From: Deltaproteobacteria bacterium
GTDB taxonomy: Bacteria; Myxococcota; B64-G9
NCBI GenBank assembly: GCA_030591445.1
Contig: JAUVBB010000006.1
Location: 1 to 41,278 of the forward strand
Reading direction: 5' to 3'
DNA length: 41,278 bases
Shown: in pieces, positions 1 to 41,278 of the stretch
How the letters are laid out: every line of letters begins with the position of its first letter
How positions within the stretch are numbered: the stretch's first letter is position 1
Made by a program: the position numbers and the translations under genes
Notes under the pieces: model-generated
What the model saw: the letters and a program-made list of their open reading frames with translations, nothing else
Told to the model about the DNA's origin: nothing
Databases searched by the model: none

Positions 1-114
1 CACTTCATCACTTTCTACTATCATGATGAACTAGGAATGGGCCAAGTACACCTACTGTCCGGCTGCCGTTAAGGCTCGAACTTCAGTTACGTGGAGATCG
101 TGGGTCAGAGGTGA

Positions 115-1557
115 TCATTCCTGGTAGCCATGGACAACTACCGTGGTGGTATCAACCAGGCCGGTGTTGGGACCACCTTGCTCGGTGGACTTGGTATCAG
201 TGGCATGAAGCTCGATCAGGTAGTGGGCACCTCTTTTGGCCTTGAGTGGGAGAACCACGGAATACTCACCCTGGTTACCCAGAACCAGATCAGCCGCCCA
301 ATCGCCGTCGATGATCAGCCAGGCTGCTGCCACGCCGTTGCCGCCGCCGTCATGGGCCGCCGACAAAGCATCAAACACCCTGCCGGTCATCTCTACATCC
401 ACGAGCTTGTTGTTCGGGGGAGAAAGATAGTTGTGATAGGCATGCACAACACCGAAAGGCGGGCTGGTATCCGCATAGCCGGCAAGTTGGGCTTCGAGGG
501 CTGCCATGCCCGCGGTCAGGTCGGTCACTTCTTGGGTCAAACGGTTGATATCCGCTGCCTGGGCATCGCTGGTGGCTTGGCAGCTGGCCAGATTTCCATC
601 GCATTCAGCCAATTCTTGCTCGAGGACGGCGATGCGAGCGAGGTGTTGGGCACTGGTGTCCTGACAGGTGCTCAGCTCTGCCTCGGCAGCGGCCAGGAGC
701 GTTTGCGCCTCTGCCAACCGATCGCTCAATTGGGTATTCTCTAGGCCACAGGCAGACAAATCTGCCTGAAGATTACCAAGCTCGGTCTGCAGAGCAAGGA
801 TGGTATCGGCATCGGTCTGGGCCTGATCCTGACATGTGGCCAAATCATCTACCAGACCGGCCATGGTCTGAGTCAACGAGTCGAGCTCAGCCTCCAGCTC
901 GGCGACGCGATCGTTGAGCGTGCTTAGGTCACAGCGGTCGCCCAGGCCATCTTGGTTCTGGTCTGCTTGGTCCGGATTGGCCACCGCAGGGCAGTTGTCC
1001 AAGGAATCAGGGACGCCATCCCCGTCAGCATCACTCACGGCACAATTCGGGTAGCCTTCGTAACCAGCATCACAAAGCTCACAGTGAACACCCACGTATC
1101 CGATGTCACAGACACAGCTGCCATCGGCCTGAACCATCCCGTGGTCGTTACAGCTAGCCGCATCCGAAAACTGGCGGCCATCACCCCAATGGCCCACATC
1201 GCAGTTGCAAGATCCGTCCGGGGCACAGCTGCCCACTGCGTTGCAGGTGGTGCTCGCCAAACAATAGACACAGCCCGAAAGGCCGTCATAATAGTCGGGA
1301 GCACAGTCTTCACAATCGGCACCCCCATAACCCAGGTCGCAAGCACAAACATCTTGAGCCACGCAAATCCCCCGCCCGCCACAGACATTCGGATCGGTAA
1401 ATTCGATGCCGTTGCAAGAGTACGACTGGCCCATTACAAAAGCATCATCCACGAAGAAAGTCCACTCCCCGACGCGGCTTGGACCTACTCGAATCCAAAA
1501 GAGAAGGCACTCCAAATCAAAGACCATGTGGCTTTTTGGAAAGGGATCAAGATACAA
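115..1557 (-). CDS. EGF-like / TSP3 / coiled-coil surface-type protein, probably 5'-truncated
   Basis: The 480-residue frame has a layout typical of exported adhesin-like proteins. Residues 1-42 look like the end of a jelly-roll type domain (FWIRV...GEWTFFVDD). Residues about 48-170 hold several Cys-rich EGF-like modules (CxCDxGYxGxxCE). A thrombospondin type-3 calcium motif follows (DADGDGVPDSLDNCP). Next is a long coiled coil of about 150 residues with regularly spaced Cys, then a beta-rich C-terminal domain. There is no signal peptide. The only start is a TTG, and an in-frame stop lies 12 nt upstream, just where homology to a second copy of the 5' segment ends (see the 1516-1570 repeat). 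I therefore think the N-terminus was lost and this is a decaying or 5'-truncated gene. It could still be expressed from an internal start such as the ATG of MGQSYSC. The function is not known. Confidence 0.6.
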   Translation of the reverse strand: MYLDPFPKSHMVFDLECLLFWIRVGPSRVGEWTFFVDDAFVMGQSYSCNGIEFTDPNVCGGRGICVAQDVCACDLGYGGADCEDCAPDYYDGLSGCVYCLASTTCNAVGSCAPDGSCNCDVGHWGDGRQFSDAASCNDHGMVQADGSCVCDIGYVGVHCELCDAGYEGYPNCAVSDADGDGVPDSLDNCPAVANPDQADQNQDGLGDRCDLSTLNDRVAELEAELDSLTQTMAGLVDDLATCQDQAQTDADTILALQTELGNLQADLSACGLENTQLSDRLAEAQTLLAAAEAELSTCQDTSAQHLARIAVLEQELAECDGNLASCQATSDAQAADINRLTQEVTDLTAGMAALEAQLAGYADTSPPFGVVHAYHNYLSPPNNKLVDVEMTGRVFDALSAAHDGGGNGVAAAWLIIDGDWAADLVLGNQGEYSVVLPLKAKRGAHYLIELHATDTKSTEQGGPNTGLVDTTTVVVHGYQE

Positions 1558-1570
1558 TCCAGCTGAAAGT
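1516..1570 (+). repeat. 55-bp direct repeat, copy 1
   Basis: This copy matches 2548-2602 at 52 of 55 positions in the same orientation. On the minus strand it encodes the first residues of the EGF-like gene (LYLDPF-K--MVFD). The three differences change P/R, S/C and H/Y in that frame, so all are non-synonymous. The two copies flank the small exported-protein gene at 1652-2443. Confidence 0.9.
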
Positions 1571-1651
1571 CAGAGACAGTCACCGGGTTTCGATTTTTTA
1601 TAGGTTCGAAATTTAAGTTAAGTAAGTTAAGTAGTATGAGCGAGGAGCAAG

Positions 1652-2443
1652 ATGAACAAACTTATTCTTGGTACCATGGCGGGATTGGCAGTATTGATTT
1701 GGGGCATCGAGGGCAATGCCCAGGCTTTGCATCCGAAACCGGAAGCGGCTATCGATGCCTGCCGCAAACAAGTCGTAGCCACAATAATAAAGGCCAAAAC
1801 CGGGAAAGACCTGGACTTAGTCACGCTTCAGCTGGCGACAACTTGCAGTGAGCTTTATGTAGAGAGAAAATGTCGACAGTCATTTGTCAATTTGGGGCAG
1901 TTGAGTCCCGATCAGCGATCAGCCCATCTTGCCAGGTCCTGCCGTGACGCCTATTGCCCGCTTTTAGCAAAACCCCTGCCCAAACTGTGTGCGCAAAAAA
2001 AACTACCCAACAATCCCACGAAATTAGCCAAGTTATGGAAAGAACTCCACTGGCGGATTCTCTCCCGGGATCTGGGTCCGAAATTGGCCTTGAATATCTA
2101 TGTGGCACTCAACACCATGCAGAACGCGGTCCAAGCCGCCAAAGTTTCTCCACCCCAAAAGGCGAACCCCATAAACGACAAAAAAATTCCGGCCGATCTC
2201 CACCTGTACCTTGGCACGCAAGACCTAGTTGTCGAGGGGCTGGGACTACATCTGTCTTTTTCCCCCATCTCTGAACTAAAAAAATCAAAAGCCTTCAAAA
2301 AAGCGATCAAGGGCAAGGCCTCCAAGCTAATAGTTCGGCTCCAACCCACTCTTGTGCTTCCCTACAAAAACGTGGCCGCGGTTATCGATATTTTGAAAGA
2401 GATGCGCTTAACAAGAGTGATTCTGGCGCCCCCAAAACGCTAG
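1652..2443 (+). CDS. exported Cys-rich protein with ExbD/TolR-like C-terminal domain
   Basis: The protein has 263 residues. An N-terminal signal peptide (MNKLILGTMAGLAVLIWG, likely cleaved near NAQA) is followed by a Cys-rich helical region at about residues 30-115 with six or seven Cys. A lysine-rich spacer leads to a C-terminal region of about 80 residues. Its end (LIVRLQPTLVLPYKNVAAVIDILKEM split as LIVRLQP / PYKNVAAVIDILKEM, then LTRVILA) resembles the periplasmic domain of ExbD/TolR, where the same position reads DxxVPYxxVVxVMDxLKxAGITxI. Unlike ExbD it has no membrane anchor next to that domain. The start is supported by a GAGGAG Shine-Dalgarno 6-7 nt upstream. No ExbB, TolQ or TonB gene is nearby. 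The ExbD relation is an inference from a short motif, and the function is unknown. Confidence 0.75.
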   Translation: MNKLILGTMAGLAVLIWGIEGNAQALHPKPEAAIDACRKQVVATIIKAKTGKDLDLVTLQLATTCSELYVERKCRQSFVNLGQLSPDQRSAHLARSCRDAYCPLLAKPLPKLCAQKKLPNNPTKLAKLWKELHWRILSRDLGPKLALNIYVALNTMQNAVQAAKVSPPQKANPINDKKIPADLHLYLGTQDLVVEGLGLHLSFSPISELKKSKAFKKAIKGKASKLIVRLQPTLVLPYKNVAAVIDILKEMRLTRVILAPPKR

Positions 2444-2547
2444 CAGTCCGTTCTTCTCATCCTCTCCTGACAACAACAACATTTCCGACCTTGTAAGTAG
2501 GTTTTGGTTGTCTTGGTCTCTTATTTGTTCTAGCCTGGCTTCTCAAT

Positions 2548-2602
2548 ATCAAAGACCATGTAGCATTTTCGAAAGGGATCAAGATACAATCCAGCTGAAA
2601 GT
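2548..2602 (+). repeat. 55-bp direct repeat, copy 2
   Basis: Second copy of the 1516-1570 segment. On the minus strand it reads LYLDPFRKCYMVFDIE and then meets a stop a few codons later, so here it is only a gene fragment. It ends 42 bp before the egtD start and sits where egtD's promoter would be expected. Confidence 0.9.
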
Positions 2603-2644
2603 TACGCAGCATAAACCATATTCGCGAGACAGGGGGGCTCAGGC

Positions 2645-3706
2645 TTGCTTGCATCTGTTAGAGAATGTCGTTCTGATTTGCTCAGTGAATTTCGGCTTTG
2701 TCTGGGCGAGGACAAGTCTATCATCCTCAAAAAATACGACCGAAACCAGGATGCAGTTAGGCATTTCGCCCAGTCGGTCGAACAGAGCCTTCGCCAACGG
2801 CCGCGTAGCCTGGAATGCAAATTCCTCTACGACCGGCGCGGCAGTGAACTTTACGAGCAAATTTGTGCCCAGCCCGAGTACTACCCTACCCGAACCGAGG
2901 CGGCCATTCTGGCGCGCTATGCCCAAGACTTGCCGGCGATTACCGGGCCGGTCAATCTAGTTGAGCTGGGTTCGGGCAACTCGACAAAAACATCCCATTT
3001 GCTTTCGGCCTACCAGAGCACACGAGCCAAGCTACGCTACGTGCCGGTGGATGTAAGCGAATCAGCTTTGCGGGGAGCCAGTCAATCCATTTCCCGAAAA
3101 CATCCGGATGCCCAATTCATCGGCATCAACGGCACCTACGACGATGCCGCCGCGCTTTCAAACTGTGCCGCGCCGGTCATGGTGCTTTTTTTAGGCAGCA
3201 GCCTGGGAAATTTCAGCGCCCAAGAATCAGACGCTTTTTTTGCCCGCATGACTCGGCAGCTTCCTGCCGGCAGCTTCTTCCTGCTGGGAGTCGACCTGGT
3301 CAAAGACAAAGACCTGCTGCAAGCCGCCTACAATGATGCCGCCGGGGTCACGGCCCAGTTTACCAACAACCTCTTCGGGCGCATGAACCGCGAGTTGGGC
3401 GCCAAATTGAATCTCGAACAAATTGGTCACGAAGCCTCTTACCATGAGAAACTGGACCGCATCGAGATCTACGCCCGCTTCCAAAAACGACAAACCATCC
3501 GTATTGAACCATTGCACACCGAAATCGAAATCGAGGCCGGCGAGAGAATACAAACCGAGATCAGCCGCAAATACCGTCTGAACACTTTGTTGCCCAAGCT
3601 GAAGTCTTTTGGATTTAGGTCCAGAAAAGTGATGACCGACGAGCGCGACTGGTTTGCCTTGTTGCTGCTCCAGCGTGACAATATCGATGGCGACTCCGGC
3701 AACTGA
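2645..3706 (+). CDS. egtD: L-histidine N-alpha-methyltransferase EgtD
   Basis: EgtD trimethylates the alpha-amino group of histidine with three S-adenosylmethionines to give hercynine, the first step of ergothioneine biosynthesis. The family signature runs through the whole protein: KFLYDRRGSELYEQI and PEYYPTRTE (59-84), SAM motif VELGSGNSTKT (106-116), VPVDVS, FLGSSLGNF (182-190), GVDLVKD (215-221), AYNDAAGVTAQF (228-239) and TEISRKY (304-310). Residues matching the histidine pocket of the mycobacterial enzyme are present: Y80, N189, Y229, E305 and S307. Length is 353 residues against about 320 usual. The first 55 residues contain no ATG. The TTG start at 2645 is preceded by AGGGGG at 8 nt; a TTG 33 nt further on is an alternative. 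The gene overlaps the next one by 20 nt, which implies co-translation with the predicted ergothioneine synthase. Confidence 0.95.
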   Translation: MLASVRECRSDLLSEFRLCLGEDKSIILKKYDRNQDAVRHFAQSVEQSLRQRPRSLECKFLYDRRGSELYEQICAQPEYYPTRTEAAILARYAQDLPAITGPVNLVELGSGNSTKTSHLLSAYQSTRAKLRYVPVDVSESALRGASQSISRKHPDAQFIGINGTYDDAAALSNCAAPVMVLFLGSSLGNFSAQESDAFFARMTRQLPAGSFFLLGVDLVKDKDLLQAAYNDAAGVTAQFTNNLFGRMNRELGAKLNLEQIGHEASYHEKLDRIEIYARFQKRQTIRIEPLHTEIEIEAGERIQTEISRKYRLNTLLPKLKSFGFRSRKVMTDERDWFALLLLQRDNIDGDSGN

Positions 3707-6700
3707 ATTTCGCGACGGCCTCTGCGGTATTTGTCCGGCCGGATGCTGGGTGCGGGTCGAATTGCGTGATGGCAAAATTCACCAGGTCGAAGCCCACCCG
3801 GATCACCCCCTGGGCTCCATTTGCACCATCGGTCGTCACTCCCCGCAAATTGTCCACGACCCTGATCGCTTAATGCACCCCTTGCGCCGGGTGGGGCCCA
3901 AGGGCAGCCACGAATTCGAGCGCGTCTCTTGGGACGAGGCATTTTCCACCATCGTCTCCAAACTTACCCAAATCAAAACAGATTTCGGCGCCGAAGCCAC
4001 CGCGATTTATACCGGCCGGGGTAGCTTCGACATGGCGCTGTGCGACTTCTTTCAGCCCAAGGGAGTAGCGGTCTCTTCGGCCTCCAGTGTGCTGTTCCCC
4101 TTCGGCTCACCAAACACGCTGGGCGTGGGCGCCCTTTGTTACGTCTCCTTCGCCATGATTGCGCCCCATGTCACCATGGGGGAAATGCTCATCAGTTTGG
4201 ACACCGACATCGAGCAAGCACAACTGATCGTGGTCTGGGGCGCCAATCCGGCCACCGACTCACCGCCACTGATTCACGAACAGATCCTGGCGGCCCGCCG
4301 GCGCGGAGCCGAAGTGGTGGTGATCGACCCGCGCCGCAATGGCACGGCCCGAGAGTGCGAGGCCGAGTGGATTCCCCTGCGGCCGGGCACGGATGGCGCG
4401 CTGGCCCTGGGGCTGATTCAGGTCATGCTTGAAGAAGAACTGCATGACGAGAGCTTTGCCAAGGACTGGACCGTCGGTTTTGACGAACTGGCCCAATTGA
4501 CCCAACACTACCGGCCAGAGCTAGTGGCCGGCATCACTGGGGTGCCGGCAGAGACCATCCGCTCCTTGGCTCGCCGCATTGCTTCGGCCCGCGGGGCCTG
4601 CCCGGTCATGTATACCGGTCTCGAATATTCCGATAGCGGGGTCCAGGCCATTCGCGCGGTCTTTACCCTGTGGGCGCTGGCCGGCCAACTCGATGTGCCC
4701 GGCGGCTTGCTGGTGCGCATGAAGCAAAACTTGTTCCCCCAGAACCGCTCCGGCCTGATCGCCAATCCGGACATGGGCAAAGCATTGGGTCGGGATCGTT
4801 TCCCGATCTACAGCCAGTACCGCGGCGAGTCGCACGCCATCGCCCTGCCCCGCTCGATCTTACAGGGCGATCCCTACCGGATCCGGTCCCTAATGGTACT
4901 GGGCGGGTCTATCATCACCTCCTGGCCCAACCCGCAATTGTGGCGAGAAACCCTTGGTGCCTTGGATTTTTTGGTCACCATCGACCGCTACCACACGGCC
5001 GATTCCGCCTATGCCGATATCGTCTTGCCCGCTACCACCGGTTACGAAATCACTTCGTTTATGCGTTACGGTTCCCTTTTTCGCATCCGCGAGAAAATCA
5101 TCGAACCCCTGGGCGAAGCCCGTAGCGATTTTCTGATCTTGAGTGAACTGGCCCAGCGACTCGGTTACGGCCATTTGTATCCTCAGTCCGAAGAAGAAAT
5201 CCTGCAACACGCGCTGGCTCCCTCTCCCTTTTCACTGGAACAAGTACGCGCTGCCGGCGGATGGGCACAAGTCCCCTCCGTTATGATTCAATATAAAAAA
5301 TGGGAAAAGGGTCTGTTGCGGGCCGATGGCCAACCGGGCTTCAACACCCCTTCGGGCAAATTCGAAATTGCCGCCAGCACCCTGACCGAACACGGCTACG
5401 ATGCCTTGCCGGTCTATACCGAACCGGCCGAAGGACCGCTCGCCCGTCCTGACCTGGCCCGGGATTTCCCCTTGATACTCAACACCGGGGCGCGCACGGT
5501 CTATGACTTCCGCTCCCAGCACCACGGGGTCAAAGATTTATCGAAAGCGGCGCGGGACCCGGTAGTCACTCTTAATCGTTCAGACGCAGCCTCCCGCGGC
5601 ATTGGCAACGGTGATTGGGTTTGGGTAAAATCTCCGCGCGGACAGGTCAAATTCAGAGCCCGGGTCACCGACGACATAGTAGCCGGGTCGGTGGATGCCG
5701 CCATGGGCGGTGGTGGTCCCCTGGGGAGTGCAAGCTGGCAGGCGGCCAATGTCAACGACCTGACCAACCTGGATCACTGCGATCCCATCTCCGGATTTCC
5801 CATTTACAAAACGCTCCTTTGTCAGGTCACTCGGGTCGATGGCGACACCAATGACGGCAGCCATCTGGAGGCGGGCGATGCATCGGCGGCTAGCGCTGAA
5901 AACCGCATCACCCAGCACAAAACTGTTCGCCAGGTTTACCTCGATCACAACGCTACCACGCCGGTTGCCGCCGAAGTACGAAAGGCCATGTTGCCCTTCT
6001 TGGGCCCGGAATGCGGCAATCCGTCCAGTATCCATAGTCGCGGCAACCAGGCGCGGGTTCCGGTCGAATCCGCCCGGCGCCTGCTGGCCCAGACCCTCAA
6101 TTGCACTGCCCGGCGAATTCTATTTACCGGTTCCGGCTCCGAGGCCAACAACCTGGCCCTGCAAGGAACAGTCCCCTTGCTGCGTAAAAAAGGCCGGCAC
6201 ATCGTCACCAGCGCCATTGAGCACCCGGCCATCGTTCAAACCTGCCGGGCGCTACAAGCGCAAGGATTCGATCTGACTGTGGTGGGAGTAAGCAGCAGCG
6301 GCGTGATCGACCCAGCCGAATTCGCAGAATGTCTGCGGCCGGATACCATTTTGGCCAGCGTGATGCTGGTCAACAACGAGACCGGCGTCATTCAACCAGT
6401 GGCCGAGCTAGCCGCCCTGGCCCGGCAAAAAGGCATCGTTTTTCATTGCGACGCGGTACAAGCCCTGGGCAAAATCGCCGTCGATGTCGACCAGCTCGGG
6501 GTCGATCTATTGTCGGTCTCGGCCCACAAGGCACATGGGCCCAAAGGCGTTGGCGCCCTTTACCGGCGCCGGGATCTTACTCTGCAAGCGCTCATTTACG
6601 GCGGCGACCAGGAACAAGGTTTGCGGGCCGGCACCGAAAACGTGGCCGGCATCGTCGGCTTTGGCAAAGCCTGCCAACTGCTGCAACAGCGACTGCTGGA

Positions 6701-7091
6701 TGGCGAACCGGACCGAATTGCCGTCTTGCGCGATCGCCTGGAGCAGGCCGTCTGCGCGCTGGTACCCGGGGCCCAACGCAATGGCGCCGCTGCCGGCCGG
6801 GTCGCCAACACCACCAGCCTGAGCCTGCCCGATATTCGCGGCGAGTCCCTGGTTCTTTTCTTAGACCGTTACGGCGTATACTGTTCTTCCGGATCCGCCT
6901 GCAAAGCCGGCCACCCGGACCCATCTCCGGCCTTGCTGGCCATGGGGCTGAGCGAAGCGCAAGCCCACTGCACTGTCCGCTTTTCTTTGGGCAGCGCTAC
7001 TTCCGAAGCAGACATTGATCACACCATCCAGAGCCTAGATGCCATTGTTCGCGACACCATGAGCGCCATCCGCTTCGTCTCCTGTCGATAA
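3687..7091 (+). CDS. mes: molybdopterin oxidoreductase-cysteine desulfurase fusion, probable ergothioneine synthase (Mes type)
   Basis: This is a two-domain protein of 1134 residues, numbered from the ATG at 3687 inside the end of egtD; an in-frame ATG at 3654 would add 11 residues. Residues 1 to about 722 are a DMSO-reductase-family molybdopterin enzyme. The N-terminal [4Fe-4S] motif is CxxCxxxC plus a distal Cys (C13, C16, C20, C46). The MGD-binding segments (VVWGANPATDSPP, VVVIDPRRNGTA) and the C-terminal domain are intact. C151, in GALCYVS, is a candidate metal ligand. After a polar linker, residues about 750-1134 are a complete NifS/IscS-like PLP cysteine desulfurase (YLDHNATTP; Lys948 in SAHKAHGPKG; Cys1072 in SSGSACKAG). 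From memory, the metallopterin-dependent ergothioneine synthase of Caldithrix abyssi sulfurises trimethylhistidine with cysteine-derived sulfur. Overlap with egtD strongly supports that role here. No egtB, egtC, egtE or eanB is in the window. There is no signal peptide, so a cytoplasmic site is likely. Confidence 0.88.
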   Translation: MATPATEFRDGLCGICPAGCWVRVELRDGKIHQVEAHPDHPLGSICTIGRHSPQIVHDPDRLMHPLRRVGPKGSHEFERVSWDEAFSTIVSKLTQIKTDFGAEATAIYTGRGSFDMALCDFFQPKGVAVSSASSVLFPFGSPNTLGVGALCYVSFAMIAPHVTMGEMLISLDTDIEQAQLIVVWGANPATDSPPLIHEQILAARRRGAEVVVIDPRRNGTARECEAEWIPLRPGTDGALALGLIQVMLEEELHDESFAKDWTVGFDELAQLTQHYRPELVAGITGVPAETIRSLARRIASARGACPVMYTGLEYSDSGVQAIRAVFTLWALAGQLDVPGGLLVRMKQNLFPQNRSGLIANPDMGKALGRDRFPIYSQYRGESHAIALPRSILQGDPYRIRSLMVLGGSIITSWPNPQLWRETLGALDFLVTIDRYHTADSAYADIVLPATTGYEITSFMRYGSLFRIREKIIEPLGEARSDFLILSELAQRLGYGHLYPQSEEEILQHALAPSPFSLEQVRAAGGWAQVPSVMIQYKKWEKGLLRADGQPGFNTPSGKFEIAASTLTEHGYDALPVYTEPAEGPLARPDLARDFPLILNTGARTVYDFRSQHHGVKDLSKAARDPVVTLNRSDAASRGIGNGDWVWVKSPRGQVKFRARVTDDIVAGSVDAAMGGGGPLGSASWQAANVNDLTNLDHCDPISGFPIYKTLLCQVTRVDGDTNDGSHLEAGDASAASAENRITQHKTVRQVYLDHNATTPVAAEVRKAMLPFLGPECGNPSSIHSRGNQARVPVESARRLLAQTLNCTARRILFTGSGSEANNLALQGTVPLLRKKGRHIVTSAIEHPAIVQTCRALQAQGFDLTVVGVSSSGVIDPAEFAECLRPDTILASVMLVNNETGVIQPVAELAALARQKGIVFHCDAVQALGKIAVDVDQLGVDLLSVSAHKAHGPKGVGALYRRRDLTLQALIYGGDQEQGLRAGTENVAGIVGFGKACQLLQQRLLDGEPDRIAVLRDRLEQAVCALVPGAQRNGAAAGRVANTTSLSLPDIRGESLVLFLDRYGVYCSSGSACKAGHPDPSPALLAMGLSEAQAHCTVRFSLGSATSEADIDHTIQSLDAIVRDTMSAIRFVSCR

Positions 7092-7296
7092 GAATCTTTT
7101 TTGCCGCAGTCGGTCATCTTACGGATGCCTAATTTGCGCCCGCCTCGTACAATGTACACCGCATCATGTGATGAAACTTATATTGGCAGGCTCATGAACT
7201 CGGATTGGCGGATGAACCCATGGCGATGAATCTAGCAAAAATTATTTCCCAGCATTGACATACCCCGAGGGTTTGCGCCGGAAAGGATGCGACCGG

Positions 7297-8445
7297 ATGA
7301 AAACGGGAGCATGGCAAGGAACGGCACTTCGTGCGGCTTTGATTCTGTGGGCGACCTCTCTCTTTTTGAGTGTCGCTTGTGAGCAGAAGAACCAATCGGA
7401 GTGCCAAACCGACTCCGATTGCCCATTGGGTGAGGCCTGTCTCAACGACCAGTGTTTTTCCGGCAAGCAGGAAGAAGTGGACGCCGGCACCAGTGAAAAA
7501 GAAGACGGGGGCGAGACCAACAGCGACGAGTTCCAGACTCCGGCCGATGAAGAGCAGACCACCGTCGAAGGGGAAGAGATTGTGCAAGCCGACTGGGGCT
7601 CCGGCAGCGGTCAGGCCGGTCGGGTAGAGCGCGAAGAAGGAAACAGTGAAGGGCCCATGTCGTTTGCGCTGGGGGCAGACGCAAAGGTCTATCTCCTCGA
7701 CCAGAGCAACGAACGGGTTCTGGTTTTTGCCGATCACAATCTGGTGGCCAGCATTGCCATACCGGGCAGCACTTTCGATGATATCGATGTCGACGGCTCG
7801 GGGCGGATTTTGCTGCTTGACCGATTGGTGGGCAAGAAGGTGGTCTTGCTCAATGCCGACGGCAGCCTGCAGGGAGAAGCGGGCTTGGCCGGATCTGGTA
7901 TCCCGGAGACCGGGGGAGTAAGTGCAGTGTTCTTCCATGCGGACGGCGCTTGGGTCGAGTATGACTCTCGCTACCTGGTTCGGGTAGCCGGCCCGGATGG
8001 CAAGCCCGACCTGGAGCGGCCGGTGGTCAGTGGCCGCTTTTCCCGTGATGGCAGTACTTTGCTGTCGGCAAGTCTGATGGGCGAGTTCACCTTTAACCTG
8101 CAATCCCTGCCCGTGGCCTCGGCCACCGGCGGAATTAGCACCGAGGTCTTGTTCGAACTGCCGGTGGTGAATCTCAGCTTGCTGGCATCGGACGAGTTGG
8201 ACCGGGTCTTTCTGGGCGCGCACTTGATACGCGAAGACGTGCAAGAGCCCTTTGATGTTCTGGAAGAACGCATTGAAATTGTGGTACTGGGCAATGATCT
8301 AGTCACGGAACAAAATCGAATCAGCCTGCCGGTGGCCACCACTGACCTGGAGCTATTCCGCTCGCTGCGGGTGGCCGCGAACGGAGATATTTACCTGCTG
8401 GCTTTTGATGATACCGGCGTCAGCGTAAGGAGGTACGGATCATGA
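7297..8445 (+). CDS. Cys-rich lipoprotein with beta-propeller-like domain
   Basis: The protein has 382 residues from the ATG at 7297, chosen because it gives a clean lipoprotein signal (MKTGAWQGTALRAALILW..., lipobox LSVAC) and has GAAAGGA upstream. An upstream in-frame start at 7255 would only add a polar stretch. After the lipid-attached Cys comes a short Cys module (CQTDSDCPLGEACLNDQC), of a kind common in myxobacterial surface lipoproteins. An acidic linker of about 70 residues follows, then about 270 residues of repeated beta-strand units (SFALGADAKVYLLDQSNERV; DDIDVDGSGRILLLDRL) that look like NHL/YVTN-type propeller blades. The stop overlaps the next start (ATGA), so it is translationally coupled to the NlpC/P60 gene. 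A structural or binding role at the cell surface is an inference. Confidence 0.8.
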   Translation: MKTGAWQGTALRAALILWATSLFLSVACEQKNQSECQTDSDCPLGEACLNDQCFSGKQEEVDAGTSEKEDGGETNSDEFQTPADEEQTTVEGEEIVQADWGSGSGQAGRVEREEGNSEGPMSFALGADAKVYLLDQSNERVLVFADHNLVASIAIPGSTFDDIDVDGSGRILLLDRLVGKKVVLLNADGSLQGEAGLAGSGIPETGGVSAVFFHADGAWVEYDSRYLVRVAGPDGKPDLERPVVSGRFSRDGSTLLSASLMGEFTFNLQSLPVASATGGISTEVLFELPVVNLSLLASDELDRVFLGAHLIREDVQEPFDVLEERIEIVVLGNDLVTEQNRISLPVATTDLELFRSLRVAANGDIYLLAFDDTGVSVRRYGS

Positions 8446-9905
8446 CCTCCCTAAACTTGAGGCATACGGTGTTGTTGGCGGCGCTATTGACCATGGGATG
8501 GACCGGTGCGGCAAGATCAGCACCGCGCACCATGACTCGCCAGGAAATTATTGATTATTGCCAATCAGGCAGGGGAAACGGCTACTGGTGGGGCCACGGC
8601 CGTTGGCTGTCTGGCGGGCCCGCCCAGGGTCGCTGTTCGGGCAACTGCCCATCCAGCAGCTTTTATGGCAAAGACAGCGCGGGTCAGGAACGCACCTGCA
8701 CCAGCAGCAGCCAGGAAGGCTGTTACGGAGCCGACTGTTCGGGCCTGGCCGCCAAAGTGTGGCAGGTACCCAGCGATAGCCCCACCGAGACCAATTCCCA
8801 TCCTTACAGCACCAGAAACTTTCGTTACTCGGGTACCCACTGGAAGTTCATCAGCCGTTCCGATTTGGAAAAAGGAGATGCCCTGGTCTACCGCAACAGC
8901 AGAAACACCGGCGGGCATATCGTTATTTTCGACAAGCGCGGCAGCGCCGGCAAATACTGGGTGTACGAATGTCGAGGCTGTGCCTATGGCTGCATCTATA
9001 ACCAGCGTACTTTTGGCTCTGCCTATAAGGCCATTCGACGGGACAATATCGAGGAAACGCTGCCCGGCGCTAACACCTGCAACGAACACGGAGTACGGCA
9101 ATCCGACGGGTCGTGCAATTGCTACCAGGGATATGACGGTGCCAACTGCGAGCGCTGTGCCCTCGGCTTTATCAACTACCCCAAATGCATCTCGGCCGCG
9201 GTTGACTGTGCCGCCGACGGTTCGATTCAATGCGGCCAGACCATAAACGGTGATACCGACGGAGGCGCCAGTAAGATCGAAAACTACGGTGCCCAATGCG
9301 GAAACTGGAACGCGGACGGACCGGAACGGGTCTACGCTTTTCGGCCTACCCGCCAGAGCGGACGAGCCACGCTCAGCTTATCCAACCTCAGTGACCGCTA
9401 TCCCAATGTGGACGTGGACGTATTTGTGCTCCGCGAACTATGTGACGCCGATGCCTGCGTAGATTACGGCAATAGCACTTCGATTTTCGATTTCCGCGCC
9501 GGTCAGGAATACTTTATCGTAGTCGACGGCTACGATGCAGAAGAGGGCCCTTTTGAGCTCAAGTTAGAGTGCCAAACCGACAGCAACGCCGCCCCCTGGG
9601 TGGGAGATGCCTGTATCGACAACTCGGATTGTGGTTTTGTAGACCCGCGGCGTTCCGACCGAAAAGGCTTTTGCTATCGCGAAGGCGGGGCCAACTTCTG
9701 TTCCCTGCCCTGCCGAGGATATTGCCCCGACAAATCCGGCCGGGCCATTACTTTCTGCATTGAAGACCGGCTGCAGGCCAACCGGGGGATGTGTGTATCC
9801 AAAGCCGAATCACGCAACGATTTCTGCGGCAACATCACCGGCACCAGCATTCAGAGAGAATTAAGATTCGGCCTGGCTGGTTCCGCCTGGGTCTGCATTC
9901 CTTAG
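8442..9905 (+). CDS. exported NlpC/P60-type peptidase with EGF-like and Cys-rich modules
   Basis: The protein has 487 residues. A signal peptide (to about SAPR, residue 28) is followed by an NlpC/P60-like papain-fold domain at about 30-200. The nucleophile motif is GADCSGLAAKVW (C99), the general base lies in GGHIVIF (H159), and KGDALVY precedes it as in cell-wall endopeptidases. An EGF-like module (CNEHGVRQSDGSCNC...CERC) follows at about 213-245. It closely resembles the one in the gene at 115-1557. A beta-sandwich of PPC type (YAFRPT...ATLSL...VDVDVFVL...YFIVVDGYD) spans about 255-380, and a Cys-rich tail with CIDNSDCGF ends the protein. It has a strong AAGGAGG ribosome site within the previous gene. 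It probably cleaves peptidoglycan stem peptides or a surface protein. The substrate is unknown. Confidence 0.85.
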   Translation: MTSLNLRHTVLLAALLTMGWTGAARSAPRTMTRQEIIDYCQSGRGNGYWWGHGRWLSGGPAQGRCSGNCPSSSFYGKDSAGQERTCTSSSQEGCYGADCSGLAAKVWQVPSDSPTETNSHPYSTRNFRYSGTHWKFISRSDLEKGDALVYRNSRNTGGHIVIFDKRGSAGKYWVYECRGCAYGCIYNQRTFGSAYKAIRRDNIEETLPGANTCNEHGVRQSDGSCNCYQGYDGANCERCALGFINYPKCISAAVDCAADGSIQCGQTINGDTDGGASKIENYGAQCGNWNADGPERVYAFRPTRQSGRATLSLSNLSDRYPNVDVDVFVLRELCDADACVDYGNSTSIFDFRAGQEYFIVVDGYDAEEGPFELKLECQTDSNAAPWVGDACIDNSDCGFVDPRRSDRKGFCYREGGANFCSLPCRGYCPDKSGRAITFCIEDRLQANRGMCVSKAESRNDFCGNITGTSIQRELRFGLAGSAWVCIP

Positions 9906-9928
9906 AACAGGGACAGGGTGTTATCGCT

Positions 9929-10183
9929 ATGAAAAACCAAAAGACAAAATCAAGCCGGGGCCAAGGCATGACCGAGTACATCATCATTGTGGCCCTGATC
10001 GCCATTGCGGCCATCGGTGTAGTTTCGCTGTTTGGCGACAATGTCCGGATACTTTTCGCCGCCGAGGCCAACGCGCTGGCGGGCAACGAGAATGATCGGA
10101 TCAAAACCCAAGAAGCCCACCAAAGGCACACCGACCATAAAAACCTGAGCAACTTCGCCCAAGGCAACCAGGGGGCCATTTAG
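9929..10183 (+). CDS. Flp/Tad-type prepilin-like protein
   Basis: This is an 84-residue protein with a short basic leader (MKNQKTKSSRG) followed by QGMTEY and a hydrophobic helix (IIIVALIAIAAIGVVSLFG). The Gly11/Gln12 junction with Glu and Tyr at +5 and +6 matches the processing site of Flp pilins cut by TadV/prepilin peptidases. The helix would form the pilus core. The C-terminal 45 residues are very polar and His/Asn/Gln-rich, longer than in classical Flp. The start is the ATG at 9929, 23 nt after the NlpC/P60 gene, so it is probably the last gene of the lipoprotein-peptidase-pilin operon. No Tad assembly gene is in the window. It could instead be a TadE-like or stand-alone pseudopilin. Confidence 0.8.
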   Translation: MKNQKTKSSRGQGMTEYIIIVALIAIAAIGVVSLFGDNVRILFAAEANALAGNENDRIKTQEAHQRHTDHKNLSNFAQGNQGAI

Positions 10184-10270
10184 AACCTTTAATTAGTTCC
10201 CGTCCCAAAAGCCCGGTTTTTTCATTTCAGCACAGTTTTCCGTCTAAACTTTTTTATGTCCAAAAAAAAA

Positions 10271-10370
10271 GTCATTCCCGAAACGTTTCTGTCGGGAACC
10301 CATGTTCCTCTAACATCGTGTATTAACAGGTTATTCACGAGATCCCCAACAGAAACGATTTGGGGATGAC
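10271..10370. repeat. REPIN-like palindromic doublet
   Basis: The element is exactly 100 bp. The left 29 bp (starting GTCATTCCCG) and the right 29 bp (ending GGGGATGAC) are inverted copies agreeing at 23 of 29 positions. Each is itself a small palindrome. The two arms show paired changes: a T-A pair becomes C-G and a G-C pair becomes A-T, so base pairing is kept. A further copy of the left arm lies at 41246-41278. This is the structure of REP doublets (REPIN/BIME), which are moved by RAYT (TnpA-REP) transposases. No RAYT gene is in the window. Confidence 0.85.
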
Positions 10371-10446
10371 GGAAAATTTTTAACGCATTTTAGAATCGAC
10401 TAGACGAGAGTTCTTTGGGTTTTGGGATGGGCACTAATTAGAACTT

Positions 10447-12078
10447 TTAAGATGATTCTTTTTTATTGCCCAATGCCGCTTTTAGCTTTTCGGCCAGGAT
10501 TTCTATCCGGTAGGGTTTTTGCAGGAAGCCGGCCAGTCCCTTGCCGGCGAAACGGGCCATCAAATCATGTTCGTTGTAGCCACTGGTAAGCAAGACCCGT
10601 ACATCTTCTCGAATTCTTTGCAAACGCCGATAGCAAGTCTCGCCATCCATGTGCGGCATGGTCAAGTCTAACAACACCAGATCGAACTGGGTCGGACGTT
10701 CTGTGTACAAGGCCAAAGCTTCCGCGCCGTCACCAGCAAGGACCACATTGCATCCCAGCGACTCAAGCATGCTTCCGGCCACCGCGCGAACCATCTCCTC
10801 ATCGTCAACCAAGAGGATGGTTTGGTCGAAATCGGCCAGGGCTGGTTTACGCACCGAGACAGAACGCAACTCACCTGCTTGCGCGCTGACCGGAAACAGT
10901 ACCCGGAAAGTAGTGCCTTTTCCTGGTTCACTGTAAATTTTGATGGCACCTTTGTGCCCGCGCACAATACCGAGAACCGCGGCCAATCCCAGGCCACGAC
11001 CGGCAAATTTGGTGGAAAAAAACGGGTCAAAAACCCGTTTCTGGGTCTCCCGATCCATGCCGACGCCGGTGTCACCCACATGCAGAAAAACGTACTGGCC
11101 TTCGGCCAACTCGTCGTCGAGGTAAGTCTCGCGCAGATAGTCAGCATCACAATCCATGACCCCGGTATGAATCGAAATGGTCCCGCTTTGTTCGCCAACG
11201 GCATCTGAAGCGTTGGTGATCAGGTTCATCACAACTTGCCGCACTTGGGCGGCATCGGCGGTAATGGCTGGCATGGGATGAGCCAATTCGATATTCATCA
11301 CCGCCCTTTTTGAGATGGACACTTTCAACAAATGCACCATCTCCTCTACCAAGGCGTTAATATCCAATCTCTCGATCTTGAGGGGACCTTTGCCGGCATA
11401 GGCCAACATCTGGCCGACCAAATCAGTGGCACATTCGGCCGAAATCACGATGCCTTCGACTCTTTCGCGGGCGGGCGATTCAGGCGCCATGTCATGCAAG
11501 GCCAAATCGGCATTGCCCAAGACGCCCACCAGCAGGTTGTTGAAATCGTGCGCGATACCACCAGCTAGTACACCCAGGCTCTCCAGTTTTTGGGCTTGTT
11601 GTATCTTGGCTTCCAGGTCTACCCGTTCCCGTTCTACCCGCTTCTGCTCGGTGACATCGAAAAACATAGACTGGATTGCCACATCACCATCGTAGGTGCA
11701 GGGAGCCCCAACCGCCACCACATCAAGAACCTTCCCGTCCAGTCGAATGAATTTTTCGTCTGCGGGCCCACCGGATCTTTGTTCACCATACATCAAGGCT
11801 ATCTGCTTGAGGGCAACTTCTCTCGAATCTGGGTGAATAAATGGCAACACCTGCTTGCCCAGTAATTCCTCCTGGCAAGAAGCGCCGATGGCATCCACCC
11901 CCGCCTTGTTTGCATAACGAATAATTCCAGCGCTATGGATGATGACCGAGAAAGGCGCATTGTCAGTCATAGCGAGGTAGCGCTGCTTGATTTCCCGCAA
12001 GTCAACCAGTTCGGCTTCGAGTTGCGCTATCTTCTTCTGGAGCAACGCGAGCTGATTTTCGGATTCGACCGAAGCCAC
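10447..12078 (-). CDS. hybrid sensor histidine kinase (coiled coil-PAS-HisKA-HATPase-REC)
   Basis: The protein has 543 residues. An N-terminal coiled coil (5-35) is followed by a PAS domain (about 36-145, ending FFDVTEQKRVE). The HisKA box contains LAGGIAHDFNN with phospho-acceptor H177. The HATPase domain has N-box N289 (NLITNASDAV), G1 GDTGVGMD and the GRGLGLAAV lid. The C-terminal receiver has acidic residues VDDEE, phospho-acceptor D471 (LLDLTMP) and K521 (LQKPY). No membrane segment is present, so it senses a cytoplasmic cue through PAS, perhaps a redox or small-molecule signal. The start is a GTG behind GGGAGG. It is divergent from tldD; no partner output regulator is adjacent. All catalytic residues are intact. 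Confidence 0.93.
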   Translation of the reverse strand: MASVESENQLALLQKKIAQLEAELVDLREIKQRYLAMTDNAPFSVIIHSAGIIRYANKAGVDAIGASCQEELLGKQVLPFIHPDSREVALKQIALMYGEQRSGGPADEKFIRLDGKVLDVVAVGAPCTYDGDVAIQSMFFDVTEQKRVERERVDLEAKIQQAQKLESLGVLAGGIAHDFNNLLVGVLGNADLALHDMAPESPARERVEGIVISAECATDLVGQMLAYAGKGPLKIERLDINALVEEMVHLLKVSISKRAVMNIELAHPMPAITADAAQVRQVVMNLITNASDAVGEQSGTISIHTGVMDCDADYLRETYLDDELAEGQYVFLHVGDTGVGMDRETQKRVFDPFFSTKFAGRGLGLAAVLGIVRGHKGAIKIYSEPGKGTTFRVLFPVSAQAGELRSVSVRKPALADFDQTILLVDDEEMVRAVAGSMLESLGCNVVLAGDGAEALALYTERPTQFDLVLLDLTMPHMDGETCYRRLQRIREDVRVLLTSGYNEHDLMARFAGKGLAGFLQKPYRIEILAEKLKAALGNKKESS

Positions 12079-12108
12079 CTATGCCTCCCACTCCAAAAAA
12101 TATGGTAA

Positions 12109-12138
12109 GTCAGGTTAGCAAGGACTTTTCGTCCTGAC
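12109..12138. other. overlapping alternative hairpins in the kinase/tldD divergent gap
   Basis: GTCAGG (12109-12114) can pair with CCTGAC (12133-12138), while AGGAC (12121-12125) can pair with GTCCT (12131-12135). The two stems share bases and exclude each other. No T-run follows, so a terminator is unlikely. An operator for the divergent pair or a leader structure for tldD is possible. Confidence 0.35.
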
Positions 12139-12186
12139 AACTCTGATCTAAACTAATGTAGCCCATTTTGGTACCCAGGAGAAGCA

Positions 12187-13743
12187 ATGAAGCGTGATTT
12201 CAACCGAAGAGAGTTTTTTAAGCTAGCCGCGACCGGATCGCTGGCGGCAGGCATACCAGTCTGGCTGCCAGCCTGTGCCGCCGGGTCGAAAAACCAGTTG
12301 CTAGGCAAAAGCTTGTCTGACGGCGCTCACAACACATACTTTGATTCCTTCGGCGTTGATCAGGGCATGCTCGCTAGGACCATTCAGCGGGGTCTGTCAC
12401 GGGGGGGCCAGTTCTGCGATATCTTTTTACAACACGAAATCAGTCATTGGCTGGCGCTGTTGGATGGTGAAGTCAACCGGGCATTTACCTCGGTCGAGCT
12501 AGGCGCGGGCATTCGGGTCTTGAAGGGAGACAGCACCGGCTTTGCCTACTGCGAGGATTTGAGCGAACCGACACTGCTGGCAGCAGCCGCGACGGCCGCC
12601 ACCGTGGCCGATGGTCCGGTAAAATTGCGCCCGGCGCCGCTGGCGGCCATCAGCGTACGCGATCACTATCCGATATCCGTCCCCTGGACCCAAGTCGGCG
12701 CGGAAAAGAAAATACCTATCATGCGCACCACTGATGCCAAGGTCCGCGCTCGCGATCAACGTATCGTCAAGGTGATTGTCAATTTGGGCGATATCGCCTC
12801 CCATATTCTCATCGCCAACTCAGAGGGTTTGCTTTGCGAAGACACTCAGCCCATGGCCGCCTTGATGATCTTCTGCGTTGCCCAACAGGGCCAGCGAACC
12901 GAAATGGGCCAGCGAACCATTTCCGCGCGCGACGGTATCGGATTTTTCTCTGCCGCGAATATCGAACGAGCCGCCCATGAGGCCGCGGATCGAACCACCA
13001 AAATGTTCGACGCCGTCAATGCCCCCATCGGCGAGCTACCGGTTGTTTTGGCCCCGGCCGGTTCGGGTATGCTGCTCCACGAGGCCATCGGTCATGGCAT
13101 GGAAGCCGACTTCAATCGCAAGCAAACCTCTACCTACGCCGGGCGCATCGGCGAACGGGTCGCACCAAAACATGTGACCATCGTTGACCAGGGGGTCATG
13201 GGCCGCCAGCGCGGAAGCATCAACGTCGACGACGAAGGCGCCCTGCCCCAGAAAACACTTTTGGTCGAAAATGGGGTCCTGCGTTCCTATTTGCACGACC
13301 ACATTTCCGCCCGGCACTATGGCACTCAAAGCACGGGCTCCGGGCGCCGCCAGTCTTTTCGCTTCCCGCCCCTGCCGCGCATGCGCAACACCTTCATGCT
13401 CAACGGTCCCCACCATCCCGATGAAATCATTGCCTCGGTCAAAAAGGGCCTTTATGCCGAGTCCTTCACCAACGGCGAAGTGAATATCGGCGCCGGCGAT
13501 TTCACTTTCTACCTGAAAAGCGGTCGCCTGATCGAAAATGGAAAGTTGACCCGGGTGGTCAAGGACGCCAACTTAATTGGTAACGGGCCAAAAGTGCTCG
13601 AATGCATGGACATGGTGGGAGACGACCTGGACATGTACAGTGGCTATTCGATTTGCGGCAAATTCGGTCAGAGCGTTCCCGTGGGCTACGGCATACCAAC
13701 CGTCCGGGTCAGCGCTGTTTCTGTCGGCGGGAGGCAGTCATGA
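12187..13743 (+). CDS. tldD: TldD-family metalloprotease with Tat signal
   Basis: The protein has 518 residues. Residues about 40-518 are a complete TldD subunit. The zinc motif HEAIGH (H298-H302) lies in the conserved segment LLHEAIGHGMEADF, followed by GERVAPKHVTIVDQG and DDEGALPQKTLLVENG. TldD pairs with TldE (PmbA) to form a protease that degrades small or unfolded peptides and matures some modified peptides and microcins. Unusually, the N-terminus is a twin-arginine leader (NRREFFKLAATGSLAAGI) ending in LPAC, a possible but imperfect lipobox. E. coli TldD is cytoplasmic; this one should be exported folded. The start has AGGAG 6 nt upstream. The stop overlaps the tldE start (ATGA). Confidence 0.93.
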   Translation: MKRDFNRREFFKLAATGSLAAGIPVWLPACAAGSKNQLLGKSLSDGAHNTYFDSFGVDQGMLARTIQRGLSRGGQFCDIFLQHEISHWLALLDGEVNRAFTSVELGAGIRVLKGDSTGFAYCEDLSEPTLLAAAATAATVADGPVKLRPAPLAAISVRDHYPISVPWTQVGAEKKIPIMRTTDAKVRARDQRIVKVIVNLGDIASHILIANSEGLLCEDTQPMAALMIFCVAQQGQRTEMGQRTISARDGIGFFSAANIERAAHEAADRTTKMFDAVNAPIGELPVVLAPAGSGMLLHEAIGHGMEADFNRKQTSTYAGRIGERVAPKHVTIVDQGVMGRQRGSINVDDEGALPQKTLLVENGVLRSYLHDHISARHYGTQSTGSGRRQSFRFPPLPRMRNTFMLNGPHHPDEIIASVKKGLYAESFTNGEVNIGAGDFTFYLKSGRLIENGKLTRVVKDANLIGNGPKVLECMDMVGDDLDMYSGYSICGKFGQSVPVGYGIPTVRVSAVSVGGRQS

Positions 13744-15071
13744 ATCCCAGCCAACTCGATCGGGCCAAAGCTATCCTGGCCATGACCTTGCAGCACGGCG
13801 CCGACCATGCCCGGGTCTCTACCTATCGCGCGCGCAACAGTGAGGTAAAATGGCGCGACGGAAAAATTGACCAACTGCGTGAATCCACTTCCATGGGCGC
13901 GGAAATCAGTCTTTACCTGGACGGAAGATTCACGGCAAATTCCACCAGTGATTTACGCCCGGATGCCTTGCATCGTTTCCTGGACGAGACCCTGGCCATG
14001 ACCAAAGTTCTGTCGCCGGATTCTCACCGGAAACTGCCCAGCCCCAAGCGATTCGAAAATCGCCCAAGGCAAGACTTACTCATTCATGATCCCAAAGGAG
14101 CACTCGCGCAAACTGCAATCGAACGGCGGCGAAAGGCCCGCCAACTGGAAGAAGCCGCGCGGTCGGCTCCCGGCGCCGAAAGAATCATTTCGGTAGAAAC
14201 TTCCTGTTTTGACAACGAGACCGAATCGGCAATGGTCACCTCCAACGGAATGGAGGGCAAGCGCCAATCCAGCCGCTTCAGTCTGCGTGCCCAAGTCACC
14301 ATTCGAGATGAGAACAACCGTAAGCCGCAAGGCGTTTGGAGCGCAACCAGCCGCACCCTGGCCAATCTGCCTCCCGGGGCAGATGTTGGGTCCACTGCCA
14401 CCGCGAGGGCCATGCAGGCCCTGGGAGAAAAACCGATCCCCAGCGGCCGCTATCCAGTGCTGATCGAAAATATGGCCGCATCTCGTTTCCTGGGCGGCCT
14501 GCTAGCGGCCCTGAGCGGTTCGGCCATTCAACAAAAAAGATCTTTTCTCAAGGATAAATTGAAAAAACAAATCGCGGCCAAGACCCTGTCCATTGTCGAC
14601 GATCCGCATATCCTCGGGGGGCTAGCGTCCCGCGCCTACGACGACGAGGGAATGGCTACCGCGAAACGAACCATCATCGGCCAAGGCGTGCTGCAAAACT
14701 TGTACCTAAACACCTACTACGGCAGTAAACTTGGCCTAACCCCGACCAGCGGTGCCAGCACCAATCTGGTATTCGCCACGGGTTTGGAGACCCTCGCCGA
14801 ATTGCAGAAAACAATGGACAAAGGCATTTTGATTACCGGCTTTACCGGGGGCAACTCCAATGAAGCCACGGGGGATTTCTCTATTGGCATCCGTGGCCAT
14901 TGGATTGAAAATGGAGTACCAAGGCAGGCCATTGCCGAAATGAACCTCGCCGGCAACCATTTGAAGATCTGGAACCGATTGGTCGCCACCGGCGCGGACC
15001 CTCACCCCTATTCTAGTTGGCGAGTTCCGTCCCTATTTTTCAGCGACGCCCAGTTTTCCGGGTCCGGCTAG
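13740..15071 (+). CDS. pmbA: TldE/PmbA-family protease partner, no signal peptide
   Basis: The start is the ATG at 13740, which overlaps the tldD stop and has GGGAGG upstream; the frame is open further upstream but only through tldD. The 443-residue product carries PmbA/TldE features: an N-terminal domain (ILAMTLQHGADHARV...SEVKWRDGKIDQL), a central region (VLIENMAASRFLGGLLAALSG) and a C-terminal barrel (YLNTYYGSKLGLTPTSGASTNLVF; FTGGNSNEATGDFSIGIRGHWIENG). It lacks the HExxxH motif, as expected of the regulatory subunit. It has no leader of its own, although its partner has a Tat signal. Because Tat moves folded complexes, TldE may travel with TldD; this is an inference. Confidence 0.92.
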   Translation: MNPSQLDRAKAILAMTLQHGADHARVSTYRARNSEVKWRDGKIDQLRESTSMGAEISLYLDGRFTANSTSDLRPDALHRFLDETLAMTKVLSPDSHRKLPSPKRFENRPRQDLLIHDPKGALAQTAIERRRKARQLEEAARSAPGAERIISVETSCFDNETESAMVTSNGMEGKRQSSRFSLRAQVTIRDENNRKPQGVWSATSRTLANLPPGADVGSTATARAMQALGEKPIPSGRYPVLIENMAASRFLGGLLAALSGSAIQQKRSFLKDKLKKQIAAKTLSIVDDPHILGGLASRAYDDEGMATAKRTIIGQGVLQNLYLNTYYGSKLGLTPTSGASTNLVFATGLETLAELQKTMDKGILITGFTGGNSNEATGDFSIGIRGHWIENGVPRQAIAEMNLAGNHLKIWNRLVATGADPHPYSSWRVPSLFFSDAQFSGSG

Positions 15072-15148
15072 AAGCCAAATGCAATATGTCTCATGATACA
15101 GTTTCTTGCAACATGAGCACTGTGATACAGTCAAGACACTTTGGCTTC
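15071..15148. promoter_or_regulatory. nested dyad region upstream of the ferredoxin sigma-54 promoter
   Basis: A perfect 9-bp inverted repeat (GAAGCCAAA at 15071-15079, TTTGGCTTC at 15140-15148) encloses three further elements. These are CTCATG/CATGAG (15090-15095 and 15112-15117), the palindrome ACTGT-GAT-ACAGT (15119-15131), and a direct repeat TGATACAGT (15094-15102, 15123-15131). It lies about 90-165 bp upstream of the predicted start of transcription, the usual place for an enhancer-binding protein of sigma-54. It could also fold in RNA at the end of tldDE, but no T-run follows. Confidence 0.5.
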
Positions 15149-15207
15149 CCATAAGTTATTTTCTCTATTAAACAAAATGTTAGCGATTTATTTATTGGAT
15201 CCGTCTT

Positions 15208-15226
15208 TTGGCATGAGATCTGCTTA
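15208..15226 (+). promoter_or_regulatory. sigma-54 promoter for the ferredoxin operon
   Basis: The sequence TTGGCATG-AGAT-CTGCTT has GG at 15210-15211 and GC at 15222-15223, exactly 10 bases apart. It fits YTGGCACG-N4-TTGCW with two small deviations. The ferredoxin start codon follows 46 bp downstream. Confidence 0.7.
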
Positions 15227-15271
15227 TAGATAGTCTAAACTTGACCAAGCGACGCAAGGAAGGAAAAACAC

Positions 15272-16054
15272 ATGGGCATGAGAAAAATCATCAAGATAGA
15301 CGAGGATCTCTGTGATGGATGTGGGGAGTGTGTTCCTTCCTGTGAGGAAGGTGCCCTGCAAATTATCGATGGCAAAGCCAAATTGGTCAAAGATATCTAC
15401 TGTGATGGACTCGGCGCCTGTCTGGGCGAGTGCCCACAGGGAGCACTAACCATAGAGGAACGGGAAGCCGCCGAGTTTGACGAGAAAGCAGTAGACGAGT
15501 TTCTGCAAAGCGAGAAAGGTGCACCGAAATCGCCTTCCCCTTTGTTGGCGACTGGTGTCCCCCACGGCTGCCCAGGTTCAGCCTTGCGCACCATGGCGGC
15601 ACCGGTAGCGCCCGCGGCAAGCAGCGTTCCCGGCCCTCAACTTTCCTCGCTGACTCATTGGCCGGTTCAGTTAATGTTGGTTCCGCCCCAAGCTCCTTTT
15701 TTGGCGGAATCGGATCTGCTGATTTGCGCGGATTGTGTTCCTTTTACGGTCCCCGATTTCCATTCTCGCTTCTTGACCGGGCGTTCGGTGGTGGTGGCTT
15801 GCCCCAAGTTGGACAACCTGGACTTGTATCGGGAAAAACTGAAAGAGATGTTTGCTGTGGCCCGACCGACCAGCATCACGGTTTTGCGCATGGAGGTTCC
15901 TTGCTGTGGTGGAATCGTTGACGCGGTACTCAAAGCTCGCGACGCCTCCTTACCGCATATGCCGATTGTCATTCATACCATGGACATCCGTGGCGGCGAC
16001 CGTCGTGAGGTAGCGCAAGCTGCTCAAGACAACAAAGCCCAAGGAGCTTCGTGA
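15272..16054 (+). CDS. ferredoxin-domain iron-sulfur protein
   Basis: The protein has 260 residues. The N-terminal 75 are a bacterial-type ferredoxin. Cluster I has CDGCGECVPSC. Cluster II reads CDGLGACLGECP, in which the second Cys is replaced by Leu, so the clusters may differ in ligation or number. A linker with GVPHGCPGSALR follows. The C-terminal 130 residues contain further Cys motifs (ICADCVPF, VVACPKLDN, EVPCCGGIVDAV) that could bind another cofactor. Proteins of this build occur in anaerobes beside hydroxylamine-reductase (Hcp) genes and Rrf2 regulators; that is recalled knowledge, and no hcp is in this window. The ATG at 15272 has AAGGAAGGA 7 nt upstream. It overlaps the next gene (TGATG). 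The sigma-54 promoter suggests induction by a stress, perhaps nitrosative or redox. The exact reaction is unknown. Confidence 0.82.
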   Translation: MGMRKIIKIDEDLCDGCGECVPSCEEGALQIIDGKAKLVKDIYCDGLGACLGECPQGALTIEEREAAEFDEKAVDEFLQSEKGAPKSPSPLLATGVPHGCPGSALRTMAAPVAPAASSVPGPQLSSLTHWPVQLMLVPPQAPFLAESDLLICADCVPFTVPDFHSRFLTGRSVVVACPKLDNLDLYREKLKEMFAVARPTSITVLRMEVPCCGGIVDAVLKARDASLPHMPIVIHTMDIRGGDRREVAQAAQDNKAQGAS

Positions 16055-16308
16055 TGGCCCAATGCCCAGGCAAAGATATGCGCAACCTCACCGTGTCTTA
16101 CCATCCTTGTCCGAACTGCCACCAACCGGTAGAAATGTTTTCCGACGAGGCCAGGGTTAGATGCCAGAACTGCGGTACCAAGGTATATAAAGAACAAGCT
16201 CCCAATTGCTTGCAGTGGTGCTCCGCCGCCAGAGAGTGCTTCGGACCCAAATTGTACGACCAGCTCATGGATAGAATCAGCGGAAAAGAAAAACCTGAGC
16301 CCAGCTGA
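16054..16308 (+). CDS. small zinc-ribbon protein
   Basis: The protein has 84 residues. It contains a zinc-ribbon pair (CPNC...CQNC, about residues 23-45) and a conserved C-terminal motif APNCLQWCSAARECFG with three more Cys. Such short proteins accompany the preceding ferredoxin type and may receive or stabilise an iron-sulfur cluster or bind zinc. The ATG at 16054 overlaps the ferredoxin stop by one base; a GTG three bases earlier is also possible. It is co-transcribed with the ferredoxin gene. The function is not established. Confidence 0.75.
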   Translation: MAQCPGKDMRNLTVSYHPCPNCHQPVEMFSDEARVRCQNCGTKVYKEQAPNCLQWCSAARECFGPKLYDQLMDRISGKEKPEPS

Positions 16309-16429
16309 TCAATCCATCCCGACGCACTGTGTTGCTTTTTGATAATTCTGTCAATTTTCTGTATACACTCATAAACTACTAATATTTTTACAATATCCTA
16401 CATTTCCCGGTCTAGGGTGTAGCCTTGAA

Positions 16430-16445
16430 TTGACACTTTTGTCAA
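16430..16445. promoter_or_regulatory. TTGACA-N4-TGTCAA dyad
   Basis: A perfect 6-4-6 inverted repeat of the kind bound by enhancer-binding or CRP/FNR-family regulators. It lies about 85-100 bp upstream of the strong sigma-54 promoter at 16531, fitting an upstream activator site. The first half with TAAAAT at 16451 could also act as a sigma-70 promoter, but the 15-bp spacer is short. Confidence 0.45.
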
Positions 16446-16530
16446 CACCATAAAATCATCTCCGCTCGGGGCTTCACTTTTTTGCCCTCTAAATTAGTAG
16501 CTTACAATTTACGCCGGCGGCGCCACCCGC

Positions 16531-16549
16531 TTGGCACGTCCTTTGCTCT
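16531..16549 (+). promoter_or_regulatory. consensus sigma-54 promoter upstream of the Rrf2 gene
   Basis: TTGGCACG-TCCT-TTGCTCT matches the consensus at every defined position, with GG (16533-16534) and GC (16545-16546) 10 bases apart. Transcription would start near 16557 and reach the Rrf2 gene after a leader of about 300 nt. That leader holds GC-rich complementary segments (GGCGG/CCGCC at 16690-16710) and one tiny frame of 23 codons at 16681-16752 with no clear ribosome site. Otherwise the 549-bp gap 16309-16857 holds no gene that I can support. Confidence 0.72.
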
Positions 16550-16784
16550 ATGCATACCCAAAGATAACACAATGAAATGCTGATAATCGATAAGCGATAG
16601 GATGCTGATGGAGAAGTCGTATATGCCCGCTCCTCGGTCCTGGGGGGCCAGATAGAGTCGTTCGATTTGATGGGATTGAGATGAAGGAAGGCGGCCCCAA
16701 GAGCTCCGCCGAAAACAATTTTCTACGCCGGGGTCGTCTTCTGCTTTTTTAACGTCAAATCGCCCACCTGAGAAAATCCTCAGC

Positions 16785-16816
16785 TTGACAAGCAAGCACC
16801 TGCGTGCTTCAATAAA
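16785..16816 (+). promoter_or_regulatory. possible -35 and operator of the Rrf2 gene
   Basis: A TTGACA hexamer (16785-16790) is followed by a perfect inverted repeat AAGCAC-N4-GTGCTT (16794-16809) and then AATAAAAC. The dyad would cover the spacer of a sigma-70 promoter 45-70 bp before the Rrf2 start, the arrangement expected for autoregulation by an Rrf2 dimer. The -10 element is weak. Confidence 0.4.
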
Positions 16817-16857
16817 ACCAATTACGTAGTGTTTAGTATGTGTCCACAGGAGAACCG

Positions 16858-17313
16858 ATGAGACTTACAAGAGCAGGCGAGTATGCCGTGCGCTGTGTGG
16901 TGCACTTGGCGACCATCGAAAAAGGAAAAGTCGTCAGTCGCAAGGAAGTCGCCCGCGCAATGGACATTCCGGAACCCTTTCTCGGGAAAATCACCAAACA
17001 GCTCACCTTGGCCGGCATTCTCGACGTGGTGCAGGGCGCTCGGGGCGGATACCGACTGGCAACCGACCCTCGGAAAATATCGCTGTTGGAGGTGGTTGAG
17101 GCGATTATGGGTAAGATTTGCCTTAACGATTGCGTAGATCGCCCCGAATCTTGCCATAGAAATCCAATTTGCACCGTGCATCCGGTATGGAAGAACGCTC
17201 GAGACCAACTCCGCGAAACTCTTGGTGGGGTGAGTTTCTATGAGCTTAGCAACGGTAACGGTAACGGCAACGGCTCCAAGAAGAAACTTCAGGCCGCAAC
17301 GCCAGCCGATTAA
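16858..17313 (+). CDS. Rrf2-family iron-sulfur transcriptional regulator
   Basis: The protein has 151 residues from the ATG at 16858, chosen over a GTG at 16840 because CAGGAG lies 5-6 nt upstream. The N-terminal winged helix is typical (MRLTRAGEYAVRCVVHLA; EVARAMDIPEPFLGKITKQL; GARGGYRLA). The cluster region has C88, C92, C99 and C105. The spacing of the last three is close to the C-x5-C-x5-C of IscR and NsrR, so a [2Fe-2S] or [4Fe-4S] redox/NO sensor is likely. The tail has an NGNGNGNGS run from a GGTAAC/GGCAAC codon repeat. It sits beside a ferredoxin/zinc-ribbon operon, its probable target. Confidence 0.9.
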   Translation: MRLTRAGEYAVRCVVHLATIEKGKVVSRKEVARAMDIPEPFLGKITKQLTLAGILDVVQGARGGYRLATDPRKISLLEVVEAIMGKICLNDCVDRPESCHRNPICTVHPVWKNARDQLRETLGGVSFYELSNGNGNGNGSKKKLQAATPAD

Positions 17314-17350
17314 GCCAAGACCTTTCCTTTTTTCATTTTCTGCTTAATTT

Positions 17351-17373
17351 CCTCTTAGAGATTATCTAAGAGG
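17351..17373. terminator. perfect 9-bp hairpin after the Rrf2 gene
   Basis: CCTCTTAGA (17351-17359) and TCTAAGAGG (17365-17373) are exact complements around a 5-base loop. The position, 38 bp after the Rrf2 stop, suggests a terminator. The following TGCCGTTTTCC is only a weak T tract, so an operator dyad for the next gene is an alternative. Confidence 0.5.
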
Positions 17374-17476
17374 TGCCGTTTTCCTATGCCCACAGGCTAA
17401 ACAAAGTCGATCTCCAAGCCTACTCACCGCGGTATTGCTATGGGCGGGATTAATCTGGCTCTCAGGAGGTGCGTCC

Positions 17477-19576
17477 ATGGCTCATGCTAACGACAGCCAA
17501 GAAATAAAGAGTCCTGAATGGATTCGTCAACACGGCAACCATCTCAAGAACCAAACTTCACTGTATCTACAACAACACGCCCACAATCCAGTAAACTGGT
17601 ACCCATGGACGGAAGAAGCGCTCTCTCTCGCGCGCGCCGAGGACAAACCAATTTTCCTATCCATCGGCTATGCCTCCTGCCACTGGTGTCACGTCATGGA
17701 AAACGAGGTGTTCGAAAACCTCGAAGTGGCGGCCGCGCTCAACAAAGGTTTTATCGCCATCAAAGTAGACCGCGAAGAACGACCAGACATAGACGCGGTC
17801 TACATGCAGGCAGTCCAGGCCTTGACCGGCGGCGGCGGTTGGCCCATGTCTGTTTTCCTGACCCCGGAGCGTGAACCTTTCTTTGGCGGCACTTACATTC
17901 CGCGCGAAAATTTTCTGGCCTTGTTGGCGCGAATCACGAGTCTTTACGCATCCGATCGTCAGCGCGTGCAACAGCAAGCCACGCTATTGGCCCGGCACCT
18001 GGCCCAGGAAATCAAAGCTACCGAAGGGAAATTGCCCGGTCTGGCTGATTTTCAGCAAGCCGCCGACACCGCCCAGCAAGAATTCGATAGCACCTGGGGT
18101 GGCAGCAAAGGTCATATGAAGTTCCCCACTCCGCTACGCTGGACCTTCTTGCTGCACTTATATCGCAAGACTGGTGACGAAAAACTGGCCAGCATGGTGC
18201 GCAAAACCCTCTCGCAAATGAGCTCGGGCGGGATTTACGACCACGTGGATGGAGGTTTTCACCGCTATACCGTGGAGCCGACCTGGCTGATCCCACACTT
18301 CGAAAAGATGCTCTACGACAATGCCTTACTGGCCAACTTGTACATCGAAGCGTCAGCGGTCCTGGGCGAACCACGCTTTTCCCAAGTCGCCATCGACACT
18401 CTCGATTTTCTTCTCGACCATATGCAATCGGACGGTGGCGGATTCTACGCCAGCTTCGATGCCGATAGCGGGGGCCGAGAGGGCGACTTTTATGTTTGGC
18501 GGGCTGATGAGATCGAGACCGTGGCCGGTCCGCTGGACGGACCACCTTTGGCCATGTTGCTTGGCGTAAGCCCGGCTGGAAACTTCGAGGGCAGCAACGT
18601 GCTGACGCGACGGGTTGCGCCTTCCGAGGTCGCCAAGCGTTTCGACTTGGCACCGGGCATTGTCGATAACTTGTTCCAGAAAGTTCGCCCGGATTTACAG
18701 AACTATCGCGCCAAACGTAGCCCTCCCTCACTGGACCATAAGATCATCACTGCTTGGAATGGCCTGGCCATTTCCGCCTTTGCCCGCGGCTTTGGTCTCT
18801 TTGGCGACCCGCGCTATCGCGAGGCTGCCGAAAAAGCGGCAGCCTTTCTTTGGGCGCATCATCGCCAGCAAGATGGCAGCCTGTTGCGTGCCTCCAATGG
18901 CGGATTGGCTAAAAACGAAGCCGTGCTTGATGACTACGCTTTCCTTAGCAACGGTTTACTCGACCTTTCTACTGCAACCGGTGACAGCAAGTGGATCGAA
19001 AAATCCCAGTCCTTGGTCGATTATGTGCGTCGTCACTTCAAGCACCCACAGGCGGCCTTTTATTTCACTCCCAAACATCTCGAAACCCCGCTGGGGCGCC
19101 AAGTGGAACTGGCCGATCACGTACGACCTTCAGGCAATGCTGCCATGTTGCAATGTTTGCTGCGATTGGCCGCCCTGACCGGAAAGCAGGTTTACCGGCA
19201 AGAAGCGATCGACGCGATCGAGGCCCATGCCGGCACGCTCAAGCGTTATGGTCTGGGCATGGCCTGGTGGTATGACGCCGCCTTGCGCCTGGGGGGGCCG
19301 TATTACGAGGTGGTCATTTCCGGGTCGGCCGAGGGCGCCGACACCAAGGCCTTGCGCCAGGCAGTGGTCAACTTGGTTCCGCCCCACGCGGATTTGCTTG
19401 TCGTTCCCGCCGCCGGACCCGGCTCGCAGCTAAAGGCCTTGCTCCCGCCAACAGCAGGGAAGAAAGCCCTCGGCAAAGAAGCAACTGCTTATCTTTGCCA
19501 GCAAGGCTCTTGCCAAGCCCCGACTCACGACGCCGACAAACTGCGGGCTGGATTACTGCGTGGTTGGAACCACTAG
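17477..19576 (+). CDS. DUF255 (YyaL/SSP411-type) thioredoxin-like and six-hairpin barrel protein
   Basis: The protein has 699 residues. The first 170 form the DUF255 thioredoxin-like domain: HNPVNWYPW, then SIGYASCHWCHVMENEVF with C68 and C71, and KVDREERPDID. The rest is an all-helical toroid like that of N-acyl-glucosamine epimerases (GGIYDHVDGGFHRYTVEPTW, PHFEKMLYDNALL, TAWNGLAISAFARG). Family members are conserved but biochemically undefined. I placed the start at the ATG 17477 because AGGAGG lies 7 nt before it. The frame stays open upstream and encodes a signal-peptide-like stretch (SLLTAVLLWAGLIWLSGG, then AHA/ND), but only a TTG at 17435 without ribosome site could start it. The stop overlaps that of the convergent Hsp70-like gene. 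Confidence 0.9.
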   Translation: MAHANDSQEIKSPEWIRQHGNHLKNQTSLYLQQHAHNPVNWYPWTEEALSLARAEDKPIFLSIGYASCHWCHVMENEVFENLEVAAALNKGFIAIKVDREERPDIDAVYMQAVQALTGGGGWPMSVFLTPEREPFFGGTYIPRENFLALLARITSLYASDRQRVQQQATLLARHLAQEIKATEGKLPGLADFQQAADTAQQEFDSTWGGSKGHMKFPTPLRWTFLLHLYRKTGDEKLASMVRKTLSQMSSGGIYDHVDGGFHRYTVEPTWLIPHFEKMLYDNALLANLYIEASAVLGEPRFSQVAIDTLDFLLDHMQSDGGGFYASFDADSGGREGDFYVWRADEIETVAGPLDGPPLAMLLGVSPAGNFEGSNVLTRRVAPSEVAKRFDLAPGIVDNLFQKVRPDLQNYRAKRSPPSLDHKIITAWNGLAISAFARGFGLFGDPRYREAAEKAAAFLWAHHRQQDGSLLRASNGGLAKNEAVLDDYAFLSNGLLDLSTATGDSKWIEKSQSLVDYVRRHFKHPQAAFYFTPKHLETPLGRQVELADHVRPSGNAAMLQCLLRLAALTGKQVYRQEAIDAIEAHAGTLKRYGLGMAWWYDAALRLGGPYYEVVISGSAEGADTKALRQAVVNLVPPHADLLVVPAAGPGSQLKALLPPTAGKKALGKEATAYLCQQGSCQAPTHDADKLRAGLLRGWNH

Positions 19577-21741
19577 CCACCAAACAATCGCTTAATAAAG
19601 CCCCATAAACCTCGTTTGGCGGCAGGCGGTGGTTGGTCAGCGGCAGGCGAAGGGGCTGCTTCTGCCGGCTTTGCTTCTGCCGGCTTTGCTGCTGCAGGCT
19701 TCGGTACTGCCGGCTTCGGTGGCTTTTTTACGGGTCTTGCCGGGGCCGGGCCCAGACCCAATTTCTTGCGCACGGTGGCCGGCGTATCCTGGGTGGTCAT
19801 GATGACTTCGCTAAGCGGGCCAGCTTCCGAGTCGCTAGCAGAGACACTCAACGAACATTCCGAGTTCAAGGAAAAAGCAATTTCGATGCTTCGACTGCCA
19901 ACCGGACCAGGAGGAATGCCTCTTATGATGATGGTTCCGAGATACTCGTTCTCGTCTACCTGGGCACTGTCGCCTTGATACACCGGCACCAACATTTTCG
20001 TCTGGCCTTCGCTATGCGTTGGCAATGCGAAGATGCGCGAAATCGGTACGGCGGTTCCAGCCTTCAGCAAAGGAATGAAATCGCTGCCGGGAACCCCAAG
20101 GCCGATGGACATCGGCAATACGTCGGAAAGAACCAGGTCCTCGTCGGAATCCAGTGAGGCAGCCAACAGCGCCGCCCCTACCGCCACCGATTCGTCTGGG
20201 TGTACGCCCTTGAGCGGAGTCTTGCCGAAATGATCTTCCAACATCATCCAAATCAGCGGCATGCGAGTCTGGCCGCCAACCAACAAGATATCATCTATAT
20301 CGGCCGGGCGCTTGCCCGCTTGGGCCAAGACTTCATCGCAGACATTAAGCGTGCGTTCGATCATGGGGATGCCCAACTTATCGAGCGTATCGCGCGTTAC
20401 TTTGACCTGTAAATCGACTGGCTTATCATCCACGAAGCCAATAAAGGGCAAGCGAATCTCAGTTTCTTGCCGGGCGCTCAACTGTCGTTTGGCATTTTCA
20501 GCCCCCTGCAAAGTGCGTAGCAGAGCAACCCTCTCCATTTTGGGCATCTTGCCCAGCTGCAGCTGAAACTCAATGAGAACATGATCGGTCAACTGGGTAT
20601 CGAAATCCACCCCGCCCAAGAAAGTATCGCCACCGGTGGCCAGCACTTGAAAGGAATTGCCCTCCAAGCGCATGAGGGAAGCATCAAAGGTGCCACCACC
20701 CAAATCGTAGACCAGCACCAGACGTTTTTTCTCTTTCCGATAGCCATAAGACAAGGCCGCGGCCGTAGGTTCGTTGAGGATCCGCTCTACGCGCAAGCCG
20801 GCCAACTGGCCGGCCCTGCGCACGGCGGAGCGCTGATTTTCGTTATAGAAAGCCGGCACGGTGATCACCGCGCGCATGATGACCTTGCCCAAGTAATCTT
20901 GGGCCACGTCCCGAATCTCGGTCAATATGTAACTTGAGACCTGCTCCAAGCTAATCACTTTTTCGTCGATTTTGACGGCTGCCTGCCCGCCCTTGCCGGC
21001 AACGATTTCATAGTGAAAGCGGTCACGAACCTGATTTACGATGGGCGATTCAAAAGGTCGCCCCACCAGGCGCTTCGATCCATACACCGTGCGGCTGGGG
21101 TTGATCTCCATCTGAGCCCTGGCTGCATCTCCGACCAACAATTCACCCATAGGGTCTAAGGCCACGATCGACGGAATGGTATTATGACCTTTGCGCGAGG
21201 GAACGATAAAGGGTTTGCCATTTTTGACCAGGGAACAACATGAATTGGTGGTGCCCAAATCGATACCCAGCACCACGCCTTTGACCGATGCCGTGTTGTC
21301 AGGATCTTTGTTTATTGACTCTGAAGTGGTTTCAGAGACCAGTTTGATCTTTTTCAGGCTATCGAGCAGTGTATCCGCGCGCCTAGCTTCGCTTGGAGCA
21401 GCTTGCTTCTTGGCCGGTCTCCCCTTGGCCATTTGCCGAAATCGGTCCAGTGATTCCTGATCCATGGAGAGCAAGCGAACCGGTGTCTCGGCCGCGCCCG
21501 CTTGGCCGGCCTCGACCCGGCCATCAGCGCGAAAAGCAACCTGGCCATCTTTAAGGCGAACCTCAAGGTCTACCAATGTGCCAGGAGCATACAGATCCGG
21601 CTTTGGCACCATGAAAATCTGGGCACCAAGCGTTTTGCCGTATCGTTTAACGAACTCCGGCAAACTTGCACAAGGCGTGCGCAGAAGAACTTTTTTAGGT
21701 CCCGCAGCCGCACTGGTGCCGGGTTTTCCCTTGTCGGTCAA
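19573..21741 (-). CDS. PilZ-like/Hsp70 fusion with Pro-Ala-rich tail
   Basis: The protein has about 722 residues. The TTG at 21741 is preferred over the one at 21747 because GGAGGG lies 8 nt upstream. Residues 18-90 resemble the PilZ-like paralogs found in myxobacteria (EFVKRYGKTLGAQIFMV, GTLVDLEVRLKDGQVAFRADGRVE). From about 155 there is a full DnaK nucleotide-binding domain (GIDLGTTNS, YDLGGGTFDASL, LLVGGQTRMP) and then the beta substrate-binding domain (DVLPMSIGLG). The helical lid is missing. In its place is a Pro/Ala/Lys repeat (KPAEAKPAEA) and a short amphipathic end (WGFIKRLFGG) that may touch the membrane. No DnaJ or GrpE is adjacent. It is probably a specialised chaperone tied to a surface or motility complex; that role is an inference. 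Confidence 0.88.
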   Translation of the reverse strand: MTDKGKPGTSAAAGPKKVLLRTPCASLPEFVKRYGKTLGAQIFMVPKPDLYAPGTLVDLEVRLKDGQVAFRADGRVEAGQAGAAETPVRLLSMDQESLDRFRQMAKGRPAKKQAAPSEARRADTLLDSLKKIKLVSETTSESINKDPDNTASVKGVVLGIDLGTTNSCCSLVKNGKPFIVPSRKGHNTIPSIVALDPMGELLVGDAARAQMEINPSRTVYGSKRLVGRPFESPIVNQVRDRFHYEIVAGKGGQAAVKIDEKVISLEQVSSYILTEIRDVAQDYLGKVIMRAVITVPAFYNENQRSAVRRAGQLAGLRVERILNEPTAAALSYGYRKEKKRLVLVYDLGGGTFDASLMRLEGNSFQVLATGGDTFLGGVDFDTQLTDHVLIEFQLQLGKMPKMERVALLRTLQGAENAKRQLSARQETEIRLPFIGFVDDKPVDLQVKVTRDTLDKLGIPMIERTLNVCDEVLAQAGKRPADIDDILLVGGQTRMPLIWMMLEDHFGKTPLKGVHPDESVAVGAALLAASLDSDEDLVLSDVLPMSIGLGVPGSDFIPLLKAGTAVPISRIFALPTHSEGQTKMLVPVYQGDSAQVDENEYLGTIIIRGIPPGPVGSRSIEIAFSLNSECSLSVSASDSEAGPLSEVIMTTQDTPATVRKKLGLGPAPARPVKKPPKPAVPKPAAAKPAEAKPAEAAPSPAADQPPPAAKRGLWGFIKRLFGG

Positions 21742-21821
21742 GCGCAAAACCCTCCGTATTATTTCGGTATCTGAGAATAATTGTAGTATTTTTAGCGGCG
21801 CAAAGAAACTTTTTTACTCAA

Positions 21822-22556
21822 TCAACCACGGTAGCAGGTCAGGTGGCCATCTGAGTAAATCACTTGAAAGCGCGCCGACAAATACGAACGCAAGCAATCG
21901 GCAATGCTGAATACTACTACCGGTCCCGGCGTGGATTCCAAGTCCCGGCTAAGATTTCGGTAAAATTGGACACCCCGACCCTCGGGCCTAACCGGGCGAT
22001 AGAGGTAAACAAAGTTCATTCCCTTGCCCGAGGATTCCATCACATCGGCAACTTGCCATTGGACACGGTCTTGGTCGATTCCCAACCACTCTTGCAAGTG
22101 CTTACCGGCCTCTACCATTTGATGGGAGATTTCGACTTGCACACAGCGTTGGTGAGGATAGAGCTTCTGCAGCAACAATCCCTGTAAACCATTGCCGGCA
22201 CCAAAATCGCCGGACACTGTCTCGGGCTGAATATAGGGGGCCGCTTTTAGAATCGGAGAGATGCCACCGGCATGACACCAATAGCCCCCGGTCTCATCAA
22301 CACGCTGGCGTTCGGCCACGGTATAGGGAGCTTCATATCCATGTAAATGGCAGTATAAATTCAGAAAAGTCTCTTCTAGACGATCGCCGTTATCCCCATT
22401 TGCCGACTGCAGGAAGGCATCTTTGAGTTTTTCGTACTGAGGAAACAAACCAAATGGATCCGGAGGGGGCGGCAAGCCGGCAAACAAATTCATTAGCTTT
22501 GCCAGTCGATCTCGTTCCGCCGGATCGCGCTCATCACCGGCCAACAATTCTACCAA
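21822..22556 (-). CDS. putative SAM-dependent methyltransferase
   Basis: The protein has 244 residues. The middle carries a Rossmann-type motif I (SGDFGAGNGLQGLLLQKLYP), an acidic loop (VQVEISHQMV) and a motif like VQWQVADVME. These are typical of class I methyltransferases, although the usual GxGxG reads GAGNG. The N-terminal 90 residues are helical and the substrate is not recognisable. The start is uncertain: TTG at 22556 or ATG at 22493, neither with a clear ribosome site. It lies 17 nt after the HEAT lipoprotein gene and 80 nt before the PilZ-Hsp70 gene, so the three probably form an operon read right to left. Confidence 0.7.
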   Translation of the reverse strand: MVELLAGDERDPAERDRLAKLMNLFAGLPPPPDPFGLFPQYEKLKDAFLQSANGDNGDRLEETFLNLYCHLHGYEAPYTVAERQRVDETGGYWCHAGGISPILKAAPYIQPETVSGDFGAGNGLQGLLLQKLYPHQRCVQVEISHQMVEAGKHLQEWLGIDQDRVQWQVADVMESSGKGMNFVYLYRPVRPEGRGVQFYRNLSRDLESTPGPVVVFSIADCLRSYLSARFQVIYSDGHLTCYRG

Positions 22557-22573
22557 TCTTTGGGTATTTATGG

Positions 22574-23722
22574 TCAGGGTGCCGTCTTTTCTTGCCAGTT
22601 GGCAATCACGAATCCCTGGTTGCAGGGGCGCAACTCGAATTTTACCGTGATTTTGCCCTCTGCTTGCTTGCCCTGCCAGGAATTCTTGTCATCTTTCACT
22701 GCTTCGAAGCTCCACGGAGAGCCAGCAAGGGTTCCCGCAGCCAACATTTTTGGCAATAGATCAGAAAAAGCAACCGTTCGGAAGGAAAAAGCGTGAGTCA
22801 GTTCCTCGTATGCCAGAACCGCTTCCGCGTCTTTTTTCTCCTCGCTAGCTTTAGAGAAGGCCTGCGCACGAGTCCCAAGATAAGAAGATAACTTTTCCTT
22901 GCTGACTCCACAGGGTCGAATCACCTGTTGCTTGTCTGAACCACCAAGAGCCAGGGCCAACTTGCCCGCCGCATCTGGGTCAAGCATGTCAAACCCCTCC
23001 CCATCGGCAACCCATTTTTCTCTCTGTTTTTCAAAGACAAAGGCCATCATTTTGGGGGCAGTTTTCTCGGTATTGCCCAGCTGCCAAACAATGGCGGCCC
23101 GCCGATCCTCACGCTCCAACTCGGCGGCAATACCAAATGAAGTGCCTTTCATTAGCTCGGCTAAAACGTCGCGCAGGGCAAATTTTTGCTGCGCCAGTCC
23201 TTTTCGCCGATCTTTTTCAACTTTCTTTTTAGCTTTCTCTGGCTTGGGAGCAACCAGCTTTGCCAAACCCGCTTTGGCGGCATCTTGAACCTCGGCATCC
23301 TGATCGCGCAAACGTTTCTTGAACTCCTCGGGCACGCCGCTGGCCTTGGCATCGATTTTGGCCAAAGACTTCAGAATTTCTGCCCTGATATTCGCCACTT
23401 GCTCCACTGCGATTTGCCGCAGTAGCCAAGGAATCATTTCTCGCGCCGTCTCTGCCATCATGCCCAGGGTGACCACGATGCCTCGCCTCAGGGTCGGATC
23501 TTTCCCCCTAAGTCCTCTTTTCATATAAGGTATCGCCGGTTTCCCAATACGAGACAGAGTTGTTTGGGCGTGCTCACGAACCGTCCAATCATCGTGCCTA
23601 AGCACATTGACCCACTCGCTGACGAGCTTGCCCTCAAATTCGGGCTCGCTGGCGCATCCTGGCGCTAATGTCAACAAAGCTACAAGCAAGAACAGAATGA
23701 TAGCTGGATTCATTGGTCTCAT
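22574..23722 (-). CDS. HEAT-repeat lipoprotein
   Basis: The protein has 382 residues from the ATG at 23722, which has AGGAGG 7 nt upstream and gives a clear lipoprotein leader (MNPAIILFLLVALLTLAPGC). The frame runs 47 codons further upstream but without a ribosome site or leader. Residues about 30-165 contain HEAT-like helices (WTVREHAQTTLSRIGKPAI; LRRGIVVTLGMMAE; IRAEILKSLAKID). A Lys-rich segment (APKPEKAKKKVEKDRRK) and a C-terminal domain of about 190 residues follow. It is probably a surface or periplasmic scaffold. First gene of the leftward operon with the methyltransferase and PilZ-Hsp70 genes, and divergent from the ECF sigma gene. Confidence 0.8.
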   Translation of the reverse strand: MRPMNPAIILFLLVALLTLAPGCASEPEFEGKLVSEWVNVLRHDDWTVREHAQTTLSRIGKPAIPYMKRGLRGKDPTLRRGIVVTLGMMAETAREMIPWLLRQIAVEQVANIRAEILKSLAKIDAKASGVPEEFKKRLRDQDAEVQDAAKAGLAKLVAPKPEKAKKKVEKDRRKGLAQQKFALRDVLAELMKGTSFGIAAELEREDRRAAIVWQLGNTEKTAPKMMAFVFEKQREKWVADGEGFDMLDPDAAGKLALALGGSDKQQVIRPCGVSKEKLSSYLGTRAQAFSKASEEKKDAEAVLAYEELTHAFSFRTVAFSDLLPKMLAAGTLAGSPWSFEAVKDDKNSWQGKQAEGKITVKFELRPCNQGFVIANWQEKTAP

Positions 23723-23861
23723 GATTTGCCTCCTATTTGGCTGGCCCATAGTAGGAACACCCAGCTCGGAGATCAACCGAATTCTGCCCCTCTCACCACA
23801 AATACCTACATTTACACACATTTTTCTCTGATTATCTTTTTTGGCCCGAAACTCCTTCCTC

Positions 23862-23902
23862 AAGGTACTATAATCTTAGATAATACCTTCGTGAAAGGTA
23901 TT
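23862..23902 (+). promoter_or_regulatory. promoter and dyad before the ECF sigma gene
   Basis: A perfect -10 hexamer TATAAT (23869-23874) has only a poor -35. AAGGTA half-sites flank it: AAGGTA (23862-23867), then the dyad AATACCTT-N5-AAGGTATT (23882-23902). The three equally oriented or inverted half-sites around the -10 suggest a repressor or autoregulator site. Confidence 0.45.
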
Positions 23903-23919
23903 GACACTAAGGAGCAGGG

Positions 23920-24549
23920 TTGAACTCCAGTGAGCACAACAAAGCGCCGGTCCTCAAATTGATGGACAGCGGACGAGGTTTTGGCAATCTCCAAATCGTC
24001 AGCGGTTTGCGGAGAAAAGACCCCGAGGCAGCCATCGCTCTCTATGAAAGATCCTCCGATCGAATCCACCGGCTGGTCTGGCGCGTTTTGGGCGCTGACG
24101 ATGAGCACGACGACGTGGTGCAGCAAGTCTTCGTTCATGCGCTGGGTTCGATCGACCGTTTACGTGATCCCAACGCCCTGGATTCTTGGCTGGTGGGTAT
24201 CACTCTCAACACCGTAAGAAAACTTCTGCGGGCCAGAAAACTTCGCCGTGCCTTTGGACAGCGCAAAGATCGGCCTGGCCCGACTTTCAACAAACACGAT
24301 CCCGATCGTCAGCTACTGACCAGCCGTCTGTACGCTGTTGTCGAGCGCATGCGACCCGTGGATCAAATCTCCTTCACCCTGCGTTTCGTAGAAGGCTATG
24401 CACTGGGAGAGGTGGCCTGCGCCTGTGACTGTTCCTTGACCACAGTCAAACGTCGCTTGAGCCGTGCAAAAAAGATCTTCTTGAAACATGCCCAGAATGA
24501 TCAGATTCTGGCCTCGTGGATCGAATCGGGGGATTCATGCAAGACCTGA
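23920..24549 (+). CDS. ECF-type RNA polymerase sigma factor
   Basis: The protein has 209 residues. Region 2 lies at about 35-105 (DPEAAIALYERSSDRIHRLVWRVLG, DDVVQQVFVHALGSIDRLRD, NALDSWLVGITLNTVRKLLRARK). Region 4 lies at about 135-190 (AVVERMRPVDQISFTLRFVEGYALGEVACACDCSLTTVKRRLSRAKK). The spacing and lack of region 3 fit an extracytoplasmic-function sigma factor. The start is a TTG with AAGGAG 6 nt upstream. Its end overlaps the FecR-like gene by 13 nt, the usual coupling of an ECF sigma factor with its membrane regulator. A FecR-like anti-sigma role for that partner follows from the family. Confidence 0.92.
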   Translation: MNSSEHNKAPVLKLMDSGRGFGNLQIVSGLRRKDPEAAIALYERSSDRIHRLVWRVLGADDEHDDVVQQVFVHALGSIDRLRDPNALDSWLVGITLNTVRKLLRARKLRRAFGQRKDRPGPTFNKHDPDRQLLTSRLYAVVERMRPVDQISFTLRFVEGYALGEVACACDCSLTTVKRRLSRAKKIFLKHAQNDQILASWIESGDSCKT

Positions 24550-25805
24550 CCAAAACATTAGAACAGCTGGGGCGTGAAGTCGCCGGCTCCTTAGGTACCG
24601 GCCCGGATGCCGCTCGCCGCGAGGCCATGAGCCGATCCATGCGATCGGTGGCCTTCAGCGTGTTTGCACCCCGGCGCCGGAAACTTCTGGTTCCGGCCTT
24701 TGCCGCCTTGATTTTAATTCTAGTCGCAAGTCTGGCCACATTAAAATACTTGCCCAGAGCCGACGCACCCTTGTCCTTCTGGGTGGGACAAAATGCCGGC
24801 ACGGGCGACTACGGAGGTTGGTTACGAGCCTCGGCCCAGGAGAACCTACCGGTTCGTTTTGAAGACGGTTCACAACTTGAGTTTCTCGAACAAAGTGACG
24901 GGCGAATCTTTGCCACCGACAGCAAGAACGTACGAATCGCCCTGGGTCAAGGAACAGTCAAGGCCCGCATTCAAAGCGGCAAGAAAAGACGCTGGACTGT
25001 CGAGGCCGGGCCCTACAGCGTCACCGCCTTGGGTACCGAGTTTTCTGTTCATTGGATAGCAGAACTGGGAATCTTTGAGGTCGAAGTCAGCTCCGGGGTG
25101 GTCTTGGTGCAAGGCCCGGATTTGGAACCACAAGGCGTTCGCATCGCCAAACATGATCGCTTGCGAATCGACCAGCAATGCAATCAAGTGCACCGGCATC
25201 TCAACACCCAGGATCAAGACATCACCATCGATAGCGAGGCAAATCAAAACCAGCCACCGGCAACCAAAACAGCGCCGGCCAGAAAGATTAGACGAAAACA
25301 CCGGGCGCCCGTTGCCAGCCTGGCTCCCCGCGGCAATCAACTTAGTAAGTGGCAAGAATATTACCACAGCGGTCAATACCTGGCCGCCGTCCAGGCAGCC
25401 GAACAATACGGCTTGACCGCCATTTTGAACGAAGCCGATAGCACAGATTTGTGGCAACTAGCCGATGCGGCCCGCTTCGCCCGCCGCGGACCGGTGGCCC
25501 GGCAAGCCTTGCTCTCTATCCGCAAACGCTTCGGCGGCTCTTGGCGATCAAAAGTAGCGGCTTTCTTGTTGGGTCGAGTGGCCATCGAATTCGCGCAGGA
25601 TGCCATTGCCGCCGCCGACTGGTTCAAAACCTATCTTCGCGAAGATCCAAGCGGTTCCCTTGCCGAAGAGGCGCTGGGCCGCCTGATTGATGCCTGTCAA
25701 AAAGCCAACCGCGCCCACGAAGCCAGCCAATCCGCCCAGAAATATTTGCGCCTTTATCCGGACGGACTCTTCAGCACTCTTGCCCGATCGGTCCTAGATC
25801 AGTAG
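24537..25805 (+). CDS. FecR-domain membrane protein with TPR-like C-terminus
   Basis: The protein has 422 residues from the ATG at 24537, inside the end of the sigma gene; a GTG at 24516 is possible. The N-terminal cytoplasmic part has about 50 residues. One membrane helix follows (LLVPAFAALILILVASLATL), then the FecR beta domain (NLPVRFEDGSQLEFLEQSDGRI; VRIALGQGTVKARI; WTVEAGPYSVTALGTEFSV). After a Gln/Lys-rich linker, the last 150 residues contain TPR-like helices (WQEYYHSGQYLAAVQAAEQYG; AADWFKTYLREDPSGSLAEEALGRLIDACQ). It probably senses an envelope signal and controls the sigma factor. The added TPR part suggests a protein partner in the periplasm. Confidence 0.88.
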   Translation: MQDLTKTLEQLGREVAGSLGTGPDAARREAMSRSMRSVAFSVFAPRRRKLLVPAFAALILILVASLATLKYLPRADAPLSFWVGQNAGTGDYGGWLRASAQENLPVRFEDGSQLEFLEQSDGRIFATDSKNVRIALGQGTVKARIQSGKKRRWTVEAGPYSVTALGTEFSVHWIAELGIFEVEVSSGVVLVQGPDLEPQGVRIAKHDRLRIDQQCNQVHRHLNTQDQDITIDSEANQNQPPATKTAPARKIRRKHRAPVASLAPRGNQLSKWQEYYHSGQYLAAVQAAEQYGLTAILNEADSTDLWQLADAARFARRGPVARQALLSIRKRFGGSWRSKVAAFLLGRVAIEFAQDAIAAADWFKTYLREDPSGSLAEEALGRLIDACQKANRAHEASQSAQKYLRLYPDGLFSTLARSVLDQ

Positions 25806-25814
25806 ACTGTAGCT

Positions 25815-25910
25815 CTGGGCAGCGACTGCCCCAGCCATCGTGCAAAAAGACGATGGCGCGGAGGGTTGCATATTTGTCTCCGTCCCAAAACTTCGTTTTG
25901 GTATGGAGAC
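25815..25910. other. three tandem hairpins between the FecR-like and barrel-like genes
   Basis: Hairpin 1 pairs CTGGGCAG (25815-25822) with CTGCCCCAG (25826-25834), one bulge. Hairpin 2 pairs CCATCGT (25835-25841) with ACGATGG (25850-25856). Hairpin 3 is two-part: GTCTCC/GGAGAC (25876-25881, 25905-25910) outside CCAAAAC/GTTTTGG (25885-25891, 25895-25901) with a UUC loop. A fourth AT-rich stem (25939-25956) covers the region before the next start codon. No T-run marks a terminator. It may be an mRNA stability element, a processing site or a small structured RNA. Confidence 0.5.
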
Positions 25911-25955
25911 CGGGATTTGGCTTAATGTTTTTCGCTGGCAAAAATTTCTGTTTTT

Positions 25956-27035
25956 GTGGAAATCGATGCTTTTTGGACGGGAACTACTTTGTTTCAGTTG
26001 GTCTGGATAATCGCGGCTGCGCATTTCTTATTGGCCGAAGGAGCCACGCCCGAGGTGACCCGGCTCCGATCCGTCTTGTTGGTCAGTATGCAGGAGAGCT
26101 TTGCCGAAAGCGCTTGGCCAGAAGTGGAGGAGGCCGTTCGCGCCGAGTTCGATGCTTTGTCGGTCCCGGTCGATCTTATCCAAGGCCGTAAGATTGACCC
26201 AGTTGAGCGTCGAGACGAGCTCGCCGATCTGGCCCGGCAGCGTCAAGCCGCTTGCGCGATTCGCATCATCCGAACCGCCCAGACGCAAGGAGGGCTGGTC
26301 GAAATCTGGATCGCTGACCGTAGTTCCGGTCAAACTGATTTCTGGCAATTGCATCTGGAGAAAAGCTCCGACCCGCAAGAGACCGCAGCCGTGGCCGCCT
26401 TACGCACCGTCGAAGCGCACCGCTTCGGCACGCTGGGGCTGGGCCTTGCCCGCCCGGTCCTAGTCGAGGCGCCCCCGCCGCCGGTCACGCCCCCCACTCC
26501 ACCACTGCCATCGCCATCACGGGTATGGGGTCTGCAACTCGGCACCGGATTGCTGGCATCGCCGGGCCTAGATGGCAGCTTGTTGGGCTTTCATATGGGC
26601 GTTCGTTGGGAAGCGCTCTCTCATATCACCTTTGAACTCGACAGCGCCTTGACCATGCGAGGTAAGGATATCGAAGATGCCCAGAACGCCGCCACCTTTC
26701 ATTTGGCCGCGGCACGCGCCTGGGTTCTTTGGGAGATAAGACCGCAGGGCCTGCTGCGGCCGGCTATTGGCGTGGGCGGGGGCGTTGTTGTGCCCTGGAC
26801 GCGCGGCATTCGATCCCCAGACCTGCAAAATCAATCTGATCGCAACTTGCTTGCTTACCTGGGTGCCAACGCGCAGCTTGGTTTTGTGTTTTCCCGGTAT
26901 CTGGGATTGCGCCTGGTGGCCAAGACCGGCATCCTGCTGCCCGAGGCTGAAATATGGTTCGGCGATCACAAGGTTGCGCGCGTTGGTCGGCCTTTGTTTG
27001 AGGGCTTTGCCCATTTGGAAGTGAGATTGCCATGA
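25956..27035 (+). CDS. exported protein with N-terminal alpha/beta and C-terminal outer-membrane barrel-like domain
   Basis: The protein has 359 residues. A hydrophobic leader (FQLVWIIAAAHFLLAEGA) is followed by about 150 residues of alternating helix and strand (RLRSVLLVSMQE, AACAIRIIRTA, LVEIWIADRSSGQTDFWQL). A Pro-rich linker (APPPPVTPPTPPLPSPS) follows, then about 165 residues of amphipathic beta-strands with aromatic ends like a small outer-membrane beta-barrel (GLQLGTGLLASPGLDGSLLGFHMG; LLRPAIGVGGGVVVPW). The only start in frame is a GTG with no ribosome site, lying in an AT-rich hairpin, so translation may be weak or coupled. It overlaps the next gene (ATGA). No specific family is recognised. 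Confidence 0.72.
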   Translation: MEIDAFWTGTTLFQLVWIIAAAHFLLAEGATPEVTRLRSVLLVSMQESFAESAWPEVEEAVRAEFDALSVPVDLIQGRKIDPVERRDELADLARQRQAACAIRIIRTAQTQGGLVEIWIADRSSGQTDFWQLHLEKSSDPQETAAVAALRTVEAHRFGTLGLGLARPVLVEAPPPPVTPPTPPLPSPSRVWGLQLGTGLLASPGLDGSLLGFHMGVRWEALSHITFELDSALTMRGKDIEDAQNAATFHLAAARAWVLWEIRPQGLLRPAIGVGGGVVVPWTRGIRSPDLQNQSDRNLLAYLGANAQLGFVFSRYLGLRLVAKTGILLPEAEIWFGDHKVARVGRPLFEGFAHLEVRLP

Positions 27036-28237
27036 AGAAGCCAGGCACCCCCGCTGTTTTTTGGCTATGTGCCTTTTTCGTTTTTTCGGCCCTTGGCTGC
27101 AACGGAGAGCTCAGACCTCTGGTCGATGACGATCCGGACGACGGAGCTTGCGCGGGCGTGCTTTGCTCAGGTCACGGTACCTGCAAATTGTCGGTAGTCG
27201 ATACCGCCATCTGCGAATGTGAGGATGGCTACCATCAGGAAAACGACATCGAATGTATTGTTGACACCGAGCCCATCCCGGAAATCTGTTCTGAAGACGG
27301 CTGGTGTGTGCAGCCGGTCGAGGGAGTAACCCAGACTCTGCGCGCCCTCTGGGGTTCGTCGGCGAGCAATGTCTGGGCAGTCGGCGACGAAGGACCCATC
27401 ATTCACTGGAATGGCAATACTTGGACTGTTCAAAACAGTGGTACCGGGGCCAGGCTATGGGACATTTGGGGCGCGGCCGCCAACGATGTGTGGGCGGTGG
27501 GCCGCTGGGGCACCATAATCCACTACGATGGAGTCTCCTGGACCTCGGCGCGCAACGACACCAACGGCACCTTTCGCTCGATCTGGGGCACCACCCATAA
27601 CGATGTCTGGAGCTTCCCCATCTTCCCCGCCAATTTGGACAAGGGGCTTCCTTGTACCCACTCCGGATTTCACTGGGACGGTGCCGACTGGACCGAAGCC
27701 TGGTCGATTCCTTCTTGCGTCAGCATTCTTAATGCCTGGGGCGCAAGCGCCGATGATGCCTGGGCCATCGGCTGTAATATCGCCCCCGACGGCTTTTGTA
27801 CTTCGGGTGTTTTGCTGCGCTTGACCGCCGAGGGTTGGACCACCTTGCCCGCCCCTGATTCGCATAGCTTGCTCACCGGCCTCTGGGGAACCGCCGGCGA
27901 CGATTTATGGAGCGTGGGCTGCGTAGCCGACGATAAAGGCTACTGTCTCTGGGGAACCGTTATTCATTATAACGGCTCCCACTGGACGCGGCAGCTCACC
28001 GACGGAGTAGTGCCCCCGCTGCTGGGTGCCTGGGCAGCTGTTGACGAAGGCATTTGGGCCGTGGGCGTTGATCAAACCATCATCAATCGTACCGGCGACT
28101 CCTGGTGGCTATTCGACTCGCCCGTCGAGAAAGATGCCGATGCCCTGGTGCGGCCTGGCCTTCTGGATGTCTGGGGCATCGAAGACCATGTCTGGGCCGT
28201 GGGCGAAAAGGGAATCGTTCTCCACAGCCAACGCTAA
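27032..28237 (+). CDS. EGF-like, WAVG-repeat beta-propeller lipoprotein
   Basis: The protein has 401 residues. The leader MKKPGTPAVFWLCAFFVFS ends in a lipobox (ALGC). An EGF-like module follows (CAGVLCSGHGTC...CECEDGYH). From about residue 98 there are six or seven repeats of the pattern LxxxWGxxxxDVWAVGxxGxIxHxxGxxW, a propeller type abundant in myxobacterial surface lipoproteins. It is translationally coupled to the barrel-like gene, so the two may form a surface complex under control of the upstream ECF sigma factor and FecR-like protein; this is an inference. Confidence 0.85.
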   Translation: MKKPGTPAVFWLCAFFVFSALGCNGELRPLVDDDPDDGACAGVLCSGHGTCKLSVVDTAICECEDGYHQENDIECIVDTEPIPEICSEDGWCVQPVEGVTQTLRALWGSSASNVWAVGDEGPIIHWNGNTWTVQNSGTGARLWDIWGAAANDVWAVGRWGTIIHYDGVSWTSARNDTNGTFRSIWGTTHNDVWSFPIFPANLDKGLPCTHSGFHWDGADWTEAWSIPSCVSILNAWGASADDAWAIGCNIAPDGFCTSGVLLRLTAEGWTTLPAPDSHSLLTGLWGTAGDDLWSVGCVADDKGYCLWGTVIHYNGSHWTRQLTDGVVPPLLGAWAAVDEGIWAVGVDQTIINRTGDSWWLFDSPVEKDADALVRPGLLDVWGIEDHVWAVGEKGIVLHSQR

Positions 28238-28325
28238 ACCCGGGATTACAATCAAAGACACTTGCGGTTTTCGACGCCAATTGGTAGCTTGATCGTTGCT
28301 GGCCGTAGCAAGGGGGGTATGGAAG

Positions 28326-30494
28326 ATGGGCGAATCTAAAGATCTGGTAAGAAAAGTCCGCGAACTCGAACGGGAAAACGAGCGTCTGGCCGAGCGTTCC
28401 GAAGATCTCATGCTGCTGGGGCTGGTCTCTGAGTTGATACAGGGGTTGGAAAGCGAAGCCGACATCTTGGAATCGACTTTGAAGCGGGTGTCCATCATCA
28501 AAACGCTGCCTGTTGCCGCCTGCGGCTTCGTGCGCGACGAAGAAATACAACTGTTGCACTCGTTCGACTCCGGGGTGGAAGAAACTTCTTTTAGCAAAGA
28601 GATTCATCCGCCCGATGTCATTTTCGACAAGCTCACCGCGGGCGCATGTGTGTCGCTCAAAGAGGACGCAGCCACAGTGGCCGGTCATTTCTGGCCTTCG
28701 GCTTATCAGTTCACTGCCATATTAACCCTGCCGTTTGAAACTCGTAAGATACGTCGCGGCTTGTTTTTATTTGGGGACACCCATGCATCGTACCGTCTGC
28801 CCGCGTTATCTTTGACCTTGCAACGTTTGGTAGAGATGGTCACTTCTCGACTCGACAACCTGGCCTTGCTCGACGAATTAAAAGAAGTGAATATTTCTCA
28901 GGATCAAAAAGTTGCCCGGCGCACCCGAGAACTGACCGACTTGAATCGGGAGCTGCTGGCTGAAATCGCCAACCGGAAAAGAGCAGAAGAAGCCGAACAC
29001 CTTTGCGCCCACATCTTCAAGAACGCGGAATGGGGCGTAGCGGCTTGCAGTATCGCCGGCAGGCAAATCATGCAAGCCAACCCGGCTTTGGTCAAAATGC
29101 TGGGCCTGGCCGAGGCCGATATCACCGGGACCCTACTCCTACAACTTTGCGCGGAGCCACAGCGCGCCGAGCTAGAGCGGCATCTGCTCACCGCGGAACA
29201 AACCGGTCAGTGTTCTTTGCAGACGCAGCTGAAGCGCAAAGACAATAGTACTTTCCCGGCCCTGATGTCGGTGACCTTAATCGAAGAAGAAGATTTTCCC
29301 CGCCCGTTTTTCGCGGTCAACATACAAGATCTAAGCGAACGGGTATTTCTGGAAGACCAGCTCTTGCAGGCCCAAAAAATGGAATCTATTGGCAGGCTGG
29401 CCGGCGGGGTTGCCCATGACTTTAACAATTTTCTCTCGGGCATTATCGGTTACAGTGATCTCATCTTGCTAGAATTACCGCCGGGACACGCCATGAGAAA
29501 GAAGGCTGAGTTCATTCTTGATTCTGCCCAAAAAGCAGCCGCGCTCACCCGCCAACTCCTGGCCTTCAGTCGCAAGCAAGTCATGCGCATGGAACCCTTG
29601 CAACTAGACAGCATCGTCGAGCATATGGCCGGCATGCTCAGCCGGATCATCGGCGAAGATATCGAGTTGGTCATTGATACCGACACCCCCACGGCAGCCA
29701 TCCTGGCCGACAAAGGTCAGCTGGAACAAATCCTGATGAACCTGGCGGTAAACGCGCGTGATGCCATGCCCGATGGTGGGCAACTCCAGATCGCAATCGA
29801 TAATGTCAAAGGCAAAACGGAACCCGCGCAAACTGAAATCACGGATTCTTCCGGATCTTTTGTCGAACTACGCGTCTCCGACACCGGCACTGGAATGAGT
29901 CGGGAAGTACAAGAAAAGGCACTTGAACCCTTCTTTACCACCAAGCGCCAAGAAGAAGGAACGGGTCTCGGCCTGTCCACTGTCTATGGCATCGTGCAAC
30001 AACATAAGGCACAGATCGATTTCACCAGTGAACCCGGCCACGGAACGACCTTCCGCATCTATTTCCCCGTCACCAACGGCTCTGCCCAGATACCCGAGGC
30101 ACCCGACCGGGTTGCGCTACCCCGCGGCAACGAATCAATCTTGCTGGTAGATGACAGCCTGCTCTTGCGCCGCTTAGCCGCCGATATCCTGTCCCCGCTT
30201 GGATACCAGGTCTCCGAGGCCGCTTCGGGTCAAGAAGCATTAGAATCTCTGGCGGTCACCGACCGGGCCGTCGACTTGATTCTCTCTGATGTAATCATGC
30301 CCGGGCTAAAAGGCAGTCAACTGGTCGAAGCCTTGCGATCCCGCCAACCCGAGATCTCTATCGTCCTCATGTCCGGTTATCCCAAGGATCACGAATCCAT
30401 CCAGCAAGCCCGGGCCTTGGTGTCCGATTATATTCAAAAACCGCTTACGCCGAAGGAATTGGCCGAAACGGTACGCAAGGTGCTAGACGCTTAA
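28326..30494 (+). CDS. hybrid sensor histidine kinase (GAF-like-PAS-HisKA-HATPase-REC)
   Basis: The protein has 722 residues from the ATG at 28326, preferred over a TTG 30 nt earlier. Domains are: coiled coil (4-28), GAF-like sensor (about 30-185), second coiled coil (190-225), PAS (about 226-340), HisKA with LAGGVAHDFNN (H364), HATPase (N476 in NLAVNARDAM; SDTGTGM; GTGLGLSTV), and a C-terminal receiver with VDDS, D655 (LSDVIMP) and K705 (IQKPL). There is no membrane segment. It follows the propeller lipoprotein by 88 nt and may belong to the same envelope-sensing locus. Its stop overlaps that of the convergent redoxin gene. All key residues are intact. Confidence 0.93.
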   Translation: MGESKDLVRKVRELERENERLAERSEDLMLLGLVSELIQGLESEADILESTLKRVSIIKTLPVAACGFVRDEEIQLLHSFDSGVEETSFSKEIHPPDVIFDKLTAGACVSLKEDAATVAGHFWPSAYQFTAILTLPFETRKIRRGLFLFGDTHASYRLPALSLTLQRLVEMVTSRLDNLALLDELKEVNISQDQKVARRTRELTDLNRELLAEIANRKRAEEAEHLCAHIFKNAEWGVAACSIAGRQIMQANPALVKMLGLAEADITGTLLLQLCAEPQRAELERHLLTAEQTGQCSLQTQLKRKDNSTFPALMSVTLIEEEDFPRPFFAVNIQDLSERVFLEDQLLQAQKMESIGRLAGGVAHDFNNFLSGIIGYSDLILLELPPGHAMRKKAEFILDSAQKAAALTRQLLAFSRKQVMRMEPLQLDSIVEHMAGMLSRIIGEDIELVIDTDTPTAAILADKGQLEQILMNLAVNARDAMPDGGQLQIAIDNVKGKTEPAQTEITDSSGSFVELRVSDTGTGMSREVQEKALEPFFTTKRQEEGTGLGLSTVYGIVQQHKAQIDFTSEPGHGTTFRIYFPVTNGSAQIPEAPDRVALPRGNESILLVDDSLLLRRLAADILSPLGYQVSEAASGQEALESLAVTDRAVDLILSDVIMPGLKGSQLVEALRSRQPEISIVLMSGYPKDHESIQQARALVSDYIQKPLTPKELAETVRKVLDA

Positions 30495-31045
30495 TCTACC
30501 GGCTTGAATAGTGCGGTAACGTGTTCTTTTTGGAATCCAGACCACACATGCATGATTTTCTGCTCGCTGCTCACAATAAAGGTAGCCGGTAGCCGAAAAC
30601 CCTCTTTGTCTTTGACCCCGTAGCGCTTGGCCGCAATTTGGTACATGTCCAGCACCATCACTGCCTTCAGGCCCAGGTCAGCCACGTGAGCCCTGGAAGC
30701 CAATTCCTCTTGCCGATCGTCGGCCAGCACAATCAGAATCACGGTTGTCCGATTGTCCGGGTACTGATCCTGCAATTTTTTTAGCAAGCGAAGCTCCGCC
30801 ATGCATGGTTTGCATTGCATGGAGAAGAAGGTAATCAACACCTTCGAAGGCTCTTCTGTTTTGCGTTTATTCTCGGCCAGAACCATGGCCAGAGAGACAA
30901 ACTTGCCTTCGATATCCCTGAGCTTAAAGTTAGGAGCCTCTTGGCCCACCGAAAGCGAATTGGCTTGTGCCTTAGCGCCAACCAGCACCAAGAACATAGA
31001 ACAAATAAACAAGCCGACGAAAGTTTTTTGTAATTTTTCACTCAT
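30491..31045 (-). CDS. exported TlpA/AhpC-type redoxin
   Basis: The protein has 184 residues. A signal peptide or single anchor (TFVGLFICSMFLVLVGA, then AQA/NS) is followed by a thioredoxin fold of TlpA/AhpC-TSA type: GQEAPNFKLRDIEGKFVSL, LITFFSMQCKPCMAELRLLKKL with C78 and C81, and PATFIVSSEQKIMHVWSG. The CKPC motif suggests thiol-disulfide reduction in the periplasm, for example of apocytochromes or oxidised Cys-rich surface proteins. The window encodes several Cys-rich exported proteins that could need such help; that link is an inference. The gene stands alone on the minus strand. Confidence 0.87.
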   Translation of the reverse strand: MSEKLQKTFVGLFICSMFLVLVGAKAQANSLSVGQEAPNFKLRDIEGKFVSLAMVLAENKRKTEEPSKVLITFFSMQCKPCMAELRLLKKLQDQYPDNRTTVILIVLADDRQEELASRAHVADLGLKAVMVLDMYQIAAKRYGVKDKEGFRLPATFIVSSEQKIMHVWSGFQKEHVTALFKPVD

Positions 31046-31178
31046 GGCACTCTCTTCTAGCCGAGAATCGCAGCCGTTTCAAGATAAACCATGCGGACAG
31101 TCATCTCGGTTTCACTTGAAAGATGGGCGGTTATAGAGTAGCGTTTTCGGGCAGAAAACAACCAATTGGGAGGCCGAC

Positions 31179-31988
31179 ATGTGCAGGATGTTGGGAGCTA
31201 TTTGCAACGACGAAGATCTGCTTTCCTGCGCCATTGAGGAAGTCAAAGATTCTCTCCGCTGCGAAGATGGCGAGACCCACGACGGCATCGGCGTCGGGTT
31301 TTATAGTCAAGATGATGCCCTGCTAACCAAAAAACCCAGCGCCAAGGTTGCCGAAATTGATTTCGTCAGTCTGGTCGAGGGCATCGTATCCAATGTACTC
31401 ATGGTGCATATCCGCAAGGCCACGGTAGGGGTTTGGAAAGACATCAACACCCATCCCTTCCGGTTCCGCAAATGGCTTTTCGCCCACGTGGGCCACTTGC
31501 CGCAGTTGGAAAAAAACAAGGAGGCCCTTCTGGCTGATATGCCTCCTTTCCTGGCCCGCGATATCAAGGGTGATACCGACAGTGAGTTGGCCTTCCACGT
31601 CTTCCTAAACGTGATCTTCAAGCATGGCAAAATCAACGATCTCTCCATGGAGGTTGGCCTGCTCGACGAGTACTTGCGCGAAACCGTGGCGATCATCAAT
31701 CAACAGCACGAAGAAGCCAAACGCCCCGAGTTAGCCATACTGGTGACCAACGGCGAGGTCATGTCGGCGGCCAGCCAGGGAATCGCCATGCACTACTCCC
31801 TGCGCGAGGGCATCCTGGAATGCCCGCGCTGCGAAAAAAGTGACCAACAAAAGCACATTCACGGTCGATTCAAAGGCGTGATGGTAGGTGCCGCTATGTC
31901 AAATCCCGGTCATCAGTGGCGGGAAGTGGCCGACGGCAGCCTATTGCACATTTCGAAAGATTTGGAACTCAAAGTTCAGCAGTTGTAA
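31179..31988 (+). CDS. class II glutamine amidotransferase-like protein
   Basis: The protein has 269 residues. It starts MCRMLG, so removal of Met exposes the catalytic N-terminal Cys2 of Ntn-type (class II) amidotransferases. The pattern fits YafJ/EgtC-like stand-alone glutaminase domains: ETHDGIGVGFY, VLMVHIRKATVGVWKDINTHPF, WLFAHVGHL, DTDSELAFHVFL. A C-terminal segment with a CPRC pair is extra. The ATG has GGGAGG 6 nt upstream. No synthetase partner is adjacent. It heads a closely spaced run of seven genes. A link to ergothioneine (EgtC is of this class) is not supported by position. Confidence 0.85.
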   Translation: MCRMLGAICNDEDLLSCAIEEVKDSLRCEDGETHDGIGVGFYSQDDALLTKKPSAKVAEIDFVSLVEGIVSNVLMVHIRKATVGVWKDINTHPFRFRKWLFAHVGHLPQLEKNKEALLADMPPFLARDIKGDTDSELAFHVFLNVIFKHGKINDLSMEVGLLDEYLRETVAIINQQHEEAKRPELAILVTNGEVMSAASQGIAMHYSLREGILECPRCEKSDQQKHIHGRFKGVMVGAAMSNPGHQWREVADGSLLHISKDLELKVQQL

Positions 31989-32010
31989 CTGCGTATCCAA
32001 GAGGGAAACC

Positions 32011-33243
32011 ATGACCACACGCAAGGTGCTGGTCATCGACGACAGTCCAACGATTCACAAGGTCATTGCCCACACGCTAAAACCGCTTGGCTACGAAGTG
32101 GAATATGTGTTGGATGGCAAGCTGGGTCTCTCCAAAGCCAAGGAGAATCTTCCCGATCTGGTGTTGTTGGACTTCATGATGCCAGGCATGAACGGTTACC
32201 AAGTCAGCAAAGCCATGGGTCAAGATGAATCGCTCGCGGGCATCCCCATCGTCTTGATGTCGGCCAAGGGAGAGATGATTGGGGAGAAGTTGGTCAAGAC
32301 CATGGGCATCGTGGATTTCATCACCAAACCCTTCTCTCCCGACGCACTCGCCACCCTTACCCAGCACGTCCTGGAAAAGTACGGGCAAGGAAAATCCGAC
32401 CAGCCAGCCGAAGGGGAACCGCTCATGCCGGTTGGCGAGCGCGCACCCGAGGACGCCCCAACTTCGGCCGACCTCTCCGATCCACGTGGCCGGCCGGCCA
32501 TTCGAGGGAATCTGGGCATGATTCCAGCGGGCGAGCTGTTTCAACTGCTCAAATTCAAAGATCACACGGGCATTCTCCACCTGGCTCGCGGCCAAGCTCA
32601 TTTGGAGGTTTACATCCGCGAAGGCCTCATCACCTTCGCCTGGGCCCGGCGCATGGAAGAGGAATTCTTGCTGGGTCGGTTCCTGGTCGAATCAGACGCC
32701 ATTTCTGTCCATGATCTAGAGTTGTTCCTGCAGAGCCGCCGCGGCGGCAACAAACTCCTGGGCGAGCAACTCAGAAAATTGGGCCACGTCACCGCCGAGC
32801 AGCTCGGGGTCGCCCTCAAGCACCAGACCGAGGCGCTACTCTTTGAGGTATTGCGCTGGGGCGAGGGCGCCTTCGCATTCTATGTGACCGAAAATCCTCC
32901 CCCCGAGGCCCGGGAGGCAAATTTACGGCTCCCCATTGATTCCATCCTGATGGAGGGTTTTCGCCGGGTCGACGTGTGGGGCATGATTGAGAAAGAGATC
33001 CATGATTTCGACATGGTGTTGGCCCCCAGTCGTGACAGCACGGGAGTGAGAAAGCAAATCTCACTCAAGCCCGATGAAGAGCGCATTCTTTTATTGGTCA
33101 ATGGCCTTCGCAGCATCAAGGAAATCATTCAGACCAGCCGGAGGAGTTCGTTCGATGTGTGTAAAGTACTCTATCGTTTGCTGTCAAGCAGGTTTATCCG
33201 GAAACGTTCTTTGCAAAACACAACTTCGGTGGAGTCCGCGTGA
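32011..33243 (+). CDS. response regulator with DUF4388 (PATAN-type) output domains
   Basis: The protein has 410 residues from the ATG at 32011 with GAGGG 6 nt upstream. Residues 1-125 are a receiver (IDDSPT, phospho-acceptor D54 in LLDFMMPGM, K107 in ITKPF). After an acidic linker, residues about 163-215 form a DUF4388 domain (RGNLGMIPAGELFQLL...TGILHLARGQAHLEVYIREGLITFAW). A second related stretch follows (LGEQLRKLGHVTAEQLGVALKHQ...EVLRWGEGAFAFYV). DUF4388 proteins are frequent in myxobacteria and cyanobacteria, where they act in motility and chemosensory signalling. It lies 38 nt before the receptor-like gene and could receive phosphate from another kinase, because the local CheA-like protein looks inactive. 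Confidence 0.9.
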   Translation: MTTRKVLVIDDSPTIHKVIAHTLKPLGYEVEYVLDGKLGLSKAKENLPDLVLLDFMMPGMNGYQVSKAMGQDESLAGIPIVLMSAKGEMIGEKLVKTMGIVDFITKPFSPDALATLTQHVLEKYGQGKSDQPAEGEPLMPVGERAPEDAPTSADLSDPRGRPAIRGNLGMIPAGELFQLLKFKDHTGILHLARGQAHLEVYIREGLITFAWARRMEEEFLLGRFLVESDAISVHDLELFLQSRRGGNKLLGEQLRKLGHVTAEQLGVALKHQTEALLFEVLRWGEGAFAFYVTENPPPEAREANLRLPIDSILMEGFRRVDVWGMIEKEIHDFDMVLAPSRDSTGVRKQISLKPDEERILLLVNGLRSIKEIIQTSRRSSFDVCKVLYRLLSSRFIRKRSLQNTTSVESA

Positions 33244-33281
33244 AGATTTGCATTCATCCCGAACCATAAAGGAACTGGTCC

Positions 33282-35513
33282 ATGAACGAAGCTGACAACG
33301 TGGATCCTGAAAGCACACCGGCCACAGAGAGCCAGGCAGAATCAGGCTCGGCCGATTCCTTCCCATCCGCCGGGGAGAATAGAATCCGTCCCGGCCTCAA
33401 AGCCATGGCGGGAAAACTGTTTCTGGGTCTGCTGGCGGTGGGCCTTTTGCCCAAGCTGCTGGCGCTGTTGCTGATTTGGCCGCAGTTGGAACACTCTCGG
33501 CAGTCCCACGAAGATTGGACCAGGGCCTACCAGCAGCTCCAGACCCAGGTCACCGGCTTGGAGACAGCCCTCAAAACAAGTGGCGAGCAACAAGCGCAAT
33601 TTACGGCAGAAAAAGATCTGCTGCACAAAGAACGTTCCTGGTTGCGCGATCGCGAAAAACTGGTTGGTGGTCTCGCCGGTTTGGTCAGAGACAAGCCTGC
33701 CGAGGAAATAGCTGCCAGCGCGGAAATAAAAAAGCTGCTTAGGACTCCAGGTGGTTTTTTATTGGCGGCCTTGGTTGATCCCGCCGCCAAATCCATTGTT
33801 CGCAGCAAAACCAAAAAAGCCCCCGCAAACCACAAACAACTCATCGCCGAACTCAAGACAAAGTTCACCAGCATGAAATCCGCCACGGCGGTCAGCGCCG
33901 ACAGTTGGAGTTGGGTCAAATTGCCGGGAAGCAGTCTTTATGCCGCCTTTCGGGCACCCGCGTGGGAACAGAGCGCAAGCAAGAGCCAGCAAGATCTTGG
34001 CCCGGCCATAAGCGCGAAAGATGGGGCGCCAAACAACGCGACCAGCAATTCATTTTCCGACCGCCTAGTCCTGCTATCGATCGTATTGCCACTGTTGGTC
34101 TTGATTCTGTCCTTTATCGCCTTTTCTTTCTTTCGGAAAAAATTGCTCCACCCGCTGGCGCAAGTAACCGGCTTCGCTCGCCAGGTCTTGGATGATCCCA
34201 ACCGCACGAACCCTGACGACCTCGCGGCCGCAGGCCTGCTCGAAGACCTATCCGCATCCTTGGCGCGGCTAAACACGCGCATGCAGCGCATGCATGAGCA
34301 AGACAAAGCCACCATTGAGAGGCATTTCCAAATCAGCGACTTGCTTCAGGTATTGTCACGCACGGCCACCGGCGATCTAAGCGTTCGGGCAGAGACAAAA
34401 CACGGCGAGTGCGAGGAACTGGCACTGTCATTTAATCGTTTTCTGGATCAGCACGGCGAACGATTTCAAGCCTTGCACCAGGCCGGCCATCAGTTGCAGG
34501 CCGCCTCAAAACGGCTCCAGGTTCTGGCCCAAAAAACCGCTGGCGCTTTGCATGGCTCCGTTACCGAGAAACCTGCCGACTACAGTGTCCTGGGTGATTT
34601 TTTAGGCTCTGAAATCGATCAACTCTGTAATCAATCCATGGAAATGGCTGCCGGCTTTGAGCCCAATGCATTACCCAGTTGGACCGCCCATGATGGCGAA
34701 CAGATGTTGGCCAGCCTTGAAACCATTGAGGCGTCCCTTCTTTTACTTTCTCAGCGAACAAACCAACTACACAAGACCGCCGAACGCTTTTCCGCTTTGC
34801 ACCGCGACGCCGAGGTTTTTAGTACCAATCTGGCAATTGCCGCTGAGGCACGATCGCAAATCAGCCTCGATCGCCTGGTACACGAATCCCGTACTCTTTC
34901 CCAAACCATCACCCGATTGGCCCAATCCACCAGGGACGATCTGGAGCGAATCGGTCAATCCGGTGAGCAATTGCAAAACACAACGCATACGGCCGCCGAC
35001 AGCGGCAAACGTTGCTTGTCTGCTTTGACTACCTGGGAAGAACTTCGTCTCGGTCTCGAACAAAACCGTTCCGCTCTGACCAACCAAATGCAAAGAATAC
35101 GCCCGGCAACTCTTTCCTTGGGCAACGATGTTCGACGCTTGATTTCAGAATTAGACCAGGCGCGCCAAACGCTATTGAGCAAACAAGAGACGGTTCAGGC
35201 ATTGGGCGAATCGGCAAGCGCCATGTCCGCAAGCACGGAGGAAATCCTTCGCGTTTTGAAAATCGTCGGGGCCAGTGATTCCATCCCACCGGCGCCAACG
35301 CGAGGTCTGGCTGAAACCCAACTGGCACTTGAGAGTTCCTTGCGCAATCTCGTCGACCTGGCCAGCGATGATGGGATAGAAATTCTATCCGACGATGCCA
35401 GCGCGATTCTGGAACAAATCCGCCAGGAGGCAACCGAAGCCAAGGAACGGGTATTGGCTGCCGTGCAAAGGAAAAACCAGCGTCAGCATCCTCCGGCGGA
35501 GCCACGTGCATGA
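33282..35513 (+). CDS. degenerate chemoreceptor-like membrane protein (HAMP, coiled coil)
   Basis: The protein has 743 residues. A polar N-terminus of 40 residues leads to TM1 (about 45-66), a periplasmic coiled-coil/sensor region (68-260), TM2 (262-284), HAMP (285-337), a second HAMP-like segment (about 350-400) and then about 330 residues of heptad-rich helix. The layout is that of a methyl-accepting chemotaxis protein. However, the highly conserved tip QTNLLALNAAIEAARAGE is replaced by STNLAIAAEA (515-524), with several residues missing. The flanking methylation helices are poorly conserved. It overlaps the CheA-like gene by 4 nt. I infer a receptor-derived scaffold that pairs with that protein rather than a normal receptor. 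Confidence 0.8.
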   Translation: MNEADNVDPESTPATESQAESGSADSFPSAGENRIRPGLKAMAGKLFLGLLAVGLLPKLLALLLIWPQLEHSRQSHEDWTRAYQQLQTQVTGLETALKTSGEQQAQFTAEKDLLHKERSWLRDREKLVGGLAGLVRDKPAEEIAASAEIKKLLRTPGGFLLAALVDPAAKSIVRSKTKKAPANHKQLIAELKTKFTSMKSATAVSADSWSWVKLPGSSLYAAFRAPAWEQSASKSQQDLGPAISAKDGAPNNATSNSFSDRLVLLSIVLPLLVLILSFIAFSFFRKKLLHPLAQVTGFARQVLDDPNRTNPDDLAAAGLLEDLSASLARLNTRMQRMHEQDKATIERHFQISDLLQVLSRTATGDLSVRAETKHGECEELALSFNRFLDQHGERFQALHQAGHQLQAASKRLQVLAQKTAGALHGSVTEKPADYSVLGDFLGSEIDQLCNQSMEMAAGFEPNALPSWTAHDGEQMLASLETIEASLLLLSQRTNQLHKTAERFSALHRDAEVFSTNLAIAAEARSQISLDRLVHESRTLSQTITRLAQSTRDDLERIGQSGEQLQNTTHTAADSGKRCLSALTTWEELRLGLEQNRSALTNQMQRIRPATLSLGNDVRRLISELDQARQTLLSKQETVQALGESASAMSASTEEILRVLKIVGASDSIPPAPTRGLAETQLALESSLRNLVDLASDDGIEILSDDASAILEQIRQEATEAKERVLAAVQRKNQRQHPPAEPRA

Positions 35514-36922
35514 TGCCCACAACCGCCTGCGACACTCGCATTCTACAATCACTGACCGAGGAAATATCCCAAACTATTTCCTGGCTAGCCGAATCAGAAG
35601 CCACGCCCGCACAGAAGCAAATCCGCGATCGCATCCGCACTTTACGCGAGGCAGCCACTGTCGCGGGCCTAAGTTCAGTCGAAGCAGCCCTGGACAAACT
35701 CGACCGCAGCCTGGCGCTTTCCGGCGGTTTGGGGCCTGACGACACATCCCAAGACGCCAGCAATATCCTCGGTCAACTACTGGGCATGAACAGCCTGTTG
35801 GCGAGTTGCCTGGAAGAAAAAGAGCTGGGTTGTTTTCATTCCCTCAAAAACATAGAGCAAGGTTTGGATCAGATTTCCACGACTTTGTCTTCTTCCATGG
35901 CCCGTCTGGACAAAAAACGGCAACTGATCGACGACTGCTCCTCGGCCGCTTCTGTGCTTGAACGCGTTACCCTCCTGGCCCAACTCGAACGGGAAATCAG
36001 CGAAGAGTTCGAGCGTCAACAAAATTGCTGGCAGCAAACCACCAGCTGCCGTTCCCATCTCGATGACTCGATGAGCCACTTGGCCCGCGAGCTCGCCGGC
36101 CTGCATACCCTTTCTCTTTCGCCAGCCTTGGGCGGGATACAAAGTCATGTCCGCCGACTGAGCCGCAACGAAGGCAAACCGGTTTCCCTGATTCATCGCT
36201 GCGCGGAAATCAGACTTTCCGCCCACCAAACCGACCTGGTAACCCGCGTGTTGCTTTATCTGGTTGACCAGGCTCTGCTCGACGGAATCGAAGATCCGCA
36301 ACAGCGACGCAGCGCCGGTAAGACGATGGTGGGCAGCCTACGGATTACGGGCAAATCCTCGCAAGGCTTGACCGAACTGTACATGGAAGACGATGGTGAG
36401 AGTGGCCGCGACTCACTGCCGGTGCCCAACTCCATTCGCCAAGCCCTTTCCGGCTTGCGCGGTCGACTGGTTCAAATGCCGCCGCCAAGCAGCGGCCAAC
36501 TCACCATGCTGCAGTTTCCCACCTGGCGTAATTCTCTCGAGGTCATTCCAGCCGAAGCTGCCAGTGGCCCCGTCCTGATTCCGATCGACACTGTGGCCGA
36601 GGTTTATGGCGAAGGCCAAGTCCCGAATCATGAACTGCCTATGGTTTCAACCGCGCGGCGGGTCACCGATCAGGCCACCCATACCGGCGGGATTGTCTTT
36701 TCCGTGGGTCAGTGGCAAGGTCTGCTGGCGGCCACCAATATTAGTACGCCAGTGCGAATCATTTGTACCCCCGGCCAGGACGATGATCCGCCTTGGGTCA
36801 TCGGTTGGGGGGAGCACGCTACCGAAAAGCTACCGATTCTCCATCCATTGCTTTTTGCCGATATGAGCGAAGGTCATATTTGCTTGCACCCTACCACCTC
36901 CGGAATTTGGGGGGAATCATGA
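35510..36922 (+). CDS. degenerate CheA-like protein lacking phospho-His and N-box Asn
   Basis: The protein has 470 residues. Residues 10-70 align with the CheA P1 helix bundle, but HTLKGAA is here RTLREAA, so the phospho-accepting His is Arg43. A helical stretch (80-190) replaces P2. Residues 190-270 match P3 and the N-box region (VRRLSRNEGKPVSL; YLVDQALLDGIEDPQQRRSAGK), where the usual RNAxDHGIE has become DQALLDGIE, losing the Mg/ATP-binding Asn (Gln254). DDGESG is left of the G1 box and the GLGLS lid is gone. Residues about 340-455 look CheW-like. It should be unable to autophosphorylate, yet the architecture is kept. It is translationally coupled on both sides. No intact CheA, CheW, CheR or CheB is in the window. 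Confidence 0.82.
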   Translation: MMPTTACDTRILQSLTEEISQTISWLAESEATPAQKQIRDRIRTLREAATVAGLSSVEAALDKLDRSLALSGGLGPDDTSQDASNILGQLLGMNSLLASCLEEKELGCFHSLKNIEQGLDQISTTLSSSMARLDKKRQLIDDCSSAASVLERVTLLAQLEREISEEFERQQNCWQQTTSCRSHLDDSMSHLARELAGLHTLSLSPALGGIQSHVRRLSRNEGKPVSLIHRCAEIRLSAHQTDLVTRVLLYLVDQALLDGIEDPQQRRSAGKTMVGSLRITGKSSQGLTELYMEDDGESGRDSLPVPNSIRQALSGLRGRLVQMPPPSSGQLTMLQFPTWRNSLEVIPAEAASGPVLIPIDTVAEVYGEGQVPNHELPMVSTARRVTDQATHTGGIVFSVGQWQGLLAATNISTPVRIICTPGQDDDPPWVIGWGEHATEKLPILHPLLFADMSEGHICLHPTTSGIWGES

Positions 36923-39615
36923 TGGCTCGTATTCTGATTGTATTTTCCATTTCGTTTACCTTTGCTTCGGCAGCGCCGGCTTGGGGGCAACAAGACCGCG
37001 TCCAGTGGATGGCCACAAAACTGCTGCAGGGTGAAAATATCCGCAATTACGAGTTGGCCTTGGGTCAGTTCGTCAAGCAATCCGATCCCAGGGTTCTTCC
37101 TTTCCTGCTAAAAATGACGGAGCAAGATAGGGTCCAACTGCTGGCCGAGACGGCCGGTGTCTTATGGATATATGACAACAAGGAAGTTCGCCAACGCTTG
37201 GTGGCCCTGACCCAGAACCCTGAAGCGGAAGTCCGGGTGGAAGCCGCCAAGTCCTTGTGCTTGATGAAATACGACGCCTACCTGGATGTAATTCAAACGG
37301 CACTTTCCGACCAACAGACTGTCGTGCGGGTGCGGGCCTATCGGGCACTTTCAAAAATCAAAGGAGAACGCGCCCTGGCCATGCTGATGAAACAGCGGCC
37401 GGCCCGCAAAGTCATCGACCGAATTTGGAACGCCTATGCTTTGCATCAACTCCAAGAACAGCCAACCGCCCAACTTACTTTTCTGTCAGAGAAGCTGCTT
37501 TCTCTCCCCGCCGCCTACCACCGCATCACCAATGGAAATCCTAGCGAAAAGAACTTGGATCGAGCGGCCAAATTGGCAAGCCCGGGGGCTTCCATGCGAC
37601 AGCAGGCCGCTTTGGCTTTGTCCCGAATTGGCTCCGATCCAGCTCTGAAGCTACTGGTCCAGGCCACTGGCGACTTGGCACTTGCCGATGAGAGAAATGG
37701 ACCCAGAAATCTTCTCCGCCGGCACGGGCCGGCAGCTGCGCGCGCTCTGTCTGCCGGCCTGCAAGACGATTCGACCATGGTGCGTCTCGGCAGTGCCGAG
37801 ACCATAGCCCGCCTGCGTAGCCCTGGGGAGGCCGCGCAAAATACGCTCAAAAAAACACTGGGCGCCTGTTTGGCCGATGATGCCGGTCTGGTCAGACAGG
37901 CCTGCGCTCGGGCTATCGCCGCGCTTGATTTGTCATCACTGGCCGGGCGCTTGTTGCAAACCATGAAGCAACCAGACCCGGATACCCGCCGGGCAGCCGC
38001 CGAGGCCTTGGGCCATTTGGCACTAGCCAAAACGGCCCCTCCCCTCATCTTGCATTTGACGCACGAGACTCATCGCGGGGTTATTCGCAGTATCTATCGT
38101 TCTTTGGCCGCCATCGGCGCCCCTGACTCGGCAGCTCCCCTGTTCGCTCGTTTGCGTCAGTTGATCGGCAAGAACCATCAAGGCACCAAAATAAAAGAAG
38201 AAATCAACTTATGTGTCCGGGCCATCGGCGCCAGTGGAGAAGATGCAGCAGAAAAAACATTGCGTATGCTGCCGTCTGCCAATGACGAACAACGAAAAAT
38301 TTTCATGGAGATCCTGGCTCACTCTGGCAGTCGTCAAGGCATGGAATTTTTTCTGGACCGGCTCCGTGAGGCACCACCGGAAGCAGATGGTCCGGAAGTC
38401 CGTTTCTTTAGTTCCCTCGATGCCAATATGGCAGACGAATTGGAAAGATTGATCCAATCAGAAAGTGCCATGTGGATTCGCATCATTCTGGCCCGCGCGC
38501 TTTTTGGCATGGGCAAATCACATTATGCGCGCGGTATTTCCTGGGGATTGCGAAACGAAGATCCCTATCTGCAAAAACTGGCGGCCGCGGTATCCGTCGA
38601 TGTGGACATTCCCGGTATCGTAAACGAGCTTAGCAATCTCATGAATCAAGGGCCCCAGACCGCCTACTTCGCCGCCCGCGCCTTGCTGGCCTCCGCCGAC
38701 CCCGATGCTATCAGCAGTTTCCTTTCGAACATTTCCCGGACCAGTCTCCGCAACCGAAATCCCCTGCCATTGAAAGCCTTTTGGGACGCGGAGCCCTCGG
38801 CCGCCCATCCTTTCAGCAAAGAGGTGGACGGCGATCGCGTCTGGGTTGTCTTTGCCGACAACCGGCTAGGTCGACCCATGGACTTATTCCTCACCTGGTC
38901 TGTTGACGGCCGCATCTGGAAAGAGCCGATATATACCGGCTTGACCAGCTTTGCCAGCCTGGACGGCACAATCGCCCCGCCTACTTTTTCACTGAAGGTT
39001 CGCGAACGAGCCTTCACCATTGCCCTTACGCGCACCTTCGCCCGCTCGGTCAACGCCAAAGCGCCTCGATTCAAAAACGTGCAACGAGTACACCGATTCA
39101 AGCTGAAAGACTTCTTCAAAGATCGAGACTCAGATGGCCTGAATGATTTTGAAGAAGAATCGATATTTACCCGGGTGGGCTACGCAGACACAGATCGAGA
39201 CGGCCTCGATGACGGCAAAGACAAGAATCCGCTAGCCAAGCCCGCCGCCAAGCAACGCAATATTGATATTCTGCCCCTCTTGGCCTTCTCCTATGCCACC
39301 CTGGTCGCCGAAATATTACCCCGCGACCTGCGCCTGCTGGTGGTCATGCGCGTTGCCGACCAACGTCCCCCACCCGAACTACCCACCTTTCCCGGCTTGG
39401 TCTTGCACCTCGATGCCGAGCAGGTGCGCTCCCTTTGGAAATCCAGCGGTGGCGGCTTTCCCCGCATCCGCTTTCTCCCGCCCCGCATTACCCACAACGG
39501 CGAAAGGGCCATCCAAGCCTTCAGAGTTATCAGCGACTTTAATGATCAGGAAACTTTTCAAGTCTCTTTCGTGAAGAAAAATCAACAGTGGACCATCGAA
39601 GGTCTTCAACGCTAA
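36919..39615 (+). CDS. large exported HEAT-repeat protein with TSP3-type calcium motifs
   Basis: The protein has 898 residues, starting at the first of two tandem ATGs that overlap the CheA-like stop. A signal peptide (MMARILIVFSISFTFASAAPAWG) is followed by about 600 residues of HEAT/PBS-like helical repeats (DPRVLPFLLKMTEQD; AEVRVEAAKSLCLMKYD; DPDTRRAAAEALGHLALAK). A beta-rich part spans about 625-725. Near residue 735 there are two calcium-type motifs (DRDSDGLNDFEEE, DTDRDGLDDGKDKNP), then a C-terminal domain of about 120 residues. It is probably a periplasmic or surface scaffold. Its place in the receptor/CheA-like operon suggests a partner on the outer side of the membrane. Confidence 0.85.
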   Translation: MMARILIVFSISFTFASAAPAWGQQDRVQWMATKLLQGENIRNYELALGQFVKQSDPRVLPFLLKMTEQDRVQLLAETAGVLWIYDNKEVRQRLVALTQNPEAEVRVEAAKSLCLMKYDAYLDVIQTALSDQQTVVRVRAYRALSKIKGERALAMLMKQRPARKVIDRIWNAYALHQLQEQPTAQLTFLSEKLLSLPAAYHRITNGNPSEKNLDRAAKLASPGASMRQQAALALSRIGSDPALKLLVQATGDLALADERNGPRNLLRRHGPAAARALSAGLQDDSTMVRLGSAETIARLRSPGEAAQNTLKKTLGACLADDAGLVRQACARAIAALDLSSLAGRLLQTMKQPDPDTRRAAAEALGHLALAKTAPPLILHLTHETHRGVIRSIYRSLAAIGAPDSAAPLFARLRQLIGKNHQGTKIKEEINLCVRAIGASGEDAAEKTLRMLPSANDEQRKIFMEILAHSGSRQGMEFFLDRLREAPPEADGPEVRFFSSLDANMADELERLIQSESAMWIRIILARALFGMGKSHYARGISWGLRNEDPYLQKLAAAVSVDVDIPGIVNELSNLMNQGPQTAYFAARALLASADPDAISSFLSNISRTSLRNRNPLPLKAFWDAEPSAAHPFSKEVDGDRVWVVFADNRLGRPMDLFLTWSVDGRIWKEPIYTGLTSFASLDGTIAPPTFSLKVRERAFTIALTRTFARSVNAKAPRFKNVQRVHRFKLKDFFKDRDSDGLNDFEEESIFTRVGYADTDRDGLDDGKDKNPLAKPAAKQRNIDILPLLAFSYATLVAEILPRDLRLLVVMRVADQRPPPELPTFPGLVLHLDAEQVRSLWKSSGGGFPRIRFLPPRITHNGERAIQAFRVISDFNDQETFQVSFVKKNQQWTIEGLQR

Positions 39616-39633
39616 GACCCGGGGGCAAGCGCC

Positions 39634-40572
39634 GTGGAAACACTGGCTATCGTCAACCCACGTAGTTCCAACGGCCGAACCGGCAAGCAATGGCAATCCA
39701 TTCGACGTGAGTTGCTAGGCATCGTCGGCCTCTGCCAGGAAGTCCATACCGAAGGCCGCGGACACGCCACCGAACTGGCCCGCCAAGCCCTGCTTTCCGG
39801 AGTGGATCGGGTGCTGTCCGTAGGCGGCGATGGCACCCACAATGAAATCGTCAACGGCTTCTTCGACGGCTCGGCACCCTGTAAACCAGACGCCATCTTG
39901 GGAATTGTGCCCTCCGGAACCGGCGGTGACTTCCGCCGCACTTTAGGAATAGCCTCCGGCAAGAAAACCTGGCAAGAAGTTTTGGCCCAAGAGCACAGTA
40001 TCCCGGTAGATGTCGGCATTCTACAATACCAAGCCGCCGACGGCAGCAGCCAAGAATCGAAATTCCTCAACATCACCAGCTTCGGTCTGGGCGGCCTGGT
40101 CGATCAAAAAGTAAATCAATCCACCAAAATCTTAGGCGGAAAAGTCTCCTTCATCATCGGCACGCTCAAAGCCCTGGCCCGCTACCGCAATCAGCCCATC
40201 CGCCTTCGGGTCTACCAAGCCGACGATTCTCTGGTGCTAGACCAATCCCTGGCCATTTCCAACGTAGCCGTTGCCAACGGCCAATATTTCGGCGGCGGCA
40301 TGTGGGTCGCCCCCAAAGCCAAAATCGACGACGGCCTGTTTGACGTCATCATCATGGGCGACCTGAGCAAGTCCGATGTAATCTTCAAAATGCAAAAGAT
40401 CTACAAAGGCAAACACCTGGAAATCCCCAAGGTCAGCTCGCTACGCGGCAGCCGCATCGAAGCCGACTCCGACCAAGAAGTCCTTATCGACATGGACGGC
40501 GAACAACCCGGCCGCCTCCCCCTCCGCATCGGCATCCTGCCCCAAGCCATCCGCTTGCAGGTAGCAAAATGA
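39634..40572 (+). CDS. diacylglycerol/lipid kinase family protein
   Basis: The protein has 312 residues, which fits the DagK/YegS/BmrU family. The nucleotide-binding motif GGDGT (64-68, in SVGGDGTHNEIVNG) is complete. The family segments AIVNPRSSNG at the N-terminus, GIVPSGTGGDFRR, SVANVAVANGQYFGGGM-like (AVANGQYFGGGMWVAPKA) and DDGLFDVIIM are present, and the C-terminal IDMDGEQPG is typical. It phosphorylates diacylglycerol, another lipid or a sphingoid-type base at the inner membrane face; the substrate cannot be read from sequence. The start is a GTG with GGGGG 9 nt upstream. It is 18 nt after the HEAT gene and overlaps the barrel gene by 4 nt. Confidence 0.92.
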   Translation: METLAIVNPRSSNGRTGKQWQSIRRELLGIVGLCQEVHTEGRGHATELARQALLSGVDRVLSVGGDGTHNEIVNGFFDGSAPCKPDAILGIVPSGTGGDFRRTLGIASGKKTWQEVLAQEHSIPVDVGILQYQAADGSSQESKFLNITSFGLGGLVDQKVNQSTKILGGKVSFIIGTLKALARYRNQPIRLRVYQADDSLVLDQSLAISNVAVANGQYFGGGMWVAPKAKIDDGLFDVIIMGDLSKSDVIFKMQKIYKGKHLEIPKVSSLRGSRIEADSDQEVLIDMDGEQPGRLPLRIGILPQAIRLQVAK

Positions 40573-41156
40573 GAGTTCTGCTTCTGGCCGTCATTTTAAT
40601 CTGCAGCTCTTTTACCGATCTCAATGAAGCCCTTGCTGGTCCCGAAGAACCCCAGCCGCAGTACCATAAATCTTTTCACCTGAAGCCCAAGATAGACACC
40701 AATACAGTAGTGTTTGGACTCGAGTACGTCCACCTGCTGAAAAATGACATAGCCTTGGTGGTAAACCCTCAGTACTACACATTACTCGGCAATAGCGTGA
40801 AAGTTTCAGAGATCCCAGATACGAACATCTATGAAGACTACGACGGAACCGGTTATGGGATATTGGTCGGCGGCCGCTATTTTCTCACTGAAAATACGAA
40901 CTTATCCGGTATTTACTTGCAAGTACACGGAAGCGTGGACCTCTTCGATGCCAAAATAAAATACAACGGAGATTGCATGGGCCTTTCCTTCCAAGTAGGG
41001 ACAGAAATCGGTGCCGTCTATCACAGCCCTTGGGGCATTGGCGCTTCCCTGGTTGCGGGCATTGGTTTGCGACACAACACCCTGTGCAGTGAAGCCATAG
41101 AATCTCTCACTACCGTAGATCCCCATTTTGGACTGAGCTTTGGTTACGGCTTCTAG
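40569..41156 (+). CDS. small outer-membrane beta-barrel-like protein
   Basis: The protein has 195 residues. A signal peptide (MRVLLLAVILICSSF, likely cleaved after EALA) is followed by alternating amphipathic strands with aromatic girdle residues (NTVVFGLEYVHLL; IALVVNPQYYTLLG; YGILVGGRYFLT; GIYLQVHGSVDLF). The C-terminus is FGLSFGYGF, ending in Phe as expected for insertion by the BAM complex. It resembles eight-stranded OmpW/OmpA-like or DUF3575-type barrels. Coupled to the lipid kinase gene, it is the last gene of the seven-gene run. Confidence 0.82.
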   Translation: MRVLLLAVILICSSFTDLNEALAGPEEPQPQYHKSFHLKPKIDTNTVVFGLEYVHLLKNDIALVVNPQYYTLLGNSVKVSEIPDTNIYEDYDGTGYGILVGGRYFLTENTNLSGIYLQVHGSVDLFDAKIKYNGDCMGLSFQVGTEIGAVYHSPWGIGASLVAGIGLRHNTLCSEAIESLTTVDPHFGLSFGYGF

Positions 41157-41158
41157 AT

Positions 41159-41181
41159 GGAAAGAACGGAATCTTCTTTCC
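41159..41181 (+). terminator. 8-bp hairpin after the seven-gene run
   Basis: GGAAAGAA (41159-41166) and TTCTTTCC (41174-41181) are exact complements around a 7-base loop, 2 bp after the barrel-protein stop. No T tract follows, so factor-independent termination is doubtful; an mRNA 3'-end stabiliser is equally possible. Confidence 0.4.
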
Positions 41182-41245
41182 AAACGTGCTTAATGGATTC
41201 GTGAGAAGCAACTCATTATTCTGCAAAAACGTTCTAAACAAACAA

Positions 41246-41278
41246 GTCATTCCCGAAACGTTTCTGTCGGGAACCCAG
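41246..41278 (+). repeat. REP arm, second copy, cut by the window end
   Basis: The first 32 bases are identical to the left arm of the 10271-10370 element and start with the same GTCATTCCCG. The window ends inside it, so the inverted partner arm is not visible. It again lies in the gap after an operon. Confidence 0.85.

Follow-up and report, generated by a model that had tools for sequence, protein, structure and literature searches.

Does a two-gene locus in a genome of the Myxococcota encode a complete route to the antioxidant ergothioneine that does without oxygen? The enzyme class in question, metallopterin-dependent ergothioneine synthase (MES), was reported from Caldithrix abyssi in 2022 by Beliaeva and Seebeck (PMC9516567), whose main text demonstrates activity of the C. 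abyssi enzyme (CaMES) in E. coli and sulfur transfer inside one polypeptide. In the window, by which we mean the whole stretch of 41,278 nucleotides analysed, we found egtD followed by a gene that joins a metallopterin module to a cysteine desulfurase. We put at roughly 92% the probability that the locus encodes a complete ergothioneine pathway of two enzymes, the fusion being MES, and, judging from sequence, the pair very probably makes ergothioneine without oxygen. The direct basis of the assignment is the genes, residues, clade, egtD linkage and the absence of other known sulfurizing enzymes, from which we infer the same activity for the window protein. What is new here is one more representative of an enzyme class described only recently, ordinary in kind.

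The original prediction had egtD overlapped by the fusion gene over 20 nt, and the open reading frames (2645-3706 and 3687-7091) bear this out. The features of the locus are as follows.

2645-3706, + strand: egtD, L-histidine N-alpha-methyltransferase, 353 aa, TTG start (TIGR03438, PF10017, EgtD structures)
3687-3706, + strand: 20-nt overlap of egtD and the MES gene (open reading frame coordinates)
3687-5831, + strand: MES residues 1-715, predicted N-terminal metallopterin module ([4Fe-4S] and bis-MGD, DMSO-reductase family; Pfam, acetylene hydratase match, tree)
3723-3725, + strand: Cys13, first of the [4Fe-4S] cysteines 13, 16, 20 and 46 (CaMES 14, 17, 21 and 48; 66/66 full-length sequences)
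4137-4139, + strand: Cys151, predicted Mo/W ligand (CaMES Cys153; 66/66, aligns with the acetylene hydratase cysteine)
5832-5927, + strand: flexible linker between the modules, residues 716-747 (pLDDT <50 at 720-746; varies among relatives)
5928-7091, + strand: MES residues 748-1134 and stop codon, C-terminal NifS/IscS-type cysteine desulfurase (Aminotran_5, TIGR03402, IscS structures)
6528-6530, + strand: Lys948, PLP lysine (CaMES Lys952; 66/66)
6900-6902, + strand: Cys1072, desulfurase catalytic cysteine (CaMES Cys1074; 66/66)
7083-7085, + strand: Cys1133, penultimate residue, putative second persulfide relay (CaMES Cys1135; 65/66, the remaining sequence being truncated), on a tail predicted to be disordered (pLDDT)

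The MES gene reads from ATG 3687 for 1134 aa to a stop codon at 7089-7091, in a frame already open from TTG 3654. The sequence AGGGGGG lies 7 nt upstream of the egtD TTG. No clear ribosome-binding site was seen in the sequence upstream of the MES ATG which, together with the overlap, suggests translational coupling of the two genes. Elsewhere in the window, positions 115-1557 (- strand) encode a protein that carries EGF-like and thrombospondin type 3 motifs and is predicted to be of surface type. A plasmid search returned no record spanning 80% of the fused protein.

The window EgtD scores 327 bits against TIGR03438 (NCBIfam; cut-off 290.9, profile positions 2-300 of 301) and 337 bits against Pfam Methyltransf_33 (PF10017), and its best solved relative is an EgtD structure (E = 9e-58). 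It thus resembles known EgtD proteins (TIGR03438; structures 4pim and 4uy5) over its full length and keeps the PEYYPTRTEA and TE-S-K motifs; it differs from known EgtD systems in that its partner is MES rather than EgtB. It is also the only PF10017 gene in the host genome. The fusion carries the Pfam domains Molybdop_Fe4S4 (10-57), Molybdopterin (61-490), Molydop_binding (596-709) and Aminotran_5 (750-1111). Hence the claim that a [4Fe-4S] DMSO-reductase-type domain and a NifS/IscS-like desulfurase share one gene stands, with PLP Lys948 and Cys1072 both in place. The desulfurase half is NifS-like (TIGR03402, 443 bits), yet falls under the NifS equivalog cut-off, as expected of a specialised branch.

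The main text of PMC9516567 describes CaMES as a protein of 1136 residues with FeS cysteines 14, 17, 21 and 48, metal ligand Cys153, PLP lysine 952, catalytic Cys1074 and relay Cys1135. It also reports that ergothioneine formation is nearly lost when Cys153, Lys952, Cys1074 or Cys1135 is mutated, whereas a change of Cys1097 causes a two-fold loss. Every residue essential in CaMES has a counterpart in the window protein (Cys13, 16, 20 and 46, Cys151, Lys948, Cys1072, Cys1133), with Cys1095 for Cys1097. This comparison uses published residue numbers and Calditrichota relatives, the assayed CaMES, AbMES, EaMES and hvMES being outside the alignments. Counted from the first FeS cysteine, the spacing is 3, 7, 33, 138, 935, 1059 and 1120 in the window versus 3, 7, 34, 139, 938, 1060 and 1121 in CaMES, a difference of at most 3 residues, and the C-terminal part (1072 to 1095 to 1133) is spaced identically. 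As read from sequence, the two proteins thus share domain order, length (1134 versus 1136 aa) and the FeS, metal-ligand, PLP, catalytic and penultimate relay residues, as well as the link to egtD, and for both the nearest solved relative is acetylene hydratase. The window protein is 54-57% identical to the Calditrichota homologues (CaMES itself is outside this alignment). The original prediction named the PLP lysine and the catalytic cysteine and passed over two equally important residues, the metal ligand Cys151 and the second persulfide relay Cys1133. The essential residues are invariant across 66 full-length fusions, save for one sequence cut at its end. Cys1095 is the sole variable cysteine of the relay region (Ser once, Gly once), in agreement with the published mutagenesis, where loss of CaMES Cys1097 costs only two-fold. 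Two further cysteines, Cys119 (4041-4043) and Cys712 (5820-5822), are found in 64/66 and 62/66 MES, respectively; the main text of PMC9516567 assigns them no role.

The closest PDB match of the metallopterin module, by both sequence and fold, is acetylene hydratase of Syntrophotalea (Pelobacter) acetylenica (2e7z), which shares the fold and the cysteine metal ligand but has 26% identity, lacks a desulfurase and catalyses another reaction. Foldseek on the predicted model likewise put acetylene hydratase at the top (TM 0.83 over the target), followed by formate dehydrogenases and other family members, while the desulfurase half returned IscS/Nfs1. No MES structure was seen in the PDB by sequence or fold search. 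The original prediction had looked to a structural model for the path between the domains. In the AlphaFold model (52 sequences, mean pLDDT 84, pTM 0.64) pLDDT falls below 50 in the linker (720-746), in a loop just past Cys1072 (1073-1075) and in the Cys1133 tail (1126-1134); the relative placement of the two modules in this model is unreliable. The low-confidence linker and tail would fit a mobile relay arm but do not prove it.

A scan for relatives with the metallopterin module alone as query gave 75 loci. Their record titles point to Myxococcota, Desulfobacterota-type lineages including Geobacter relatives, Gemmatimonadota, Acidobacteriota, Actinomycetes, Chloroflexota, Calditrichota, Planctomycete lineages, Gammaproteobacteria and others, and on these sequences MES appears common across many phyla. 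A desulfurase follows in the same frame at nearly all loci with enough sequence. At about 50 of the 75 loci egtD lies within 1.5 kb of MES, on either side of it and not always in the same orientation (48 assigned automatically, plus L050 and L097, the neighbour being hidden by an over-long open frame). Because the fusion recurs in the 66 full-length sequences, the window's included, and has egtD as neighbour at so many loci, its architecture is neither chance nor a chimeric assembly. The nearest relative (L010/L030, one locus) shows 68% identity over the protein and comes from a Myxococcales MAG of the host's family; its egtD (L030:4733-6017) is broken into two frames, with bases unresolved at the junction, which probably reflects an assembly gap. 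One Gemmatimonadota genome, bin1194, holds two MES loci (L037 and L104): one is full and has no egtD, and the other adjoins egtD but has an open frame that stops after about 440 codons.

In the module tree, 73 MES-type sequences, the window's among them, form one clade (support 0.977) that excludes E. coli FdhF and DmsA and three molybdoenzymes of the host; in the desulfurase tree all 68 MES modules group together and 17 stand-alone desulfurases fall outside, at a lower support of 0.81. Both are FastTree trees only, with few outgroups and midpoint rooting and with the four assayed MES not included. Together with the complete residue set, this placement upholds the proposed identity as a Caldithrix-type MES. 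Sister to the MES-type clade are three stand-alone metallopterin proteins (L089:5959-8112, L090:5184-7376 and L093:3928-6132), 43-48% identical to the MES module. They keep the four FeS cysteines and the cysteine ligand, are without a desulfurase and have no egtD nearby; from their sequences, they possibly represent an unknown enzyme family.

The tree also bears on the alternative that survives best, in which the fusion is a molybdoenzyme of some other type that sulfurates itself (with formate, thiosulfate or polysulfide chemistry, for example), its desulfurase serves only cofactor maturation in the manner of Moco sulfurases, and egtD lies next to it by chance. Formate dehydrogenase and similar DMSO-reductase-family enzymes do require a sulfurated cofactor according to the main text of PMC9516567, and general family models (Fdh-alpha, PhsA) match the module, all below cut-off. 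However, the recurrent egtD linkage in varied arrangements argues against a chance neighbour, and no electron-transfer partner subunit was recognised among the window's open reading frames beside the gene. A grouping of the module with formate enzymes away from MES, an outcome raised in the original prediction, was not seen, since neither FdhF nor DmsA nor the three molybdoenzymes of the host fall with it in the tree. For polysulfide/thiosulfate reductase the evidence is sequence and fold comparison only, with 24% identity in the fold alignment and a rank behind acetylene hydratase. We therefore regard this alternative as very unlikely.

With the fusion read as MES, the pathway would run as follows. 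EgtD would trimethylate histidine to hercynine (TMH). The C-terminal PLP desulfurase would move cysteine sulfur onto Cys1072, and the resulting persulfide would be passed to Cys1133 on the mobile C-terminal tail. Cys1133 would in turn load sulfur onto the Mo/W centre, liganded by Cys151, in the N-terminal module, and the metal sulfide would then sulfurize the hercynine imidazole at C2 without requiring O2. Sulfur transfer by CaMES is chemically reversible in cells (main text of PMC9516567), which leaves room for a MES fold whose substrate has changed (a different imidazole, or selenium for sulfur) or one that mainly takes sulfur from ergothioneine, but this is more improbable still, since the linked EgtD would make hercynine, the MES substrate, and the relay residues, unneeded by a reverse-only enzyme, are all intact.

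The two other known synthases, EgtB (O2-dependent) and EanB (rhodanese-type, using polysulfide), give the same product from the same hercynine but are unrelated to MES as proteins. Their absence, originally noted for the window, extends to the host genome of this Myxococcota member (94% complete, 610 contigs, so that absences are not absolute). No TIGR03440 match there is above the EgtB cut-off (best 63 bits versus 360, covering only the C-terminal part of the model), and the matches were rejected as EgtB, since all score far below the cut-off and nearly all are C-terminal-domain matches. EanB is a long rhodanese-type protein with active Cys412, hence of more than 400 residues; judged by this form, none of the seven PF00581 matches in the genome is EanB-like, six being short single-domain proteins and one a SulP-transporter fusion. 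A class-II glutamine amidotransferase in the window (GATase_4, 31179-31988) was rejected as EgtC (67.9 versus 218.65 bits) and is probably not EgtC. Cofactor supply for the host MES seems likely from the gene content, as the genome encodes a MoaA-like protein (274 versus 284 bits, under the equivalog cut-off), a MobA-like protein likewise under its cut-off, and several other DMSO-reductase-family enzymes. The host has one homologue of haem-copper oxidase subunit I, nearest to cbb3-type CcoN and under the equivalog cut-off, which may be an oxidase or a NO reductase; no aa3-type oxidase was found in the genome. 'Oxygen-independent' describes the type of reaction and says nothing of the host being an anaerobe, which does not follow because this CcoN-like subunit is carried. 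In its phylum and in this gene the host differs from that of CaMES, and it may not be a strict anaerobe.

The main text of PMC9516567 states that MES is encoded exclusively in anaerobes and lists 55 genomes. Here, however, a match to CtaD (aa3-type) above 530 bits is present in 22 of 46 other MES genomes, 8 of these over the strict cut-off, although oxidase genes do not prove aerobic growth. EgtB is over the cut-off in 5 of the 50 MES genomes searched, namely Anaeromyxobacter terrae (L063), A. soli (L087), a Thiodictyon MAG (L056), a MAG labelled Polaromonas (L041) and Myxococcales UBA5297 (L032). In both Anaeromyxobacter genomes and in Thiodictyon an EgtD homologue adjoins EgtB, and in none of the five is egtD beside MES (0/5; the downstream flank of L056 spans only 265 bases). 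EgtB was found in 0/34 scorable genomes with egtD beside MES versus 4/10 without (L050 counted as adjacent), a post hoc contrast among non-independent genomes in which MAGs are possibly contaminated, whereas Anaeromyxobacter is represented by named strain assemblies. The host's ergothioneine could in principle come mainly from an EgtB or EanB encoded in sequence that the assembly lacks, with MES as an accessory; the incomplete assembly and the five EgtB-positive genomes would allow this, but the window has the arrangement for which none of the 34 genomes showed EgtB over cut-off, and we consider it just as improbable as a shifted or reversed MES. A literature search found no paper joining ergothioneine with Anaeromyxobacter, subscription papers and the supplement of PMC9516567 aside. 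Overall, we give even odds to a picture in which MES is not confined to strict anaerobes but is widespread in lineages with genes for O2 respiration (Myxococcota, Gemmatimonadota, Geobacterales, Anaeromyxobacter), and some members keep both the O2-dependent EgtB with its own egtD and a MES that has no egtD partner, which would let a single hercynine pool be thiolated with or without oxygen.

The two-gene ergothioneine route thus probably extends to Myxococcota, a phylum unnamed in the main text of PMC9516567, and MES is more widespread than the 55 genomes listed there and occurs in genomes that have genes of O2 respiration. Anaeromyxobacter terrae and A. soli, which carry both EgtB and MES, allow a direct test of the reason for retaining an oxygen-independent synthesis of ergothioneine, which the main text of that report does not settle.

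Follow-up and report, generated by a model that had tools for sequence, protein, structure and literature searches.

Gene organization and conservation of the cassette

A cassette of six genes, all on the forward strand, was found in the window (the whole analysed stretch of 41,278 nucleotides, contig JAUVBB010000006.1 of assembly GCA_030591445.1), which comes from an uncultured Myxococcota group (B64-G9). It encodes an amidotransferase-like protein, a REC-DUF4388 response regulator, a chemoreceptor-like protein, a CheA-like protein (pseudo-CheA), an exported protein with HEAT repeats and thrombospondin-3 (TSP3) motifs, and a YegS-family kinase, in this order. The cassette is present in all nine genomes of the window's family, with the HEAT and YegS genes following the pseudo-CheA gene in each of the seven loci that extend far enough to include the two. 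The stop codon of the receptor gene and the start codon of the pseudo-CheA gene overlap as ATGA (35510–35513), which was confirmed on the sequence and occurs likewise in three relatives (G005, G003, and G004). A second ATGA (36919–36922) joins the pseudo-CheA stop to the start of the HEAT gene, which the initial annotation had omitted, and translational coupling thus runs from the receptor through the pseudo-CheA to the exported HEAT/TSP3 protein.

The receptor and the pseudo-CheA are the least conserved members of the cassette (mean column identity of 40% and 46%, respectively, versus 63–74%). Together with the drift of catalytic residues described below, this would fit two decaying genes that persist only through their position between constrained neighbors. 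However, the nine genomes represent nine genera, and both frames are unbroken in each of them at a mean pairwise identity of about 31% for the pseudo-CheA, whereas frames of 470 and 740 codons would not have stayed open without constraint. The domain architecture, a set of invariant non-catalytic residues, and the ATGA coupling have also been kept, which makes decay very improbable and bears out the initial annotation, where both genes were described as long, intact, overlapping, and translationally coupled.

A chemoreceptor relative with a shortened tip

The receptor (33282..35513; 743 aa), detected in all nine family genomes, has the general architecture of a methyl-accepting chemotaxis protein (MCP): a first transmembrane segment (approximately residues 42–66; 33405..33479), which is hydrophobic and helical in the model, a periplasmic Cache-like region, a second transmembrane segment (approximately residues 262–284; 34065..34133) leading into at least one HAMP domain, and an antiparallel coiled-coil hairpin. 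The earlier description of a two-transmembrane HAMP receptor agrees with a TM2-HAMP profile match (E = 5e-8) and with Foldseek matches of the AlphaFold model, itself of modest confidence (pLDDT 68, pTM 0.30), to McpB/McpC (2e-8) and HAMP-Tsr (4e-5). The Pfam HAMP match has an E value of 0.96 in the window protein and 3.6e-6 in the best relative. When aligned with MCPs of its own genome by hhalign, the receptor gave a probability of 79 (E = 1.5e-5), the tips falling in register, compared with a probability of 4 for the reversed control. The similarity to MCPs is partly that of generic coiled coils, and an HMMER search of PDB with the receptor profile returned mainly designed and generic coiled coils and was discarded as evidence.

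The distal end of the hairpin departs from this architecture. Residues 514–523 read STNLAIAAEA, and the shortened tip and its turn together span residues 514–525 (34821..34856), the turn being placed at residues 522–525 by AlphaFold. Instead of the canonical NAAIEAARAGExGxGFAVVA, the protein has TNLAIAAEA, seven residues shorter between TN and RxL, so the shortening noticed initially is real. The Pfam MCPsignal domain was not found in the window receptor, nor did it rank among the 25 families with the most matches across the nine members. The canonical receptor tip forms trimers of dimers and binds CheW and the P5 domain of CheA, and the residues for both types of contact are missing from the receptor alignment. 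The receptor is evidently MCP-derived and has lost the tip that controls the kinase. An array-like scaffold had been proposed for this locus; a chemoreceptor array is unlikely, because the part that builds arrays is precisely what the receptor has lost.

A CheA homolog lacking the catalytic residues

In a large survey of CheA, the P1, P3, P4, and P5 domains were present in all homologs (PMC10782961). The same chain is recognizable by profile alignment and fold matches in the pseudo-CheA (35510..36922; 470 aa), which comprises a P1-like helical domain (residues 9–75; 35534..35734), an extended P3-like helical hairpin (residues 76–195; 35735..36094; AlphaFold helices 76–144 and 149–195), a degenerate P4 GHKL domain (residues 204–340; 36119..36529), and a CheW-like P5 domain (residues 341–462; 36530..36895) that is beta-rich in the model and into which the PDB CheA profile match extends. 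Over its entire length, the protein could be aligned by hhalign with 12 canonical Myxococcota CheAs (E = 2.8e-32, probability 99.9; column-reversed control, probability 0.3). CheA was also found by single-sequence searches (NCBIfam, E = 4e-6; PDB 4xiv, E = 5e-5) and by the family profile against PDB (E = 1.6e-18), and the nearest structures to the model were crystal and cryo-EM folds of CheA, in keeping with the domain order assigned initially. In Pfam, the single sequences of the receptor and the pseudo-CheA had no significant CheA or MCP domain, and profile methods were therefore needed. This result and the partly generic coiled-coil matches of the receptor would suit a mere coiled-coil and GHKL-like resemblance without any relation to CheA or MCPs; such a view is largely refuted and exceedingly improbable, as profile searches, fold comparisons, and synteny alike indicate CheA and MCP, and both relations emerged from the profile searches that had been suggested as a check.

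The catalytic apparatus has been extensively altered. Alignment to canonical CheAs confirmed that the phosphorylatable His of P1 (HxxKG) is replaced by Arg43 (35636..35638) and the N-box Asn by Gln254 (36269..36271) in the window protein. The G1 box is reduced to a remnant, D294-D295 (36389..36394), of which D295 is invariant in the family and D294 is variable. From G1 (D294-D295-G296) to the last GHKL helix, the protein is about 46 residues shorter than canonical CheA, and this deletion accounts for the absence of the ATP lid, as noticed before, together with the G2 box. Both elements are missing in all nine family members. A survey of homologous operons, proposed initially as a test of whether the same substitutions are conserved, revealed that they are not: position 254 carries Q, D, N, R, Y, or E, the N-box Asn being kept by G003 alone, and position 43 carries R, Q, L, or, in two of the nine (G002 and G004), His, by which a P1 substitution conserved as Arg is ruled out. 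A catalytic His and Asn at shifted positions, envisaged as a possible refutation, did not appear, since the His of these two members lies at the same position. In no member do His, Asn, and lid occur together. The pseudo-CheA is predicted to be catalytically dead and unable to use ATP.

The two members with His43 allow a residual phospho-accepting role there. More generally, some species might still use the P1-like domain as a phosphorelay intermediate, with a canonical CheA of the cell phosphorylating it in trans, for which the CheA4 to CheA3 transfer of Rhodobacter offers a precedent (PMC10782961) and at least one other CheA match in every family genome offers candidates. Nevertheless, the His is missing in seven of nine members, the motif in G002 and G004 is HTLRE rather than HTLKG, and P1 showed no further conserved His; hidden phosphotransfer is accordingly considered quite improbable. 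The G002 and G004 proteins also have neither the N-box Asn, the adenine Asp, nor the lid.

The best-conserved part of the protein is helix alphaB of P1 (residues 35–53), with a mean pairwise identity of 57% versus 24–34% for P3, P4, and P5; the helix around the phospho-site is preserved better than any other segment, even though its His varies among members. This conservation could be structural. Full-length matches to the pseudo-CheA were confined to the family, in all nine genomes, and a close-relative scan of genome contigs with the pseudo-CheA alone as query found no match because its sequence diverges too fast.

Comparison with other degenerate kinases

The same survey describes one nonfunctional kinase, Rhodobacter sphaeroides CheA3, which still carries an active Hpt domain (PMC10782961). 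Like the pseudo-CheA, CheA3 has His-less Hpt domains and a kinase domain devoid of certain helices and of ATP- and Mg-binding residues; unlike it, CheA3 keeps one functional Hpt and has a partner kinase, CheA4, whereas the pseudo-CheA, whose only P1 lacks the His in seven of nine members, has no gene for a dedicated partner kinase beside it. Indeed, no gene with a working kinase occurs within the conserved cassette, which argues against a split CheA of the CheA3/CheA4 type. The hybrid kinase encoded at 28296 was rejected as a candidate cognate kinase, because no kinase match lies beside the cassette in any relative. Pseudomonas ChpA also retains Hpt domains without the phospho-His (PMC10782961) but has an active kinase and several other functional Hpt domains. 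Caulobacter DivL is a dead histidine kinase retained to bind a response regulator (PMC4211667), which is only proposed for the pseudo-CheA; DivL is of the HisKA type with the ATP domain fold kept, whereas the pseudo-CheA is of the CheA type, carries P1 as a separate domain, and has a chemoreceptor relative as its partner. What Hpt domains without His do is unsettled according to the survey (PMC10782961), and the present family would make this directly testable.

An intact REC-DUF4388 regulator

The response regulator (32011..33243; start ATG at 32011) consists of a receiver (Pfam Response_reg, 3e-22) and a DUF4388 domain (1e-23), which we take to be PATAN. As stated in the initial annotation, the pair lies behind a regulator with intact phosphorylation residues: D10, D11, D54, S84, and K106 are all kept, completing the DD/D/T-S/K set of REC-PATAN proteins, and are invariant in all eight family orthologs (65–72% identity). 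A profile search of genome contigs recovered such full-length orthologs in the same family only; a DUF4388 match also occurs in the cyanobacterium Synechococcus elongatus, and outside relatives were not firmly placed in the regulator tree. The regulator is highly conserved and, as far as its residues indicate, chemically intact. Phosphorylation therefore matters somewhere, and the earlier suggestion of signalling "instead of phosphotransfer" cannot mean that the system is phosphorylation-free.

Origin from an intact chemosensory operon

Operons with the same gene order and homologous parts were found in two genomes of other families, comprising REC-DUF4388, MCP, and CheA genes in G011 and REC, MCP, and CheA genes preceded by an amidotransferase-like gene in G059. 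In both, CheA has HTLKG, the N-box RNA.AHG, the G1 and G2 boxes, and a fused REC, and the MCP has a canonical tip, features that are lost or absent in the window's family. As these two retain the order with an intact CheA and normal MCPs, the comparison shows the genes at 32011–36922 to be a derived form, catalytically dead by its residues, of a normal REC-DUF4388/MCP/CheA operon, and it strengthens the core of the initial interpretation. Many canonical CheAs match the pseudo-CheA about equally well, so that its sequence alone is weak evidence of ancestry, and derivation from an operon of the G011/G059 type rests on the receptor, REC-DUF4388, the amidotransferase, and gene order. The operon, kept in every available genome of this group, descends from a normal chemotaxis receptor-kinase pair. 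In still other families (G025 and G016), a receptor-like gene occurs with a broken receiver and no adjacent CheA. The contigs of G017, G031, and G044 stop immediately past the regulator or receptor gene. A reduction series is visible here, from an intact operon through a dead CheA to a receptor without adjacent CheA and with a dead receiver, of which the window operon is one step.

This distribution may also suggest a reversed, DivL-like (inside-out) flow of information. Another kinase would phosphorylate the receiver, the pseudo-CheA would recognize REC~P through the face that once served output, and the state would be relayed to the receptor and from there to the periplasmic HEAT/TSP3 protein. 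All eight pseudo-CheA-bearing members of the family have an intact receiver, that of G025 and G016 is broken, the exported protein is translationally coupled, and DivL provides a precedent (PMC4211667). However, the correlation rests on two lineages with a verified missing CheA, both far diverged, and reversed flow is considered unlikely.

Flanking genes of the cassette

The first gene (31179..31988) encodes a class II glutamine amidotransferase-like protein of the EgtC/YafJ type (Pfam GATase_4, E = 2e-20). Cys2 is kept and the oxyanion-hole Asn is replaced (FAHNG to FAHVG), so the N-terminal Cys and Asn-Gly combination of this class is incomplete; by alignment with the solved relatives 3mdn and 1te5, the position is V, L, or A in all seven members, the window included, whose contigs cover the N-terminal half. 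The fifth gene (36919..39615) encodes a HEAT-repeat protein (HEAT_2, 3e-28), probably exported given its signal-peptide-like N-terminus, with thrombospondin-3/EF-hand-like Ca-binding motifs, whose Asp ladder (approximately residues 735–771) is conserved in all seven members. The last (39634..40572) is a YegS/DAGK-family lipid kinase with GGDGT intact (YegS_C, 3e-36; DAGK_cat, 3e-24) and 54–58% identity in six relatives.

The receptor and the pseudo-CheA might merely position the HEAT/TSP3 protein and the lipid kinase in an envelope module regulated by REC-DUF4388 and unconnected with motility. The constant presence of both genes downstream of the pseudo-CheA in the family and the ATGA coupling of the first are compatible with this, as is the fact that neither turned up next to the intact G011 and G059 operons; yet conservation is highest in the cytoplasmic regulator, and such a module appears improbable.

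A possible docking scaffold

As the kinase is predicted to be unable to use ATP, the receptor is tipless, and the regulator is intact, the pair is most likely a docking scaffold, not an enzyme. The best explanation, although doubt slightly outweighs confidence in it, would be a non-enzymatic membrane scaffold in which alphaB of P1 docks the REC-PATAN regulator. The receptor and the pseudo-CheA would form a membrane-bound complex, with the P1 remnant as docking site for the receiver domain; the periplasmic or HAMP state of the receptor would tune binding, and the PATAN output domain would be held or released. Receiver phosphorylation, if any, would come from another kinase in the cell. We regard as evenly poised the broader account of a kinase-less chemosensory system, in which an MCP-CheA pair was turned lineage-wide, as one step of the reduction series, into such a scaffold docking the intact PATAN regulator on a His-less P1. 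The signal would be transmitted as the regulator is bound and let go, or else REC~P would be read and the signal sent outward. A receptor-CheA pair that is catalytically dead but maintained across nine genera, with intact cousins of the same gene order in other families, would show that parts of a chemosensory system can acquire a second use purely as binding scaffolds.

Parallels also exist in cyanobacteria. Synechocystis PixE, PixG, and LsiR combine REC with a PATAN/DUF4388-type output, and PixE is controlled through binding to a sensor complex; the proposed scaffold resembles, without being, PixD holding PixE. PATAN is N-terminal in several of these regulators and their sensors are photoreceptors, whereas it is C-terminal in the window protein, which is associated with a receptor and a pseudo-CheA. 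Sequestration of PATAN regulators and binding of PATAN to PilB both have precedents (PMC5812497, PMC7690835, PMC10519157). One plausible guess at the final target is the type IV pilus motors, because PATAN regulators bind PilB and the window's genome contains several PilT-family ATPases.

A degenerate CheA-receptor pair within a six-gene cassette

The window, contig C18, comes from an assembly of 6.86 Mb and 610 contigs that represents an uncultured bacterium of Myxococcota type. The three genes named in the initial annotation were all present, namely a REC-DUF4388 regulator (32011-33243), a receptor-like gene (33282-35513) and a CheA-like gene (35510-36922), and the translational coupling proposed for the latter two was evident from an ATGA overlap of the receptor stop with the CheA-like start. 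The CheA-like stop overlaps, again as ATGA, the start of the following gene (36919-39615), so that these two are translationally coupled as well. The exported product of this gene has a signal-peptide-like N-terminus, HEAT repeats, thrombospondin-3-like calcium motifs and a conserved, TSP3/EF-hand-like Asp ladder, and may be a periplasmic partner of the receptor. An amidotransferase-like gene (31179-31988) opens the cassette, and since spacings of 22, 38 and 18 nt connect this gene, the regulator, the receptor and a YegS kinase gene (start at 39634), the six genes look like one predicted operon. No promoter-like site for the cassette was found in a sigma-70 consensus scan.

The CheA-like protein had no significant match in Pfam; it matched NCBIfam CheA models at 4e-6 and Thermotoga CheA at 5e-5 (phmmer). 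The nine-member profile, drawn from the nine genomes of the window's family, matched PDB CheA at 1.6e-18 over P3-P4 and on into P5, and profile-profile comparison aligned residues 1-469 to 12 canonical Myxococcota CheAs (E 2.8e-32; probability of the column-reversed control, 0.3), which supports the CheA relation proposed earlier. The AlphaFold model (pLDDT 82, pTM 0.71) comprised a P1-like helical part, an extended helical hairpin, a GHKL fold and a P5 rich in beta structure, and its best structural matches in the PDB were CheA core units (6s1k at 7e-16, 8c5v, 3ja6 and 1b3q). As originally described, Arg43 occupies the phospho-His position and Gln254 the N-box Asn position. Only about 25 residues separate the G1 box from the next helix, compared with about 71 in an intact relative; thus, not only the lid, whose loss had been noted, but also the G2 box is missing. 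Judged by its sequence, this pseudo-CheA lacks the residues and the lid that CheA catalysis needs. The amidotransferase-like protein appears to be a pseudoenzyme too: the oxyanion Asn is lost across the window's family, and the N-terminal Cys is absent from the proteins of three genomes of other families (G059, G031 and G025). Relatives in other families lie at L213:4412-5293, L210:3690-4517 and L173:12765-13607, and in several families the gene adjoins REC-DUF4388 or REC.

The MCP relation of the receptor was supported as well. Against the genome's own MCPs, the nine-member profile gave an alignment in which the tips were in register (E 1.5e-5 and probability 79, against a probability of 4 for the reversed control), and it also matched their TM2-HAMP segment (E 5e-8). 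Its AlphaFold model was weak (pLDDT 68, pTM 0.30), with a folded hairpin turning at 522-525; McpB/McpC (2e-8) and HAMP-Tsr (4e-5) were the top structural matches, generic coiled coils ranking lower (Rad50, 2e-3). The Pfam MCPsignal domain was not detected in the window's receptor, and it was missing from the 25 families matched most often across the nine members. The shortened tip (TNLAIAAEA) has seven residues fewer than canonical receptors, so that the protein evidently lacks the kinase-control tip. In canonical receptors such as Tsr, trimer formation and CheW/P5 contact use tip residues. With these gone, a chemoreceptor array of the usual type is unlikely, and the array-like part of the earlier proposal was not sustained.

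Conservation and reductive evolution

The regulator, receptor and pseudo-CheA occur in the same order in all nine family genomes as far as contigs extend (that of G004 stops within the receptor), and the HEAT and YegS genes follow in all seven loci of sufficient length. REC-DUF4388 is 65-72% identical within the family with every phosphorylation residue invariant, in agreement with the intact receiver first reported, and the receptor and pseudo-CheA are fast-diverging (about 20-37% identity to the window) with frames still open. When about 85,000 species genomes were scanned with the regulator profile, a method that detects only by its peptide patterns, full-length orthologs turned up in this family alone; among 195 genomes of the phylum, full-length receptor and pseudo-CheA profile matches were likewise confined to the nine. 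The best-conserved pseudo-CheA segment is P1 alphaB, the former phospho-site helix (57% mean pairwise identity, with R41, L45, R46, A48 and A52 invariant), whereas P3, P4 and P5 show 24-34%. The substitutions themselves are not conserved: position 43 is R, Q, L or H (His in G002 and G004) and the N-box position Q, D, N (G003), R, Y or E. None of the nine members combines His, Asn and lid.

Outside the family, the best receptor-profile matches were two MCPs with canonical tips, encoded in operons ordered REC-DUF4388, MCP, CheA-REC (G011) and amidotransferase, REC, MCP, CheA-REC (G059). In the CheAs of both operons, the Hpt, HATPase_c and CheW domains are intact and the HTLKG, N-box, G1 and G2 motifs are present. 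Other lineages are further reduced. In G025, the amidotransferase-like gene is accompanied by a REC-DUF4388 in which EP replaces DD and by a short remnant of a HAMP receptor; yicC- and gmk-like genes (recognised by eye) come directly after this remnant, leaving no CheA. G016 encodes a receiver with DP for DD, next a short two-TM coiled-coil protein that Pfam does not recognise, and next a lolA-like product. G031 has a similarly damaged receiver on a contig ending in the receptor. Three of the four REC-DUF4388 relatives with replaced DD (EP at L213:5338-6813 and L210:2146-3645, DP at L211:9342-10580, DS at L212:8686-10062) adjoin receptor remnants. Given the intact operons and these reduced lineages, the window's family is an intermediate of a visible reduction series, from intact operon, through a stage in which CheA is dead, the receptor tipless and the receiver intact, to broken receiver with no adjacent CheA. 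Gene order, receptor, regulator and amidotransferase suggest shared descent; the pseudo-CheA sequence alone did not single out a nearest canonical CheA, and the regulator tree did not resolve the relationship to outside relatives.

Possible function

The pair is CheA and MCP by descent, outside the catalytic definition of the one and the tip definition of the other, and would work most like a pseudokinase scaffold. The strongest pointer to a scaffold is that the P1 face for receiver contact in ordinary CheA is conserved despite the lost chemistry and that the receiver is intact wherever the pseudo-CheA is present. The pseudo-CheA may dock the REC-DUF4388 protein, thereby controlling its availability or place. 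Since the phosphorylation site of the receiver is retained, its phosphorylation presumably comes from another kinase. Every family genome has at least one further CheA match. The main rival, by analogy with DivL (PMC4211667), is that the pseudo-CheA would read the phosphorylated receiver. DUF4388 is a PATAN-type domain. As for docking by a scaffold, one PATAN regulator, PixE, is controlled through binding to the sensor PixD (PMC5812497), and PATAN regulators act on PilB, the type IV pilus motor (PMC10519157; PMC7690835). Several PilT-family ATPases and 25 matches to the DUF4388 domain are encoded in the window's genome. Among described systems, Rhodobacter CheA3 comes closest: its kinase is likewise dead, but its Hpt is active and it has a kinase partner (PMC10782961). 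No report of a fully non-catalytic, lineage-wide CheA-MCP pair was found in the open-licence papers searched.

Other features of the window

A small, exported, beta-rich-looking ORF (40569-41156) overlaps the YegS gene by ATGA; it had no Pfam match and no counterpart near the cassette in relatives. The window also carries two hybrid histidine kinase-receiver genes (10447-12078 and 28296-30494), whose kinase parts had no match beside the cassette in relatives. Hsp70-like and HEAT protein genes lie on the minus strand at 19573-23863, with homologs just upstream of the G001 cassette as well (L037:402-4055). In addition, a single frame of 1145 aa (3654-7091) unusually fuses a molybdopterin oxidoreductase with a class V aminotransferase domain.
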